64,000 nt of DNA from Zopfochytrium polystomum (Eukaryota; Chytridiomycota; Chytridiomycetes; Chytridiales; Chytridiaceae), in assembly GCA_025765615.1 (NCBI GenBank), contig JAIVFJ010000010.1, forward strand, positions 434,001 to 498,000, in the 5' to 3' direction. Numbering within the stretch: position 1 is the first letter of the stretch; each line of letters starts with the position of its first letter. This document shows, in pieces, positions 1 through 64,000 of this stretch. The translations under genes were made by a program, and so were the position numbers. A model generated the notes under the pieces. It saw only the letters and a list, made by a program, of their open reading frames with translations. It was not told the DNA's origin and did no database searches.

Positions 1-368
1 TCATCAAAGTTCTTTCTAGTAGTTCCAGGAGCCAGGTGTTGGAGTACGAGTTGGTTGGTAGGTTCGTTGGTGAATTCTGTGGCAGCAGCTGGTAGTCGAC
101 AGGTGTAAGAAAATTTAATGTGTGGGGATGTGGTCTGAAGACGGGCAGCCTGTTCGTCCGACAAAGGATGCAGAAGGCGGAGTGAGTAAGAAGTCTGGTC
201 CTTTGAGAGCAAGGGCCGCTGTCGGATGGTGAGGTCGCAAGTGGAGATAAAGCGTAGGATGTCAAGTTCAGTGAGTGGGGCAATAGTGGGGTCTGGCTGA
301 GTGGTGATTGTCAATATGTGTTGATCAGCGTGGGTGCCAAAGAACGTGGAGGGAGGTGGGCTGCTCAT
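1..368 (-). CDS. Partial unrecognised protein, N-terminal part (runs off left edge)
   Basis: On the minus strand an ATG at 368-366 opens a frame of at least 122 codons with no stop to the window edge, while the neighbouring frame of the same strand carries many stops. The N-terminus begins MSSPPPSTFFGTHADQH and continues as a moderately hydrophilic, Thr/Leu-rich sequence. I do not recognise a domain. It could be the first exon of a host gene or part of a decayed element. The ATG is my choice because it is the only in-frame Met near the upstream end of the open frame. Confidence 0.4.
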   Translation of the reverse strand, partial: MSSPPPSTFFGTHADQHILTITTQPDPTIAPLTELDILRFISTCDLTIRQRPLLSKDQTSYSLRLLHPLSDEQAARLQTTSPHIKFSYTCRLPAAATEFTNEPTNQLVLQHLAPGTTRKNFD

Positions 369-429
369 GAAATAGGGGGGTGCCAATCCCAATTCAGCAC
401 AAAGGTTGTGATGTGGTTGCAATGTGGTT

Positions 430-965
430 GTGGTGGTGAAGGAGGAAAGTGATTGCTGGAGGCAATCTGGCAGCAATCTGAAGTCAATCTGATGATGATC
501 TGACGACAATCGGATGATTATCTGGCAATCTGACAAGAATTGGGCGTTCTGGTAATAATCTGGAGTCAATCTGGCGACAATCTGATGATGATATGATGAT
601 CTGGAGACAATCTGACGAAAATCTGACGTTGACCTGACGATGATGTGACAATCTGACGAAGATCTGACGTCAATCTGACAATCTGGAGTCAATCTGATGA
701 AGATCTGATGTCAATCTGATGATCTGGAGTCAATCTGACGTTGACCTGACGATGGTCTGACGATCTGATGAAGATCTGACGTCAATCTGGCAGTGGCAAA
801 GCGGTGGGGGGGTGGTGGTGGAGGGTTCTGGAGTCAATCTGAAGTCGATCTGATGATGATCTGACGATCTGACAACAATCTGATGTTGATCTGACGTTGA
901 TCTGGCAGTGGGAAGGCGGTGGAGGGCAGTGGCAAGGTGGTGGGGGGTGGTGGTGGTGGAGGGTG
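430..965. repeat. Degenerate CTGA-rich short tandem repeat
   Basis: About 530 bp consist of variants of a 9-13 bp unit such as CAATCTGACG, GATCTGATG and AATCTGGAGT, with scattered point changes. It ends in G/T-rich runs of GGTGGTGG. The repeat is not coding in any sensible way. Confidence 0.8.
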
Positions 966-969
966 CAGT

Positions 970-1127
970 CTTGAGTGTCTCTTGACAAGGTTTTTTCTCA
1001 AAAAGGTATAAAAGGGGGATGGGGGACCTGTCCCATTCCTCAAGTGAATTATTGTTTCCAATACAATCATCACTCCTCTCAGTTCCTTCTCTGCCTTGCC
1101 TTGCCTTGTCCTGTCATGTTCCTGACA
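970..1127 (+). mobile_element. 5'-truncated chromovirus LTR fragment
   Basis: This stretch matches the 3' half of the LTRs of the chromovirus copies in this window. It has the TATA box (GGTATAAAAGGGGG), the AAGTGAATTAT transcript-start motif and the terminal TTCCTGACA. The 5' half, including the pentamer array, is missing. It is followed by CAACA and then copia gag sequence, so it lies in a copia remnant. Confidence 0.8.
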
Positions 1128-1345
1128 CAACAGGATCATCACTATGCACAATGCAATGTCATCCAACCTAAACTCTTTTGTTGGCATGTTCACCAGCAAG
1201 ACACTGACAGAATTAAATGACTCTATTAGCAACCTTCAGATCAAGGTTATTGGCGAAAAAGGAATCCAGGACCTAATGCAGACAGGCCTATTCCCTCTTG
1301 AGAGGCCTTTTTGAGAGGCCTTTCTTCAACAAGCACCATTTGAAG
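1128..1345 (+). pseudogene. Ty1/copia gag fragment
   Basis: The sequence is about 85-90% similar to the start of the copia gag at 44050-44230, beginning with MSSNLNSFVGMFT and reading in frame for about 50 codons to a TGA near 1312. No protease or pol follows. It is a fragment of the same copia family as the large element at 42923-53801. Confidence 0.75.
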
Positions 1346-2226
1346 GATTGGTCTTTGAATCTTCCGTGGAAGATTGCGGAAGAGGCAAATCGTGTGGACG
1401 ACGCAAAAACTAAACCCAAGCAAAAGAGGGGGGAAAGGTTTTTTATGTTATTTTCATGAATTTTTTTGGCCTCGGGCTTTTCAGCGAGGCCATAATTATT
1501 TTGGCAAAAGAACTTGTCCGGGGCTCATGCGCAGGTGGGGACGGTCTGTCTCTCTGCCTGCTCTGTGGTTCAATCTCAGGGAAATCCGTCAGGGAGAATT
1601 TGAGCAATAAAATCCAATTTGGGACGCGAAGAAAGGAGAAAATTTTGCAGAGCAAAGAGTCTTTTTGGGATCTTGGTTTTTGTGTTGTCTTCGACTTCAC
1701 TGAGCTTTCCTTTGGTTTTCGTTTTGGAAATCGTTGTGCTTGGGTGTCTTCCGGTCGAAGCTGACTAAATGAGCGTACGAACGTAAGTGGACCTCTCTCT
1801 CTGGCCCTCTCTCTCTCTGTCTCTCTCTCTATCTCTCTCTCTCGCTCTCTCGCTCTCTCTGTCTCTCTATTTCTGTCTGATTCGCCCCTTTCTCTCCATC
1901 TCACTCTCTCTTCGCCGTCTCTTCCCTCTCTCGCTCTTTCTCTCTCTGTCTGTCTCTCTCCCTCACTCTGTCTCTCTGTCTCTCTCACTCTTGTCTCTCA
2001 ATCTCTGCCCGAACTGTGTGCGCGGCTGGCTGTCTTCAATCTTCATGCGCAGCTTTCGGAAGGGATTGACACGACATACCAGAGAGAGGAAGAGCGAGAA
2101 AGAGAGAGACAGAGAGACTGCGTGTGTGTTTGTGTGTGTGTGTGTAAAAAGGAGAATGACCTCCAATAAATAGAGCTGGGATGCTGGACCCGAGCGTGCT
2201 GCTCAAACATCTGCATTGTACCTAAA
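1346..2226. other. No gene seen; CT-rich microsatellite near 1790-2010
   Basis: The segment has a T-rich stretch, then a pyrimidine tract of CTCT/CTGTCT repeats at about 1790-2010 and a matching GAGA/TGTG patch at 2085-2145. The open frames here are low-complexity Ser/Leu or Arg/Glu translations of the microsatellite and are not credible genes. Confidence 0.7.
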
Positions 2227-2683
2227 ATGACGCGATCGTGGATAACAACAGCGGCCGAGGCGACGGCCCGTAACTCAACCACCGCCCCTGTCCCTGCACC
2301 GACGCTGGCAGAGGCTACAGCCCGAAGCTCAAGCCACCTCTCAACACAAGACCAAGCTAAACCCTTCTCAACCTCCGACGTGATACTCCAAACCTTCACT
2401 ACCCTTGCGTCCATCGCAAAATCCCTCACGGCAGGGTTCCCGACGCCAAAATTGTCCACACCAGTGGCTGACCCCGTCGACTCGTTTCCCGTTCGTCCAG
2501 GCCGAGAGAATTTGGAACAACAGTCGGTTCAAGACGGGCGGCCAACAAGGACATCCATTCACCAAGATGCTTCCGCCTGGAGCCCACGCGAAGTTGCCGC
2601 CTGTCTCCTGCAAAACGGCTTCATTTTTTCTGAAACTCTTCCATTCATGGGTACGATTCTTTCAAAAGCGAACTGTGTGAAGA

Positions 2684-2739
<56 letters not shown>

Positions 2740-3290
2740 GTGTGCGTTATAGTTTTCCTTCGAGTTTCACTTTGAACTTAGTTGACTGACCGTCAAGTTG
2801 CTCAACAGCGAATGGCATCGATGGGCCTTCTTTGCTCGAGATGAGTCCAGGACGTGCACGCGAAATCGGCCTTCCCGACCAGAAAATCCCAGTTCTTATG
2901 GCCCTAATCAAACGGCTCCGACGGTCTTGCACCAACAACACGCAACCCGTTGAACAAAAACGACTGCGAGTGGCTGCGTCGCTCGCTCACCTTCGCGACT
3001 CGGCCAGCACCGCTGAGGCATCTAGCGACAAAACCGCGGTGACTGCGTTCTTCCGTCGATGCAGATCTTTTGAAGTATCTCGCCACCAAGTTGACTGTAC
3101 CCGAGTAAGACCAATGCAACCACAACCCCAACCGACGAACCAGCCTAAGCGTCCTCGGGGGGGGGCCTTCGGCGCCACAAACGAAAGCTCCAGAGAACCG
3201 ACTATGAACAACAGGGGAATCTCATATGGCAACATAGGGCCACAACGAGCCCTCACCGCGGAGAAAACAACCACCGCCCACCTCCAGTAG
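2227..3290 (+). CDS. SAM-domain protein, two exons
   Basis: Predicted exons are 2227-2650 and 2809-3290, with a 158-nt intron (GTACGA donor, CAACAG acceptor, phase 1), giving about 301 aa. Splicing assembles one sterile alpha motif (SAM) domain at about residues 118-178: a Trp-Ser-Pro-Arg-Glu-Val start lies before the intron, and a Gly-Ile-Asp-Gly-Pro-Ser-Leu-Leu turn with a Gly-Leu-Pro...Leu-Ile-Lys-Arg-Leu end lies after it. That is the usual helix 1 / helix 5 pattern. SAM domains mediate protein-protein interaction, so the partner and pathway are unknown. The rest is Ser/Thr/Pro-rich and looks disordered. A CA/TG microsatellite lies in the intron. Upstream exons cannot be excluded. Confidence 0.5.
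2685..2742. repeat. (TG)n microsatellite
   Basis: An almost pure TG run of about 55 bp lies inside the predicted intron of the SAM-domain gene. Confidence 0.95.
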
Positions 3291-3784
3291 ACACGCCACG
3301 CTCGATTACTTTAGCAGCCGACGTCATCCCGTGGGTGGCTTTCCTCGTCTCGGAGGGCGAGTTGTTGTGTCCGCCTGCGAGGACAGCGGTGATGATAATA
3401 CGCTCACCGAAGGCTTCAGCGAGACCGACGCTCGCAGCAGACGACTGGCTGATGGCGGAGGGTTGGGTGTAATTGAATGACCTCTTTCCCCAGCTCCGGT
3501 GTAGAAGTTCAACAACCGCTGACAGTTTTTTTTCTTCGAGACCTCTACTTCTTTTACAGTTCCTGGCCAGTCTCCTCATTCCATTTACAATCATTTTTTC
3601 AAATAAATCTCGTTTTCGTTATGTAGGCCAAAAAAAGGTACTCATCGGGTCAGCCACCTCTATTATAATTATTATGATTATTATTATTGTTTTTTATTAT
3701 TTTATAGTTTTTTTTCCTTCCTCGTCCCTATTGATCCGTGCTGCATCCGAGCATGAGCTTTTGCTCTTCTCATCAGCAAGAACC

Positions 3785-3824
<40 letters not shown>

Positions 3825-3883
3825 AGTCTTCTTGTCCAGCGCCCGGTGTGGCACCCTTCCCTTTCTCACCCTCCTTCCAGTCC
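3291..3883. other. Intergenic, AT-rich; TCTG microsatellite
   Basis: No gene is seen. The stretch contains an AT-rich part (3600-3720) and a pure TCTG tetranucleotide run at about 3786-3826, just upstream of the promoter of the next gene. Confidence 0.7.
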
Positions 3884-3889
3884 TATAAA
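3884..3889 (+). promoter_or_regulatory. TATA box of the NAMPT gene
   Basis: TATAAA lies 79-84 nt before the ATG at 3968, which leaves room for a start site about 30 nt downstream and a short leader. Its position supports choosing the 3968 ATG over the one at 4208. Confidence 0.55.
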
Positions 3890-3967
3890 TGGCCAGAGGG
3901 CTGTCCACTTTTCGAGCATCCCCCCCCCCAAAGCTTACTAACGCGCCCACACTCTCCCAGTTGCCCA

Positions 3968-6146
3968 ATGGCCGGTCACCCCTCTACCCTCAGCCCCGCC
4001 GCCGCCGCTGCCTCTGCCGCCATCACCGCCGGCCACAACAACAGCGAGAGCAACACTGACAGCAACAACACTGACAGCAACAACAATAGCAACAGCGACC
4101 ACTCAAATTATCGATCCCCCTCGCCCTCGTCGTCGCTGCTCCCACCAGCCAAAAAATCTCGCCAGCACGTCTCTCCGTCGCGCCACCGACCACCACCCCC
4201 CGCAAGCATGTTCCCGCGCCTGCCCGCCGCCGTCCTGACCGACTCGTACAAGTGCACTCACGCCTTCATCTACCCCGAGGCAAGAAAGATGACCGCTTAC
4301 GGCGAGTTTCGCTCGTCCTTTGAGAAGGACAAGGCCGACACACGGATCGCCCTCTATGGCATGAGGTACATCATCGAGCACTACGTGCAGCCAAAGTGGA
4401 CTCAACAGGACGTCGACGATGCGGAGCGGCTGTTTCGCTTCCATTGCTCGAACCTCACCGACGATCCTGAAAAGTCCAAGTTCCCGTTTCCCAAGGACCT
4501 GTTCGAAGATGTGAGCAAAGTATTTGTTTTGGACGCTGGCTGTCCCGCATCTGACCGCATTTTTTTTTTTTTTTTTTTCCCTGGTTCTCTGACTAGTTTA
4601 TTCAACACAACGATGGGCACTTTCCAGTGAAAATTGAATCCCTCCCTGAAGGATCGGTCATTTGGCCGCACGTCCCTGTGTTTCAGATAACGGCCGAAGG
4701 CAAATACTCCAGGCTCGTCACCTACCTCGAGACAATCCTTACTATGGTTTGGGTATGCGCCAGTCTGAACCCAGCGACATCGCGAATATTGGAGACACTA
4801 ACGGCCTCTGCGTCCCGCCCACCACAGTACCCTTCCACGGTTGCGACGCTGTCCAGGCGGTGCAAGGACTTGATCACAAAAGCCTACCGAACGTCGGTGG
4901 ACGACAGCGCGTTCGGCAGCCTCAGAACCCGGCTGCACGACTTTGGCTTCCGCGGCTGCACGTCCGTGGAGCAGTCTGTCATCGGCGGCACCGCGCACTT
5001 GCTCAACTTTGACGGGACCGACACGCTCACGGCAGCGTACTATGCTCAAGAGTACCTCAACAACGGAAACCCGGTCGGCTTCTCCATACCGGCTACGGAG
5101 CATTCGGTCATGACTTCGTACAAGACAGAAAGGGTGAGCAAGAATCACCCAGCCCCCCCTTTTTTTTCTTCCGAAAGTTCAATGTTTCATGCTGAACTTC
5201 CGCATTGGCCCCGCCCTTCACGCAGGCCGCGCTGATGAAGCTTCTCGAGCTGTATGGATCCGGAGCGTGCGCGTGCGTTATGGACTCTTACGACTACGTC
5301 AACGCTCTGGACAGTGTCCTCCCCGCGGTGGCAAAGTACAAAGTGCACCAGGGCGGTCTGCTCGTGCTCCGGCCGGACAGCGGCGACCCAGTGGAGGTGG
5401 TGCTCCAGGCGCTGCGGGCGGGCGAAAAAACGTTTGGCTCCGACCTCAACGGGAAGGGGTACAAGGTGCTGCGCGGCGTCGGCGTGATCCAGGGCGACGG
5501 CATCAACCACGTGACCATCGGGCAGATCTTGGAACGCGTGCTTGCGGAAGGGTTTGCCGCGTCGAACGTGGGCTTTGGAATGGGCGGCGGGCTGCTGCAA
5601 AAGGTCCATCGAGACACGATGAGCTTTGCGACAAAGCTTTCCCACATTACCTATCAAGACGGCTCGGAAAGGTTCGTCGGGCGCAGGGTGAATGGATAGA
5701 TTTGGGGTCCTGTCTAATTGGGATTACTCCTTGCTTTCCTTGCACAGAGACGTGATGAAAATGCCCAAGACGGACCTCGGCAAATTTAGTTTGCCCGGCG
5801 AACTTGCTGTGCAGAAGGACGCAAATGCAGTGAGTCGAGGAACTGTTCACTTCTTTCCAGCCAACCTGTACTGACGCGGGTGCATCAGGTCTGCACAGTC
5901 TACCCCAAAAAGTTCCTTCCCGAATCTTCAAACTCCCTCATCACAGTCTATGACCACGGTCCGGTTTATGACTGGCCTTCGTTTGATCAGGTCCGGGAAC
6001 GGCTTGAAAGAGAATGGGAAAGCTCGCGACAGTGGAAGCAGCACCAACCCATTTCGGAGGCTCTGGAGTCAAAGATTAAGGCAATAAGGCGCAGTCAAGA
6101 ATCGATGAACGATGCCGACAGAGAAGAGGCTGCGGCGGAGCTTTAA
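3968..6146 (+). CDS. NAMPT: Nicotinamide phosphoribosyltransferase (EC 2.4.2.12), six exons
   Basis: The enzyme joins nicotinamide and PRPP to give NMN, the first salvage step to NAD+. Exons are 3968-4510, 4597-4752, 4828-5133, 5226-5671, 5748-5829 and 5889-6146 (596 aa); the five introns are 59-92 nt. The fourth uses a GTTCGT donor, the only choice that keeps the frame. Family landmarks are in order: the LTDSYKCTH start at about residue 90, PVKIE/LPEGSV, LETILTMVWYP spanning intron 2, the NFDGTD Asp at about 298, the EHS His at about 325 (catalytic His of the family), LRPDSGDP with Arg 384 and Asp 386, and GGGLLQK. The family is usually about 490 aa. An ATG at 4208 would give 516 aa; starting at 3968 adds an 80-residue Ser/Asn/Pro-rich extension. 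Intron 1 contains a long T run. Confidence 0.93.
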
Positions 6147-6639
6147 TTTATTTAACATGCTTGCAAAGGGTTGGCGGGTTGGGAGATCAGAAACAAAGTA
6201 AAGAATTTGACGCGTTTTCGGCATTTGGAAAGAAAGTCGAGATTATCGGTTTGCGAACTTGCACGCGTCTAGCGCACTCTTCGGAGCGAAGGGGAGCGGT
6301 GGAGCAGTCCTGACCAAGGACTGGTGAGACATAGATAGAGAATAGAGAGACAGTGAGAACAATGAATCCCCCTTTTTTGCTGATATAGGGATGCATTGTC
6401 ACCCAGACTGTTTAGATTCAGCCATGATAAGTTGGGCTGCACATCTTCGCCTCTCCCTTCATCCTGCAGGGCCACAGCCGGAAGAGCTAGCGCGGGGCTT
6501 TTGCACGTGTCTCCTCCTTTCCTTTCAGGCTCCGCATCTTCCATGTCCACAACCCATAAAACATGCACTGCCACTCCTGCAGAAGCATCTGTTTCCAACT
6601 CTGCCTGAGCCGCAGTCTTCATCTTCTTTCGGCAAACCT
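6147..6639. other. NAMPT 3' flank; nothing clear
   Basis: There is no credible coding frame. The first part is presumably the NAMPT 3' UTR. Confidence 0.5.
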
Positions 6640-6960
6640 TTTAAGGTGGCAAACTCGCCCACTTGTAGCACTTAAGCTGTTTTATGTCCGGCGACTTCGA
6701 GCGTGCGCTTTTTCTTTTTGCGTGCCTCAGCTTCCTTGCCCTTTGAGCTAGAGCCCTTCCTGGACCGTGTACCACTTGCCTTGGCAATTGCATGTGCAGC
6801 CACAGTAGTCTCGAACTTCTTCTTGGTTTTTCCTGCATGACCTGCAGGTGTGCGATATTTCACTTCCCAATCTCGACCGGGCTATCTTCCTCCCGAACGC
6901 AACCTTCACATTCGCCTCTGCATCTGCCACAGTTCTTTTTGATTGCCCTCCTCACAACCC
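6640..6960 (-). pseudogene. Decayed copy of an unrecognised gene family (paralogue at 21440)
   Basis: The stretch is roughly 70-75% similar in nucleotides to 21450-21640. On the minus strand the shared peptide has a Lys-rich core (KTKKKFETTVAAHAIAKAS here, KAKKKVETPVVARVIAKSS in the other copy). Frames are broken by shifts and stops. I do not recognise the protein. Confidence 0.45.
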
Positions 6961-8450
6961 CCCTCAGTTCATAACAATTATGGGCGCTGGCGTCACCATT
7001 CGCCACTGGAACCTTCTGCAGAAAACCAGCAGCGAATCAGTGATGAAAAGCAACGTACAGCTGTCCTTTATACCATTCGTCGCCCACAAGTATCTCTGGC
7101 GTTTGTTTCATCATTTCATCTTCCTGGCACCACACATCACTGACGTCTCCCACTTTGGAACTCGTGCCATTGCCCTCACCTTATCTTTTGCTCAACACTC
7201 CATCCTCCTGCGAAATATTTACTGGCCTGCTGACTGTGAGACTACACTGAGGTCTCAGTGATAAAGTCTAGGGATTTTATTCGCAAAAACAAGCGTACCT
7301 GTCATAAAACCGCAAGGATTGGGACCCCTATTATTGCTCCTGGTTCTTTAGTTTCCAAGGCGTTATCAAAGTGTATTTGCGGCTAACCCGTCTTTATTAT
7401 TGGGCCTGCTTTTACTACTTTCGTCTTAACAGTTTCTGTTGCGCCAGGGTTTTCTCAAAACATTTTCTTTTTCGGTGACTAACGGAGACTGCCCGACTGC
7501 CTAGGGATGGGGTGCCTGACAGGCCGTACCCCAAGCCCGCCTAATTTATTATTTATTTTCAGCACTTGTACATACATGCATAGGGTTGGGGGGGACTTAG
7601 AGCATTTGTGGTGGATGCTCCAAGTCAGCGGGGTTGACTTGTCAATTTTCTCTCTCTCTGTTTTTGGGCCATTTCTCTTTTTCCTTTTTTCTTCAATCTG
7701 ATTTCTGTCCATTGGCACCAATACAGAGTCCCTTCAAATCCATCTGGCTCACAAAGGTGAGGGTAGTGAGAGATGGTACACACCTGGGTGTGTACATGGT
7801 CCCTTCGTGGGGCTCCTCTTAAGGGGCCGTGGGTGGGGAATGCAGCTGGCCCCACCAGCGACTGTGTGACATTGCTGGCTCAGTGTTGGAGTGAGGATCC
7901 CTGGCGCTTGCCTGCTGCGATGACGGTGGTGGTGGTGGTGACAATGACGGCGTCGTTGTCCCCAACCTTCCCATCCCTGCGAGGGTGTTGGTGGCTGCGC
8001 CCAGTGCAGCCCCTGACACCTGAGAGTTTGATCTACAAGCGCCTGCCTCGGTCCTATTGCTGTGAGGGTGAGATGTGTGAGTACGAGTGCGATGCGATAA
8101 AGCCCGTTGGTCGAGTGATCATGCCGACACAGCCCGGCGGGGTGCGTGTACAATCGCAGGTGTTTCCGCGTGCGAGTTCCCTGCTGGCGACCTTCCGACC
8201 CCTACATAGTTGACTCCCTTCTCTCTCTCGCTGGCGACGACGAGGGCTCCCGCAGCACTGTCCGCGACGAGGGGCGCTAGGTCGCGCCCTGTCCGTCCCG
8301 CCGCTATTAACTGCTCCTGTTGTATTTGAGATTAGGTTCCTGAGATAAAAACCCCCGTTTCCCTCTTCTCTCTCTTTATTCTGCGGTTGTGTTGCGCCCT
8401 CGGGAGTGCCCTTCCGTTTCCCCTCGCATCAGCCCGCGGCCACGCGAGTA
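6961..8450. other. No intact gene; possibly remnants of unknown repeats
   Basis: Several short open frames occur but none resembles a known domain. The segment from about 7480 changes composition, becoming GC-rich with GTGGTGG runs, and may be the remnant of another element or the 5' leader of the LINE that follows. Confidence 0.35.
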
Positions 8451-8494
8451 ATCGGTGCTCCAGCACCGATCCTTCAGAGGATTGTCCCTCTGAA
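8451..8494 (+). other. Two adjacent perfect hairpins
   Basis: ATCGGTGCT-cc-AGCACCGAT (8451-8470) is followed after 2 nt by TTCAGAGG-attgtc-CCTCTGAA (8473-8494). Both stems are perfect, of 9 and 8 bp. An AATAAA lies about 100 nt downstream. The pair may be part of a transposon leader RNA. Confidence 0.5.
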
Positions 8495-8663
8495 TGTTCA
8501 TTCTTTGTGTTTGAGACCCCTGTTAGACAGATCAGTAGGGATACTTTGTGGACTAGGCAAGGAGTAGGGTTGAAACACCCCCTAGACAACAGCCCAATAA
8601 AGTTAGTTTTAGCCTATTATTTGCTTTCCCTCACTCTAGGGCCCAGATCCCAGGGTCAAAGGA

Positions 8664-9536
8664 GTGAGTATAGTCTCACATGACCCCCAATCTGAGGAAC
8701 TCCCTGACTTGCAAAAATGGTGCAACTCTCGTGCCTCATCTGACTCCACCTCACCCCACCAAGCCTACTGGTTTGGTGACTGGAATGCCATCACTGACCC
8801 CCTTGACCACTCCACCAGAGCCCCCACACCTACTTCCCACCATGGGTTCCTCCCCACCCTCTCCCTGAAAGGCTTTGTTGATTCCTTTCGACACCTGCAC
8901 CCAGACTTACCCTCTTACACACACACTGCTGGCTCCTACTCCTCTCGTTTGGACAGCATTTGGCTCTCACCCCCTGCTCTTGACTACGTCACTGAAGCTA
9001 ACATTTCTTCTCCACTTGAAGAGCCCCATCTCACTGACACTTCAGACCACCTCCCCTTCAACATAATTCTTGCTTCCTCCCCCTTCCACACTTTTTCCTT
9101 CTCCCCTCTGCGCTGGCAGGTCATCAAACCCCTGGAAGCTTCAGAGGAGCAACTCGACAATTACACTTCAGCCGTCTTAGTTGAGCTTGCCCCCCTCTCA
9201 GCAGCCCTTGCAGCCTTGGACAGCATTCTTCTCCCCTCTGAGCTTGAGTTCCTCCATTCTCCATCCCTACCCTTTCAATACCCCTCCCCAGAACGTGCAT
9301 CACTCCTCGTCAGCCACCTTGACACACTCTCCACATCATTTCACGAGTTGCTGCTTCGGCTTGGCAAAAAGTTCCTTCCTCACAAGGGAACCTCGTCAGC
9401 AGCGCCAAAGATAGATTGCCGCGCCAAACCATTTCTTGTTGCACGTTGGAAAGTAGAGAAACTGTGGGCACTTGCCAAAGACCCTGCACATGATCTGGCT
9501 AACATCTTCCCTTCCATTCCTTTGACCCCCATCTGA
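8664..9536 (+). pseudogene. LINE APE-type endonuclease, truncated
   Basis: The 290-residue open frame contains the endonuclease/exonuclease/phosphatase motifs GDWNAI, SRLDSIWLSP and SDHLPF in the right order. The first third of the domain is missing. The frame ends at a TGA and the LINE continues in another frame from about 9550. Confidence 0.75.
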
Positions 9537-9549
9537 GTCGGGCGCAGAT

Positions 9550-11518
9550 CAGTCTTACTCCTTCTTGTCCCACATCCACTCTCAGTACAAAGCCCGCTTC
9601 TTTGACACAACTGACTATCGTGATGTTTTGCTCCCCGCCCTCAACCGCGATTGCCAGGCCATCAACCATGCCCAACACCAGGCAGCAGAAAAGCACAAAA
9701 TGGAGGACATTGCCACAGCTCTCACACATAGACACGACCTTTTCTCTTCTGGCAAGATAAAGACTGTCCTCAACAACAGCCTCAACCGCACGCGCAGCAA
9801 CTCTAGCATTGACCACATTCGCTATACTACTGCCGAAGGTCCCTCAATCACCCACTATCCTGACCTTGTCCCTGGTATCTGCCAACAACAGGTCGAACAC
9901 TGGTTTCGCCCTCGTACCCTCACTCCCTTCCCACCATCCTCTCCATTTCACTCTGAGATGCAACCCCGTCCCCACATCCCCCCAGATCTTTTCTCCAAGG
10001 TTATGCTGCCCCCTTCTGCCAACGACGTCAAAAACGCTCTCACATCTCTTGCCTCAAACAAAGCCCCTGGCCCCTCCCAAATCTCCAGAGAGCTTCTCCT
10101 CGCAGCTGGTCCTGATGCTCTTGCATTCTTCTCCTCCCTCATCATTCGCTCTTTTCTCTTCCTTGACATCCCAGACTCTTGAGCATCTTCCTCCATCTTC
10201 CCCATACCCAAGAAAGCTGTGTGGGGTGGTGACATCACTAACCTCCGTCCAATCAGCCTCTGCGAACTTGCTGCCAAAGTTGTTCAATCCATCTGTCTTT
10301 CTCGTATCTCTTCCATCCTCTCTTCTCACAATGTACTCCTTGGTTGGAACTTCTCTGCCCTACCTGGCTCTTCTCCTGACCCGCCTCTCTACTTTGTACA
10401 CTTCGTCCTTGACCTTGCCCATTCCACTAAACAGCCCTTATACCTTCTCCTCAACGACATTAAGAAAGCTTTTGACAGTGCCCCTGTTGCTGGCCTCATT
10501 GCCTCCTGGGAACGTATTCACCTCCCCTCTTCTTATGTTCGCATGCGTGTCAATTCCCAACGTCGTTTTCGTTCCTCTGTCATCACAGCTTTTGGCCCAT
10601 CCCCTTCCTTCCCCATTGGCACTATGATTCAGCAAGGCTCCCTTGAGGGACCCCTTGATTGGCGTATCTTTTGGGACCCTGTTCTTTGCATTCTTGATCG
10701 CTGTACCACCGGTTTCATTTTCTCAGTTCCCACCCCTCGTAACTTCCCTGTCCAATTCTTCAACCCCCCCACCCCCTGTCTCTGTTACTGGCTTTGCCCT
10801 TGTCGACGACACCAACACCCTCTCCAGCACTCTGGAGGATCTGCAGCTTCAGGCCGACCTCCTCTTTGAGTACCAGTCACATAACGACATCGAGTCTAAC
10901 ACCAAGAAAACCTTCATCTCCGCCGTCAACACCCCGCGATCAGCACCTACCACCATCAACTGGGGCACCACAGTCCTTCCCATCCACCCGCCAAACACCA
11001 CCTTTCGACACCTAGGCAACTACTTCACAGCAGACGGTATGAGCTCAGCAGCACGGCAGCAAATCCTTTCCCCCACCACCAATTTCCTCGACATTATCAA
11101 ACACAAAAAGATGGGTGACAAAATTGCTTCTTACCTCATCCGTAACGTTCTCCTCCCACGTGTCCGCTTTCTGTGGAAAACTGCCATTCTCCCCTGTACT
11201 TTCCTCAACAACCTCACCACACTCTGTCGCAAAACCTTCAAACGCCTGGTTAGCTACTGCACCTCTTTTCCCAATGCCCTCCTCCATCACCCCATGACCC
11301 ATAACTTCCCTGACTTTTACAATGAATACTGCTCTGACATGATTGTTGACCTCAACTCTCGCTTGAACTCCCCCTCTCTCATTGGCCACATAAGCCGTAT
11401 CATGATGCACCGCCTCCAACTTGACCTGGCCTCTGGAGCTCCAGTTTTCTCACATCCCTTACCCTTGTCCCAGCCAAAAAAAACACTTCACCAAGTCTCT
11501 CATTCCCCTCCTTTTTAA
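9550..11518 (+). pseudogene. LINE reverse transcriptase, broken
   Basis: The RT is split over three frames: 9565-10182, 10183-10770 and about 10775-11518. Motifs seen are NKAPGPSQISRELL, IPIPKK, NLRPISLCE, LNDIKKAFDS with the first catalytic Asp, a degenerate QQGSLEGPL, and the catalytic Ala-Leu-Val-Asp-Asp box at about 10800. A TGA at 10180 lies just before the PIPK motif. The element cannot encode a full RT. Confidence 0.8.
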
Positions 11519-13940
11519 CCAACAAACATCCTTCCAATACTCTGGTTCACCCCTATTTTCTGTTCATGCTCACTCCATCAACTCATTAGTTCCTTGGCAT
11601 ATTTTTCTCAAAGTGCTTCCCACTCTCCGTTCACACTCAGTCTTCTTTTTCGAACAACTTTTTGACCTCTGCCTCACCAGTCCTTCTTACAAAGACAGCT
11701 CTCTCCCTGACAAAGTCTGTGAAGTGTACCACATCATTAAGACCTTTATTTTTGCTGCTCCCACCTTTGGCTCTCCAGTCTTTTACCACAGCCCTCCTGA
11801 TGGTCCTCTTTACAATCCCTTTTACCCATCTTCTTTGGATCCCCTTCACCATCCCCCCCCTTGCTCGTGGCAGTTTTTTCTGTCTGATGACCCCACCACA
11901 AGTGGAATTCTTCCGCATTGTTAACTGGACTCACACACTCCCAAACCCCCAACTCCTTTCTCATCACTACTCCAGGCTCCCTGAACGCCTTCACCCTTCC
12001 TCCCACAATTTCCACTTGGTTCAATGCCTTGGCTGCCCCATTGGCTCCCCCCCATTCTCTTACCCCTGCAGCAAGCACATCTCTCCCTACAATCCAACTT
12101 CCCTTGCACACTCCACCTACACAGTCCCCATCAGCAGCCGCACAACTGCTACTGCAACTCAACCCTCCCAGCCCATCTTCTTTGTTAACTCACCTTCCCC
12201 CACCACCGTTTTCACACCCACACCTTTCCCACTCCTCACCTCCCGCCACTCCACTTTCAATCCAGCTCCCTTCACGAATCCCTGCTTTCAACCAATGGAC
12301 ATGCCCCTCCTCCCTGCTGACCTTGCTCATACCCACCTATCCTTGACCTTTGACACTGATGGCTCCCTTTGCGAGGAGGGCTTCATGGCTGGCTCTGTTG
12401 TTTGCCTTGAGCTTAACTTTGAATTTTCTTTTGCCCTCCCTCCACTCTCTGCCTCTTCCACAACTGCTGAAATTGCTGCTCTCCTTGCTGCCCTCACCAT
12501 CACTGCAAAGCTTTCCCTGCCCCTCACTTTTCGACTTGACAATCTTGGAGTGGTTCACACCTTTGAGAAACTCTTTCCCTCAAACTCCTTTAGTCCCCAT
12601 CCACACAGCAAGCTCAACACACCTCCTCTCTCTGATTCCCTCCATCGTCTTTTGCACACCACTTCCCACCCCACCCTTTGGGCATGTGTTGCAGCCACTC
12701 TACAGTCTTGGATTGGCCCCCCTCCACAAGTTTCCTGGGTTCGTGGACACAACGGCGACGCTGGCAACAAACGAGCAGACAAGCTGGCATCATCTGTACC
12801 CTTGACTTCCGACCCAACTTTGTTACCAATCCTCTCACAACAGATCCTCCCAGCCACTGCCTTCATCTCAAATACCCCAGTCTTGGCCAACTTCGACGAC
12901 AACTGCGACTCCTCACAGGTCTCTCTCACCATTTTGCACTTCTGAACACCTCAGCCTTTGCCCACATCACCCACAACCCTGACCTAGTTCATTGGGAAGC
13001 CACATTTCTTGTTCTTCACTCTGGAATTAAACCCTCTTCCCTCTTTGGCACCCTCCCTGGCTCTGCTCGTCGCAAGTATCGACTTCAAATCCTCAGCAAC
13101 ACTTTGCCCACCAAAAAAGTTCTACACCAACGACACCCTCAAGTCTACCCTGATGGGCTCTGCCGTCGATGCCACCATGCTCTGGAAACCACAGAGCATG
13201 TCTGGCAATGCCCTGCAGCTGCCGACGCCATTGCCATGATTCGCAACACCTTTGCTGAAACTCTTTCCTCCTCTGTTCCTCCTGCACCTCATGGCCACTC
13301 TCCTCCTCAAGCCCATCCATTTACTGGCTCTCCCGCCCTGAATTTCTCTTTGATGATCAATCTTGTTTCAATTTTTCCTCCCTCCTTCGTGGCTTCATCC
13401 CTCAATCCTTTTATGACACCTTATTCTCACGTGATAACCCTGCTGCCTCTGTCCTTAAAACCCTTGTCACCGCTTTCCATCAGCTCCTTCTTGACGCCCA
13501 TCGACTTATTTGGATCCCCTGTTGTGACGACACTATCTCTTGGGAGAAGTCAAAGTCCATCAAGCCCTCTGACAAGCGCTCCAAGCCCCGCAGATCCCCT
13601 CCACCAAATTCCCAGGCCTCTCACCCTCGTTCCACAGCCTCTCACCCACTGTCTTCTCCAAACATCAACTCTTCCCTCCCTCCCACTCCATCATCCCACA
13701 GAACTCGTAACAGCTCCTCACAACCCTCTCAACCTCGCTGCACCACGTGTAGTCGCCGGCACTCCACTGACACTTGCCCAGGCATCTGGCTTTTGCGCAC
13801 CAAGGCTTCTTCCAGATGGATTGACCACTACCTCAGCCGCATAAAACTTGTTGCAGGCATTATCTGGCTTCACCACACAATACAACTCCCCTCACGCCAA
13901 CAAGCAAGAGCCACTCATCACCCATCTCCTGCTGAGCCCC
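11519..13940 (+). pseudogene. LINE C-terminal region: RNase H and zinc knuckle
   Basis: The RNase H has a FDTDGS motif near 12347, AEIAALLAAL near 12470, a LDN Asp near 12535 and VRGHNGDAGNKRADKLA near 12740. A frame change then leads to a CRRCHHALETTEHVWQC zinc knuckle near 13165-13215, typical of the end of LINE ORF2. Frames switch at least twice, so this part is also non-functional. Confidence 0.75.
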
Positions 13941-14279
13941 CTGACGTTCACTGAGCCACTGTTGCCCTTCTCAATCTTGACATGGGCTGTTGCCTAATCT
14001 GACTTATCCCAACCCTCCGATCTTTCACAGATGCTCCCCTCTCTTACACTGACATCCTTCAGACTCACTTCTCTATTTTCTTGATTCTGTGTTTTCCCCT
14101 TCTCCTTTGATCATTGTGGCTTTATGTGCAGTGGAGATGCCTGACGACCCTGTAAGTCCGTAGCGCATGGGGTGGGTTTGCTGAGGTGATACCTGGACGT
14201 AGTCCATTACGGTTCACCGTTGATGGCTCTTTCTCTTCCCGCCAGCCCCTCTGGGGCTGGAACAATAAAAAAAAAAAAA

Positions 14280-14504
14280 TTTTATACCTTTTGAGAGTCT
14301 TCCTTGTCAAGACTCAAAGAAAGTTCCAGAAAGAGCAATTAGTAATACAATGATACCAATGATACCAATGACAACAAGACAAGTCAGGAAAGCAAAGAAG
14401 GTTCCAGAAGGTTCCGCAAGGTTCCATGAAGGAATGTTCTAGAAGGTTCCGTGAAGGAATGTTCTAGAAGGTTCCAGAGGTTTCCAGAGGGTGATTAATA
14501 ACAA
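14280..14504 (-). mobile_element. Chromovirus LTR, partial, broken by the LINE
   Basis: The sequence starts at TTTTATACC (the TATA box of the LTR read backwards) and runs to the LTR terminus at 14504. The other half of the LTR is not found on the far side of the LINE, so the LINE insertion was accompanied by loss of flanking sequence. Confidence 0.8.
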
Positions 14505-14858
14505 CCATTTTTGTCCTTTTTGTGTGACAAGTCACCCAGCTGGACACCAAATTGCTCTAAGTTCACTCCATTTCGTTCTCCAACACTCCCCAAGGGACAA
14601 CACCACCAAAACTTAGATTCTCAGCCTAAAATTTGGCACGCAATCACTACTCAACAGTGCCAACCTGCTATTCTGATTTCAGAATTTTTCTTCCATCAAT
14701 CAGCTTGCAACAAGCATTCTGTGCAACACACATCTTCTATCCTAGACCATTTCTCCATCAAGTAGAGCATCAAACAACTCCTAGAGTCACTATTTGTCAC
14801 TGCTGCACTGTCGAGCAACTCCTCCCAATTTTCCAGCTACTGTTTTTCTCCTGCAACA
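14505..14858 (+). mobile_element. Copia leader fragment
   Basis: This stretch is closely similar to 43690-44050, the untranslated leader between the 5' LTR and gag of the copia element. It ends in CTCCTGCAACA exactly where a chromovirus LTR begins. Confidence 0.75.
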
Positions 14859-15153
14859 TGACTGGAAACCTCTGGAACCCTCTAGAACATTCCTTCATGG
14901 AACCTTGTGGAACCTTCCGGAACCTTCTTTACTTTCCGGACTTGTCTTGTTGTCATTGGTATCATTGGTATCATTGTATTACTAATTGCTCTTTCTGGAA
15001 CTTTCTTTGAGTCTTGACAAGGAAGACTCTCAAAAGGTATAAAAGGGGGATGGGGAACCTGTCCCATCCCTCAAGTGAATTATTTTTTCCAATACAATCA
15101 TCACTCCTCTCAGCTCCTTGTCTGCCTTGTCCTGTCCTGCCCTGTTCCTGACA
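14859..15153 (+). mobile_element. Solo chromovirus LTR, 5' end damaged
   Basis: The LTR is complete at its 3' end (TTCCTGACA) and includes the TATA box and start motif, but about 13 nt of the 5' end are altered or missing. It sits in copia leader sequence. The base before it (CAACA) matches the CAACA after the LTR fragment at 970-1127. Confidence 0.8.
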
Positions 15154-15600
15154 GAGGTCGTGGTGGTCCGACTTTTGGACCCTCCTTATTGAAATCCCTT
15201 GTAGCTCCTGCTGCAGGCGTAGCCGGAAGCGCTTCGAACCAATCAAAAGAGCGGAAGCAGAGCTATTCAAATGTGTAAGGGCGTTACTTGATCGCTTTCC
15301 AGCGTTGAGAAGATCTCTTGCAAAGTTGAGGAAGTGTTTTTTCAACTTTGGACGCCAATCAAACTCTGTAGGGAAAATGTAGAGAGCTCTGTGATGGCTT
15401 GTTGGAAAGTTGAGAATCAGAGCTTTCAAATGCACCATCGCAAGCCTGAATTGAATGACGGAGTCGGCCAGGAGAGGGCGTCAAAAATTTTGGGCCTCCC
15501 AAATTAAATGGTTTCTAAAGTTGAGCTATGTTGATTCTGTTTGTTGGAGGTGGTAGAGAGTGTTTTTCCGAGCTAGAATCTGTGGTTGATGCAGGCAGAT
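15154..15600 (-). mobile_element. Copia leader fragment, inverted
   Basis: The segment is the diverged reverse complement of about 43250-43680 of the copia element, including the region equivalent to TTGAGGAAGTGTTTTT and the final TTGATGCAG. A short stretch of direct-orientation copia LTR (GGAAACCTGGTGTTAACAG) follows at about 15606-15640. Confidence 0.7.
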
Positions 15601-15874
15601 AGCAACGGAAACCTGGTGTTAACAGTTTTCCTCCTCCTCTGCTACTTCCATGGAGTTATGTGGGCAAAGTAGTAAGTCAGGCTCCCTGTCAAACTCCTGT
15701 AATCATTCCTATCAAATTGCTGGAGTGAAGCACACTGATGTGGTCTACCCAGACTGGGGATCGAAACCACCTCTAAGCATTCATACAGTGTCAGAGATTG
15801 GGAGAAGTGTAGATAGCACTGGGACCAGCCCTAATGCCATCTTAACTCATCTTTACTCTTGAAGAGAGGTCAGA

Positions 15875-16227
15875 TGTCAGGAACAGGGCAGGACAGGACC
15901 AGGCAGACAAGGAACTGAGAGGAGTGATGATTGTATTGGAAACAATAATTCACTTGAGGGATGGGACAGGTCCCCCATCCCCCTTTTATACCTTTTGAGA
16001 GTCTTCCTTGTCAAGACTCAAAGAAAGTTCCAGAAAGAGCAATTAGTAATACAATGATACCAATGATACCAATGACAACAAGACAAGTCAGGAAAGCAAA
16101 GAAGGTTCCAGAAGGTTCCACAAGGTTCCATGAAGGAATGTTCTAGAAGGTTCCAGAAGGTTCCAGAAGGTTCCATGAAGGAATGTTCTAGAAGGTTCCA
16201 GAGGTTTCCAGAGGGTGATTCATAACA
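15875..16227 (-). repeat. 3' LTR of copy A (353 bp)
   Basis: It carries the long, 20-unit pentamer array, against 11 units in the 5' LTR. The polypurine tract AAAAGGGGGAGATGA, which also holds the pol stop, abuts it. Confidence 0.95.
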
Positions 16228-19200
16228 TCATCTCCCCCTTTTAGGCCTCTTCTGCAACTTGGTGGGGTACCTGGTCTTGAACTCGAGCAGAAGGTCTTGG
16301 CAGTGAGTGAGGTTTGACTCAGGCTCCCAGGTGTTGTCAGCATCTGAGTAACCTTTCCACTTAACAAGGAACTTGAGTGTTCTTCCAAACCACTTGGCAT
16401 CCAAGATTTGTTCAACCTCAAATTCCTCTTCACCTTCTACCTCAACTGGAGGAGGAGGAGGAACAACTCTGCCTGGAATGGAATTGGCCACAAACTTCTC
16501 TAAAAGGCTGACATGGAAAACTGGGTGGATCTTCATGGATGCAGGGAGATCCAGCTTGAAGGTGACTGGATTGATTTGCTCCAAGATCTTGAAAGGTCCC
16601 AACTTGAGGTTGTCTAGCTTGGGACTTGGTCTTTTGGTCTGCAAGTTCTTCCTCAGAAGCCAAACTTGCTGACCCACAGCAAGGTCATGGTCCATTCTGT
16701 GAGTGTTGGCGAATCTTGAGGCATCTTCTTGGGCTTGCTTCAGGGTGGAGTCCAGGAAGGAGTTGATGATCTTGAGCTTATGTAAGTGTGAAGCCGCAGC
16801 AGGAGCTTGGACATTGGATAGGGTCTCTTGTCCCAGAAGATCTCCTCTTGGATTGAAGCCATAGGTTGCAAAGAAAGGAGATAGCTGGGTGCTTGAGTGG
16901 AGAGAATTGTTGAGAGCAAATTCTGCCAGTGGAAGGAGGGTGGGCCAATCATCCTGTTGATAGCTGACATAGCACCTCAAATACTGCTCCAGAGTCTGGT
17001 TTGTTCTTTCTGTTTGTCCATCAGTCTGAGGGTGATAAGCAGTTGACAGTTGAGACTTGATTCCAAGGGCTGCTGTGAGTGCTTTCCAAAATTGAGATCT
17101 GAACTGAGGTCCTCTGTCACTGATGATTGACTGAGGCAGCCCATGGAGCCTGAATATGTGCTGCAAAAACAGGTCTGCTGTTCCTTGTGCATCTATATTC
17201 TCAGTGCAGGGGATGAAATGGGCCAACTTTGTCCTTCTGCAGATGACAACAAGGATAGAGTCAAATCCATGGGATGGGGGCAGTTTCACAATGAAGTCCA
17301 TGGATATTGATGACCAAGGGCTGATGGCAATTGGGAGGGGCTCCAGAAGTCCATAGGGCTTGTGTCTGCTGGATTTGTTTCTTTGACAGGTTTCACAGCT
17401 GCTGACATAGTTCTTGATGTACTTCCTCATGCCTGGCCAGTAGAAGTCTCTGGAAACAAGCTCATAGGTCTTGTGCTCTCCTGGGTGTCCAGCTGTTGCT
17501 GCATCATGCCTTGTCTTGAGTATCTCAAGTTTTTCCTCTTCTTGGCTGATTTGAATCTTGTGAGGCTTGGGGTCCTTGGAAATAGCATGGGCCCACACAC
17601 TGTCAGGAAGCAATGAAAGGTGTGTCTTGGATGGTGGGGTGAAACCATCTCCCCCTTCAGGTGCAAGGTCTGTTCTTCTTGACAGGGCATCAGCCACAGT
17701 GTTAAGGTGGCCAGGAGAATAGCACAGCTTAAAGTCATACTCAGAGAGCAGTTCAGCCCACCTGGCATGCCTCTGTTTGAGCAACCTCCTTGCCCTGAAG
17801 AAGGTGAGGTTCTTGTGATCAGAATAGACAGAGATGCCTTTAGAACCAGCCAAGTAGTGTCTCCAGAATTTGAATGCTTCCACAATTGCAAGCAACTCCT
17901 TGTCATGGACTGTGTAGTTACACTCAGCACTGTTCAGCTTCCTGGAGTAATATGCCACTGGATGCAGAGGAGCAGAGGGGTCCTGAGAGCTTGGCTGGGA
18001 CAGAACAGCACCGAGGGCATAGTCTGAGGCATCAGTTTCCAAGGTGAAGGGAAGCAAGGGATCCACATGCTTAAGGAGTGGTGCACTTGTGGTTGCTGTC
18101 TTAAGAGCTAGCCAGGCTTGCTCTGCTGCTGGGGTCCATTCAAACTTGGTGGTCTTCTTGGTGAGATCAGTGAGAGGCTTGGCTATGGCAGAATAGTTGG
18201 CAATGAAGGTTCTGTAGAAGTTGCAAAACCCAAGGAAGCTTTGAACATCCTTGATGGAATTTGGAGCCTTCCATTCAAGAATAGTTTGGATCTTGTCTGG
18301 TGCCATGGAGATCCCTTTGTCAGACACAATGAACCCCAAAAACTCAATGGAGGTCTTGTGGAATTCACACTTCTCCAGCTTTGCATAGAGGTGATGCTGT
18401 CTGAGTCTCTCCAAGACAGTCTTGACATGTCCCATATGGCTTGCAGTGTCGGACGAAAATACCAGGATATCATCCAGGTAGACAATGACAAAAAGGTCCA
18501 GAATATCCCTGTAGATGTCATTCATCATGCCTTGGAAAATAGCTGGAGCATTGGTAAGTCCAAAGGGCATGACCAAGTACTCAAAGTGACTGTATTTGCA
18601 TCTGAAGGCAGTCTTCCATTGATCCTGGGGCTTAATTCTGACCAAATTGTAGGCACCTCTGAGGTCAATCTTGGAAAATATCCTTGCATGGCTCAGTTTG
18701 TCCAGTAATTCAGAGATGAGAGGCAGTGGATAGCGGTTCTTGACTGTCATCTCATTGAGATCTCTGTAGTCCACGCAGGGTCTCAGCCCCCCATCCTTCT
18801 TCTTGACAAAAAAGATGGGAGCTCCAGCTGGTGACTTGGAAGGTTGGATGAATCCCTTGTTCAGCATTTCTTCAATGTATTCCTGGAGGGCCTTGGCTTC
18901 TGGTGGAGAGAGGTGGTACAGTGGCTTGAAAGGTGGGCTGAAAGTTTCATCCTTGAGTGGGATTTCACAGTCAAAAGGCCTCTGAGCTGGTAGCAGGTCT
19001 GCCTTGGTCTTGGAAAACACATCAGCATAAGGGAGATATTCTTTTGGTAGCTTGGATGCCAGCAAAAGGTCTGATGGGTCCAGGTTGCTGTGCTCTTCAG
19101 CAGTGGGGCTTGAATTCTTGACTGGGAACTGTGATTCTTGAATCTTTGACTGAGAGTTCTGTTCTTGGCAAAGACTGTGAGCTGTGGAACTTGAATCTTG

Positions 19201-19935
19201 AATGTGGACTGTGAACTGTGGTACTTGAATCTTTGACTGTGGGTTCTGTGAACTAGAGTCTTGGCCATGACTGTGAGCTCTATGAGCTCTACTTGAATCT
19301 TGACTGTGAACTGTGAACTGTGGAACTTGAGTCTTGGCTGGCTGTGAATCTTGAATCAAGGGCTTGAGAGCATGAGACTTGGGGGCTTGACTTGAGTTTT
19401 GGGTGACTGTTCCAATTGGTGGAGGTTGGACTTGACCAGTGACCCAATCAATGTCAGGGTTCTGGGCTTGCAGGCATGGTAATCCCAGGATGACAGAGAA
19501 TGTGGGTGAGCCAAGATCCAATACTTCCAGGTTGACCATGGATGGTGGAAAGTCTTGGATGTGGAGGTTTAGCTTGGTTTCATGGCTGATTTCCTTGAAC
19601 AGAGCATGATTGGCAAAGTGGACCTTGAGGGGTGTGGATTTCTTGATCGTAGGAATGGCACAAGACTTGGCAAGGGTGGCATCAATGATGTTGCAGGATG
19701 ATCCAGAGTCTATAAGGGCCTTGGTTGTGATGGTTGACTTGGGTGAGAGTTGAATCTTGACATCCACGGTGAGTTGGTGGGGCTTGGAATCTGAGGTGTT
19801 TGTGGTGCTGGTGGTGGTGATGAAACAGGGCAGCTTGGAGGAGGGTCCAGGGAATTGCCCCTCAGTGAGCCTGGACCTGGGAGCTTGGGTGCTTCTTCCT
19901 TGGGCAGTCCTTGACAGCGTGCTCCTTGCAGCCAC
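16228..19935 (-). CDS. pol: Pol polyprotein of copy A (PR-RT-RH-IN-chromodomain)
   Basis: The open frame of 1235 codons has an aspartic protease ([10 protein letters not shown]), RT with the YLDDILVFS catalytic box, RNase H (ETDASDYALGAV), integrase with an HHCC zinc finger (H-x-H...CETC) and a D-D-E core (SMDFIV, SDRGPQF, DGQTERTNQ), a GPF/Y module (LGPFKI) and a C-terminal chromodomain ([18 protein letters not shown]). It overlaps gag. Relative to copies B and C it has lost one C near 19836 (CCC for CCCC), so it lies in the +1 rather than the -1 frame of gag. Confidence 0.93.
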   Translation of the reverse strand: MAARSTLSRTAQGRSTQAPRSRLTEGQFPGPSSKLPCFITTTSTTNTSDSKPHQLTVDVKIQLSPKSTITTKALIDSGSSCNIIDATLAKSCAIPTIKKSTPLKVHFANHALFKEISHETKLNLHIQDFPPSMVNLEVLDLGSPTFSVILGLPCLQAQNPDIDWVTGQVQPPPIGTVTQNSSQAPKSHALKPLIQDSQPAKTQVPQFTVHSQDSSRAHRAHSHGQDSSSQNPQSKIQVPQFTVHIQDSSSTAHSLCQEQNSQSKIQESQFPVKNSSPTAEEHSNLDPSDLLLASKLPKEYLPYADVFSKTKADLLPAQRPFDCEIPLKDETFSPPFKPLYHLSPPEAKALQEYIEEMLNKGFIQPSKSPAGAPIFFVKKKDGGLRPCVDYRDLNEMTVKNRYPLPLISELLDKLSHARIFSKIDLRGAYNLVRIKPQDQWKTAFRCKYSHFEYLVMPFGLTNAPAIFQGMMNDIYRDILDLFVIVYLDDILVFSSDTASHMGHVKTVLERLRQHHLYAKLEKCEFHKTSIEFLGFIVSDKGISMAPDKIQTILEWKAPNSIKDVQSFLGFCNFYRTFIANYSAIAKPLTDLTKKTTKFEWTPAAEQAWLALKTATTSAPLLKHVDPLLPFTLETDASDYALGAVLSQPSSQDPSAPLHPVAYYSRKLNSAECNYTVHDKELLAIVEAFKFWRHYLAGSKGISVYSDHKNLTFFRARRLLKQRHARWAELLSEYDFKLCYSPGHLNTVADALSRRTDLAPEGGDGFTPPSKTHLSLLPDSVWAHAISKDPKPHKIQISQEEEKLEILKTRHDAATAGHPGEHKTYELVSRDFYWPGMRKYIKNYVSSCETCQRNKSSRHKPYGLLEPLPIAISPWSSISMDFIVKLPPSHGFDSILVVICRRTKLAHFIPCTENIDAQGTADLFLQHIFRLHGLPQSIISDRGPQFRSQFWKALTAALGIKSQLSTAYHPQTDGQTERTNQTLEQYLRCYVSYQQDDWPTLLPLAEFALNNSLHSSTQLSPFFATYGFNPRGDLLGQETLSNVQAPAAASHLHKLKIINSFLDSTLKQAQEDASRFANTHRMDHDLAVGQQVWLLRKNLQTKRPSPKLDNLKLGPFKILEQINPVTFKLDLPASMKIHPVFHVSLLEKFVANSIPGRVVPPPPPVEVEGEEEFEVEQILDAKWFGRTLKFLVKWKGYSDADNTWEPESNLTHCQDLLLEFKTRYPTKLQKRPKRGR

Positions 19936-20785
19936 AGTAGAAACACAGTCCCTGCTGGGCCCTCCTTGTTTTCTCCTCTTGGCTCAGAGGACCCTTAGGA
20001 AGTGTCTCAACTGCATCCACTTGCATGGGTTCAGGAACTGTAAGAGCTTGAGGGACTGGGGTAGGTCTTGATGTAGTTCCTACTTGTCTTTGCTTCAGCC
20101 TCTTGGAGTAGAGTCTGTTGTCAATCTTGATGGCAAGGAGAATGTACTCTTCCAAGGTCTCAGGGATGTGCAGAGACTGGGAGAGCATGTCTTGGATGGA
20201 CTCATGGAGACCATCATGGTACAGCTCCATCAGAGCTGCATCATTGTATCCAGAGTCTCTGGTTAGTTGCTTGAATTGGTTGGTGTAGGCCACACAAGAT
20301 TGCTCTCCTTGCTTGATATGCTTGAGCTTGGATCTTGCTGTCCAAGATGCGTAGGGGTCACCAAAGGTAGCTTCCAGCCCCTCCCAGAGCTCTTGCAGGG
20401 TGGTGGGTGTGCTTGGGAGAGATCTGTACCATGATTGAGCTTGACCAGACAGGAGGGTGCTTGTGAAAAGAACCTTGACTTGCTCACTGGGAAATCTTGA
20501 AGGTTGGAGAAGGATGACATTCTCCACAGTGGCCATAAAGTTCCTAAGGTCTTTGGCCAGCCCAGTGAACTTGTCAGGGCTGGGAACCTTGGGCTCTCTT
20601 GCTTGGTTGGCTTGGGGCAGGGGAAGAGCTTGATGTTCTTGTTGGTGAAGTTGTTGTTGAAGCTGGTGCTGCTGGTGAAGGACTTGTTCTTGAAGTTGGT
20701 GTGTCTGTCTTGAAAGGGCTTGTAATTGGTCCATCAAGGCTTGGAAGGCAGTTGCATCAGGGAAGGTGTTGTTTGGGTCAGACAT
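19862..20785 (-). CDS. gag: Gag of copy A
   Basis: The 307-residue protein has a Gln-rich N-terminal coiled region, a retrotransposon gag core ([21 protein letters not shown]) and one CCHC zinc knuckle near residues 281-294 ([14 protein letters not shown]). It would form the particle and package RNA. It is nearly identical to the Gags of B and C; Asn near the C-terminus is Ser here because of the slippery-site change. Confidence 0.93.
   Translation of the reverse strand: MSDPNNTFPDATAFQALMDQLQALSRQTHQLQEQVLHQQHQLQQQLHQQEHQALPLPQANQAREPKVPSPDKFTGLAKDLRNFMATVENVILLQPSRFPSEQVKVLFTSTLLSGQAQSWYRSLPSTPTTLQELWEGLEATFGDPYASWTARSKLKHIKQGEQSCVAYTNQFKQLTRDSGYNDAALMELYHDGLHESIQDMLSQSLHIPETLEEYILLAIKIDNRLYSKRLKQRQVGTTSRPTPVPQALTVPEPMQVDAVETLPKGPLSQEEKTRRAQQGLCFYCGCKEHAVKDCPRKKHPSSQVQAH
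19883..19889 (-). other. Mutated -1 frameshift site of copy A
   Basis: On the minus strand the heptamer reads C CCA AGC, where copies B and C have C CCA AAC. The downstream 8-bp stem is intact. The A-to-G change removes the second slippage pairing, and pol has moved to another frame. Confidence 0.75.
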
Positions 20786-20812
20786 GATGACAGAGAGTAG
20801 TAGGAGAGGGTG

Positions 20813-20823
20813 AAGTGAATTAT
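20813..20823 (-). other. Self-complementary primer-binding site of copy A
   Basis: ATAATTCACTT (minus strand) starts 3 nt after the 5' LTR and is the exact complement of AAGTGAATTAT found 35 nt after the first T of the LTR TATA box. Confidence 0.75.
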
Positions 20824-20825
20824 GA

Positions 20826-21133
20826 TGTCAGGAACAGGGCAGGACAGGACAAGGCAGACAAGGAACTGAGAGGAGTGATGATTGTATTGGAAACAATAAT
20901 TCACTTGAGGGATGGGACAGGTTCCCCATCCCCCTTTTATACCTTTTGAGAGTGTTCCTTGTCAAGACTCAAAGAAAGTTCCGGAAAGAGCAATTAGTAA
21001 TACAATGATACCAATGATACCAATGACAACAAGACAAGTCAGGAAAGTAAAGAAGGTTCCAGAAGGTTCCAGAAGGTTCCATGAAGGAATGTTCTAGAAG
21101 GTTCCAGAGGTTTCCAGAGGGTGATTCATAACA
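20826..21133 (-). repeat. 5' LTR of copy A (308 bp)
   Basis: TATAAAA lies at 20935-20941 (minus strand). The pentamer array has 11 units, 45 bp shorter than in the 3' LTR. Confidence 0.95.
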
Positions 21134-21439
21134 TCAGAGGATCTTAAAAGGTGTAGGTAATGTGTGCAAACTCGAACAAACATTGGTTCAGACAAAGTCA
21201 GCTGACCTGGGCAGCTGTGAGCTGCCCCAGTTCAACATTTCTTGAACCCATTAAGTGTGATTCTCACTGCATTGTCCTCGCTGGCAAAGCCCAGGAAAGC
21301 AAAGCTAGAATCACCACCATCTTCACCTAATGCTTTTTGTTGGATTCAGATGAGGCCTTTCAGCTTACCTGACTTAGTGTAAGTCGCATTGGGAGTGATG
21401 ACGAGGTCGCTGTTAACACAGGCTTCCTAGGCTCAAATC

Positions 21440-22253
21440 TCAACAAGCTAGAGCCTTTGCTGCTGTTCTACTTGATTTGGCAATTACACGTGCAACAACA
21501 GGAGTCTCGACCTTTTTCTTGGCCTTCTCCTGCACAACCTGCTGGTATGTGATATTCGACTTCCCAAACTTGGCCACAAGGGTATCAGCATCTGAGATAT
21601 CTCCCAAACGCAACCTCCCAAGCAAGTGAAAAAACTGAAACATGTGAGGCATGGTCTTCTGCGCTGCTTCTGACAGGAATGCAAACCGCTGTTTATTCAG
21701 CGTATGACTGCACACCTTCCACTCACAGCAAAAATGCTTTCTATAACGAAAGTTAAACTTGTCCAGATTTCCAACCCATTCCTCAACCTCAGAAGGAGTC
21801 GACATCTTCATCTGGTAGGTTTTCATCAACAATTTGATTGTACGCTCTTAAACTGATCGACGTTCTCCAATGCAGAGTTGTGCTCTTCAAACCACTTCAC
21901 CTGGTTGTGTAGCGTGCAAAGCCCAGGGTTCTCCAACATCAACATGACGTCACCCTCACACATACACTCATCAAATCTACCAACCGCCTTCTGGAGGTTG
22001 GACAACTCCGCCTGCCAGATAGCCTGCTGCTTTTCCAAGCAAGAGCAGTTTTCCTCCTATCAGCCTGCAATCGAATTCGCTGGCCTTCGGCACCCTGCCT
22101 CTCCCTTGACAGCGTATTGCAATTCCCAGGGCAATGGATGTCCATAAACCGCCTTTGAGCAACGTTCTCACTCGGCTCGAAGCTCTTCGCGCTCATGAAC
22201 CTGGCAAATCTGCCACACCCGAGGTAATCTCGGAACTTCAAATGCTCATCCAT
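21440..22253 (-). pseudogene. Unrecognised gene, probably decayed
   Basis: Three minus-strand frames carry protein-like sequence in succession: 22253-21939 or 22171-21977, then 22038-21826 (MEKQQAIWQAELSNLQKAV, coiled-coil-like), then 21832-21440 (130 aa, Lys-rich end). They do not join without frameshifts. The last part is homologous to 6640-6960. No domain is recognised. Chromovirus copy A lies 300 bp away. Confidence 0.4.
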
Positions 22254-22899
22254 GTCACCTTTGAGCTGCTAAAACGATCTGGATAGCGTTCACCAGCCTT
22301 ATTGTCTGAACCCAAACAATGTGCTCATCGCGACGTAAAGGCCAAGCGCGAAAACTACGCACGAACTTGAAGGGTTTCCCCTCTGTCAGTCAACCCGAGT
22401 AAGAGTAAAATGAGTTACCTTGTACGTTCCTCACCTTCCCCGAATCTGGAAGACATCGGATAGTTAGCTCCTGCTGTCGGAGTACACACCATGAGTTTTC
22501 TCGTTTTATTGAAATTCAAAACATCGGCCTCATCGTTTTGTTGAACGGCGTTTCGCTTTTGTTAGTGGTTCAATACTCATTTTTTCTTCTTCTTTTTTCA
22601 ATCTTCCAAAAGGACAGTGTCACATGAAAAGCTTTCTGGCTGTTTTTATTTTTTTTCTTCTTCTTGCTGCCCGCATGGGCCGCGCACAATTATGTATTTG
22701 TGTCTCGAGATCCGCCAACCTGGCCCGGGCCGAAGCGGAACAGCAAGCTTGGGAGCAGCATAATGCAGCTCAGCCCGCCCGTCGTTTGGGACAAGCGATG
22801 CACGCACTCCCCAATTAACAATAAGAAAAAAAAAACCTCGGCTGAGAACAACAACTACGCGGGCAGCAGAAAGAAAAAACGGCGCAAGATCAAACATAC
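22254..22899. other. Upstream flank of the secreted ART-like gene; nothing firm
   Basis: A 64-codon frame at 22624-22818 begins with a signal-peptide-like hydrophobic stretch (MKSFLAVFIFFLLLAARMG) but has no further support. Confidence 0.4.
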
Positions 22900-24086
22900 A
22901 TGCTGTCTCGAACGCCACGGCTAGGCCGACGGCCCCGCCTTCAGCCAATTACCGCCGTTTCCCGGCAGCTCTGCCTCGTTCTCATCGCCGTCCTGCTGCT
23001 TACAACGCACGCCTGCGCTCTCCCGGCCGCCCTCCCGAGCCCGGCCGACCTGTACCGCGCCATGACGGCCGCCGACCGCAAAGCGTTCGACTCGGGCAAA
23101 GACATCACGGCGGCGAACCCGAGCGCCAACATCCGCCCCGAGCAGCACCAGTCCGGCGTCAAGTCGAGCCAGTACATTTCGACCACATCCGACCCAAACG
23201 TGGCGGAAGAGTTTAACCGCGGCGGCCACGGCATCGTCAAGATCAACACGGACAAGCTCGACAACAAGCAGAGCAACGTGGACATGGCAAAGTACGCCAA
23301 GCAGAACCCGGACAAGTTCCTGCTGTCGTACCAGGAAAAGGCCGCAAAGGAGAAGGAGGTGTTGGTGCAAGGCAAGATTCCGAGAAATGCGTGCACGCTT
23401 CATGCGGTGGGTAACTGCTTGTAACGAATTTGGGGTTTCTGAGCACTTTTCCCCCCGTGCGTGCGACCTCTCAATCTTCCTTCAACCAACAGTGCGGAGC
23501 TACAGCCTCCACCAAAAAGGCCGACCTCAAGGCAAAAGCGCAAGCAGCAACCACCGTCAGCCTTTTGAAAGCGGCCGCCCAAAAGCGCGCGGAGAAAGCA
23601 GCGGCCGCGAAAGCAGCGGGAGGCAGCGGAACCGGGGCGACGGCAGGCAGCAGTAAACCGCGAACCGCTGCAAACACCACGCCGAACACCACCAAGGCAC
23701 GCGGATCGGGGGCCGGCCCTTCGACTCGAGCTCCCGCGGTGTCTGGCGGCGGCGGTGGCGGCGGCAGCAAGGCCACCAGGTCTGCGTCGCCCTCCGGCGC
23801 TGGTGGGTCACCGAAAAAGCAGCCGCAGCAGCAGCAGCAGCAGCAACAGAGGCCGCAGCTGACCAAGGCCAAGTCTTTCGGCGGCACCACAGGCGCGTCG
23901 AAGCCTGCTGCTACGTTGGGCAAGTCAAAGTCGTTCAGCGAGGGTACCAAGCCAAAGCCGCAGAATGCGGCGGTAAAGCAGCAGAGCACGGCACAGACCT
24001 CTTCGCCAGTCAAGCAAAAAACCGCAGGCGGAGGTGGCAAGGTGGGGAAAAAGTTTCGTGGGAGCAGTGCGCGTGCCGGTTTGTAG
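22900..24086 (+). CDS. Secreted ADP-ribosyltransferase-like protein with low-complexity tail
   Basis: Exons 22900-23406 and 23493-24086 (86-nt intron, phase 0) give 366 aa. A hydrophobic signal segment (about residues 23-38) suggests secretion. Residues 50-161 resemble the enterotoxin-A/ART fold: Leu-Tyr-Arg with Arg 53, a Tyr-Ile-Ser-Thr-Thr strand at 92-96 and an Glu-Lys-Glu followed by VLVQGKIP at 151-161, the Arg / Ser-Thr-Ser / Glu-x-Glu pattern of arginine-type ADP-ribosyltransferases. Activity and target are not known. Exon 2 encodes an Ala/Lys/Ser/Gly-rich tail with a run of eight Gln and two KSFS-type repeats, unusual after such a domain. The match is from motifs only. It could be an inactive relative. 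Confidence 0.6.
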
Positions 24087-24323
24087 AGCCCGTATGCGTC
24101 TTCACCGTGTTTCTTTTGTTTTCAGTTTCGCTTCCGAGAAAAAAACCAACATGTATTTGATGGTAGCGCCCTATTTACTCCTCCAAAAGTAACCGATGAC
24201 TGACCATCTAAAGGAGAGAGAGACAGAGAGAGAAATCACAAGACAACTTTGTTTAGGAAAAAGAGCCAGACGGAACAATTGGAGGAGTGCGAGAAAAATG
24301 GAGCTCGTTTCCTTATAAACAGG

Positions 24324-27300
24324 TCAAGCGGCCACGCAGGAACCCGACTGGCACACCTTGCCCGTTGCGCAAAAGGCACCGTTCGCGGCAAACCCGCTTC
24401 CAGCCGCGAATCCGCTGAGCGTGGTCGGGTCGTAGCACGTGCCGCTGCCAAAGTCGCAGCCGTACGTGCATCCGTTGGTCGATGCGGTTGCGAGCCGGGC
24501 GCACCAGCGGAGGTTGCTGTACTGCGCGCAGCTGGACGCGACGCAGGCGCCGTTAGAGCAGTAAGACTGCGAGCCGCCGCACGCGACGGACGGCGGGGCA
24601 AAGGCGCACGCGCTGGTGCAGCAGGCCGAGGGCGGGTCGCAGGCCTCGCCGGTCTCGATCACGCCGTTGCCGCAGACGGGCGCCGCCGTGCCGGCGGCGC
24701 CCGCTTTTACGGTGCAGACGCCGGCCGCGCACGCGCCGGTGCCAGTGGTGCCGCAGTGCGTGCCGTCCGGCGCGGTCAGGGAGCCCCAACCGAAGGCGCC
24801 GCCGGCGTGGCAGTACTTGGACGAGTCGCCGTCGTACCAGCAGCCGTACGCGCACTCGCTGAGGCTGCAGGCGTTGATGTTCGAGTACCAGTTGCACTGC
24901 ACGCCGACGCAGGCGCCGTCGCGGCACATGCTTTGCTTGCCGCACACAGTGCTTGGGGAGGAGAAGGTGCAGTCCTTGTTGCAGCAGGCCCCTGGGGGGT
25001 CGCAGGACTCTCCTGCCTCGACTTTTCCGTTGCCGCAGACGGGGCTGGACGTGGGCGCAGGAGATGAAGTGGTCGTACTGTGTGAAGTTGTCGTGGGAGA
25101 AGGCGACGGCGACTTTGAAGAAGTCGTGGGCGCAGGTGATGAGCTGGTCGTGGGCGACTTTGATGAAGTACTGGGAGAGGGCGATGGTGACTTTGAAGAT
25201 GTGGTAGGAGAAGGCGACGGCGACTTGGAAGATGTTGTCGGGGACGGTGACGGACTGGTGGTCGTGGGTGAATTGCTGGACGTTGTCGGCGAAGATGAGT
25301 GGCTGGACGTGGAGGTCGTCGGCGTTGGAAAAGGTGTCGAAGTGGGCGTTGTAGTGGGCTTTGGACTGCTGCTTGTTGTCTTCGTCGACGACGTTATTGT
25401 TGAAGCGGCCGCCACAGCGGCCGGCGTTGCGCAAACTCCTGAGGTGCAGACTGCGGCAGTACCGGACCCACAGTGCGTTCCGTCCGGAGCGTTCAGGGCG
25501 CCCCACCCGAATGCACCCCCCGTGTGGCAGTACTCGGACGAGTCACCGTCGTACCAACAGCCGAAGGAGCAGTCGCCGAGGGAGCAGGCGTTGATATTGG
25601 AGTACCAGCTGCATTGCACACTTTGGCAAGCGCCGTTCCGGCACATGCTCTGTTTGCCGCACACCGTGCTCGCAGGCGCAAACGTGCAAGTGCTCGTGCA
25701 GCAAGTCGAGGGTGGGTCGCACGCCTCCCCCGGCTCGATGATGCCGTTACCGCAGACGGACTGACTGCCTAGAGCTGCAGTGCAGACGCCGGCGGAGCAA
25801 ATTCCAGTGCTGCTGGAACCACAGTGAGTGCCGTTTGGAGCAGTGAGGGAACCCCAACCCCACTGACTGCCGGGGAGGCAATTGTTGGTGCTGCCGTCGT
25901 AGGAACATCCGAAGGAGCACTCGCCCAGTGAGCATGCGTTCAAGTTGCTGTACAAGTTACAGGTGACCCCTTGGCAGACTCCATCGCGACACATGCTCTG
26001 CTTACCACAGACAGTACTTGGGGAGGCAAACATACAATCCGTCGTGCAGCAGGCGGCATTGCCTGAATCAGCTGCCATGTAGTCACACTGTTTGACGAAC
26101 TTGCATGAAGAAGAGCAACATGGCGAGCTCCTGCCCGGGCCCGGGTCGCAGTCTTCAGTCTCCTCTATGATTCCGTTGCCGCAGGTGGAGGTCGCAACAT
26201 TTATCGACAGAGGAAGACAAGCGGTCCCTTGAATGCCAGAAAGGTACGGGCATATTTCGGGTTTATTGTAAACTGGATGGAATCCGTAGTATCCGGAACC
26301 GATTGGATAGCGCCCATCCGAGTAGTCCATAACACCGCCCGTTTTGCCTTGTCCGAGCTCGAACGCATGGGATGCATTCAGGTTGTGTCCAAATTCGTGC
26401 GATGCGGTGAGCCACAGTCCACTGCCATACACGATTGAGCCTGTATTGTACGAATAGCAAGCCCCCGGTTGGTACGCGTTGCCGGCCTCGCCGCCGGCAC
26501 TTGAGCAAACTGTCACAAGAAAGTAGCTCGTAACGGAAGTATCCTTTGGCTGAGTGCTGATGTACGATTGAAGGGCGCCCAAAGCTTCGTTGTTCCAGGT
26601 GGAGCAGTAACCGGGGCCATAATTCCAGGTGTAGTTGGCCGACGCATCAGTGTGTGGAGCCATCATGATTCGTGTCTTGCCGGTGTGGACCTGGCGGATG
26701 GTTACACTCGGTTACTATCGGACTAAAATTCCAACACAATGCCGAACCTGAACAGTAATCCGCAACTGGTGCTCGTAAATAATATTCATGTCAGTTACAA
26801 GCTGGCCCAGCTTCGCGAGTGTTTTGACAGGAAACGTGGCGTTTGCGCCATCCAGTTGCAGAAACGTGCCATAGGTGACAAAAAAGGCGATGCGAGCAGT
26901 ATGATTTTGCAAAATGTTGGGGAAGCAGTCGTCCCATAGTGGCGCATATCCGACTGACGGAATAGCGACATCCACAGTCGACCGTCGCCGGAGATGGAGA
27001 TGGTCGGTGCCACCAGTAATGTTCGCTCCGGTGCCGTTCGCTGCGGAGGGACGCATTTCTCCCGTGACTGGATCCAATTTTGTACGAATGGGCTCGCCCA
27101 TGTTGCTTGTGGACGGCACAAAGGAGACGTGCGTGGCTCCATCGATCAGAGAGAGCTCATCCTTTGAAAACGCGTTGCTGATATGGGAAACTGGGTCGAC
27201 TTGGAAGAGTCGTCCGGAGGTTGCGTTAAAAATGACCATGTGAATGCCGTCGTCGTACAAGGTGGCCGTCATCGACGCCGAGCCGTCATCGAGCGAGCCA

Positions 27301-27707
27301 GCGTAGTGAAGGTCTGGGGTCTCGGCATCATAGGTGGAGCCGTCAGGCCTTTGCACAGTAACAGTCGTCGAGCTTGATTGATCCCAGACGGACGCAACCG
27401 GGATGGAGGAAAGGTTGGAGGCGGAGAAGCGCGACGACATTACGGTAAACGTCACGTTCAAGGTGGAGCCCTTCATGATGGCGGCCGAGAGAGTGGAGTT
27501 TGCGGCGAATTCGTCGAAGGGAATGGAGTCAATGAACAGGTCCGTGACGGGTGCCAGCTCCGAGTGGGCGGCATCGGTGGGGCGTGGACTCGCGATGGTC
27601 AGAAGAGATAGGAGAGCCCACGCAGCGGCAACGACGGTGGCCCTTGCTCGTCGTGGCCCTTCTTCTCTTGGTCCTCCTCTACCTTCATGACGGTGGAGGC
27701 AACGCAT
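24324..27707 (-). CDS. ADAM-type (M12B) metalloprotease with four Cys-rich disintegrin-like modules
   Basis: Exon 1 is 27707-26748, intron 57 nt (GTTCGG donor), exon 2 26690-24324; 1108 aa. After a signal peptide (hydrophobic about residues 25-42) comes a propeptide-like region (AAHSELAPV..., LHYAGSLDDGSAS), then the zinc site HEFGHNLNASH at 418-428 and the Met-turn GGVMDYSDG (Met 441). Next are four repeats of a CGNG-x(5)-E-x-CDP...TVCGKQSMCR-x-G-x-C module, each with a YSN(I/L)NACSL...GCWYDG tail; ADAMs normally have one disintegrin domain. A Ser/Thr/Pro linker of about 130 residues separates modules 2 and 3 and looks O-glycosylated. No transmembrane segment is seen, so secretion is likely. 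Paralogues lie at 60712 and 63105. Confidence 0.88.
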
Positions 27708-27844
27708 TTCTTGGTTCGAGAGGGGTTGCCGTCCGAAGATGGGGGGCAGGGGGAGGGGGAGGGGAAGGCGTCGTTGGTCAGTGGAAGGCGGAATGCGCAG
27801 TGAGGGTGAGCGGGCGGGTGGGCGGATATATGCGCTCTCCTCTT

Positions 27845-27940
27845 TCCATGTTCACTTCTCTCTCTGTCCCTCTCTCTCTCTCTCCCTCTGTCTCTCTCTC
27901 TCTCTCTCTCCCTCGCTCTCTCTCTCCTTCTCTCCGCCCG
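27845..27940. repeat. CT-rich microsatellite upstream of the ADAM gene
   Basis: A CTCTCT/CTGTCT tract lies about 140-230 nt upstream of the ADAM start codon. A possible TATA motif (ATATAT, about 27828) lies between it and the ATG. Confidence 0.7.
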
Positions 27941-27999
27941 AATTCGGCTGCGGAAGCGGCCATTTGTCTCCATCTGTTTTTTTTTTTTTGCTTTGTTTC

Positions 28000-29329
28000 A
28001 AACAACCAATGCATCCCTGTTTTGGACATTTACATTATTGGTGCTCGTTCTAAAAATGCAATGCCCAAGAAAAAATTTTACAACTTTTGTGTTTGGATCG
28101 GCCCATCTGCGGGTCTGCCTTGGTGCCGCAGGTGAGGCGCTGGGTGGCACTCCGCCTGTCTCCCAATCAACCATTCAATCAAGGCAACAAAAGCCAAGAA
28201 CAGGTCACACTCCCCACCGCTGCCCAATGCCCGCACGCTCACCGACGCTATCGGAGACGTGTGTGATGATGTTAACTCGACAGCAGCTCGCTGGGCAACG
28301 GGAGGAGGAAAAAAAAAAAGAACTTAAGTAGAAGAAGAAGAAGAAAACGGCGACCCCTCACGCTCGCTCGCTCAGTGGACTCAAACCTGCCAGCCATCGA
28401 GATATTGGAATACAAGCAATGTCACATGGTGTTCTAATGATAAAAACTGCAAATTGTTAGATAGTGCGATTCTCCACGCGAAACAAAAGAAATCTATTGG
28501 GCTCCACGCTTGAAAGTGTGGGCATAAAGTAGAAAGGCCTTGTCTTACACAGCATCGTAACCTTCTTTCGAGTTCACAAATTGGAAAATCAAACAGCAAA
28601 CAAACTAGAATCAACACTCGGGATTCGTCTTCCTCCTGCGCTCATTCCACAATTTTTTTCTGTTGTGATTTGAGTGAAGAGCAACGAGCGGCAGAGTAAC
28701 TTTATAGCTGCATACCAGGTTGCGAAGCGGCGAAGCCATCATGCCGGACTATTTTATTCCTACCTGCTCGTATGAAAGTGCTTGTCAGAACCGTACCCGG
28801 CTTGATCCAGGTGTGAGGCTCGGCGAATTCTATCAGTGCCGGCAAAGGTAGACAGGCTTCGAAAGGACAAAATCACTCAAACCTTAATGGTCTATTGTGG
28901 TTGGTCCTTTAGCCTCCAGGTGCAAACTGAATCTTTTGTCGCCATCCTTGTTCAGCTGCACTGTACGTCTTGCCACTTGCTGAACACCATGGAAGAGAAA
29001 GAGTTTTCCAGAGCTTTTACTGCCAACTGCTTTGCCATTGAATGTACTGGCTCGCCAAAGGTCCACTGACTCAGAGTCATCTGGTGGGAGAAGTACTCTA
29101 AGTTATGGCCATCGACGAATAGTTACATAAAGTGTACAATCCCAGCTCGAGCATGGCTCGGGTTCATTGTTTTGTCGCCGGATATTTCTAAACGTCCTCG
29201 GGGTTGATAGCTTAGGTGCTTGAAGATTGAATTTAAAAGCATGAAAACTCTACGTGAGGTATGTGTGAGACGTCTTTAAAATAAGAATCAACAGATTGCT
29301 CGACGAAGTTCTCGTTTTATATTCAATCA
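28000..29329. other. No gene recognised
   Basis: Only short frames occur. A minus-strand stretch near 29066-28884 reads as a plausible 60-residue peptide but has no recognisable domain. Confidence 0.4.
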
Positions 29330-30060
29330 TTATGACTGACACTTACAATCATGAAGACTTCGTCATTACCTCTCTGAACCCCAATGGTACAGAAAGAAAG
29401 TATACTCAGAACACTACGTACAGACGATCCTTGCTGCTAACGAACAGGCTAAAGATTTTGAATTGCCAGGTAATGCTAAGGTGACTGTAGGTCAAACGGT
29501 TAAGGATCCTGTTCCAAGCAAGTACACTGAAGGTGTTGTAACCCTGACGTCGTTGGGTAGGTTTCTCCAAGGAGTTTTTCCTGTTCCCAAGTATCAAGAT
29601 GCTAAAGGTCGCTGACGTCAGTCTTGTGGTGGCGCGACCGACTCTCATAAAGAATAAGGGGGAGGACGCTGCTAGGATCAAGTCATTGACAGAAACGGCT
29701 GACGTTACATTGCATTTTGGAAGGGACGGTATGCTTGGTATTGCACCATTCATAGGACTAGCGGACTGTGTTTTCTTCATTAAACCGGCTAACCAGCAAA
29801 AAATCCGCTTGGTAACAGGCTCATCTGGGAGAAGTACATTGCAAACACCCACAGCCCAATGCCTGGGATAACGGATGTCAGCGCGGGATCCCTTACGTAA
29901 CATACAAATTCCTCGCTATGGCTCTTAATAAGGCCGGCTTGCTGCTCTACATAACGGCCTGGCAGTAATAATGTGTACCCCTTACACATCTAATAAGCCA
30001 AACGGAGACAAAACAACCGTACGGGACGTGGTCGAAAACGACAGAATGAAAGGACAGATC
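29330..30060 (+). pseudogene. Decayed unrecognised coding region
   Basis: Protein-like plus-strand sequence continues over frame changes: QWYRKKVYSEHYVQTILAAN with about 80 residues ending near 29612, then VADVSLVVARPTLIKNKGED with about 85 residues to about 29870, then YVTYKFLAMALNKAGLLLYI near 29895-29968. Each piece is open only locally. I do not recognise the family. It might be an old virus- or element-derived gene, but this is a guess. Confidence 0.35.
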
Positions 30061-30712
30061 TCCACTTGGGTTTAAGGTGATAAAAAGATCACCCCACTTT
30101 CAAACCTGGCTCGATGGGTTCAGTGTGGCGAGACTTCACTCGTGGCTAGAATTTTCATATCCTTGAGAGTCAAATGAACCGCGCGAGATGGAAAGACGGG
30201 CATCTAGGAGCTTGGAGGTACGCTGTTCAAAGTTCTGGCCAATGGTATTGCACACATGGATGTACCACCACTCAATGTTCAGGATCCGGTGATGAAGCTC
30301 TCGATTACCCAAGGGTTGTTGAGGGCTGGGCATGTCGCTTGTCAAGCAGGCCGAAGCGATGCAACTAGCCATGCCTAAGATGAACGATGGACCCTCCATT
30401 ACGCATGTTGATTCCAGGATCAATGATACGACAAAAACTCCTTGGTGCTGCGGGAGGTGGACAGGATAAACTGAACCTTCCTGGCTATCCAGGAGAAACA
30501 ATCAATGCTCAGGATTTTGGTTTCAGTTCTCCACCAGTCCTGTGAGAAGGGTGGGGCGCCCTCCCCCTACTACTGTCAGTTCTTCATTGTGGTAGTCTGT
30601 GAGCTCGAGACGTGATGGATTAGAATCAGGCAAATCCAGAACGGAGACGAGTTGCTGTCACTGATCCAGAAACTTGTTATGATGGCGAGTTTTGGCCAGC
30701 TGCGAGACATTT
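30061..30712. other. No gene seen
   Basis: Short frames only; probably a continuation of the decayed region. Confidence 0.4.
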
Positions 30713-30921
30713 TGTAAACAGTCTACTCTGAGTGAGTGAGTGGAAGGAGTGAGTGAAGTGGATATGTGTGTTTGTGGGTGGTCCTTCTCCCCAAACTTGG
30801 AGAGAAAGAGAAAACTCCGTTATGAATTATTGATACATGATGATGATATATACGTTGTAATAGTTGCTAGGCAAGCGTGACTGGCACAGGGTAAAAACCT
30901 CTCCTATATTATCTGCTTGAG
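30713..30921 (-). mobile_element. Copia LTR fragment (solo, partial)
   Basis: The segment is the reverse complement of the 3' part of the copia LTR at 53600-53801, beginning TGTAAACAGTCTACTCTGAG and running to CTCCTATATTATCTGCTTGAG. The other half of the LTR is missing. Confidence 0.8.
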
Positions 30922-31899
30922 AAAACTTCGGAAGTCCTGTCTGGGAGGCGGCGATGGATCGGCGGTTCCAGGAAACGGCTTGCTAGTAAGTGATGGTGCG
31001 CGACTGTGTATGCAAGTTGGTGAGATTTGCGGCGACGCGGTTTGCTATGGGACGTGAATCGGAGAGATTTGTCTCCACACCTCTTGCACAATGAGCGCTT
31101 TTTCAGGAAGAAACGCTTACAAGTTTGCTGGAGCTTCATTCGCGAGCTCCCTTGTATGAATCCGTAAGTTTCGTATCGATTGTGGTGGGGTTTGAAATCC
31201 TGACTCTGTGTGTAACTGCTTAGGACATGTTCGGACCCTTCTCAGCTTCAAAGTCCATGAGTTTCTCTGCTAGAGAAGTCATCTGGGCGCTAGGCGAGGT
31301 CTCTTCCGTTGCGGTGGGAAAAATTTCAGACGTTGGCTTAATTATTGTCTTTGCCAAAAACAGTGGCCACTGCGTCGAAATCCCATTCAACGCTGCGTCG
31401 AAAGAAAAAAAATTTTACCTTTCGAAGCAGGTCAACAGCCTGTCCCCAAGCGTTTTCTCATTTTGCTTATTTTTCAAATCGAAGCATTCCTCTTTTTGTT
31501 AGTCCGCTTTTTTTTTACTGCTCTTTTTTTTTTTCTTCCTCTTCTTTTTTTGTTAGAGATTATTGCAGGTCAGATGCTCCAACAGAAAAGGCAGATTTTC
31601 TTTTTTTGTCAATGAAATGTTTCTATATTTATTTCTACTTTTCCTTGTTTCCTTATAAGTTTTCTATCGAATTTTCAATAAATATTTCAACAATTTTATT
31701 GTTTTGGCGTTGGACCATCTTCCATGAGTAAGCACCAATTAACATATAAAACTTTTCTTTTTGTAATTTTGACTGTTGTCTGTACAACTTTTTTTCTTTG
31801 TTTTTCAAACTTTTGACTGCGTAACAGTCTGTCCCGAGGCTCTTACTTCGGATACAAGACTTCGACGCAAAAAGGACATTTCTGGTGCAAACAACAATA
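30922..31899. other. No gene recognised; AT-rich
   Basis: A 91-codon frame at 31227-31502 has no recognisable domain. From 31500 the sequence is T-rich. Confidence 0.4.
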
Positions 31900-32076
31900 C
31901 AGTGAATTTCATATTCCTTGAGATTTTGAGGCTGAAAAAAAAAGTTTTGGGGGGACCAAAAAAATGTTTTCAATTAGGAGGGGTGGTCTGTCTCCAATAG
32001 TCAAAAGTTTTTTTTTTGCCTTCCACCAAACTTTTTTTTTCCTGCCTCAAAATCTCAAGGTATATGAAATTCACTG
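31900..32076. mobile_element. Tc1/mariner-type MITE (177 bp)
   Basis: The terminal inverted repeats of about 35-40 bp start CAGTGAATTTCATAT and end ATATGAAATTCACTG, are bounded by TA on both sides (31898-31899 and 32077-32078) and contain CTTGAGATTTTGAGGC in both arms. TA duplication with a CAGT start is typical of Tc1/mariner. No transposase is present. Confidence 0.8.
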
Positions 32077-32078
32077 TA

Positions 32079-32735
32079 ATTAATTCTAACAAAAAACTAG
32101 GGGATGCCCATTGACTTGTAAGCAATCCTTGCCAAAAAATAAAAAAAAAAAAAGAAGAGAAAAAATGATTAAAGACAAAGCCTTCAATGGATATTGGTTG
32201 TCCCACACACAGGCAATCTGTCCCTGGATTGAAATGGGGTGGCATGCCACAATGAACATTGTGTGGCAGGCCATGCGGAGAGTGACCAACAAAGCTTGGG
32301 GTGTTAGCCCCAAGCCACTGACACACTGACAGACAAAGGAGGACAGAAAGAGAGAGAAGTCGCAGCCTTTCAGCACAGCCACACTGGCAAACCTGGAACC
32401 TCTGACAAACTGAGTGCTGCGCTTGCAGCCGTTGGTCGCTCCTGCAGCAACCCATTTGACTGCAACAGGAAGACTGACAGCCTGTTGAATGCAACAGTCA
32501 CCAAAGTGCTCACAGAACCCAGAGGGAGAAACACAAACAGCCCGTTGACTTTAGTTCAAACAAAGAGGCAGTCATTGATTGATAGATAGACAACAGCCTG
32601 TTGACTTTGCAAAATCATTAACTGATATATCATTTCAGTTGGCTCCTCCTCCCAGTGACTCCAAGGAAGTGGGGCTGCAGTCTCCCCTCCACCCTTCCTT
32701 CTCCTTTTGGGTTGGTTGCAAATCTTCAAAGAAGG
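32079..32735. repeat. Low-copy repeat, second copy near 38060-38360
   Basis: The segment 32100-32400 is closely similar to 38065-38360, including a poly-A run, GATTAAAGACAA and an imperfect hairpin (TGGCATGCCACAATG / ATTGTGTGGCAGGCCA). Motifs of the type ACAGCCTGTTGACTT recur. No gene is seen. Confidence 0.7.
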
Positions 32736-32763
32736 TGTTATGAATCACCCTCTGGAAAACTCT

Positions 32764-32863
32764 GGAACCTTCTAGAACATTCCTTCATGGAACCTTCTGG
32801 AACCTTCTGGAACCTTCTAGAACATTCCTTCATGGAACCTTGTGGAACCTTCTGGAACCTTCT
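32764..32863 (+). promoter_or_regulatory. Heat-shock-element-like pentamer array in U3
   Basis: Exactly 100 bp divide into 20 contiguous pentamers, 17 of which fit nGAAn or nTTCn, beginning GGAAC CTTCT AGAAC ATTCC. Eight successive units alternate GAA/TTC without a break. This is the known binding pattern of trimeric heat-shock factor. The same array occurs in the LTRs of A, B and the solo LTRs. Confidence 0.7.
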
Positions 32864-32926
32864 TTGCTTTCCTGACTTGTCTTGTTGTCATTGGTATCAT
32901 TGGTATCATTGCATTACTAATTGCTC

Positions 32927-32941
32927 TTTCTGGAACTTTCT
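32927..32941 (+). promoter_or_regulatory. Separate trimeric heat-shock element
   Basis: TTTCT GGAAC TTTCT is a perfect three-unit nTTCn-nGAAn-nTTCn element, 32 bp upstream of the TATA box. Confidence 0.6.
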
Positions 32942-32972
32942 TGGAGTCTTGACAAGGAACACTCTCAAAAGG

Positions 32973-32979
32973 TATAAAA
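32973..32979 (+). promoter_or_regulatory. LTR TATA box
   Basis: TATAAAA in the context GGTATAAAAGGGGG is conserved in every LTR in the window. Confidence 0.8.
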
Positions 32980-33154
32980 GGGGGATGGGGGACCTGTCCC
33001 ATCCCTCAAGTGAATTATTGTTTCCAATACAATCATCACTCCTCTCAGTTCCTTGTCTGCCTTGTCCTGTCCTGCCCTGTTCCTGACACAATACAATCAT
33101 CACTCCTCTCAGTTCCTTGTCTGCCTTGTCCTGTCCTGCCCTGTTCCTGACATC

Positions 33155-33165
33155 ATAATTCACTT
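33155..33165 (+). other. Self-complementary primer-binding site of copy C
   Basis: ATAATTCACTT begins 3 nt after the LTR end at 33152. It is complementary over exactly 11 nt to 33008-33018 and the pairing does not extend on either side. Confidence 0.8.
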
Positions 33166-33192
33166 CACCCTCTCCCACTACTCTCTGCCATC

Positions 33193-34116
33193 ATGTCTGA
33201 CCCAAACAACACCTTCCCTGATGCAACTGCCTTCCAAGCCTTGATGGACCAATTACAAGCCCTCTCAAGACAGACACACCAACTTCAAGAACAAGTCCTT
33301 CACCAGCAGCACCAGCTTCAACAACAACTTCACCAACAAGAACATCAAGCTCTTCCCCTGCCTCAAGCCAACCAAGCAAGAGAGCCCAAGGTTCCCAGCC
33401 CTGACAAGTTCACTGGGCTGGCCAAAGACCTTAGGAACTTCATGGCCACTGTGGAGAATGTCATCCTTCTCCAACCTTCAAGATTTCCCAGTGAGCAAGT
33501 CAAGGTTCTTTTCACAAGCACCCTCCTGTCTGGTCAAGCTCAATCATGGTACAGATCTCTCCCAAGCACACCCACCACCCTGCAAGAGCTCTGGGAGGGG
33601 CTGGAAGCTACCTTTGGTGACCCCTACGCATCTTGGACAGCAAGATCCAAGCTCAAGCATATCAAGCAAGGAAAGCAATCTTGTGTGGCCTACACCAACC
33701 AATTCAAGCAACTAGCCAGAGACTCTGGATACAATGATGCAGCTCTGATGGAGCTGTACCATGATGGTCTCCATGAGTCTATCCAAGACATGCTCTCCCA
33801 GTCTCTGCACATCCCTGAGACCTTGGAAGAGTACATTCTCCTTGCCATCAAGATTGACAACAGACTCTACTCCAAGAGGCTGAAGCAAAGACAAGTAGGA
33901 ACTACATCAAGACCTACCCCAGTTCCTCAAGCTCTTACAGTTCCTGAACCCATGCAAGTGGATGCAGTTGAGACACTTCCTAAGGGTCCTCTGAGCCAAG
34001 AGGAGAAAACAAGGAGGGCCCAGCAGGGACTGTGTTTTTACTGTGGCTCCAAGGAGCATGCTGTCAAGGACTGCCCAAGGAAGAAGCACCCAAACTCCCA
34101 GGTCCAGGCTCACTGA
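33193..34116 (+). CDS. gag: Gag of copy C
   Basis: 307 aa; gag core, Gln-rich N-terminal part and a CCHC knuckle ([14 protein letters not shown]). The stop codon lies in the loop of the frameshift stem. Confidence 0.93.
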
Positions 34117-36335
34117 GGGGCAATTCCCTGGACCCTCCTCCAAGCTGCCCCTGTTTCATCACCACCACCACCACCACAAACACCTCAGATTCCAAGCCCC
34201 ACCAACTCACCATGGATGTCAAGATTCAACTCTCACCCAAGTCAACCATCACAACCAAGGCCCTTATAGACTCTGGATCATCCTGCAACATCATTGATGC
34301 CACCCTTGCCAAGTCTTGTGCCATTCCTACGATCAAGAAATCCACACCCCTCAAGGTCCACTTTGCCAATCATGCTCTGTTCAAGGAAATCAGCCATGAA
34401 ACCAAGCTAAACCTCCACATCCAAGACTTTCCACCATCCATGGTCAATCTGGAAGTATTGGATCTTGGCTCACCCACATTCTCTGTCATCCTGGGATTAC
34501 CATGGCTGCAAGCCCAGAACCCTGCCATTGATTGGGTCACTGGTCAAGTCCAACCTCCACCAATCGGAACAGTCACCCAAAACTCAAGTCAAGCCCCCAA
34601 GTCTCATGCTCTCAAGCCCTTGATTCAAGATTCACAGCCAGCCAAGACTCAAGTTCCACAGTTCACAGTTCACAGTCAAGATTCAAGTAGAGCTCATAGA
34701 GCTCACAGTCATGGCCATGACTCTTGTTCACAGAACCCACAGTCAAAGATTCAAGTACCACAGTTCACAGTCCACATTCAAGATTCAAGTTCCACAGCTC
34801 ACAGTCTTTGCCAAGAACAGAACTCTCAGTCAAAGATTCAAGAATCACAGTTCCCAGTCAAGAATTCAAGCCCCACTGCTGAAGAGCACAGCAACCTGGA
34901 CCCATCAGACCTTTTGCTGGCATCCAAGCTACCAAAAGAATATCTCCCTTATGCTGATGTGTTTTCCAAGACCAAGGCAGACCTGCTACCAGCTCAGAGG
35001 CCTTATGACTGTGAAATCCCACTCAAGGATGAAACTTGCAGCCCACCTTTCAAGCCACTGTACCACCTCTCTCCACCAGAAGCCAAGGCCCTCCAAGAAT
35101 ACATTGAAGAAATGCTGAACAAGGGATTCATCCAACCTTCCAAGTCACCAGCTGGAGCTCCCATCTTTTTTGTCAAGAAGAAGGATGGGGGACTGAGACC
35201 CTGTGTGGACTACAGAGATCTCAATGAGATGACAGTCAAGAACCGCTATCCACTGCCTCTCATCTCTGAATTACTGGACAAACTGAGCCATGCAAGGATA
35301 TTTTCCAAGATTGACCTCAGAGGTGCCTACAATTTGGTCAGAATTAAGCCCCAGGATCAATGGAAGACTGCCTTCAGATGCAAATACGGTCACTTTGAGT
35401 ACTTGGTTATGCCCTTTGGACTTACCAATGCTCCAGCTATTTTCCAAGGCATGATGAATGACATCTTCAGGGATATTCTGGACCTTTTTGTCATTGTCTA
35501 CCTGGATGATATCCTGGTATTTTCATCTGACACTGCAAGCCATATGGGACATGTCAAGACTGTCTTGGAGAGACTCAGACAGCATCACCTCTATGCAAAG
35601 CTGGAGAAGTGTGAATTCCACAAGACCTCCATTGAGTTTTTGGGGTTCATTGTGTCTGACAAAGGGATCTCCATGGCACCAGACAAGATCCAAACTATTC
35701 TTGAATGGAAGGCTCCAAATTCCATCAAGGATGTTCAAAGCTTCCTTGGATTTTGCAACTTCTACAGAACCTTCATTGCCAACTATTCTGCCATAGCCAA
35801 GCCTCTCACTGATCTCACCCTGAAGCAAGCCCAAGAAGATGCCTCAAGATTTGCCAACACTCACAGAATGGACCATGACCTTGCTGTGGGTCAGCAAGTT
35901 TGGCTTCTGAGGAAGAACTTGCAGACCAAAAGACCAAGTCCCAAGCTAGACAACCTCAAGTTGGGTCCTTTCAAGATCTTGGAGCAAATCAATCCAGTCA
36001 CCTTCAAGCTGGATCTCCCTGCATCCATGAAGATCCACCCAGTTTTCCATGTCAGCCTTTTAGAGAAGTTTGTGGCCAATTCCATTCCAGGCAGAGTTGT
36101 TCCTCCTCCTCCTCCAGTTGAGGTAGAAGGTGAAGAGGAATTTGAGGTTGAACAAATCTTGGATGTCAAGTGGTTTGGAAGAACACTCAAGTTCCTTGTT
36201 AAGTGGAAAGGTTACTCAGATGCTGACAACACCTGGGAGCCTGAGTCAAACCTCACTCACTGCCAAGACCTTCTGCTCGAGTTCAAGACCAGGTACCCCA
36301 CCAAGTTGCAGAAGAGGCCTAAAAGGGGGAGATGA
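34032..36335 (+). CDS. pol: Pol of copy C, lacking RNase H and integrase core
   Basis: The 767-codon frame has protease ([10 protein letters not shown]), complete RT with YLDDILVFS at residue 490, then at residue 596 a jump from ...PLTDLT to [11 protein letters not shown], followed by the GPF module and chromodomain. Relative to copy B 472 residues are missing in frame. The junction lies in CACC, which is present at both ends of the lost segment. It is expressed by frameshifting from gag; translation would begin before the first Met. Confidence 0.9.
34089..34122 (+). promoter_or_regulatory. Programmed -1 frameshift signal (gag/pol)
   Basis: The slippery heptamer C CCA AAC (34089-34095) is in gag frame. 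After a 5-nt spacer (TCCCA) there is an 8-bp perfect stem, GGTCCAGG with CCTGGACC, and an 18-nt loop holding the gag stop (the second arm ends near 34134). Pol is open in the -1 frame over this region. Heptamer type, spacer and stem match known -1 signals. Confidence 0.8.
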
Positions 36336-36688
36336 TGTTATGAATCACCCTCTGGAAACCTCTGGAACCTTCTAGAACATTCCTTCATGGAACCTTCTGG
36401 AACCTTCTGGAACCTTCTAGAACATTCCTTCATGGAACCTTGTGGAACCTTCTGGAACCTTCTTTGCTTTCCTGACTTGTCTTGTTGTCATTGGTATCAT
36501 TGGTATCATTGCATTACTAATTGCTCTTTCTGGAACTTTCTTGGAGTCTTGACAAGGAACACTCTCAAAAGGTATAAAAGGGGGATGGGGGACCTGTCCC
36601 ATCCCTCAAGTGAATTATTGTTTCCAATACAATCATCACTCCTCTCAGTTCCTTGTCTGCCTTGTCCTGTCCTGCCCTGTTCCTGACA
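36336..36688 (+). repeat. 3' LTR of copy C (353 bp)
   Basis: Almost identical to the 5' LTR apart from the terminal 64-bp duplication, which suggests a recent insertion. Confidence 0.95.
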
Positions 36689-36693
36689 GAAGG

Positions 36694-37563
36694 GGAAAAG
36701 CAACATTCACACAAAGTTGGAGACACTGATGCACACTTTTGTCCCTTGAGTAGAGCAGCTTGCTTCGGAAGGAGACAGACAGAGGGAGTGTTTTGAAGAG
36801 GTACCCTACAGCACCTGTTAAGGCACAGACTGCAAAGAGACAGAGAGATAGATATTGAGACACACAGCCCATTGACTGCCACTCCCAGAGATAGGGAGAT
36901 AGACAGACAACCTGTTGACTGCCACTCTTATAGACAGACAGCCCATTGACTTCATTCCATTTTTAGTTTTAGAGCATGATTGAAATGCAAAAGAGAGAGA
37001 GAGCGAGAGAGAGAGGTTGGGAGGGAGGGAGAGGGGGAGGGAGAGAGAAGCTGGGTTGTTTTTTCAGTCACGGGGCTCCCCACCCCCCTCCACCCCCGCT
37101 CGATCAATCAAGAGAGATAGAGAGAGAGAAAGAGACTCCTCACTTGTTCCAGTTCCGGTCGCCTCCTCTTCTTTCCTTTTTTCTGTTGTTTTCTTTTTCC
37201 CTCAGCTTTGGCAACCTGGCCACCTTGTGGCTCCATTTGAGCGACTGACACTGGCACTGCTTTTCTATGATTGGATACACTGTCTATCCCGACTCCTTCC
37301 TGTGGTTGCGTCAAGTTGCTTGCAGCTGCCTCATCAGATGGGTTGGTCTGCCTCCAATGAGATGGTCAGAGTCGCCCACACCCTCAAGCGAGAAAGTAAC
37401 CAAGGACTGCAGGGAGGGACAGAGACAGAGACAGTGAAACAGATAGAGAGATAAGGAGACAGAGAGAAAGAGGACAATATGTTTTTTGAGTCAGGGGGCT
37501 CCCGCCCCCTGAACCCCCTGGTGGGGGGGGCTGCCACCCCCCCTCGACCCCCCTGCTCAAAAG

Positions 37564-37598
<35 letters not shown>

Positions 37599-37747
37599 TG
37601 TGTGTGTGTGTGTGTGTGTGTGAGACAGGGAGAGAGAGAGTGTGTGAGAGACAGAAGGACAGAGACAGAGAGCCAGAGGCAGAGAGAGAGAGAGAGAAAC
37701 AGGGAGAGAGACAGGGAAAGAGGGGGAAAGAGGCAGAGAGAGACAGG

Positions 37748-37778
<31 letters not shown>

Positions 37779-39708
37779 AGAGAGACAGGGAGAGAAACAG
37801 AGAAAGAGGGACAGAGAGACAGAGTGAGAGACAGAGAGACAGAGAGAGTGACAGAGCAAAGAGATAGAGAGACAGACAGAGAGACAGACAGCCACTGACT
37901 GCCAGTCCTACAGACAGGGAGGTAGACAGACAACGCATTGAGCTCCTTCCTTTTCCGATTTTTCCGCCGAGTTTTGATTGGGCACCAAAGACAAAAAATT
38001 AACCCCCCACTAATTGCAATTAGAAAATCAGTTTAGCTGCAAATCCATTCTTCGTTATGTAGACTAGACTGGTAAGCAATCCTTGCCAAAAGGAAAAAAA
38101 AAAAAAAAAAAAGGAAGGAGAGAAAAAATGATTAAAGACAAGCCTTCAATGGCTATTGGTAGTCCCACACACAAGCAATCTGCCACTGGATTGAAAGGAG
38201 AGTGGCATGCCACAATGACCATTGTGTGGCAGGCCACTTTTAGAGTGACCAACAAAGCTCGAGGTGTTAGCCCAGAGCCATTGACACACTGACAGACAAA
38301 GAAGGACAGAAAGAGAGAGAAGTCGCAGTCTTGCAGTACAGCCACACTGGCAAACCACTGATGCACACTTTCGTCCCTTGAGTAGAGATGCTTTAGAAGG
38401 AGACAGCCAGAGGGAGCGTTTTTGAAGAGGTACCCTACAGCGCCTTGTAAAGCACAGACTGCAAAGAGACAGAGAGATAGACAGCGAGACACAGCCCATT
38501 GACTGCCACTCCCAGAGACAGGGAGATACACAGACAACCCATTGACTGCCACTCTTATAGACAGACAGCCTGTTGACTTCCGTCCTTTTTTAGTTTTTAC
38601 AGCATTATTGAAATGCAAAGGAGAGGGGAGAGAGAGAGGTAGGGAGGGAAAGAGAAGCTGGATTGTTTTTTGAGGCAAGGGGCTCCCACCCCCCTCCACC
38701 CCCCGCTCGATTGATCAAGAGGGACAGAGAGAGAGAAAGAGAGTCCTCACTTGTTCCAGTCACAGTTGCCTCCTCTTCTTTCCTTTTTTCTGTTGTTTTC
38801 TTTTTCCCTCAGCTTAGGCAACCTGGCCATCTTGTGGCTCCATTTGAGCGACTGGCACCGGCACTGCTTTTATCATTGGATGCACTGTCAATCCTGACAC
38901 CTTCCCGTCTTTGCGTCAAGTTGCTTGCAGCCGCCTGATTGGATGGGTTGGACCGCCTCCAACGAGATGGTCTGAGTCACCCCACCCCAAGTGAGAAAGT
39001 AACCAATGACTGCAGAGAGAGGGAGAGACAGAGACAGAGAGACAGAGGGAATATCTTTTTGAGTCAGGGGGCTCCTGCCCCCTGAGCACCTGGTGGCTAA
39101 ACCTGTTGACTGCCCGTTGACTGCCACTCTCAGACTCAGAGACAGGGAGGGAGGTAGACAGACAACCTGTTGACTTCCACTCAGATAAACAGACAGCCTG
39201 TTGACTTCCTTTTGAATTTGGCACTGAGTTTCGATTGGGCACAAAAGAAAATTCCTTAAACCCACCCTGCCCCCCCTTCTCCACTATTGCAATTAGAAAA
39301 CAGGTTCACAGAGTGGACAGAGAGAGTGTGTGAGAGAGATAGAGAGAGAGTCTGGGTTGTTTTTTTGAGTCAGGGGGGTCCTGCCCCCTGAGCCCCCCAG
39401 TGGGGGGGGCTGCCGCCCCCCCTCAACCCCCCTGCTTGAAAAAGACAGAGAGAGTGAGAGATTGCAGACAATGTTATTCCTTTTCCATCTACAGCCAACA
39501 TTCAGAGGCCAAAGGTTGTTGTCATCGCCCACCTTGTGGTCGCATTTGTGCAGAGCACAACTACCCCACCTGCACCTGCCAGGAAACAGAGAGGAGGGAG
39601 GAAGAGAGAGAGTGAGAGAGAGAGAGAGAGGACAGAGACAGAGACAGAGACAGATAGAATGATAGGGAAGAGACAGATAGACAGAGGGCAAAAAAAATTT
39701 CTCTGACC

Positions 39709-39745
<37 letters not shown>

Positions 39746-40075
39746 GAGAGACAGAGAGGGAGGAGTGAGAGAGAGATAGACAGATACACAGACAGACAGA
39801 CAGACAGGCAAAGAGAGGAGAAACAGAGTGAGAGAGAGACAGACAGACAGAGAGTGGCAAGCGACAGAGAGAGAGACAGAGCGAAGAGACAGAGAGACAG
39901 ACAGAGAGACAGACAGCCAACAGGACAGACAACGCATTGAGCTCCTTCCTTTTCCGATTTTTCCTGCCGATTCCGCCGTTTTTCCGATTTTTCCGCCAAG
40001 TTTTGATTGGGCACCAAAGACAAAAAGTTATACCCTCATCACTAATTGCAATTAGGAAAACAGTTTCGCTGCAAA
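36694..40075. repeat. Duplicated GA-rich repeat complex
   Basis: Blocks recur in the same order: 36700-37440 resembles 38357-39050, and 37440-38060 resembles 39300-40075. Contents are GAGAGA/GACAGA microsatellites, C/G-run hairpins, copies of ACAGACAACCTGTTGACTGCC and a CCTTTTCCGATTTTTCCGCC block. The 32.1-kb repeat recurs at 38065-38360. The many Ser/Leu- or Arg/Glu-rich open frames here are microsatellite translations. Confidence 0.8.
37491..37512. repeat. G/C-run hairpin (one of three near-identical copies)
   Basis: TCAGGGGGC-tccc-GCCCCCTGA is a perfect 9-bp inverted repeat. It recurs at 39064-39085 and, with an 8-bp stem, at 39370-39391, each followed (except the middle copy) by further long G and C runs. 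Confidence 0.8.
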
Positions 40076-40740
40076 TGCTTGTTGTCTTTAGTAGATTGAA
40101 ACTAATTTTTTCTAATTCCTTCACCAAAGCTCACCCACAAATGGATATAGCCCGCTTTCTTAAATAGCCAAGAAGATCGTTGGTGCTGCTTTTGAAGACA
40201 GAATGGAGTAATTTCGCAACATCTACGAGGTAATCTGCCTTCACACTCTTCCAGAGTCCTAATGATATTTCTTTTGTCTTGACGCAGTCAAATCTATGGC
40301 AGAAAAAGCAGGCAGAATCCTCAAAACACAGGGCTCGACAATTGGTGCTTCCAGGCAATTCATATTATTCACCTTCTTTGCAAGGACGGGCGAGAGCCTG
40401 AACCTTTTCCTTTCAATTGGTCCGATCGACCTGGTGAGTGGCTTTCACTGCTTTGGCCATGACACTGGCAGCAGGAGAAGCTCGTCGTTTCTTTGAGGAT
40501 AAAGCTGATGCTGATTTCCTGCAATTAGGGTGTTTCGGCGCTTGAACCAGTTTCGAACCTCTTCATACAACTGTTTCTGCTGGCGTATGGCAAATTGCTC
40601 GTCGATTGCAATTAGTTCTTGTGATTGGATGGATTGTGGTGGCCGCTGTGGCGCGACATAGTTGATTCTGTGCTTATAGAGAATTGCGTTCGAAACTTGA
40701 ATTAGGAAACGGAAAGTTAGAACTTGCTAAACGAGTCAAG
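40076..40740 (-). other. Possible decayed host gene, unrecognised
   Basis: Minus-strand frames read protein-like sequence in pieces: a Gln-rich stretch near 40640-40530 (IAIDEQFAIRQQKQLYEEVR), a Lys/Arg-rich stretch near 40530-40430 and a 75-residue piece at 40358-40131. Introns or frameshifts would be needed to join them. No domain is recognised. Confidence 0.3.
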
Positions 40741-41181
40741 AGTGTGAGGAGAGAGAGAGGGGGAGAGACAGAGAGAGTGACAGAGAGAGAGAGAGAGAGT
40801 GTGTGTGTGTGTGTGTGCGTGAGACGGCCTTGTTAGGTGCGCCACCGGGCCCGAAAGGGATTTTGTCGCGGGCCGAGTCCGGTGGTTTGCGGTTCTGGCC
40901 GCCACGAATGCCGTTTAAAGCACGGGAAAAGTCGCTGGTCGCCTTTGGCCGCGCCAGCGGTGGTATTCAATCATGGATGCGTCGTTTTCTCTGCTGTCGC
41001 GTCCTCTGTGATGGGTGCGAGCGCACATGCATTCGCTCACCTTTTCCTGAACTGGGGAGAAAACCCTCTTTCACCGTCTAAATAAAAATTGCCCAGTGTC
41101 AAAAACTGTTTGGCTGGTCGTTCTCCTCACCCACCTCAGTATCTTATCAGCAGTGCCAGGGCGCAGCTGCTGCTGGTCGCC

Positions 41182-42349
41182 ATGTCTCTATTCCCGCTTC
41201 CAGTTGTGGACGTATCTCGTTTCCTGATCCCGAGTGGCGAAGACGACGAATACGCGGCCAGCGCCGTGGCCGATCTAGCGTCCGATCCACAGGCTGTTGC
41301 CTCCGCAAGGGCGATGCTTGATGCATGCGAGACGGTCGGCGCTTTTCACGTTGTTGGACACGGCGTTGAGTCGCACTTGTTGACCGGCAAAGCGTTTGCC
41401 GCCGCGGAAGAGTTTTTCGCTTTGGACGACGAGACGAAAAGAGCAATGCCAGTCAAGTCCGGCGGCTTCACTCGAGGTTTCATTGGTGTCGGTAGGTCTG
41501 TGCAAGACAAACGCTCTTCTTCCTTACCCGCCCGCTTGTTCAGGTAAGGAGAGTGGAGGCACAGCGACCGAGGTCAAGGAGGCATTCTCGTACGGCTTTG
41601 CGTGGCCTGAAGATGTCGTTCCGTCCAATCCCATGCAAGGTCCTAATATATACCCACAATCGCTGCCGGCGACCTGGAGAAGCACCATCGATTTGTTCTA
41701 TTCCTCAATGGTCTCTGCTGCACTTGCCACAACGCGCTGTCTCGCTCTCGCCCTTAACCGCCCAGACCTTGTTTCGCTTTGTCGCGGTGGAGACACGATC
41801 AGCTTGATGAGAGTGTTCAAGTACCTTCCTCGAGACGAGGCCGTCGACGATTTGGACGGCGGGGAAGCCATCACCACTGGAAGCTCTCCTCACACGGACT
41901 GGGGATTCCTCACATTGATCGCTGCGAATCAGCCTGGATTGCAAATCCAACTGCCGTCTGGCGGTGGCACCAAATGGGTGACCGTAAAGCCTGAGCCAAA
42001 TGCCCTGACTGTGAATGCGGGAGACTACCTTGCTCTCTTATCGGGGGGGAAAGTTATATCTCCCGTGCATCGTGTTACTCGACCTTTCTGGACGGAGCAG
42101 CCACGCACATCTTTTGTGTTCTTCTGGTATCCAAATTACGACGCTGAGGCTCTGCCCTCCCAAGCTGCCTCCGGCGATGGTGAAGACGACATCAAGGCCG
42201 TTGTCAGCAGAGGAGTGAGTTTGTTCAAGGATCAGACCGAAACTGGGGCAGTAAAGGGCCATTCCTTGGATCCAGAGGTACTGAAGGGTGTTCCCTTTGG
42301 AAAGTACATCATGGACAAGTGGGCATCAGTGGCACGCGCCTCGTATTAA
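41182..42349 (+). CDS. 2-oxoglutarate/Fe(II)-dependent dioxygenase (isopenicillin N synthase-like)
   Basis: Exons 41182-41491 and 41544-42349 (52-nt intron, phase 1) give 371 aa. The N-terminal half has the DIOX_N pattern (VVDVSRF, GAFHVVGHGV, RGFIGVG). The C-terminal jelly roll has the iron triad His 220-x-Asp 222 (SSPHTDWGF) and His 279 (SPVHRV), and Arg 288-x-Ser 290 (RTSFVFFW) for the 2-oxoglutarate carboxylate. These enzymes couple 2-oxoglutarate decarboxylation to hydroxylation, desaturation or ring closure; the substrate cannot be told. All key residues are present. The ATG follows GTCGCC and heads the conserved N-terminus. An AT-rich TAAATAAAA lies about 100 nt upstream. Confidence 0.92.
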
Positions 42350-42559
42350 ATACATTACATGTACAGTGGGGTGACAAATGTTGTTGTGGAAACCTAATTT
42401 AAGTGCATGGGACACTTTAGAAATAGAAGTGCAGTGCTAAAGATGGCTGCAGCAGTTAAAATCTGCAGAGAATTGAAGGGACAGTTATTTCGTGTATTCA
42501 ATCATTAAGTCAACATGCTGCGGAATATTGGAGAAGGCTCAAAGCCATTTACTCAAGTA
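42350..42559. other. 3' flank of the dioxygenase gene
   Basis: No gene is seen. Confidence 0.5.
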
Positions 42560-42866
42560 TGTTATGAATCACGCCTCTGTAAACCTCTGGAACCTTCTAG
42601 ACCATTCCTTCATGGAACCTTGTGGAACCTTCTGGAACCTTCTTTGCTTTCCTGACTTGTCTTGTTGTCATTGGTATCATTGGTATCATTGTATTACTAA
42701 TTGCTCTTTCTGGAACTTTCTTTGAGTCTTGACAAGGAAGACTCTCAAAAGGTATAAAAGGGGGATGGGGGACCTGTCCCATCTCAAGTGAATTGTTGTT
42801 TCCAATACAATCATCACTCCTCTCAGTTCCTTGTCTGCCTTGTCCTGTCGTGCCCTGTTCCTGACA
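42560..42866 (+). mobile_element. Solo chromovirus LTR with target duplication
   Basis: A complete 307-bp LTR is flanked by the perfect duplication AAGTA (42555-42559 and 42867-42871), the expected product of LTR-LTR recombination. It has the short form of the pentamer array with a few substitutions. Confidence 0.95.
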
Positions 42867-42922
42867 AAGTAGGTCGAAAGTACTAATTTTTTTCAGCTAC
42901 ATATATTTGTGTCGCTTTAATA

Positions 42923-43230
42923 TGATAGGCAGAACTGACTGGTCAGCAGCAAGAGGCACAAGACGGACCCGAGCCTATTGTGACTGTCAGTTATCATTCT
43001 CACGATGCCCATGGGGTGAGCAAGCCACCACAAATGCAGACCCAGGCGCTGGGTTGCGCTGTTGACAAATACTCCAAGTATTAAGTGGAACGGAAACCTG
43101 GTGTACAGTTTTCCTCCTCCCCTGCTCAAGCAGATAATTTAGGAGAGGTTTTTACCCTGGACCACCCACAAGCACACATCTCCAATTCATTCACTCCTTC
43201 CACTCACTCACTCAGAGTAGACTGTTTACA
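42923..43230 (+). repeat. 5' LTR of the copia element (308 bp)
   Basis: It starts TGATAGGCAGAACTGACTGG and ends AGAGTAGACTGTTTACA. Compared with the 3' LTR it lacks about 90 bp in the middle. Confidence 0.85.
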
Positions 43231-44076
43231 CATCAGCGTGCCAGCTATCTGGCTGCATCAACCACAGATTCTAGTCGAGAAAAACACTCTCTACCACCTC
43301 CAACAAACAGAATCAGCATAGCTCAACGGTGGAAACCATTTCGTTTGGGAGGCCCAAAATTTTCGACACCCTCTCCCAGCCGACCCCGTCATTCAATCCG
43401 GGCTTGCGATGGTGCATTCAACAGCCCTGAATCTCCTCTTTCTAACGAGTTATTACAGAGCTCTCTACGTTGTCTCTACGGAATTTGATTGATTGCCGAA
43501 GTCAAAAACGCTTCCTCAACTTTGAGTGACATTGTCGCAACAGGGAGAAGCGATCAGAGGACGCCCTTGCATACCCATATTCTCCTGCTTCTGCTCTTTT
43601 GATTAATTTTTAACACGCCCCGCCACGACGCCCACAGCTGGAGCTACAAGAGATTTTGATAAGGGGGTCCAAAAGTCAAACACCACCACCTCCAACCACA
43701 TTTTTGTCCTTTCTTGTGTGACAAGTCACCCCATCTGGACACCAAATTGCTCTAAGTTCTCTCCATTTCGTTCTCCAACACTCCCCAAGGGACAATACCA
43801 CCAAAAGTTTGATTCTTGGCCTGAAATTTGGCACACAATCGCTATTCATCAGTGCCAACTTGCTATTCCGATTCAGAATGTTCCGTCCATCAATCAGCTT
43901 GCAACAAGCATTGTGTGCAACACACATCTTCTACTCTGGACCATTTCTCCATCAAGTAGAGCATCAAACAACTCCTAGAGTCACTATTTGTCACTGCCAG
44001 TCTGTCAAGCAACTCCTCCGAATTTTTCCAGCAACTGGTTTTCTCCTGCAACAGAATTATCACTACACACAACGCC
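43231..44076 (+). other. Copia leader
   Basis: About 850 bp between LTR and gag have no ORF of note. Related fragments occur at 14505-14858 and, inverted, at 15154-15600. I see no obvious tRNA-type primer-binding site. Confidence 0.6.
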
Positions 44077-45027
44077 ATGTCGTCCAACCTAAACTCGTTT
44101 GTTGGCATGTTCACTGGCAAGACACTGATGGAATTCAATGACTTTATTAGTAACCTTCAGATCAAGGTTATTGGTGAAAAGAGAATTCAGGACCTAACAC
44201 AGACAGACCTATTCCCTCTTGAGAGACCTTTCTGCAACAAGGAGGCCTACCATACATACATCACACACCTACCAAAGGATCAGTGGGACAGATGGCGTTT
44301 CTGGTTGCACTGTCGAAATGGTGGGCACAGCACACCAGAGCCAAAGGCTGGTGAAACACTCTCACTGAACTATCTCTATGTACCGACTGTCGCTGAGCAA
44401 GCTAATGCTGGACCAGTCGTGGCTGTCGAAGCAACTGTCAAGTACCAGATTCAGCATCACATCATGACTTCATCAGAGCTCATGAATGCTGTGCTGAAGA
44501 TGCATGCCACCTTCATCAAGGAGAACAAAACAGCTCGGTCAGCTTTGATGAGTGCGTCACACGCAGGCATAGCATCTCTTCCATACATGATCGATTCTGG
44601 AGCTGTACCCACAATGATCCCACAACGAAAACAATTCACTGAGTACCAACGATTTGAAACCGAACACCATGCCCACCTAGCAGATGACCATGAATGCTGC
44701 ATTGAAGGAATTGGATCTGTCACTCTCACTTTTCCTGGTTTTGATGTGGTGCTCTGCAATGTGCTTCATGTCCCATCACTCAAGGAACCACTCCTCTCTG
44801 TGTCGCATGTCCTCCAAGACCCAACTGCTGGGATGCTATTCACTCAAGATTCTGTCTTTCTTCTTGATCTTGCTACACTCACATCACAACACAGCATCAA
44901 AATTGGCAAACGATGTGACAGCCTTTACTATCTCATCCCAGTCCAGCACCCAACTGCGCAGAGAAAAATTTCAGTTGAGCCCATTGCCTACGCATCACCA
45001 GCAACTGCACGAGACCTGTGGCACTGA
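44077..45027 (+). pseudogene. Copia gag-protease
   Basis: The 316-codon frame has a short Gag without a CCHC knuckle, then an aspartic protease region with MIDSGAVPTM (Asp near residue 173). It ends at ...ARDLWH followed by TGA, exactly where the gag-pre-integrase motif LWH(R)xFGH should continue, so the stop is within the polyprotein. Confidence 0.85.
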
Positions 45028-46157
45028 CAGTTTGGCCACATCCACTGAGAGCAAGTACATGACACTCTCAAGTCTGGTGATGTCTACGGTGCTCCTGCTC
45101 CACCACCAACAACACGCAAGCCTTGCCTCATTTGCGATATGGCAAAGATGCGCCGGCAACACCTCATGGCCAAACCTCATTTTGATTTTGCCCTGCTGCA
45201 GATGTTGTGTACTGACCAAACTGGAAAGATCAGTACACGTTCTCTTGACAGTTCCAACTACTTTGAAGTTATTGTTGACAATGCCACAGGCTATACTTGG
45301 GTCAACACTGCTGCTCGCACAGCAGGCATCACTCAAAGGATAATTGATCGCATTGATTTTGAAGAGCAACTCTTCCCCACTCATTGAACACTATTTGTAC
45401 AGGCAGACAACCTCAGTCCTAACACTCAGCAATTTGAGACCTACTGTATCAACCACCAACCTCCCATCATCTTCCAGCCTTCTGTCCCTTATGTCAAGGA
45501 GGGTGATGGTGTTGCAGAAAATGCCATCAAGGTCATCACCCACATTGCTTCCTGTCTAATGATCAAAGCTCAGCTTCCGCGGTTCTTCTGGTCCTACACA
45601 ATACGCCATGCTTCATTCCTGCGCAATCGTGTGCAACACACTCGCACTGGTCGAATTCCATTTGATTATTACCAAGGCTGAAAACCCAGCCTACGCCACC
45701 TTGGAATTTTTGGCTGCCTCATTGTCACACTCAACAATGAGTATACAGAACCTGCAAACTCACACAAGACCAAGTTCTCTCCTCGGGCCTCACTTGGACT
45801 CTTCTTGGGTTTCTACACAGACAGCAAGTCTATTGCCCTCAGCTACGACTTTACTGCACGGACCATTCTTTGGACACACCACTATAACTTGCATGAGCAT
45901 GTCTTTCCTGGCCTTGTCTGCAGTGACGCCTGTCAAACCACCACTTGACTCTTACCATCGATTGTCCAACTCCTCCTGATGGTGCTCCCTCCACTTGTAC
46001 TCGCCAGCAACTGCGCCAGGCTTCTGGGGGGGTAACAGCTGCCGTCATCAACAACAAACTCCTCAGATCAACCTCCAACTCTTCCCCAAGATATGGAAGA
46101 CAATAATGACAATGACGACAATGGTTGGAACCCTGACACATTCGCTGTCATCCTGGG
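45028..46157 (+). pseudogene. Copia integrase region, broken
   Basis: After the TGA the homology goes on: FGHIH, a CLICDMAKMRRQH zinc-finger remnant, an integrase core with a degenerate first Asp region, EGDGVAENAIKVI with the catalytic Glu, and HLGIFGCLI. In-frame TGA codons stand at FGHIH(TGA)EQVH and YYQG(TGA)KPSL, and there are frameshifts. Copy B interrupts it at 46157. Confidence 0.8.
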
Positions 46158-46510
46158 TGTCAGGAACAGGGCAGGACAGGGCAAGGCAGACAAGGAACTG
46201 AGAGGAGTGATGATTGTATTGGAAACAATAATTCACTTGAGGGATGGGACAGGTCCCCCATCCCCCTTTTATACCTTTTGAGAGTGTTCCTTGTCAAGAC
46301 TCCAAGAAAGTTCCAGAAAGAGCAATTAGTAATACAATGATACCAATGATACCAATGACAACAAGACAAGTCAGGAAAGCAAAGAAGGTTCCAGAAGGTT
46401 CCACAAGGTTCCATGAAGGAATGTTCTAGAAGGTTCCAGAAGGTTCCAGAAGGTTCCATGAAGGAATGTTCTAGAAGGTTCCAGAGGTTTCCAGAGGGTG
46501 ATTCATAACA
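46158..46510 (-). repeat. 3' LTR of copy B (353 bp)
   Basis: Adjacent to the polypurine tract AAAAGGGGGAGATGA, whose TGA is the pol stop. Confidence 0.95.
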
Positions 46511-49500
46511 TCATCTCCCCCTTTTAGGCCTCTTCTGCAACTTGGTGGGGTACCTGGTCTTGAACTCGAGCAGAAGGTCTTGGCAGTGAGTGAGGTTTGA
46601 CTCAGGCTCCCAGGTGTTGTCAGCATCTGAGTAACCTTTCCACTTAACAAGGAACTTGAGTGTTCTTCCAAACCACTTGGCATCCAAGATTTGTTCAACC
46701 TCAAATTCCTCTTCACCTTCTACCTCAACTGGAGGAGGAGGAGGAACAACTCTGCCTGGAATGGAATTGGCCACAAACTTCTCTAAAAGGCTGACATGGA
46801 AAACTGGGTGGATCTTCATGGATGCAGGGAGATCCAGCTTGAAGGTGACTGGATTGATTTGCTCCAAGATCTTGAAAGGACCCAACTTGAGGTTGTCTAG
46901 CTTGGGACTTGGTCTTTTGGTCTGCAAGTTCTTCCTCAGAAGCCAAACTTGCTGACCCACAGCAAGGTCATGGTCCATTCTGTGAGTGTTGGCAAATCTT
47001 GAGGCATCTTCTTGGGCTTGCTTCAGGGTGGAGTCCAGGAAGGAGTTGATGATCTTGAGCTTATGTAAGTGTGAAGCCGCAGCAGGAGCTTGGACATTGG
47101 ATAGGGTCTCTTGTCCCAGAAGATCTCCTCTTGGATTGAAGCCATAGGTTGCAAAGAAAGGAGATAGCTGGGTGCTTGAGTGGAGAGAATTGTTGAGAGC
47201 AAATTCTGCCAGTGGAAGGAGGGTGGGCCAATCATCCTGTTGATAGCTGACATAGCACCTCAAATACTGCTCCAGAGTCTGGTTTGTTCTTTCTGTTTGT
47301 CCATCAGTCTGAGGGTGATAAGCAGTTGACAGTTGAGACTTGATTCCAAGGGCTGCTGTGAGTGCTTTCCAAAATTGAGATCTGAACTGTGGTCCTCTGT
47401 CACTGACAATTGACTGAGGCAGCCCATGGAGCCTGAATATGTGCTGCAAAAACAGGTCTGCTGTTCCTTGTGCATCTATATTCTCAGTGCAGGGGATGAA
47501 ATGGGCCAACTTTGTCCTTCTGCAGATGACAACAAGGATAGAGTCAAATCCATGGGATGGGGGCAGTTTCACAATGAAGTCCATGGATATTGATGACCAA
47601 GGGCTGATGGCAATTGGGAGGGGCTCCAGAAGTCCATAGGGCTTGTGTCTGCTGGACTTGTTTCTTTGACAGGTTTCACAGCTGCTGACATAGTTCTTGA
47701 TGTACTTCCTCATGCCTGGCCAGTAGAAGTCTCTGGAAACAAGCTCATAGGTCTTGTGCTCTCCTGGGTGTCCAGCTGTTGCTGCATCATGCCTTGTCTT
47801 GAGTATCTCAAGTTTTTCCTCTTCTTGGCTGATTTGAATCTTGTGAGGCTTGGGGTCCTTGGAAATAGCATGGGCCCACACACTGTCAGGAAGCAATGAA
47901 AGGTGTGTCTTGGATGGTGGGGTGAAACCATCTCCCCCTTCAGGTGCAAGGTCTGTTCTTCTTGACAGGGCATCAGCCACAGTGTTAAGGTGGCCAGGAG
48001 AATAGCACAGCTTAAAGTCATACTCAGAGAGCAGTTCAGCCCACCTGGCATGCCTCTGCTTGAGCAACCTCCTTGCCCTGAAGAAGGTGAGGTTCTTGTG
48101 ATCAGAATAGACAGAGATGCCTTTAGAACCAGCCAAGTAGTGTCTCCAGAATTTGAATGCTTCCACAATTGCAAGCAACTCCTTGTCATGGACTGTGTAG
48201 TTACACTCAGCACTGTTCAGCTTCCTGGAGTAATATGCCACTGGATGCAGAGGAGCAGAGGGGTCCTGAGAGCTTGGCTGGGACAGAACAGCGCCAAGGG
48301 CATAGTCTGAGGCATCAGTTTCCAAGGTGAAGGGAAGCAAGGGATCCACATGCTTAAGGAGTGGTGCACTTGTGGTTGCTGTCTTAAGAGCTAGCCAGGC
48401 TTGCTCTGCTGCTGGGGTCCATTCAAACTTGGTGGTCTTCTTGGTGAGATCAGTGAGAGGCTTGGCTATGGCAGAATAGTTGGCAATGAAGGTTCTGTAG
48501 AAGTTGCAAAATCCAAGGAAGCTTTGAACATCCTTGATGGAATTTGGAGCCTTCCATTCAAGAATAGTTTGGATCTTGTCTGGTGCCATGGAGATCCCTT
48601 TGTCAGACACAATGAACCCCAAAAACTCAATGGAGGTCTTGTGGAATTCACACTTCTCCAGCTTTGCATAGAGGTGATGCTGTCTGAGTCTCTCCAAGAC
48701 AGTCTTGACATGTCCCATATGGCTTGCAGTGTCAGATGAAAATACCAGGATATCATCCAGGTAGACAATGACAAAAAGGTCCAGAATATCCCTGAAGATG
48801 TCATTCATCATGCCTTGGAAAATAGCTGGAGCATTGGTAAGTCCAAAGGGCATAACCAAGTACTCAAAGTGACCGTATTTGCATCTGAAGGCAGTCTTCC
48901 ATTGATCCTGGGGCTTAATTCTGACCAAATTGTAGGCACCTCTGAGGTCAATCTTGGAAAATATCCTTGCATGGCTCAGTTTGTCCAGTAATTCAGAGAT
49001 GAGAGGCAGTGGATAGCAGTTCTTGACTGTCATCTCATTGAGATCTCTGTAGTCCACACAGGGTCTCAGTCCCCCATCCTTCTTCTTGACAAAAAAGATG
49101 GGAGCTCCAGCTGGTGACTTGGAAGGTTGGATGAATCCCTTGTTCAGCATTTCTTCAATGTATTCTTGGAGGGCCTTGGCTTCTGGTGGAGAGAGGTGGT
49201 ACAGTGGCTTGAAAGGTGGGCTGCAAGTTTCATCCTTGAGTGGGATTTCACAGTCATAAGGCCTCTGAGCTGGTAGCAGGTCTGCCTTGGTCTTGGAAAA
49301 CACATCAGCATAAGGGAGATATTCTTTTGGTAGCTTGGATGCCAGCAAAAGGTCTGATGGGTCCAGGTTGTCGTGCTCCTCAGCAGTGGGGCTTGAATTC
49401 TTGACTGGGAACTGTGATTCTTGAATCTTTGACTGAGAGTTCTGTTCTTGGCAAAGACTGTGAGCTGTGGAACTTGAATCTTGAATGTGGACTGTGAACT

Positions 49501-50230
49501 GTGGTACTTGAATCTTTGACTGTGGGTTCTGTGAACAAGAGTCATGGCCATGACTGTGAGCTCTATGAGCTCTACTTGAATCTTGACTGTGAACTGTGAA
49601 CTGTGGAACTTGAGTCTTGGCTGGCTGTGAATCTTGAATCAAGGGCTTGAGAGCATGAGACTTGGGGGCTTGACTTGAGTTTTGGGTGACTGTTCCGATT
49701 GGTGGAGGTTGGACTTGACCAGTGACCCAATCAATGGCAGGGTTCTGGGCTTGCAGCCATGGTAATCCCAGGATGACAGAGAATGTGGGTGAGCCAAGAT
49801 CCAATACTTCCAGATTGACCATGGATGGTGGAAAGTCTTGGATGTGGAGGTTTAGCTTGGTTTCATGGCTGATTTCCTTGAACAGAGCATGATTGGCAAA
49901 GTGGACCTTGAGGGGTGTGGATTTCTTGATCGTAGGAATGGCACAAGACTTGGCAAGGGTGGCATCAATGATGTTGCAGGATGATCCAGAGTCTATAAGG
50001 GCCTTGGTTGTGATGGTTGACTTGGGTGAGAGTTGAATCTTGACATCCATGGTGAGTTGGTGGGGCTTGGAATCTGAGGTGTTTGTGGTGGTGGTGGTGG
50101 TGATGAAACAGGGGCAGCTTGGAGGAGGGTCCAGGGAATTGCCCCTCAGTGAGCCTGGACCTGGGAGTTTGGGTGCTTCTTCCTTGGGCAGTCCTTGACA
50201 GCATGCTCCTTGGAGCCACAGTAAAAACAC
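46511..50230 (-). CDS. pol: Pol polyprotein of copy B, full length
   Basis: The 1239-codon frame, in the -1 frame of gag, has protease Asp at residue 80, RT YLDD at 490-493, RNase H first Asp at 639 (ETDAS), integrase HHCC finger at about 800-850, D-D-E core (SMDFIV, SDRGPQF, TERTNQ), LGPFKI and a C-terminal chromodomain. All catalytic residues are visible, so this is the most likely active copy. The chromodomain would direct integration to particular chromatin. Confidence 0.95.
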   Translation of the reverse strand: MFLLWLQGACCQGLPKEEAPKLPGPGSLRGNSLDPPPSCPCFITTTTTTNTSDSKPHQLTMDVKIQLSPKSTITTKALIDSGSSCNIIDATLAKSCAIPTIKKSTPLKVHFANHALFKEISHETKLNLHIQDFPPSMVNLEVLDLGSPTFSVILGLPWLQAQNPAIDWVTGQVQPPPIGTVTQNSSQAPKSHALKPLIQDSQPAKTQVPQFTVHSQDSSRAHRAHSHGHDSCSQNPQSKIQVPQFTVHIQDSSSTAHSLCQEQNSQSKIQESQFPVKNSSPTAEEHDNLDPSDLLLASKLPKEYLPYADVFSKTKADLLPAQRPYDCEIPLKDETCSPPFKPLYHLSPPEAKALQEYIEEMLNKGFIQPSKSPAGAPIFFVKKKDGGLRPCVDYRDLNEMTVKNCYPLPLISELLDKLSHARIFSKIDLRGAYNLVRIKPQDQWKTAFRCKYGHFEYLVMPFGLTNAPAIFQGMMNDIFRDILDLFVIVYLDDILVFSSDTASHMGHVKTVLERLRQHHLYAKLEKCEFHKTSIEFLGFIVSDKGISMAPDKIQTILEWKAPNSIKDVQSFLGFCNFYRTFIANYSAIAKPLTDLTKKTTKFEWTPAAEQAWLALKTATTSAPLLKHVDPLLPFTLETDASDYALGAVLSQPSSQDPSAPLHPVAYYSRKLNSAECNYTVHDKELLAIVEAFKFWRHYLAGSKGISVYSDHKNLTFFRARRLLKQRHARWAELLSEYDFKLCYSPGHLNTVADALSRRTDLAPEGGDGFTPPSKTHLSLLPDSVWAHAISKDPKPHKIQISQEEEKLEILKTRHDAATAGHPGEHKTYELVSRDFYWPGMRKYIKNYVSSCETCQRNKSSRHKPYGLLEPLPIAISPWSSISMDFIVKLPPSHGFDSILVVICRRTKLAHFIPCTENIDAQGTADLFLQHIFRLHGLPQSIVSDRGPQFRSQFWKALTAALGIKSQLSTAYHPQTDGQTERTNQTLEQYLRCYVSYQQDDWPTLLPLAEFALNNSLHSSTQLSPFFATYGFNPRGDLLGQETLSNVQAPAAASHLHKLKIINSFLDSTLKQAQEDASRFANTHRMDHDLAVGQQVWLLRKNLQTKRPSPKLDNLKLGPFKILEQINPVTFKLDLPASMKIHPVFHVSLLEKFVANSIPGRVVPPPPPVEVEGEEEFEVEQILDAKWFGRTLKFLVKWKGYSDADNTWEPESNLTHCQDLLLEFKTRYPTKLQKRPKRGR
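50128..50173 (-). promoter_or_regulatory. Programmed -1 frameshift signal of copy B
   Basis: On the minus strand C CCA AAC (50173-50167) is followed by a 5-nt spacer and the same GGTCCAGG/CCTGGACC stem as in copy C. Confidence 0.8.
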
Positions 50231-51069
50231 AGTCCCTGCTGGGCCCTCCTTGTTTTCTCCTCTTGGCTCAGAGGACCCTTAGGAAGTGTCTCAACTGCAT
50301 CCACTTGCATGGGTTCAGGAACTGTAAGAGCTTGAGGAACTGGGGTAGGTCTTGATGTAGTTCCTACTTGTCTTTGCTTCAGCCTCTTGGAGTAGAGTCT
50401 GTTGTCAATCTTGATGGCAAGGAGAATGTACTCTTCCAAGGTCTCAGGGATGTGCAGAGACTGGGAGAGCATGTCTTGGATAGACTCATGGAGACCATCA
50501 TGGTACAGCTCCATCAGAGCTGCATCATTGTATCCAGAGTCTCTGGCTAGTTGCTTGAATTGGTTGGTGTAGGCCACACAAGATTGCTTTCCTTGCTTGA
50601 TATGCTTGAGCTTGGATCTTGCTGTCCAAGATGCGTAGGGGTCACCAAAGGTAGCTTCCAGCCCCTCCCAGAGCTCTTGCAGGGTGGTGGGTGTGCTTGG
50701 GAGAGATCTGTACCATGATTGAGCTTGACCAGACAGGAGGGTGCTTGTGAAAAGAACCTTGACTTGCTCACTGGGAAATCTTGAAGGTTGGAGAAGGATG
50801 ACATTCTCCACAGTGGCCATGAAGTTCCTAAGGTCTTTGGCCAGCCCAGTGAACTTGTCAGGGCTGGGAACCTTGGGCTCTCTTGCTTGGTTGGCTTGAG
50901 GCAGGGGAAGAGCTTGATGTTCTTGTTGGTGAAGTTGTTGTTGAAGCTGGTGCTGCTGGTGAAGGACTTGTTCTTGAAGTTGGTGTGTCTGTCTTGAAAG
51001 GGCTTGTAATTGGTCCATCAAGGCTTGGAAGGCAGTTGCATCAGGGAAGGTGTTGTTTGGGTCAGACAT
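50146..51069 (-). CDS. gag: Gag of copy B
   Basis: 307 aa, apparently identical to copy C over the CCHC region and C-terminus. Translation of Pol depends on the frameshift within its last 10 codons. Confidence 0.93.
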   Translation of the reverse strand: MSDPNNTFPDATAFQALMDQLQALSRQTHQLQEQVLHQQHQLQQQLHQQEHQALPLPQANQAREPKVPSPDKFTGLAKDLRNFMATVENVILLQPSRFPSEQVKVLFTSTLLSGQAQSWYRSLPSTPTTLQELWEGLEATFGDPYASWTARSKLKHIKQGKQSCVAYTNQFKQLARDSGYNDAALMELYHDGLHESIQDMLSQSLHIPETLEEYILLAIKIDNRLYSKRLKQRQVGTTSRPTPVPQALTVPEPMQVDAVETLPKGPLSQEEKTRRAQQGLCFYCGSKEHAVKDCPRKKHPNSQVQAH

Positions 51070-51096
51070 GATGGCAGAGAGTAGTGGGAGAGGGTG

Positions 51097-51107
51097 AAGT
51101 GAATTAT
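51097..51107 (-). other. Self-complementary primer-binding site of copy B
   Basis: ATAATTCACTT (minus strand) lies 2 nt from the 5' LTR, with its complement in the LTR 35 nt after the start of the TATA box. Confidence 0.8.
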
Positions 51108-51109
51108 GA

Positions 51110-51462
51110 TGTCAGGAACAGGGCAGGACAGGGCAAGGCAGACAAGGAACTGAGAGGAGTGATGATTGTATTGGAAACAATAATTCACTTGAGGGATGGG
51201 ACAGGTCCCCCATCCCCCTTTTATACCTTTTGAGAGTGTTCCTTGTCAAGACTCCAAGAAAGTTCCAGAAAGAGCAATTAGTAATACAATGATACCAATG
51301 ATACCAATGACAACAAGACAAGTCAGGAAAGCAAAGAAGGTTCCAGAAGGTTCCACAAGGTTCCATGAAGGAATGTTCTAGAAGGTTCCAGAAGGTTCCA
51401 GAAGGTTCCATGAAGGAATGTTCTAGAAGGTTCCAGAGGTTTCCAGAGGGTGATTCATAACA
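51110..51462 (-). repeat. 5' LTR of copy B (353 bp)
   Basis: TATAAAA lies at 51219-51225 (minus strand). The 20-unit pentamer array is at the outer end. Confidence 0.95.
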
Positions 51463-51467
51463 CTGGG

Positions 51468-53405
51468 CAAAGATGAAGACGAACCTGAAGAGAGCCTAGC
51501 TCCAACGGCAGAGAGCATAGCAGCATCCATCAATACTGAACCAGAACCTGTCATTGAATCACCACTTCCACCATCTCTCATTGACAACATCAAAGATGCA
51601 CCAAGTGGACTTCGCAAGCTACTTGCAAATCAAACAATCACTCGCCATCTCTTGCGACTCTACCTTGCATCAGCTAAACCAGAACCACACTTTCCAAAGA
51701 GCTTCCCGAAAGAACCAATCCACCAATCACAGCTCCCACCAGTGCCACGTTCCCACAAGGAAGCCCACGCATCAGACTATAACGAAGAATGGACTGCATC
51801 TGAGCTTGAGGAGCTTCACTCTCTCATGGACAAGCACAAGGTCTGGGAATGGGCAGTTCTTCCTCCTGGCAAACGCACAATGTTCTGCAAATGGGTTTAT
51901 GCCTACAAGCTCGACCCCTTTGGGTGGCTGAAGCGATGGAAAGCCTGTCTTGTCGCATGTGGAAACACTCAATGCAAAGGCATCAACTACACAGACACCT
52001 TTTCTCCTGTCGTCCGGATCCAGGCCATCCGACTGCTCATTGCAATCAGCCTTGCTTTTAACCTCAAGTACCACAGCATGGTTGTCAACACAGCCTACCT
52101 GTACGCTTTCCTCAAAGAAGTCATCTACATGCACCCACCAAAAGGCCACGAGCGATTCACTCCAGATGGAAAGAACCTATTCTGCAAACTCCTCAAGAGC
52201 CTCAATGGACTCCACCAATCTGAACAAAACTGGTTCCTGACCCTTTGAAAGTTCATTGTCGAGAAACTCGGCTTCAATCAATCTCTTGCTGAGCCCTGCC
52301 TCTACTTTCAAGTAGACCCTCAGCAGCAAATGTTTGAAATCATCTTTGTCTTTGTCAACGACATCAATGTCATGGCCAACACCCCACCTCTTGTCAGAAA
52401 AATTGAGGATGCTTTTCGCGCTGAGTACAGCATGTCCCTCAAGGAAACCACTGTCAGCCAAGTGATTCGCATCCACCTCAAGCGCAATGGAAGGCATTTG
52501 GATGGGCCAAGACAAATACACCAGGACAATTCTCACTGAAGAGAAAATGTGGGACGACCTTGACATTGCATCAACTCCAATGTCTATCACCTTTATGCAT
52601 GACGAAACTTCAATCGAACTCAGTGAGAGCGACTCAAGCTGGTATCGATCCAAACTCATGAAAATTCAATACCTCGCAACACAAACTCGACCAGATATCG
52701 CATTTGTAACAAATGTACTCTCCCAGTTCCAACTGAAACCACGTCAGTGCCATTGCAATGCACTCCGCCGCCTGCTTCGTTACCTCCGAGGCACTACAGA
52801 TTATTCTACAGGCAAAGCCATAAGCTGCTATGGCTCTTCACAAAGGATACCCTTGAACCAGCTGCATATGCTGATGCATCTTATGGGGGCGAACCTGGAG
52901 ACTGCACATCACACACTGGAAATGTCTTCTTCCTCATGGGCACCTCCGTCTCTTGGGTCTCACGCAAACAACATCGAGTATCGCTGTCCTCCACAGAAGC
53001 AGAATGCTACTCACTTTCTGAAGCCTTCCAAGAAGCACAATGGCTCTTAGCCGTATTATCAGAGTTGCAACTCCCCGCACAGCAGCCACTACCAATCCTC
53101 GAGGACAATCAATCTGCAATTGCACTAGTGCTCAACCCTCTCACACATACTCGCACAAAACACATTGACGTACGTGCTCATTTCCTCCAACAAGGCATAG
53201 CCACTGGAGAGATCACTGTACGCTATGCACCAACCAGCGACCAGATTGCAGACATTCTCACAAAACCACTCTCGACGTCTCAGCACCAGCGACTGACCTC
53301 ACTACTTGGCCTCCGACCTTTCGAACACCCTTTCAGTCGAAGCCTCAGACGCTTACGCACGCTTTACATAATGGGTGCTACACTCACGGCCATCGTGCAG
53401 GGGGT
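51468..53405 (+). pseudogene. Copia reverse transcriptase and RNase H, broken
   Basis: The RT begins near 51780 (SELEELHSLMDKHKVWEW) with KWVYAYKLDP, CKGINYTDTFSPVVR and IYMHPPKG. The first catalytic Asp is lost (MVVNTAYLY), and the YVDD box reads FVND. A TGA stands at FLTL(TGA)KFIVEKLG. RNase H is recognisable at 52860-53320 (ADASYGG, SSTEAECYSLSE, EDNQSAIAL, HIDVRAHFL, ADILTKPLS). A frameshift lies near 52850. Confidence 0.88.
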
Positions 53406-53801
53406 TGTTAGGCAGAACTGACTGGTGAGCAGCAAGTGGCACAAGACGGACCTGAACCTTTGTGACTGTCTATTAGTTCTCACGATGCCCATTGGAGAGC
53501 AAGCCACCGCCAATGCAGACCTAGGCGCTGGCTTGTGCTGATGACAAATACTCCAAGTATTAAGTGGAACGGAAACCCAGTGTCAACAGTTTTCCTCCTC
53601 CTCTGCTCAAGCAGATAATATAGGAGAGGTTTTTACCCTGTGCCAGTCATGCTTGCCTAGCAACTATTACAGCGTGTATATCATCATCATGTATCAATAA
53701 TTCATAACAGAGTTTTTCTCTTTCTCTCCAAGTTGGGGAGAAGGACCACCCACAAACACACATCTCCACTTCATTCACTCACTCAGAGTAGACTGTTTAC
53801 A
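53406..53801 (+). repeat. 3' LTR of the copia element (396 bp)
   Basis: Starts TGTTAGGCAGAACTG after a G-run polypurine tract and ends AGACTGTTTACA. Confidence 0.88.
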
Positions 53802-54022
53802 GACTTGGTGCTGGCAAGGCGTAGTTCAACTCTCATCGCATCCCCACTGAAATATTCAAACACACCCAAAATTGCTTGCAATTCAGTTACTTTCATCCTT
53901 GAAACACGCTTTGAATTGTGGCCCAACGCAACATCCTGATCAATAAGAATCTGCTTGGGGGTCTTTTTTTGCGATTTCACTCCAATCTGGATGTCAATCA
54001 GTTGGTTTTCTTGGTCGGTCAT
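53802..54022 (-). pseudogene. N-terminal ORF cut by the copia LTR
   Basis: A minus-strand frame starts MTDQENQLIDIQIGVKSQKK at 54022 and gives about 73 residues of normal-looking protein before running into the LTR at 53801. The remainder is not found beside the other copia LTR. No domain is recognised. Confidence 0.4.
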
Positions 54023-54408
54023 TTTTCGGTGCTTTCAAGATTTGAAGGCCAGAGGCACGAAATGAAGGGGGTGATCAGGACCAAGTTAGGTATCAGCAGG
54101 ATTGCCTTGAGCAGGAGAACAAATGCACAAAGTTTGACGCCATGATTGCTAGTTTTGGGGGCGCGATGTATGCAGAAAGTCAGATATCAATATTATCGTC
54201 ATTTTGTCGATATCAAAAATATTGATATTTTTTTGAGGTATGACTCTTTTTTTGACGTGCACCAGGTCAAATGACACAAGAAGTGCAACATCTGTAGGAA
54301 ATTGATTCTCAAACCTGTGCGCGAACTCTCAGAGCTGTGGTGAGATCTCGTTGTTAAATATCAATATTTTGACGTGGCGAGGCCCAAAGGAAAGTGTCGA
54401 AGAAGAGG
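54023..54408. other. AT-rich flank with a small palindrome
   Basis: GATATCAATATT and AATATTGATATT face each other at 54183-54230, and a further TATCAATATTTTG occurs near 54360. No gene is seen. Confidence 0.5.
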
Positions 54409-54694
54409 CTGGGAGAATAGGGAAATGACCAGTTTGGCCGGGAAAACCAGTTTTGTTCGGGTTGATACTGATTTGGCACTTATTGGGTACAAACAACAGA
54501 CAGACAGTCGATAGACAGACAGACAGACAGAGAGACAGACAGAACGCAGGATGGATTGTAGACGACAAACAATACAGAGTCAAAGAGACAGCAGACAGCC
54601 GGAAAAGTGAAATGGATCACTTGGACACAGACAGACAGGAAATAAGGACAGAGAGCGAAAACATGAGGGGGAAGCAGACAGACTCTTCAAAGGA

Positions 54695-55686
54695 TCACGT
54701 CATCCTCTGCAGTGCTCGGAACTTGAAGCCATACAGCCCATAGTCATCCGAAAACGCTTTCGGAGCCAAATCCCCCACAATCTTGGTTGGTACCTTTATG
54801 TTGACAGTATATGTTTGACCAACCTGCTTCTCAACCGCCGAATTGATCATTTTGATGATGTCGGAGTCTGTTTCAGCATTAACATTCCAAGGATTCTTTG
54901 TCTTGGTCGTCAGTTTGGAGGTACAGGTGATGCGAATGCAATTTTTGTCATGCACACGAGCGACTGGCAGAAAGCCAGTCAACGGCCGGAATAAAACCAC
55001 ATACTCTTTGCGAAGCCCTTTGCGTGTCAAAACTTTGTACACGCAGTTCAGGGGGATGCTGAAGTCGGATGAGGAGCCCCTGCGTGGGGTTGACGGCCTT
55101 GAACTGTCTTCGCTGCTGTCGTCTGAGCTGCTGGAGCTCCCGCCATCGAAGTCACTGGAGGTCTCCAGCAGACTTTTTGCGTGGCGCTTTCGTGACTTCG
55201 GCGTTGGACTGTCTGAGCGCTGGCGTCGCTTGGAGCTTGTCCTCGACTTTGTTGGGGATGGCATCCTGTTGTTGCGCCTTGCTGATCTGTTCTCAACAGC
55301 GCTTTCAGTGAAGGAGCTTGTAGGAGGGTTCACTGGAGCGATCGCGTGCGAGTTCGAGTTTGACGCAGTTCCACAAAGCGCGCGTTGTAGACTACTTTGC
55401 TGGTCGTGTGCGTTCTGCTGTGTTTTCCAAGCTTGCACGTAGTTAACAATTGTGCAAGCGATTCAGCACAGACAAGCCAACCCTCACCTTTCAATTTTGT
55501 GTTGAAGAAATCCGTCGAGAACTTTGCAAACTGGGGGAAAGATTGCTTGATTTGAGCGGCTGATAGAGTCTTTGATTGGAGAAAAGATGCACCAATACGG
55601 TGGTGCTCCAATGCGGCAATGTTGAGTGCGCAGTCGTCTTCGGGGCTCCAAGTACGATCAATTTCTGATTTTGGGGGCGGCGCCAT
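54695..55686 (-). CDS. Harbinger-associated second protein (putative DNA-binding partner)
   Basis: An ATG at 55686 opens a 118-codon frame with a Trp-containing helical stretch (TWSPEDDCALNIAAL...FFNTKL) that may be Myb/SANT-like. An overlapping frame, 55438-54695, gives 247 further codons with a Ser/Arg-rich, NLS-like middle. A short intron or a frameshift near 55440 would join them. Harbinger elements usually encode a Myb-like accessory protein that brings the transposase to DNA; assignment to that role rests on layout and is tentative. Confidence 0.5.
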
Positions 55687-55712
55687 TTCGACGGTACTTG
55701 TGACTAATCCCC

Positions 55713-55720
55713 TTTATATA
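55713..55720 (-). promoter_or_regulatory. TATA box of the accessory gene
   Basis: TATATAAA (minus strand) lies about 27-34 nt before the ATG at 55686. Confidence 0.6.
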
Positions 55721-56187
55721 TTCAGTAAAAAAAAATTGAAAGAGAGGAGTGAATCCCTGCACCACCTTTGTCTCACCAGCTTCGGACTCCTCTGTCGCGG
55801 GAGTTCATTGACTGATTCGCAGTTTTCCAGATCCAGGCGGACATTTTCCCGCTGCTGGAACTGCTATTTCCCGCATGCCTTGTGTGGAAGGCGATGTTGG
55901 GCAGCAATCTCCCGGTTGAAGCTGGGCGAAGGCAGAGACAAGAGGTATTGACCCGATTACTAATGTGAAGAAGCTCGGATACCACTTGTCTCAGTCTGTG
56001 CATTCTCCCGTTGGGTTTCGCGTGACCGTGGGTTCGTTGCAGTCAATTTCCCTGTTGTCTCACAACAATCTCCCTCGCTGGAATGAATCAAGGCGATGGT
56101 GAGACACTGTCTCCACACAATCTCCCGCATCGAATTAAGGGAAGCCCAGAGCAGAACGCCATTTCCCGCACGAGACAACAGAGCAGG

Positions 56188-56193
56188 TATAAA
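56188..56193 (+). promoter_or_regulatory. TATA box of the transposase gene
   Basis: TATAAA lies about 50 nt before the ATG at 56242. Confidence 0.6.
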
Positions 56194-56241
56194 GCGAGGC
56201 CACAAACAAATCCAGTGTGAAACAGTGTGTGTCACTTCAAA

Positions 56242-57280
56242 ATGAGCGAATTGTCTATTGACTGGGAACACGTTGCGATCCAATTGCTAAGCTCCCACCC
56301 CAACCCGACTAAAATGAAAAAAATGTTTCTCGGACTTTTTGGTATGACCACTGACGAATGTGACGAAGTCTGGAAAGAAGTCATCATGGTCCGTCTCGAC
56401 GGTGGCTGTCTCCTCACCAAGATGCTCCTTTGCGGCATGCACTTCTTGAAACACTACCCAACAGAAGCATCAGCCAGTGCCTTGTTTGTGTGCGACCCAA
56501 AGACTTACCGTCGGTGGGTTAAAATGTCGACTGACGCCCTCTCCCAAATTAAAGTGGTATGACGAAGCGTTTGTTCCACCAAATGCATAGTTGGGACACT
56601 AACACAACATTAGATTAATTTTAGTGAACGCTTTCGTGACTGGGACTCTCCACGATTTGCAACATATGTTGATGGTATCGACTGTAGCGTTCCAGAAAAG
56701 GCTGAGACGGATCCAGCTGACTACAGCGAGAAGCTCAACCATGCGGGGATTCGGCACCTCGTCGCAACGGCTAGTGGCACCAGGGAAATTGTCTTTGTGT
56801 CAAGTGGCTACGAATGCGGAAAGCATCCTGACATCACCATTTGCAGGAGGGAGTACGTTGACCTGCTTGGAGAGGACGAAACCTTCGGAGATGACTCAGG
56901 GTTCCGTGGTTGCGCCAAAGCTGAGTTGAAACATCCCAACCCATCCAGCCTTCCCCAGCGAGTGGTCAACCGCCGCTCTCTCACTCCTCCAGTCGCGACA
57001 CAAGAACGTAAATGGTCTTCTCCGTGTTTACAGTGTTTTGAAGGGACCGTTCCGCCACAGCCGAACTCAGCATGAAACTTTCTTCCAAGCAGTGGCGCGC
57101 ATGACACAGATCAAATTGCGCCGTCAGCGGATTTGGGACGTAAAGGATCGCATCTGCCAGTTATTTGGGCCAAATCCCATCTTGACAGGGAGGACCAGGT
57201 GGAGGAACCGAAATAGGAACCTGCAAGGCGCCCAGCCAGCGGCTGTGTCTGATCCTGTGCCTGCTTCCCCTTCATTGTGA
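56242..57280 (+). pseudogene. PIF/Harbinger transposase (DDE_Tnp_4-like), probably broken
   Basis: Exon 1 is 56242-56556, intron 56557-56613 (GTATGA donor, ACTAAC branch motif, TTAG acceptor), exon 2 from 56614. Exon 2 reads YVDGIDCSVPE with the first Asp, KLNHAGIRHLVATASG, GKHPDITI with the second Asp, and GDDSGFRGC. The last part (VNGLLRVYSVLKGPFRHS...ARMTQIKL) is in another frame from about 56970, so a frameshift has occurred. At the place of the third catalytic residue, normally Glu before the N-x-N-G-like motif, I read Lys. Confidence 0.7.
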
Positions 57281-57585
57281 TTGTAACCCCTGCATTCCGT
57301 CTTATTACTGCTCTCTGTCCGTATTTCCCATCTGTCTGTCTTTGTCCAAGTGATCCATTTCACTTTTCCGGCTGTCTGCTGTCTCTTTGACTCTGTATTG
57401 TTTGTCGTCTACAATCCATCCTGCGTTCTGTCTGTCTCTCAGTCTGTCTGTCTGTCTATCGACTGTCTGTCTGTTGTTTGTACCCAATAAGTGCCAAATC
57501 AGTATCAACCCGAACAAAACTGGTTTTCCCGGACAAACTGGTCATTTCCCTATTCTCCCTGGCGAACAGACATTGGTTTTCTCAA

Positions 57586-58575
57586 ATGATTGGAGACACC
57601 ACCTCGAGGCAGCAACTGCCCGGCATTGCCACCGCCGTGTGCAGATACCTCGACGACGCCCGGGACCTGTTCCACCTGGCGACGCTGTGCCGCCTGCCCA
57701 CTATGCAAGCGCGCGCCCTTGTGCGCCTTGTGGGACGGCGCGGCTCCGCGGCGTCGTCGTCATCGCCCCTTGACGCCGCAAGCCGCGACGGGAACGTTGC
57801 GCTGCTGGACGTGCTGCGACTGGCTGTGCTGGACACCCACAACGATAGGGGCGGCGGCGGCGTCGCCAGCGGCGCTGCTGGCTCGACAAAGTCGCCACCG
57901 GCGGCCGTCGTCGTCTTGTACACCCGGCGGGCGATGGACCTGGCAAGCGAAAACGGGCATGTTGCGGTGCTGGACTGGTGGCTCGCGAGCAGGCTGGAGC
58001 TGCGGTACTCGGACCAGGCGGTCGACATGGCCAGCAAGCGCGGGCGGGTGGCGGTGCTGGAGTGGTGGCGTGGCAGCGGGCTGGTGCTGCGGTACACGTG
58101 CGCGGCGATGGACCTCGCGAGCAGGAACGGGGAGCTCGAGACGCTGCAGTGGTGGAAGGACAGCGGGCTGGCGCTAGAGTACTCGCCGCTGGCGATGGAC
58201 GCCGCGAGCAAGCAGGGCTGCGTCGCCGTCCTCGCGTGGTGGAAGGACAGCGGGCTGCCGCTGCGGTACACGGACGCGGCGATGGACGGCGCGAGCGCCC
58301 GCGGGCAGGTCGCAGCCCTGCAGTGGTGGAAGGACAGCGGCCTTGAGCTCATGTACTCTGCCGCCTCGCTCAACAAGGCCAGCCTGCTGAACCACCGCGA
58401 CGTTCTTGGCTGGTGGCGGGACAGCGGCCTACGTCTCAAATACTCGCACTACCCGTACCTCGTCATCAACGACAGGGGCGACGTACGGTCCCCAGCAAAT
58501 CCAGGGCCCCAGCGCCCCGAAAAGTGGTGGATCCGTTGGCACAAAAAGTGGACGGGTGGGCGGATGCCCGAGTGA
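57586..58575 (+). CDS. 29-residue WW-repeat (ankyrin-like) protein
   Basis: From the ATG at 57586 the ORF gives 329 aa. Five or six tandem repeats of exactly 29 residues follow the pattern A-M-D-x-A-S-x-x-G-x-V-x-V-L-x-W-W-x-x-S-G-L-x-L-x-Y, preceded by a degenerate unit (PLDAASRDGNVALLD). The D-x-A-S-x-x-G-x-V-x-V-L core is that of ankyrin-type repeats, but 33 residues is the norm. The N-terminal region (LFHLATLCRL) may be an F-box-like helix pair. A protein-binding role is inferred. A longer frame from 57478 begins inside the Harbinger inverted repeat, so I prefer 57586, 28 nt downstream of the transposon end. Confidence 0.8.
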   Translation: MIGDTTSRQQLPGIATAVCRYLDDARDLFHLATLCRLPTMQARALVRLVGRRGSAASSSSPLDAASRDGNVALLDVLRLAVLDTHNDRGGGGVASGAAGSTKSPPAAVVVLYTRRAMDLASENGHVAVLDWWLASRLELRYSDQAVDMASKRGRVAVLEWWRGSGLVLRYTCAAMDLASRNGELETLQWWKDSGLALEYSPLAMDAASKQGCVAVLAWWKDSGLPLRYTDAAMDGASARGQVAALQWWKDSGLELMYSAASLNKASLLNHRDVLGWWRDSGLRLKYSHYPYLVINDRGDVRSPANPGPQRPEKWWIRWHKKWTGGRMPE

Positions 58576-59041
58576 GCGTGCGTGCGTGTTTGACACGGGG
58601 GCGCCTCGGGCCCCCTTCTCTCTTCTAGTTGTTGTTCTGTCCAGGGGGTTCAAAAATGATGCGGCGGGGGTCTGATGCGGAATTGTCGACACTAGTACGC
58701 GTTGGGCGGCTGATGACGACAAAAGGGCGGGATTGTGAATGGCTGTTGTCAAGGCGCCTCATGGGCAAAGTTAAACGTGTGAAAGAAAGAAAGGGAGGGG
58801 ATGGGGGGCACGGTCACAGTTCAGTCGGGCCGTCTCATTTTTCATCGCCACCTTCCATTCCCATTCATCGTGGCTTGGCCTCCCTCCCCTCTTCGATACC
58901 CCTTACATATTTAATAGCTAGATAACTGCAGAAGTGAATAGCCGCAGCCGCAGCCGCAAGCAGCCCGATCCGATTTTTTCGATTACTACAGGCAACCACA
59001 TCAAGGTTAAGCAATCAATCGATCGATATCGATATTCAACC
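58576..59041. other. Intergenic; promoter region of the next gene
   Basis: No gene is seen. A TATTTAA at about 58908-58914 lies some 130 nt upstream of the next ATG. Confidence 0.5.
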
Positions 59042-60445
59042 ATGGCCCAACCGAACAGCAAATACGACGAGGACGGCGACGCCTACGACCATGACGACTA
59101 CTACGACGACAACGACGACGACGACGACATCCAGGGCCAACCTGTTGGCGGGGCCCGCCACCTTCTTCCAACCTACACCCGCCGACAGCGGCGACTCAAG
59201 GAGATCGCTGCCGCAAAGCAAGCAACGCCGGCGCGCCGACCCGCCGTCGGCTACCGACCACGCCGCCTCCAGTCCCGCGCATCCGACCCTGGCACGGTCA
59301 ACCACCGAATCGCCATCTTCACCACCTCGACGGCGTCCACGAGCAACGAGCGCCGATTCCGCATGTGCGTGCACAGCCCCTTGGTTGCCACGCTGTGCTT
59401 CATCTGCGATCCGTCCCCCAGCCACACCGCGCAAGCATCCGCGTCCCACTCTAGCACAGTATGGTCGGCGGCCCCGACGACCCGCCACGCCGTCTACCCG
59501 CCCAGCAGTACCGCCCTGGACTGCCCCCACAAGGCCCGCTGCCATCTGACCGGCACAAAGGCGTGCTGCGCGTGCGAGGACCGCCGGCCGTTTGCCGCAA
59601 CCTACTGGGCCTACGCCGACGGCCTCGGCATGGTCGCGAGCGCCGCCCGCAACGCATACTACTGCCCCGGTTGCCGCTCTGCACCATCAAGGAAATCGTC
59701 AAAGATGAAGAAGCCCGCTGTTGGGTTTGCAGAAGGGATGAAGAAGGAGGATCAGGAGGAGAGCGGGAAAGAAAAGGTGGTTGAGACGGTTGACGGCGCG
59801 GTCGCTGTCGTGGAGCAGAGCGGAGAAAAGAAGGCTGAGAAGGTTGACGGCGCAGTCGCCGTCGCTTTTGAACCACTACCACCACCACCGGCCGTCCCAG
59901 AAACTCTGCCGCCGCCGCCGACTCGCCTGGTGCACGAAGAGACTCTTGCCGTCGGAATTGAGAAAATCACCCTTGGCGGTTCTGGTCAGGCCAGCGACGC
60001 GGCAGCAGCAGGCTTGGAGAATGATCACATTGTTGACGCTGACGACGACGACGACGTTGGGAGCCTCGGCGGCGCGGACTCGGCCACCGTGGTGACGACA
60101 GCCAGCAGCGAGTGGACGCGCATTACCGGCGGCAGCGTTCACGGCGCGCCGGACGGCAGCGCCAGCAGCATGAGCGGCTGGGTGGAGCTGGACGAGGCTG
60201 GCAGAGTCGCTGACGGTGGAGATAACCCGGCGCGGGTCAAGATTTGCGGGCACCGCTGCCTCATGAGAATCCGCAACGAGTGCTGCGCCTGCGGAGACTT
60301 GCGGCCTGTCGCCGAGCGATACTGGGTCTTTGTCGTGCGCGACGAGAGCGATGCTCCTGGCACCGTGGGCTCTGAAGGCGAGGTTCTTGAGACGCAGGAC
60401 AGAAGCGCGCTTTACTGTGCAGAGTGCAAAACGGGAAATTATTAG
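59042..60445 (+). CDS. Protein with two copies of a Cys-rich, probably zinc-binding module
   Basis: The ATG at 59042 sits in ACCATGG; 467 aa follow without an intron. An acidic N-terminus (Asp-rich, residues 8-29) precedes a basic stretch. Module 1 (residues 161-211) and module 2 (402-462) share the pattern C-x(3 or 5)-C-x7-C-C-x-C-x-D-x-R-P-x-A-x-x-Y-W...Y-C-x2-C (CCACEDRRPF, CCACGDLRPV). Between them are about 190 disordered residues with PPPP runs and an Asp tract. I do not know a named family with this pattern. Paired Cys clusters suggest a RING- or treble-clef-like fold. Function unknown. Confidence 0.75.
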   Translation: MAQPNSKYDEDGDAYDHDDYYDDNDDDDDIQGQPVGGARHLLPTYTRRQRRLKEIAAAKQATPARRPAVGYRPRRLQSRASDPGTVNHRIAIFTTSTASTSNERRFRMCVHSPLVATLCFICDPSPSHTAQASASHSSTVWSAAPTTRHAVYPPSSTALDCPHKARCHLTGTKACCACEDRRPFAATYWAYADGLGMVASAARNAYYCPGCRSAPSRKSSKMKKPAVGFAEGMKKEDQEESGKEKVVETVDGAVAVVEQSGEKKAEKVDGAVAVAFEPLPPPPAVPETLPPPPTRLVHEETLAVGIEKITLGGSGQASDAAAAGLENDHIVDADDDDDVGSLGGADSATVVTTASSEWTRITGGSVHGAPDGSASSMSGWVELDEAGRVADGGDNPARVKICGHRCLMRIRNECCACGDLRPVAERYWVFVVRDESDAPGTVGSEGEVLETQDRSALYCAECKTGNY

Positions 60446-60711
60446 AGTCTGGCTGCTTGCATGGTTTCCTTCTTTTCTTGGGCCCTCTCATTATTTGTGG
60501 ACGCCTCAGCTGACTCCATATCGTTGTCCTTTGTTCTTATTGGTGGGCGGGAAAAGGAAGGGATTTTGTATCCATTCTCACAGAAATGTTGCTTTGAAGG
60601 AAAAACAATGGGGTTTTTAAGTAACAAGTGTAATGAGGGAAGGGGGAAACAGCAACAAGTAACGAGAAAAATGAGAAACGTATGCGACAGGGAAAAGCAG
60701 AACAACCATCC

Positions 60712-62837
60712 TCAATGGCGCCCACGGCGCGCCAAGGCAGTAGCCGACCCGTTTCGCGGAGGGCCCGGCGACACAGTGCAGACACCCGAGGTGCAAACAT
60801 TGGTCGCCGAGCCGTCCCCACATCGAGTCCCGTCGGGCGCCGCGAGCGCATCCCACCCAAACGCCGAACCGTCGTAGCACTGATCCGCCGACTCCCCGTC
60901 GTACCAGCACCCGTACGCGCAGTCGCCGAGCGCACACGCGTTAATGTTCGAATACTCGCTGCACCTGACGGCGAGGCACGCGCCGTTCCTGCACATGCTC
61001 TGCCGGCCGCACACCGTGCCGGCCCCGGCGAACGTGCAGTCCCGCCTGCAGCACGCCGCGGCGCCCGGGTCCGCCGCGGCGTAATCGCACTCCCGCACGA
61101 ACCGGCAGCTCCCCGTGCAGCACGGCGAGCTGCGGCCGGGCCCTGGGTCGCAGTCCTCGTCCGCGTCGACGACGCCGTTGCCGCAATTCTCCCCCGCGAC
61201 GACGACGTCCCGGGAGCGCGGCAGGCACGCGGTGCCCTGGAACCTGGCGAGGTACGGGCAGATATCAGGTTTGTTGTAGACCGGGTGGAAGCCGTAGTAG
61301 CCTGTGCCGATGGGGTATCGGCCGTCGGCGTAGTCCATGACGCCGCCGGTCGTGCCCTGGCCGTCCTCGAACGCGTGCGACGCGTTGATGTTGTGGCCAA
61401 ACTCGTGCGCCATGGTCAGCCACAGGAAGCTGTCGAGGACCACGGAGCCCGCGTTGTAGGCGTCGCTGCAGGCGCCCGGTTGGTAGGCGTTGCCGTCTTC
61501 GCCGCCGGCGCTGGTGCAGGACGTCAGGAGAAAGTAGCTGGTGACCGTGTCGTCCGTGGGCTGCGTGGTCAAATGGTTTTGCAGCGTGTGAAGTGCGTCG
61601 GTGTTGTATTTGGAGCAGTATCCGGGGCCGTAGTTCCACGCGTAGTTGGCGGATGGGTCGGTATGGGGCGCCATCATAATTTTAGTCTTGCTGGTGTGGA
61701 CCTGACGTGCAAAAAGGAAATGGATGTATTACATGTATATCGATGAGCCATTCCTTAGATTTCAAAACGTTTCGAGAATAATCACAAACACACCTGGATG
61801 GTTATCCTCAGTTGGTGCTGGTAGATAATGTTCATGTCGGTGACGGCCTGACCCAGCTTCGCAAGGGTCCTTACCGGGGATGTCGCACCAGCGCCGTCCA
61901 GCTGCAAGAACGAACCGTACGTGACGTAGAACGCAATTCGGGCGGTGTGATTCTGCAAAATGTTGGGAAAGCAGTCGTCCCACAGGGGCGCGTATCCGAC
62001 GGAAGGAATGGGAACGTCGGGAATTGTGCGGCGGCTGCGGCGGTTTTGCAAGGGCGCGTTTGCGGTTCCGTTGTTGGACAAGGAGGAAGAATTCGGCAGG
62101 AGCTTTGCAATGACCGGGTCCCACGAGACGCGGATCGGCTCGCCGACGCCGACCTTTGACGGAACAAAGGAAGCGTGGGACGCCCCGGCGAGGACGTCAA
62201 ACTCTTGCTTGGAAAAGGCGTTTACGATGTGGGCCACGGGATCGACCTGAAAGAGCCGGCCGGAGGTGGCGTTGAAGATGACCATGTGGATGCCGTCGTC
62301 GTACAGGGTGGCCGTCACCGAGGCGGAACCGTCGTCCAGGGAGCCAGAGTAGTGCAGGTCTGGCGTTTCAGCGGAAAGGGTGGAGCCGTCGGGCATCTGG
62401 ATGGCGACCGCAGACGTGCTCGAGTGGTCCCAGACGGATGCGACGGGAATGGACGAGAGCGCGGAAGCGGAGAAGCGAAAACCAAGGACGGAGAATGTGA
62501 CATTCAGAGTAGAACCCCGCATGATGGCGGCCGCGAGCGTAGAGTTTGCGGCGTAGTCTAGAAAGGGCACCGAGTCGATGAACAGGTTCGCGACGGGGGC
62601 GAGCTCCGAGTGCGTGGCAGCCCTTGCCGGGACGGGGACGACGATGCCAAAGACATATACGAGACAGCACACAGCGTAGGCAGCCACGAAACGAGCAGCA
62701 GTTGCAGCAGCATTGTTAGCACGACGGGCAGCAGCAGCAGCTCCAGGGGCAGCTTCGCGTCTCGGAGTTGCCGTCGTCGTTGTCGTCGTTGTCGTCGTCG
62801 CTCTCCTGTTCTTCTTCTGCATGGCCGCGATCGTCAT
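60712..62837 (-). CDS. ADAM-type metalloprotease, short paralogue
   Basis: Exon 1 is 62837-61794, intron 61793-61702 (92 nt), exon 2 61701-60712; 677 aa. It is homologous to the gene at 24324 over the whole prodomain and protease, and the intron is at the same position (after RIT[I/V]Q). It has HEFGHNINASH at about 447-457 and Met-turn GGVMDYADG. Only one disintegrin/Cys-rich unit follows (CGNGVVDADEDCDPG...CYDGSAFGWDALAAP); it ends in CTVSPGPPRNGSATALARRGRH. A Thr run and hydrophobic segment at the N-terminus (about residues 45-75) act as signal or anchor. The Ser/Thr linker and modules 3-4 of the long paralogue are absent. Confidence 0.88.
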
Positions 62838-62956
62838 CGCAAAACCCAGTGTAGCTGCGCTCTGCTTATTTTTTGCCTTGTTTGGTTTGTTTTCGGTTTG
62901 GTCTCAAACAAAACTCCTTCCTTTTTTGGACTGCCAAAACACAAGCCGACATGTAT

Positions 62957-62996
<40 letters not shown>

Positions 62997-63104
62997 TACG
63001 TGGGGCACTAGGGAAAAAAAAAACCTTTGACCGATCGAAACAACAAAGGCGCTGAACGCAGAAGAGTAGACCCGGACCGACGGACGCCCGGAATCAGCGA
63101 CTAG
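62838..63104. other. Spacer between ADAM genes with a 32-T run
   Basis: An unbroken run of 32 T lies at 62959-62990; otherwise nothing is seen. Confidence 0.6.
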
Positions 63105-64000
63105 TCAGGCCGCGCTGCTTCTCCTGCTACTGCGGATGTCTTCGGACTCGCACCGTCCGGACCGGCACACCTTGCCCACGTCGCACGCGCTGCCGTCCAC
63201 CGCGTACCCGCCGCCCGGCGGCATGCCGTCGATGCTGCTCGGGTCGTAGCACGGTCCACTGCCAAAGTCGCAGCCGTACGTGCACCCGTGCGTCGTCTTC
63301 GACCCGTCGCCCCTGCCGCACCAGCGGAGGCTTGATCCAAACAGCGCGCAGCTGGACGCGACGCACGCCCCGTTCGAGCAGTACGACTGCGCGCCTGGCC
63401 CGCACGCCACCGACGGCGGCGCGAACCCGCACGCCGAAGTGCAGCACGCCGACGGCGGGTCGCACGCCTCGCCCGCCTCCACGACGCCGTTGCCGCACAC
63501 CGCCTTCCCGTCGGCCCCGACTCCGCCTCCGCCGCCGCCGCCGCCGCCGCCGCCAGTTCCACCCGCCGGAGGCACGCAAACCCCGCCGGCGCACACGCCG
63601 ACCCCGCCCGCGCCGCACCGCGTGCCGTTCGCCGCCGCGAGCGGGCCGAGCCCGAGCTCTGTCCCCAGTCGGCACGTCTCGGACGCGTCGCCGGCGAGCC
63701 GGCACCCGTAGACGCACTCGCCGATGCCGCAGGCCCGCGCGTCGACGCCGACCAGCGACGCGCACCGCACGGGCACGCACTTGCCGTCGCGGCACAAGCT
63801 CTGCGGGCCGCAGACGGTGCGCGGGGAGCTGAACGTGCAGTCCCGGTTGCAGCAGGCGCCCGGCGGATCGCACGACTCGCCGGCTTCGAAGATGCCGTTG
63901 CCGCACACTGGTCCCGGTCGCGTGACGGTCGGGGCGAACGCCGTTATCGTCGATTTCGGTGGCGAAGAAGCGGCCCGAGCGGTGCTCGGCCTCACCGAGG
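63105..64000 (-). CDS. Third ADAM-like protein, C-terminal part only
   Basis: The minus-strand frame is open from the right edge to the stop at 63105. It encodes two disintegrin-like modules (VCGNGIFEAGESCDPPGACC..., VCGNGVVEAGEACDPPSACC...) that match modules 3 and 4 of the 24324 gene, including the last GCTYGCDFGSGPCYDP unit. A run of 11-12 Gly from GCC/GGC repeats separates them. The protease domain, if present, is outside the window. Confidence 0.8.
   Translation of the reverse strand, partial: SVRPSTARAASSPPKSTITAFAPTVTRPGPVCGNGIFEAGESCDPPGACCNRDCTFSSPRTVCGPQSLCRDGKCVPVRCASLVGVDARACGIGECVYGCRLAGDASETCRLGTELGLGPLAAANGTRCGAGGVGVCAGGVCVPPAGGTGGGGGGGGGGGVGADGKAVCGNGVVEAGEACDPPSACCTSACGFAPPSVACGPGAQSYCSNGACVASSCALFGSSLRWCGRGDGSKTTHGCTYGCDFGSGPCYDPSSIDGMPPGGGYAVDGSACDVGKVCRSGRCESEDIRSSRRSSAA

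Follow-up and report, generated by a model that had tools for sequence, protein, structure and literature searches.

A putative heat-shock-factor-driven promoter in the LTRs of a CpG-depleted, self-priming chromovirus of Zopfochytrium polystomum

The long terminal repeat (LTR) at 32736-33088 of the window (the whole 64-kb stretch of Zopfochytrium polystomum DNA analysed here) is probably the promoter, driven by heat-shock transcription factor (HSF), of a Ty3-type, Tf1-like self-priming chromovirus. From the sequence itself we establish the anatomy of this promoter, its family-wide presence in a sample of LTRs, the occurrence of comparable elements in scored host heat-shock promoters and the depletion of CpG. 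The main rivals to an HSF-responsive LTR are expression through HSF that is basal or follows another stress, and a minisatellite of fitting letters.

The element at 32731-36693 and its relatives in the window

The element lies on the forward strand between identical target-site duplications of GAAGG (32731-32735 and 36689-36693). Its CpG-free 5′ LTR (32736-33088; 353 bp, TGTTATG...CTGACA) differs by one base from the 3′ LTR (36336-36688), which carries the same array pattern of heat-shock elements (HSEs; running from 36364 to 36463) and an HSE trimer at 36527. At 33089-33152 the final 64 bp of the 5′ LTR are repeated in tandem, a duplication (33025-33152 in all) that the 3′ LTR does not share and that the primer site immediately follows. 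The body holds a gag ORF (33193-34114; PF03732, E 1.5e-12) and a shortened pol ORF (33984-36332) encoding protease, reverse transcriptase (RT), SH3_Tf2-1 and a chromodomain, in which no match to RNase H or to the integrase core was found.

Two full-length relatives lie on the reverse strand: one at 46158-51462, with identical LTRs (46158-46510 and 51110-51462), the target-site duplication CTGGG and an open pol frame of 1255 aa, and one at 15875-21133, with the duplication TCAGA and LTR array alleles of 65 and 110 bp. LTR fragments are found at 14280-14503 (reverse strand, with the array) and 14862-15153 (forward strand, with array and trimer), and a further LTR copy with array and trimer at 42560-42866 (forward strand). 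The pol frames of the two full-length relatives (16231-19983 and 46514-50278) encode RT, RNase H, H2C2, integrase core, SH3_Tf2-1 and chromodomain in this order, and the family is therefore a chromovirus. The assignment to the chromoviruses made in the original prediction is thus borne out by the gag of the element at 32736 together with the Ty3 order of RT, RNase H, integrase and chromodomain in these relatives. LTR ends of the form TG..CA with a 5-bp target duplication were found in six of the seven intervals tested; the seventh (L041) seemingly comprises two neighbouring elements, the second LTR being followed by the primer site. An LTR type without the array, at 980-1143, was considered as an alternative enhancer and rejected, being the LTR core joined to another repeat. 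The wider region 700-1143 is a dispersed element of short ATCTGACG-like tandem units joined to an LTR core fragment.

The LTR also holds the putative self-primer. The 11 nt AAGTGAATTAT at 33008-33018, the first of which is 35 bases downstream of the start of TATAAAA, are the exact complement of the primer-binding site ATAATTCACTT at 33155-33165, two bases past the LTR end, and it is from this match and the TATA box that we infer a transcript start at 33008. A match between the putative 5′ end of the transcript and the site after the LTR is how a Tf1-type self-primer is arranged. A script seeking AATTCACT directly after LTR ends returned 25 rows, representing 19 distinct element starts, and the start-side sequence is intact in every one; because the pattern required part of the primer site, these numbers give no share of elements that possess it. 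Judged by sequence, we class the element at 32736 as a self-priming chromovirus of the Ty3 superfamily.

A 5-bp-phased array in the LTR and its counterparts in host heat-shock promoters

The array occupies 32754-32863 as a 110-bp allele of 5-bp-phased nGAAn and nTTCn pentamers in blocks split by TTCAT. The original prediction had counted 17 such pentamers among the 20 at 32764-32863, eight of them in strict alternation, and both counts hold: the class string reads GTGT.GTGTGTGT.G.GTGT, and the eight form a single run at 32789-32828, with further alternating runs of four at 32764 and 32844. When the LTR was shuffled 1000 times with dinucleotides preserved, the highest count in any 100 bp was 3.8 on average (maximum 8, versus 17 in the real LTR) and the longest alternating run 1.4 (maximum 3, versus 8). 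The array is also a tandem repeat with units of 10 and 45 bp, and base shuffles therefore overstate the number of independently arisen sites. The filler pentamer TTCAT interrupts the array, dividing it into blocks and reversing the alternation, and a strictly alternating 20-unit model therefore scores only 31/60, inside the range of control windows (maximum 32/60); the features that stand out are the 5-bp phase and the runs of four and eight. In the 64-kb window all alternating runs of at least three fall inside LTRs of the chromovirus family, with one exception at 5916.

Downstream of the array the LTR presents, in order, two inverted CCAAT boxes, an HSE trimer, the TATA box and the putative start. 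The CCAAT boxes (ATTGG at 32890 and 32899), to which a promoter function may be ascribed, lie in 2.7 copies of the 9-bp repeat TCATTGGTA (32888-32911). The perfect trimer TTTCTGGAACTTTCT (32927-32941) stands upstream of the TATA box TATAAAA (32973-32979) as predicted, the gap between them being 31 bases rather than the 32 first given.

The host genome has both HSF-type domains and sites of this kind. HSF-type DNA-binding domains were found in 14 exon rows of the genome, SFVRQLNMYGFHKV being common to the six domain sequences displayed, and the top PDB matches of one such domain are heat-shock transcription factors. HSF-like domains of another type, which we take to be Skn7-like, are also present (L013, L014). 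To each promoter we gave a score over four consecutive pentamers (12 letters) within 200 bp before the TATA box. The scored set consists of the cytosolic HSP70 promoters L052, L057 and L058, the HSP90 promoter L062 and ten small-HSP regions drawn from 33 rows after weak partial rows and rows equal in score and frame had been left out; L051 (whose upstream TATA and start are the same as those of L052), BiP (L056), the mitochondrial-type HSP70 loci and L064 were also set aside. A score of 11/12 is reached by 11 of the 14 promoters, namely eight of ten small-HSP and three of three cytosolic HSP70 promoters, and by none of 573 control windows of 200 bp, which came from non-LTR parts of the 64-kb window irrespective of any TATA box. 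The promoters below this score are two small-HSP promoters (7 and 8) and the HSP90 promoter (7), i.e., L065, L067 and L062. The elements of the eight small-HSP promoters at 11/12 begin 50 to 94 bp before TATA, and in five of them the element is GGAATTGTCCAGAAACTTCC. The chromovirus LTR scores 12/12 over four pentamers and 24/24 over eight, and a long perfect array occurs in none of the 14 scored host heat-shock promoters. The host thus marks most of its scored heat-shock genes with such elements, and the LTR version is cleaner and longer than that of any scored promoter. Since most scored host promoters carry the same kind of element, the HSF reading rests on the host genome and goes beyond analogy. 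HSF and HSP70 genes with matching scores also occur on different contigs (C17/C403 and C174/C709 of G000), as in an assembly with two haplotypes or duplications.

The family across the genome and the variable length of its arrays

In the 80.16-Mb genome the exact TATA-core pattern occurs at 1571 places, the module of trimer and TATA box at fixed spacing at 1723 and a six-pentamer pattern at 2188, and each reversed control at none. Both strands list identical six-pentamer places because that pattern is its own reverse complement; the matches listed (the first 100 rows, on contigs C1-C5) comprise 25 distinct six-pentamer arrays, every one inside an LTR of the chromovirus family. A perfect four-pentamer pattern with a different first spacer was found at 75 places versus 5 in its control, and most of its spacers are seen in the family. 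In viral contigs (2.9 million) the six-pentamer pattern matched 15 stretches, which we take as background, and a search of those contigs with a piece of pol found no relatives.

From the 1571 TATA-core places we sampled the first 60 in positional order, a choice independent of the array in which decayed LTR copies are under-sampled because the core pattern demands an exact match. The predicted array recurs throughout this sample: an alternating run of at least four pentamers is present in 58 of the 60 LTRs, the longest run being four in 31, five in two, six in six, eight in 18 and twelve in one (L136, with 12 perfect alternating pentamers in a row), and only three in the remaining two. The trimer is found in 59 LTRs (at the same spacing in 55, one base further in three and two bases further in one) and is lacking in one. 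Of the copies read, L036 has diverged most (87% in the part that matched); it keeps the array, and a single additional T breaks its trimer.

A somewhat unlikely alternative is LTR expression that depends on HSF or a related factor but is basal or follows oxidative stress, with no special response to heat. The presence in the genome of the other HSF-like domain type (L013, L014) would suit this explanation, as would the TATA-proximal trimer, which alone could give basal activity; against it, the up to 12 perfect alternating pentamers of L136 exceed the scored host promoters. Runs of this length, beyond those of the scored host promoters, argue for HSF, not for heat itself. The abundance of sites in the family (1723 trimer-TATA modules and 2188 six-pentamer places in 80 Mb) raises the prospect that the many LTR promoters titrate HSF and damp the host heat response, whatever the effect on the element; we consider such a sink very unlikely to be the explanation of the array, and many copies may sit in closed chromatin.

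Among the core places listed, three distances are common between LTRs paired on the same strand, about 4.9 kb (full length), 3.5 kb and 2.83 kb, which suggests amplified deletion derivatives that share the LTR. Two stretches of C6 are tandem arrays: in G000:C6:359966-372704 five LTR promoters follow one another every 3171 bp exactly, and in C6:235306-240535 LTR promoters are spaced 1725 bp apart on each strand.

Array length is variable. Of 115 readings tried, 108 succeeded and yielded 36 distinct arrays of 20 to 155 bp, most commonly 65 or 110 bp; the readings include duplicates of certain loci, and part of the apparent recurrence comes from both LTRs of a single element. In 31 of the 36 the length is divisible by 5, which says little for a constraint on phase because units of 10 and 45 bp produce them anyway. 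The variants change GAA/TTC letters and free positions alike (e.g., AGAGC, CTCCT, GCAAC), with no clear avoidance of the former. The unequal alleles in the two LTRs of the element at 15875-21133 suggest that the array changed during or after reverse transcription. The idea that longer arrays drive success is not supported, as each of the four commonest downstream letter combinations is found with the 65-bp as well as the 110-bp allele, and longer arrays show no link to any subfamily.

These observations bear on the explanation of the array as a functionless minisatellite, in which the 10-bp unit TGGAACCTTC was expanded by slippage and GAA and TTC fell at 5-bp spacing by chance. The tandem units of 10 and 45 bp, the spread of lengths among the 36 distinct arrays with substitutions also at core letters, and the element whose LTRs differ in allele all fit it, and because the array is a tandem repeat, slippage copying of one favourable unit would look identical. 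Even so, we regard the minisatellite as unlikely, since the unit carries the motif seen in those host heat-shock promoters that were scored and since a separate, non-tandem trimer stands before the TATA box in 59 of the 60 sampled LTRs, at equal distance in 55.

Conservation was read site by site in 57 of the 60 LTRs, the array-end marker being missing in the other three. Mean pairwise difference within the two main alleles is 1.5% and 1.2% over the aligned stretch. In this young family none of the 15 trimer sites varies in at least two copies, versus 17 of 92 other sites, 9 of the 17 belonging to one 9-bp repeat unit. The trimer is intact in 56 of the 57, and 14 of 93 15-mer windows, the trimer included, are kept equally well. 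With so many 15-mers equally kept, conservation in so young a family is no sign of selection on either array or trimer.

CpG depletion, proposed mechanism and known systems

The LTR at 32736-33088 has 0 CpG versus 16.3 expected, and CpG is absent from 54 of the 57 sampled LTR promoter parts, with one CpG in each of the other three. Depletion extends over the whole full-length copy at 46158-51462, which has 8 CpG versus 294 expected (observed/expected 0.03), with TpG and CpA raised to 1.52 and 1.38. The CpG ratio is 0.64 for the whole window and 1.03 to 1.27 in three blocks of 4 kb in which other long ORFs are plentiful. Depletion, to about 0.4, is also seen in further repeats of the window (126/286 at 8640-13954 and 29/75 at 43960-45343), and the chromovirus family is therefore the extreme of a general trend. 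Codon choice follows suit: in the pol of the copy at 46158-51462 all 47 arginines are AGA or AGG and none is CGN, versus 36 CGN and 8 AGR codons in two ORFs taken as host genes. The depletion is old, built into a seemingly recent insertion with open frames, and is not decay after insertion. CHG sites are present in the 353-bp LTR at the expected level (14 versus 13.4). The genome has 19 rows of DNA-methyltransferase domains, several with stops.

We propose that under heat or proteotoxic stress host HSF trimers would occupy the array and, together with the proximal trimer, drive transcription from the TATA box. The transcript would begin at 33008, and its first 11 nt would anneal to the primer site and so serve as primer for its reverse transcription. 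Proteins would come from autonomous copies, also for deletion derivatives such as the element at 32731-36693. If other repeats are silenced by CpG methylation, the near-total lack of CpG would keep the promoter accessible to HSF. We infer that the nearly CpG-free body resists silencing. Array length would shift mainly by units that preserve the 5-bp phase.

It is also conceivable, and we suggest it tentatively, that two joint escapes, a slippage-tunable HSE array and a CpG-purged body, spread the family to more than 1,700 LTR promoters. In that case an array stronger than the scored host promoters would mean that the host could mount no heat response without expressing the element, while the 5.3-kb body, coding parts included, would leave CpG methylation or CpG-directed mutation little target. 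Collectively the copies could also form a sink for HSF and act as mobile promoters that respond to heat.

If the HSF reading is true, the family would be an HSF-driven retrotransposon independent of ONSEN, a plant element, in a fungus, in another superfamily and with another primer system, and one genome would hold more than 1,700 dispersed HSF promoters. This would let one test whether bursts under stress built a large share of the genome, and the naturally occurring arrays, among which perfect runs of 4, 6, 8 and 12 exist, would allow array length to be set against the strength of the response. It would likewise allow tests of HSF titration by repeats and of CpG loss as a route by which a young, intact element stays expressible.

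Among known systems, fission yeast Tf1 is a self-priming chromovirus of the Tf1/sushi type. The family described here resembles that type in its RT, RNase H, integrase, SH3_Tf2-1 and chromodomain and in its 11-nt self-complementary primer arrangement, and may differ from it in the HSE array of its U3. MAGGY of Magnaporthe, a fungal chromovirus reported to respond to heat, copper and oxidative stress, may be the nearest in kind to this HSE-array chromovirus. A Drosophila element shares with the chromovirus LTR the presence of HSE-like sites in a retrotransposon promoter; it is described as transcribed without heat and as devoid of the further nGAAn copies needed for high affinity (PMC3907296).

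The closest parallel in principle is ONSEN of Arabidopsis. Its LTR contains an nGAAn heat-responsive element bound by HSF, and its promoter is reported to be free of CG and CHG, by which, the authors argue, maintenance methylation is circumvented (PMC3907296). Both LTRs have elements of the nGAAn type and lack CG, the role of HSF being a prediction here, whereas active ONSEN LTRs also lack CHG and the chromovirus LTR has 14 such sites. Furthermore, ONSEN is a Copia element and the present family belongs to the Ty3 superfamily; in the chromovirus the whole element beyond the LTR is nearly CpG-free, and the length of its HSE array is variable. As it shares neither the Copia nor the CHG-free feature, we do not class the family as a member of ONSEN. 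The comparison in principle across superfamilies, as originally drawn, is apt: the domain order with a chromodomain is that of Ty3 and not of Copia, and the LTR is likewise free of CpG.
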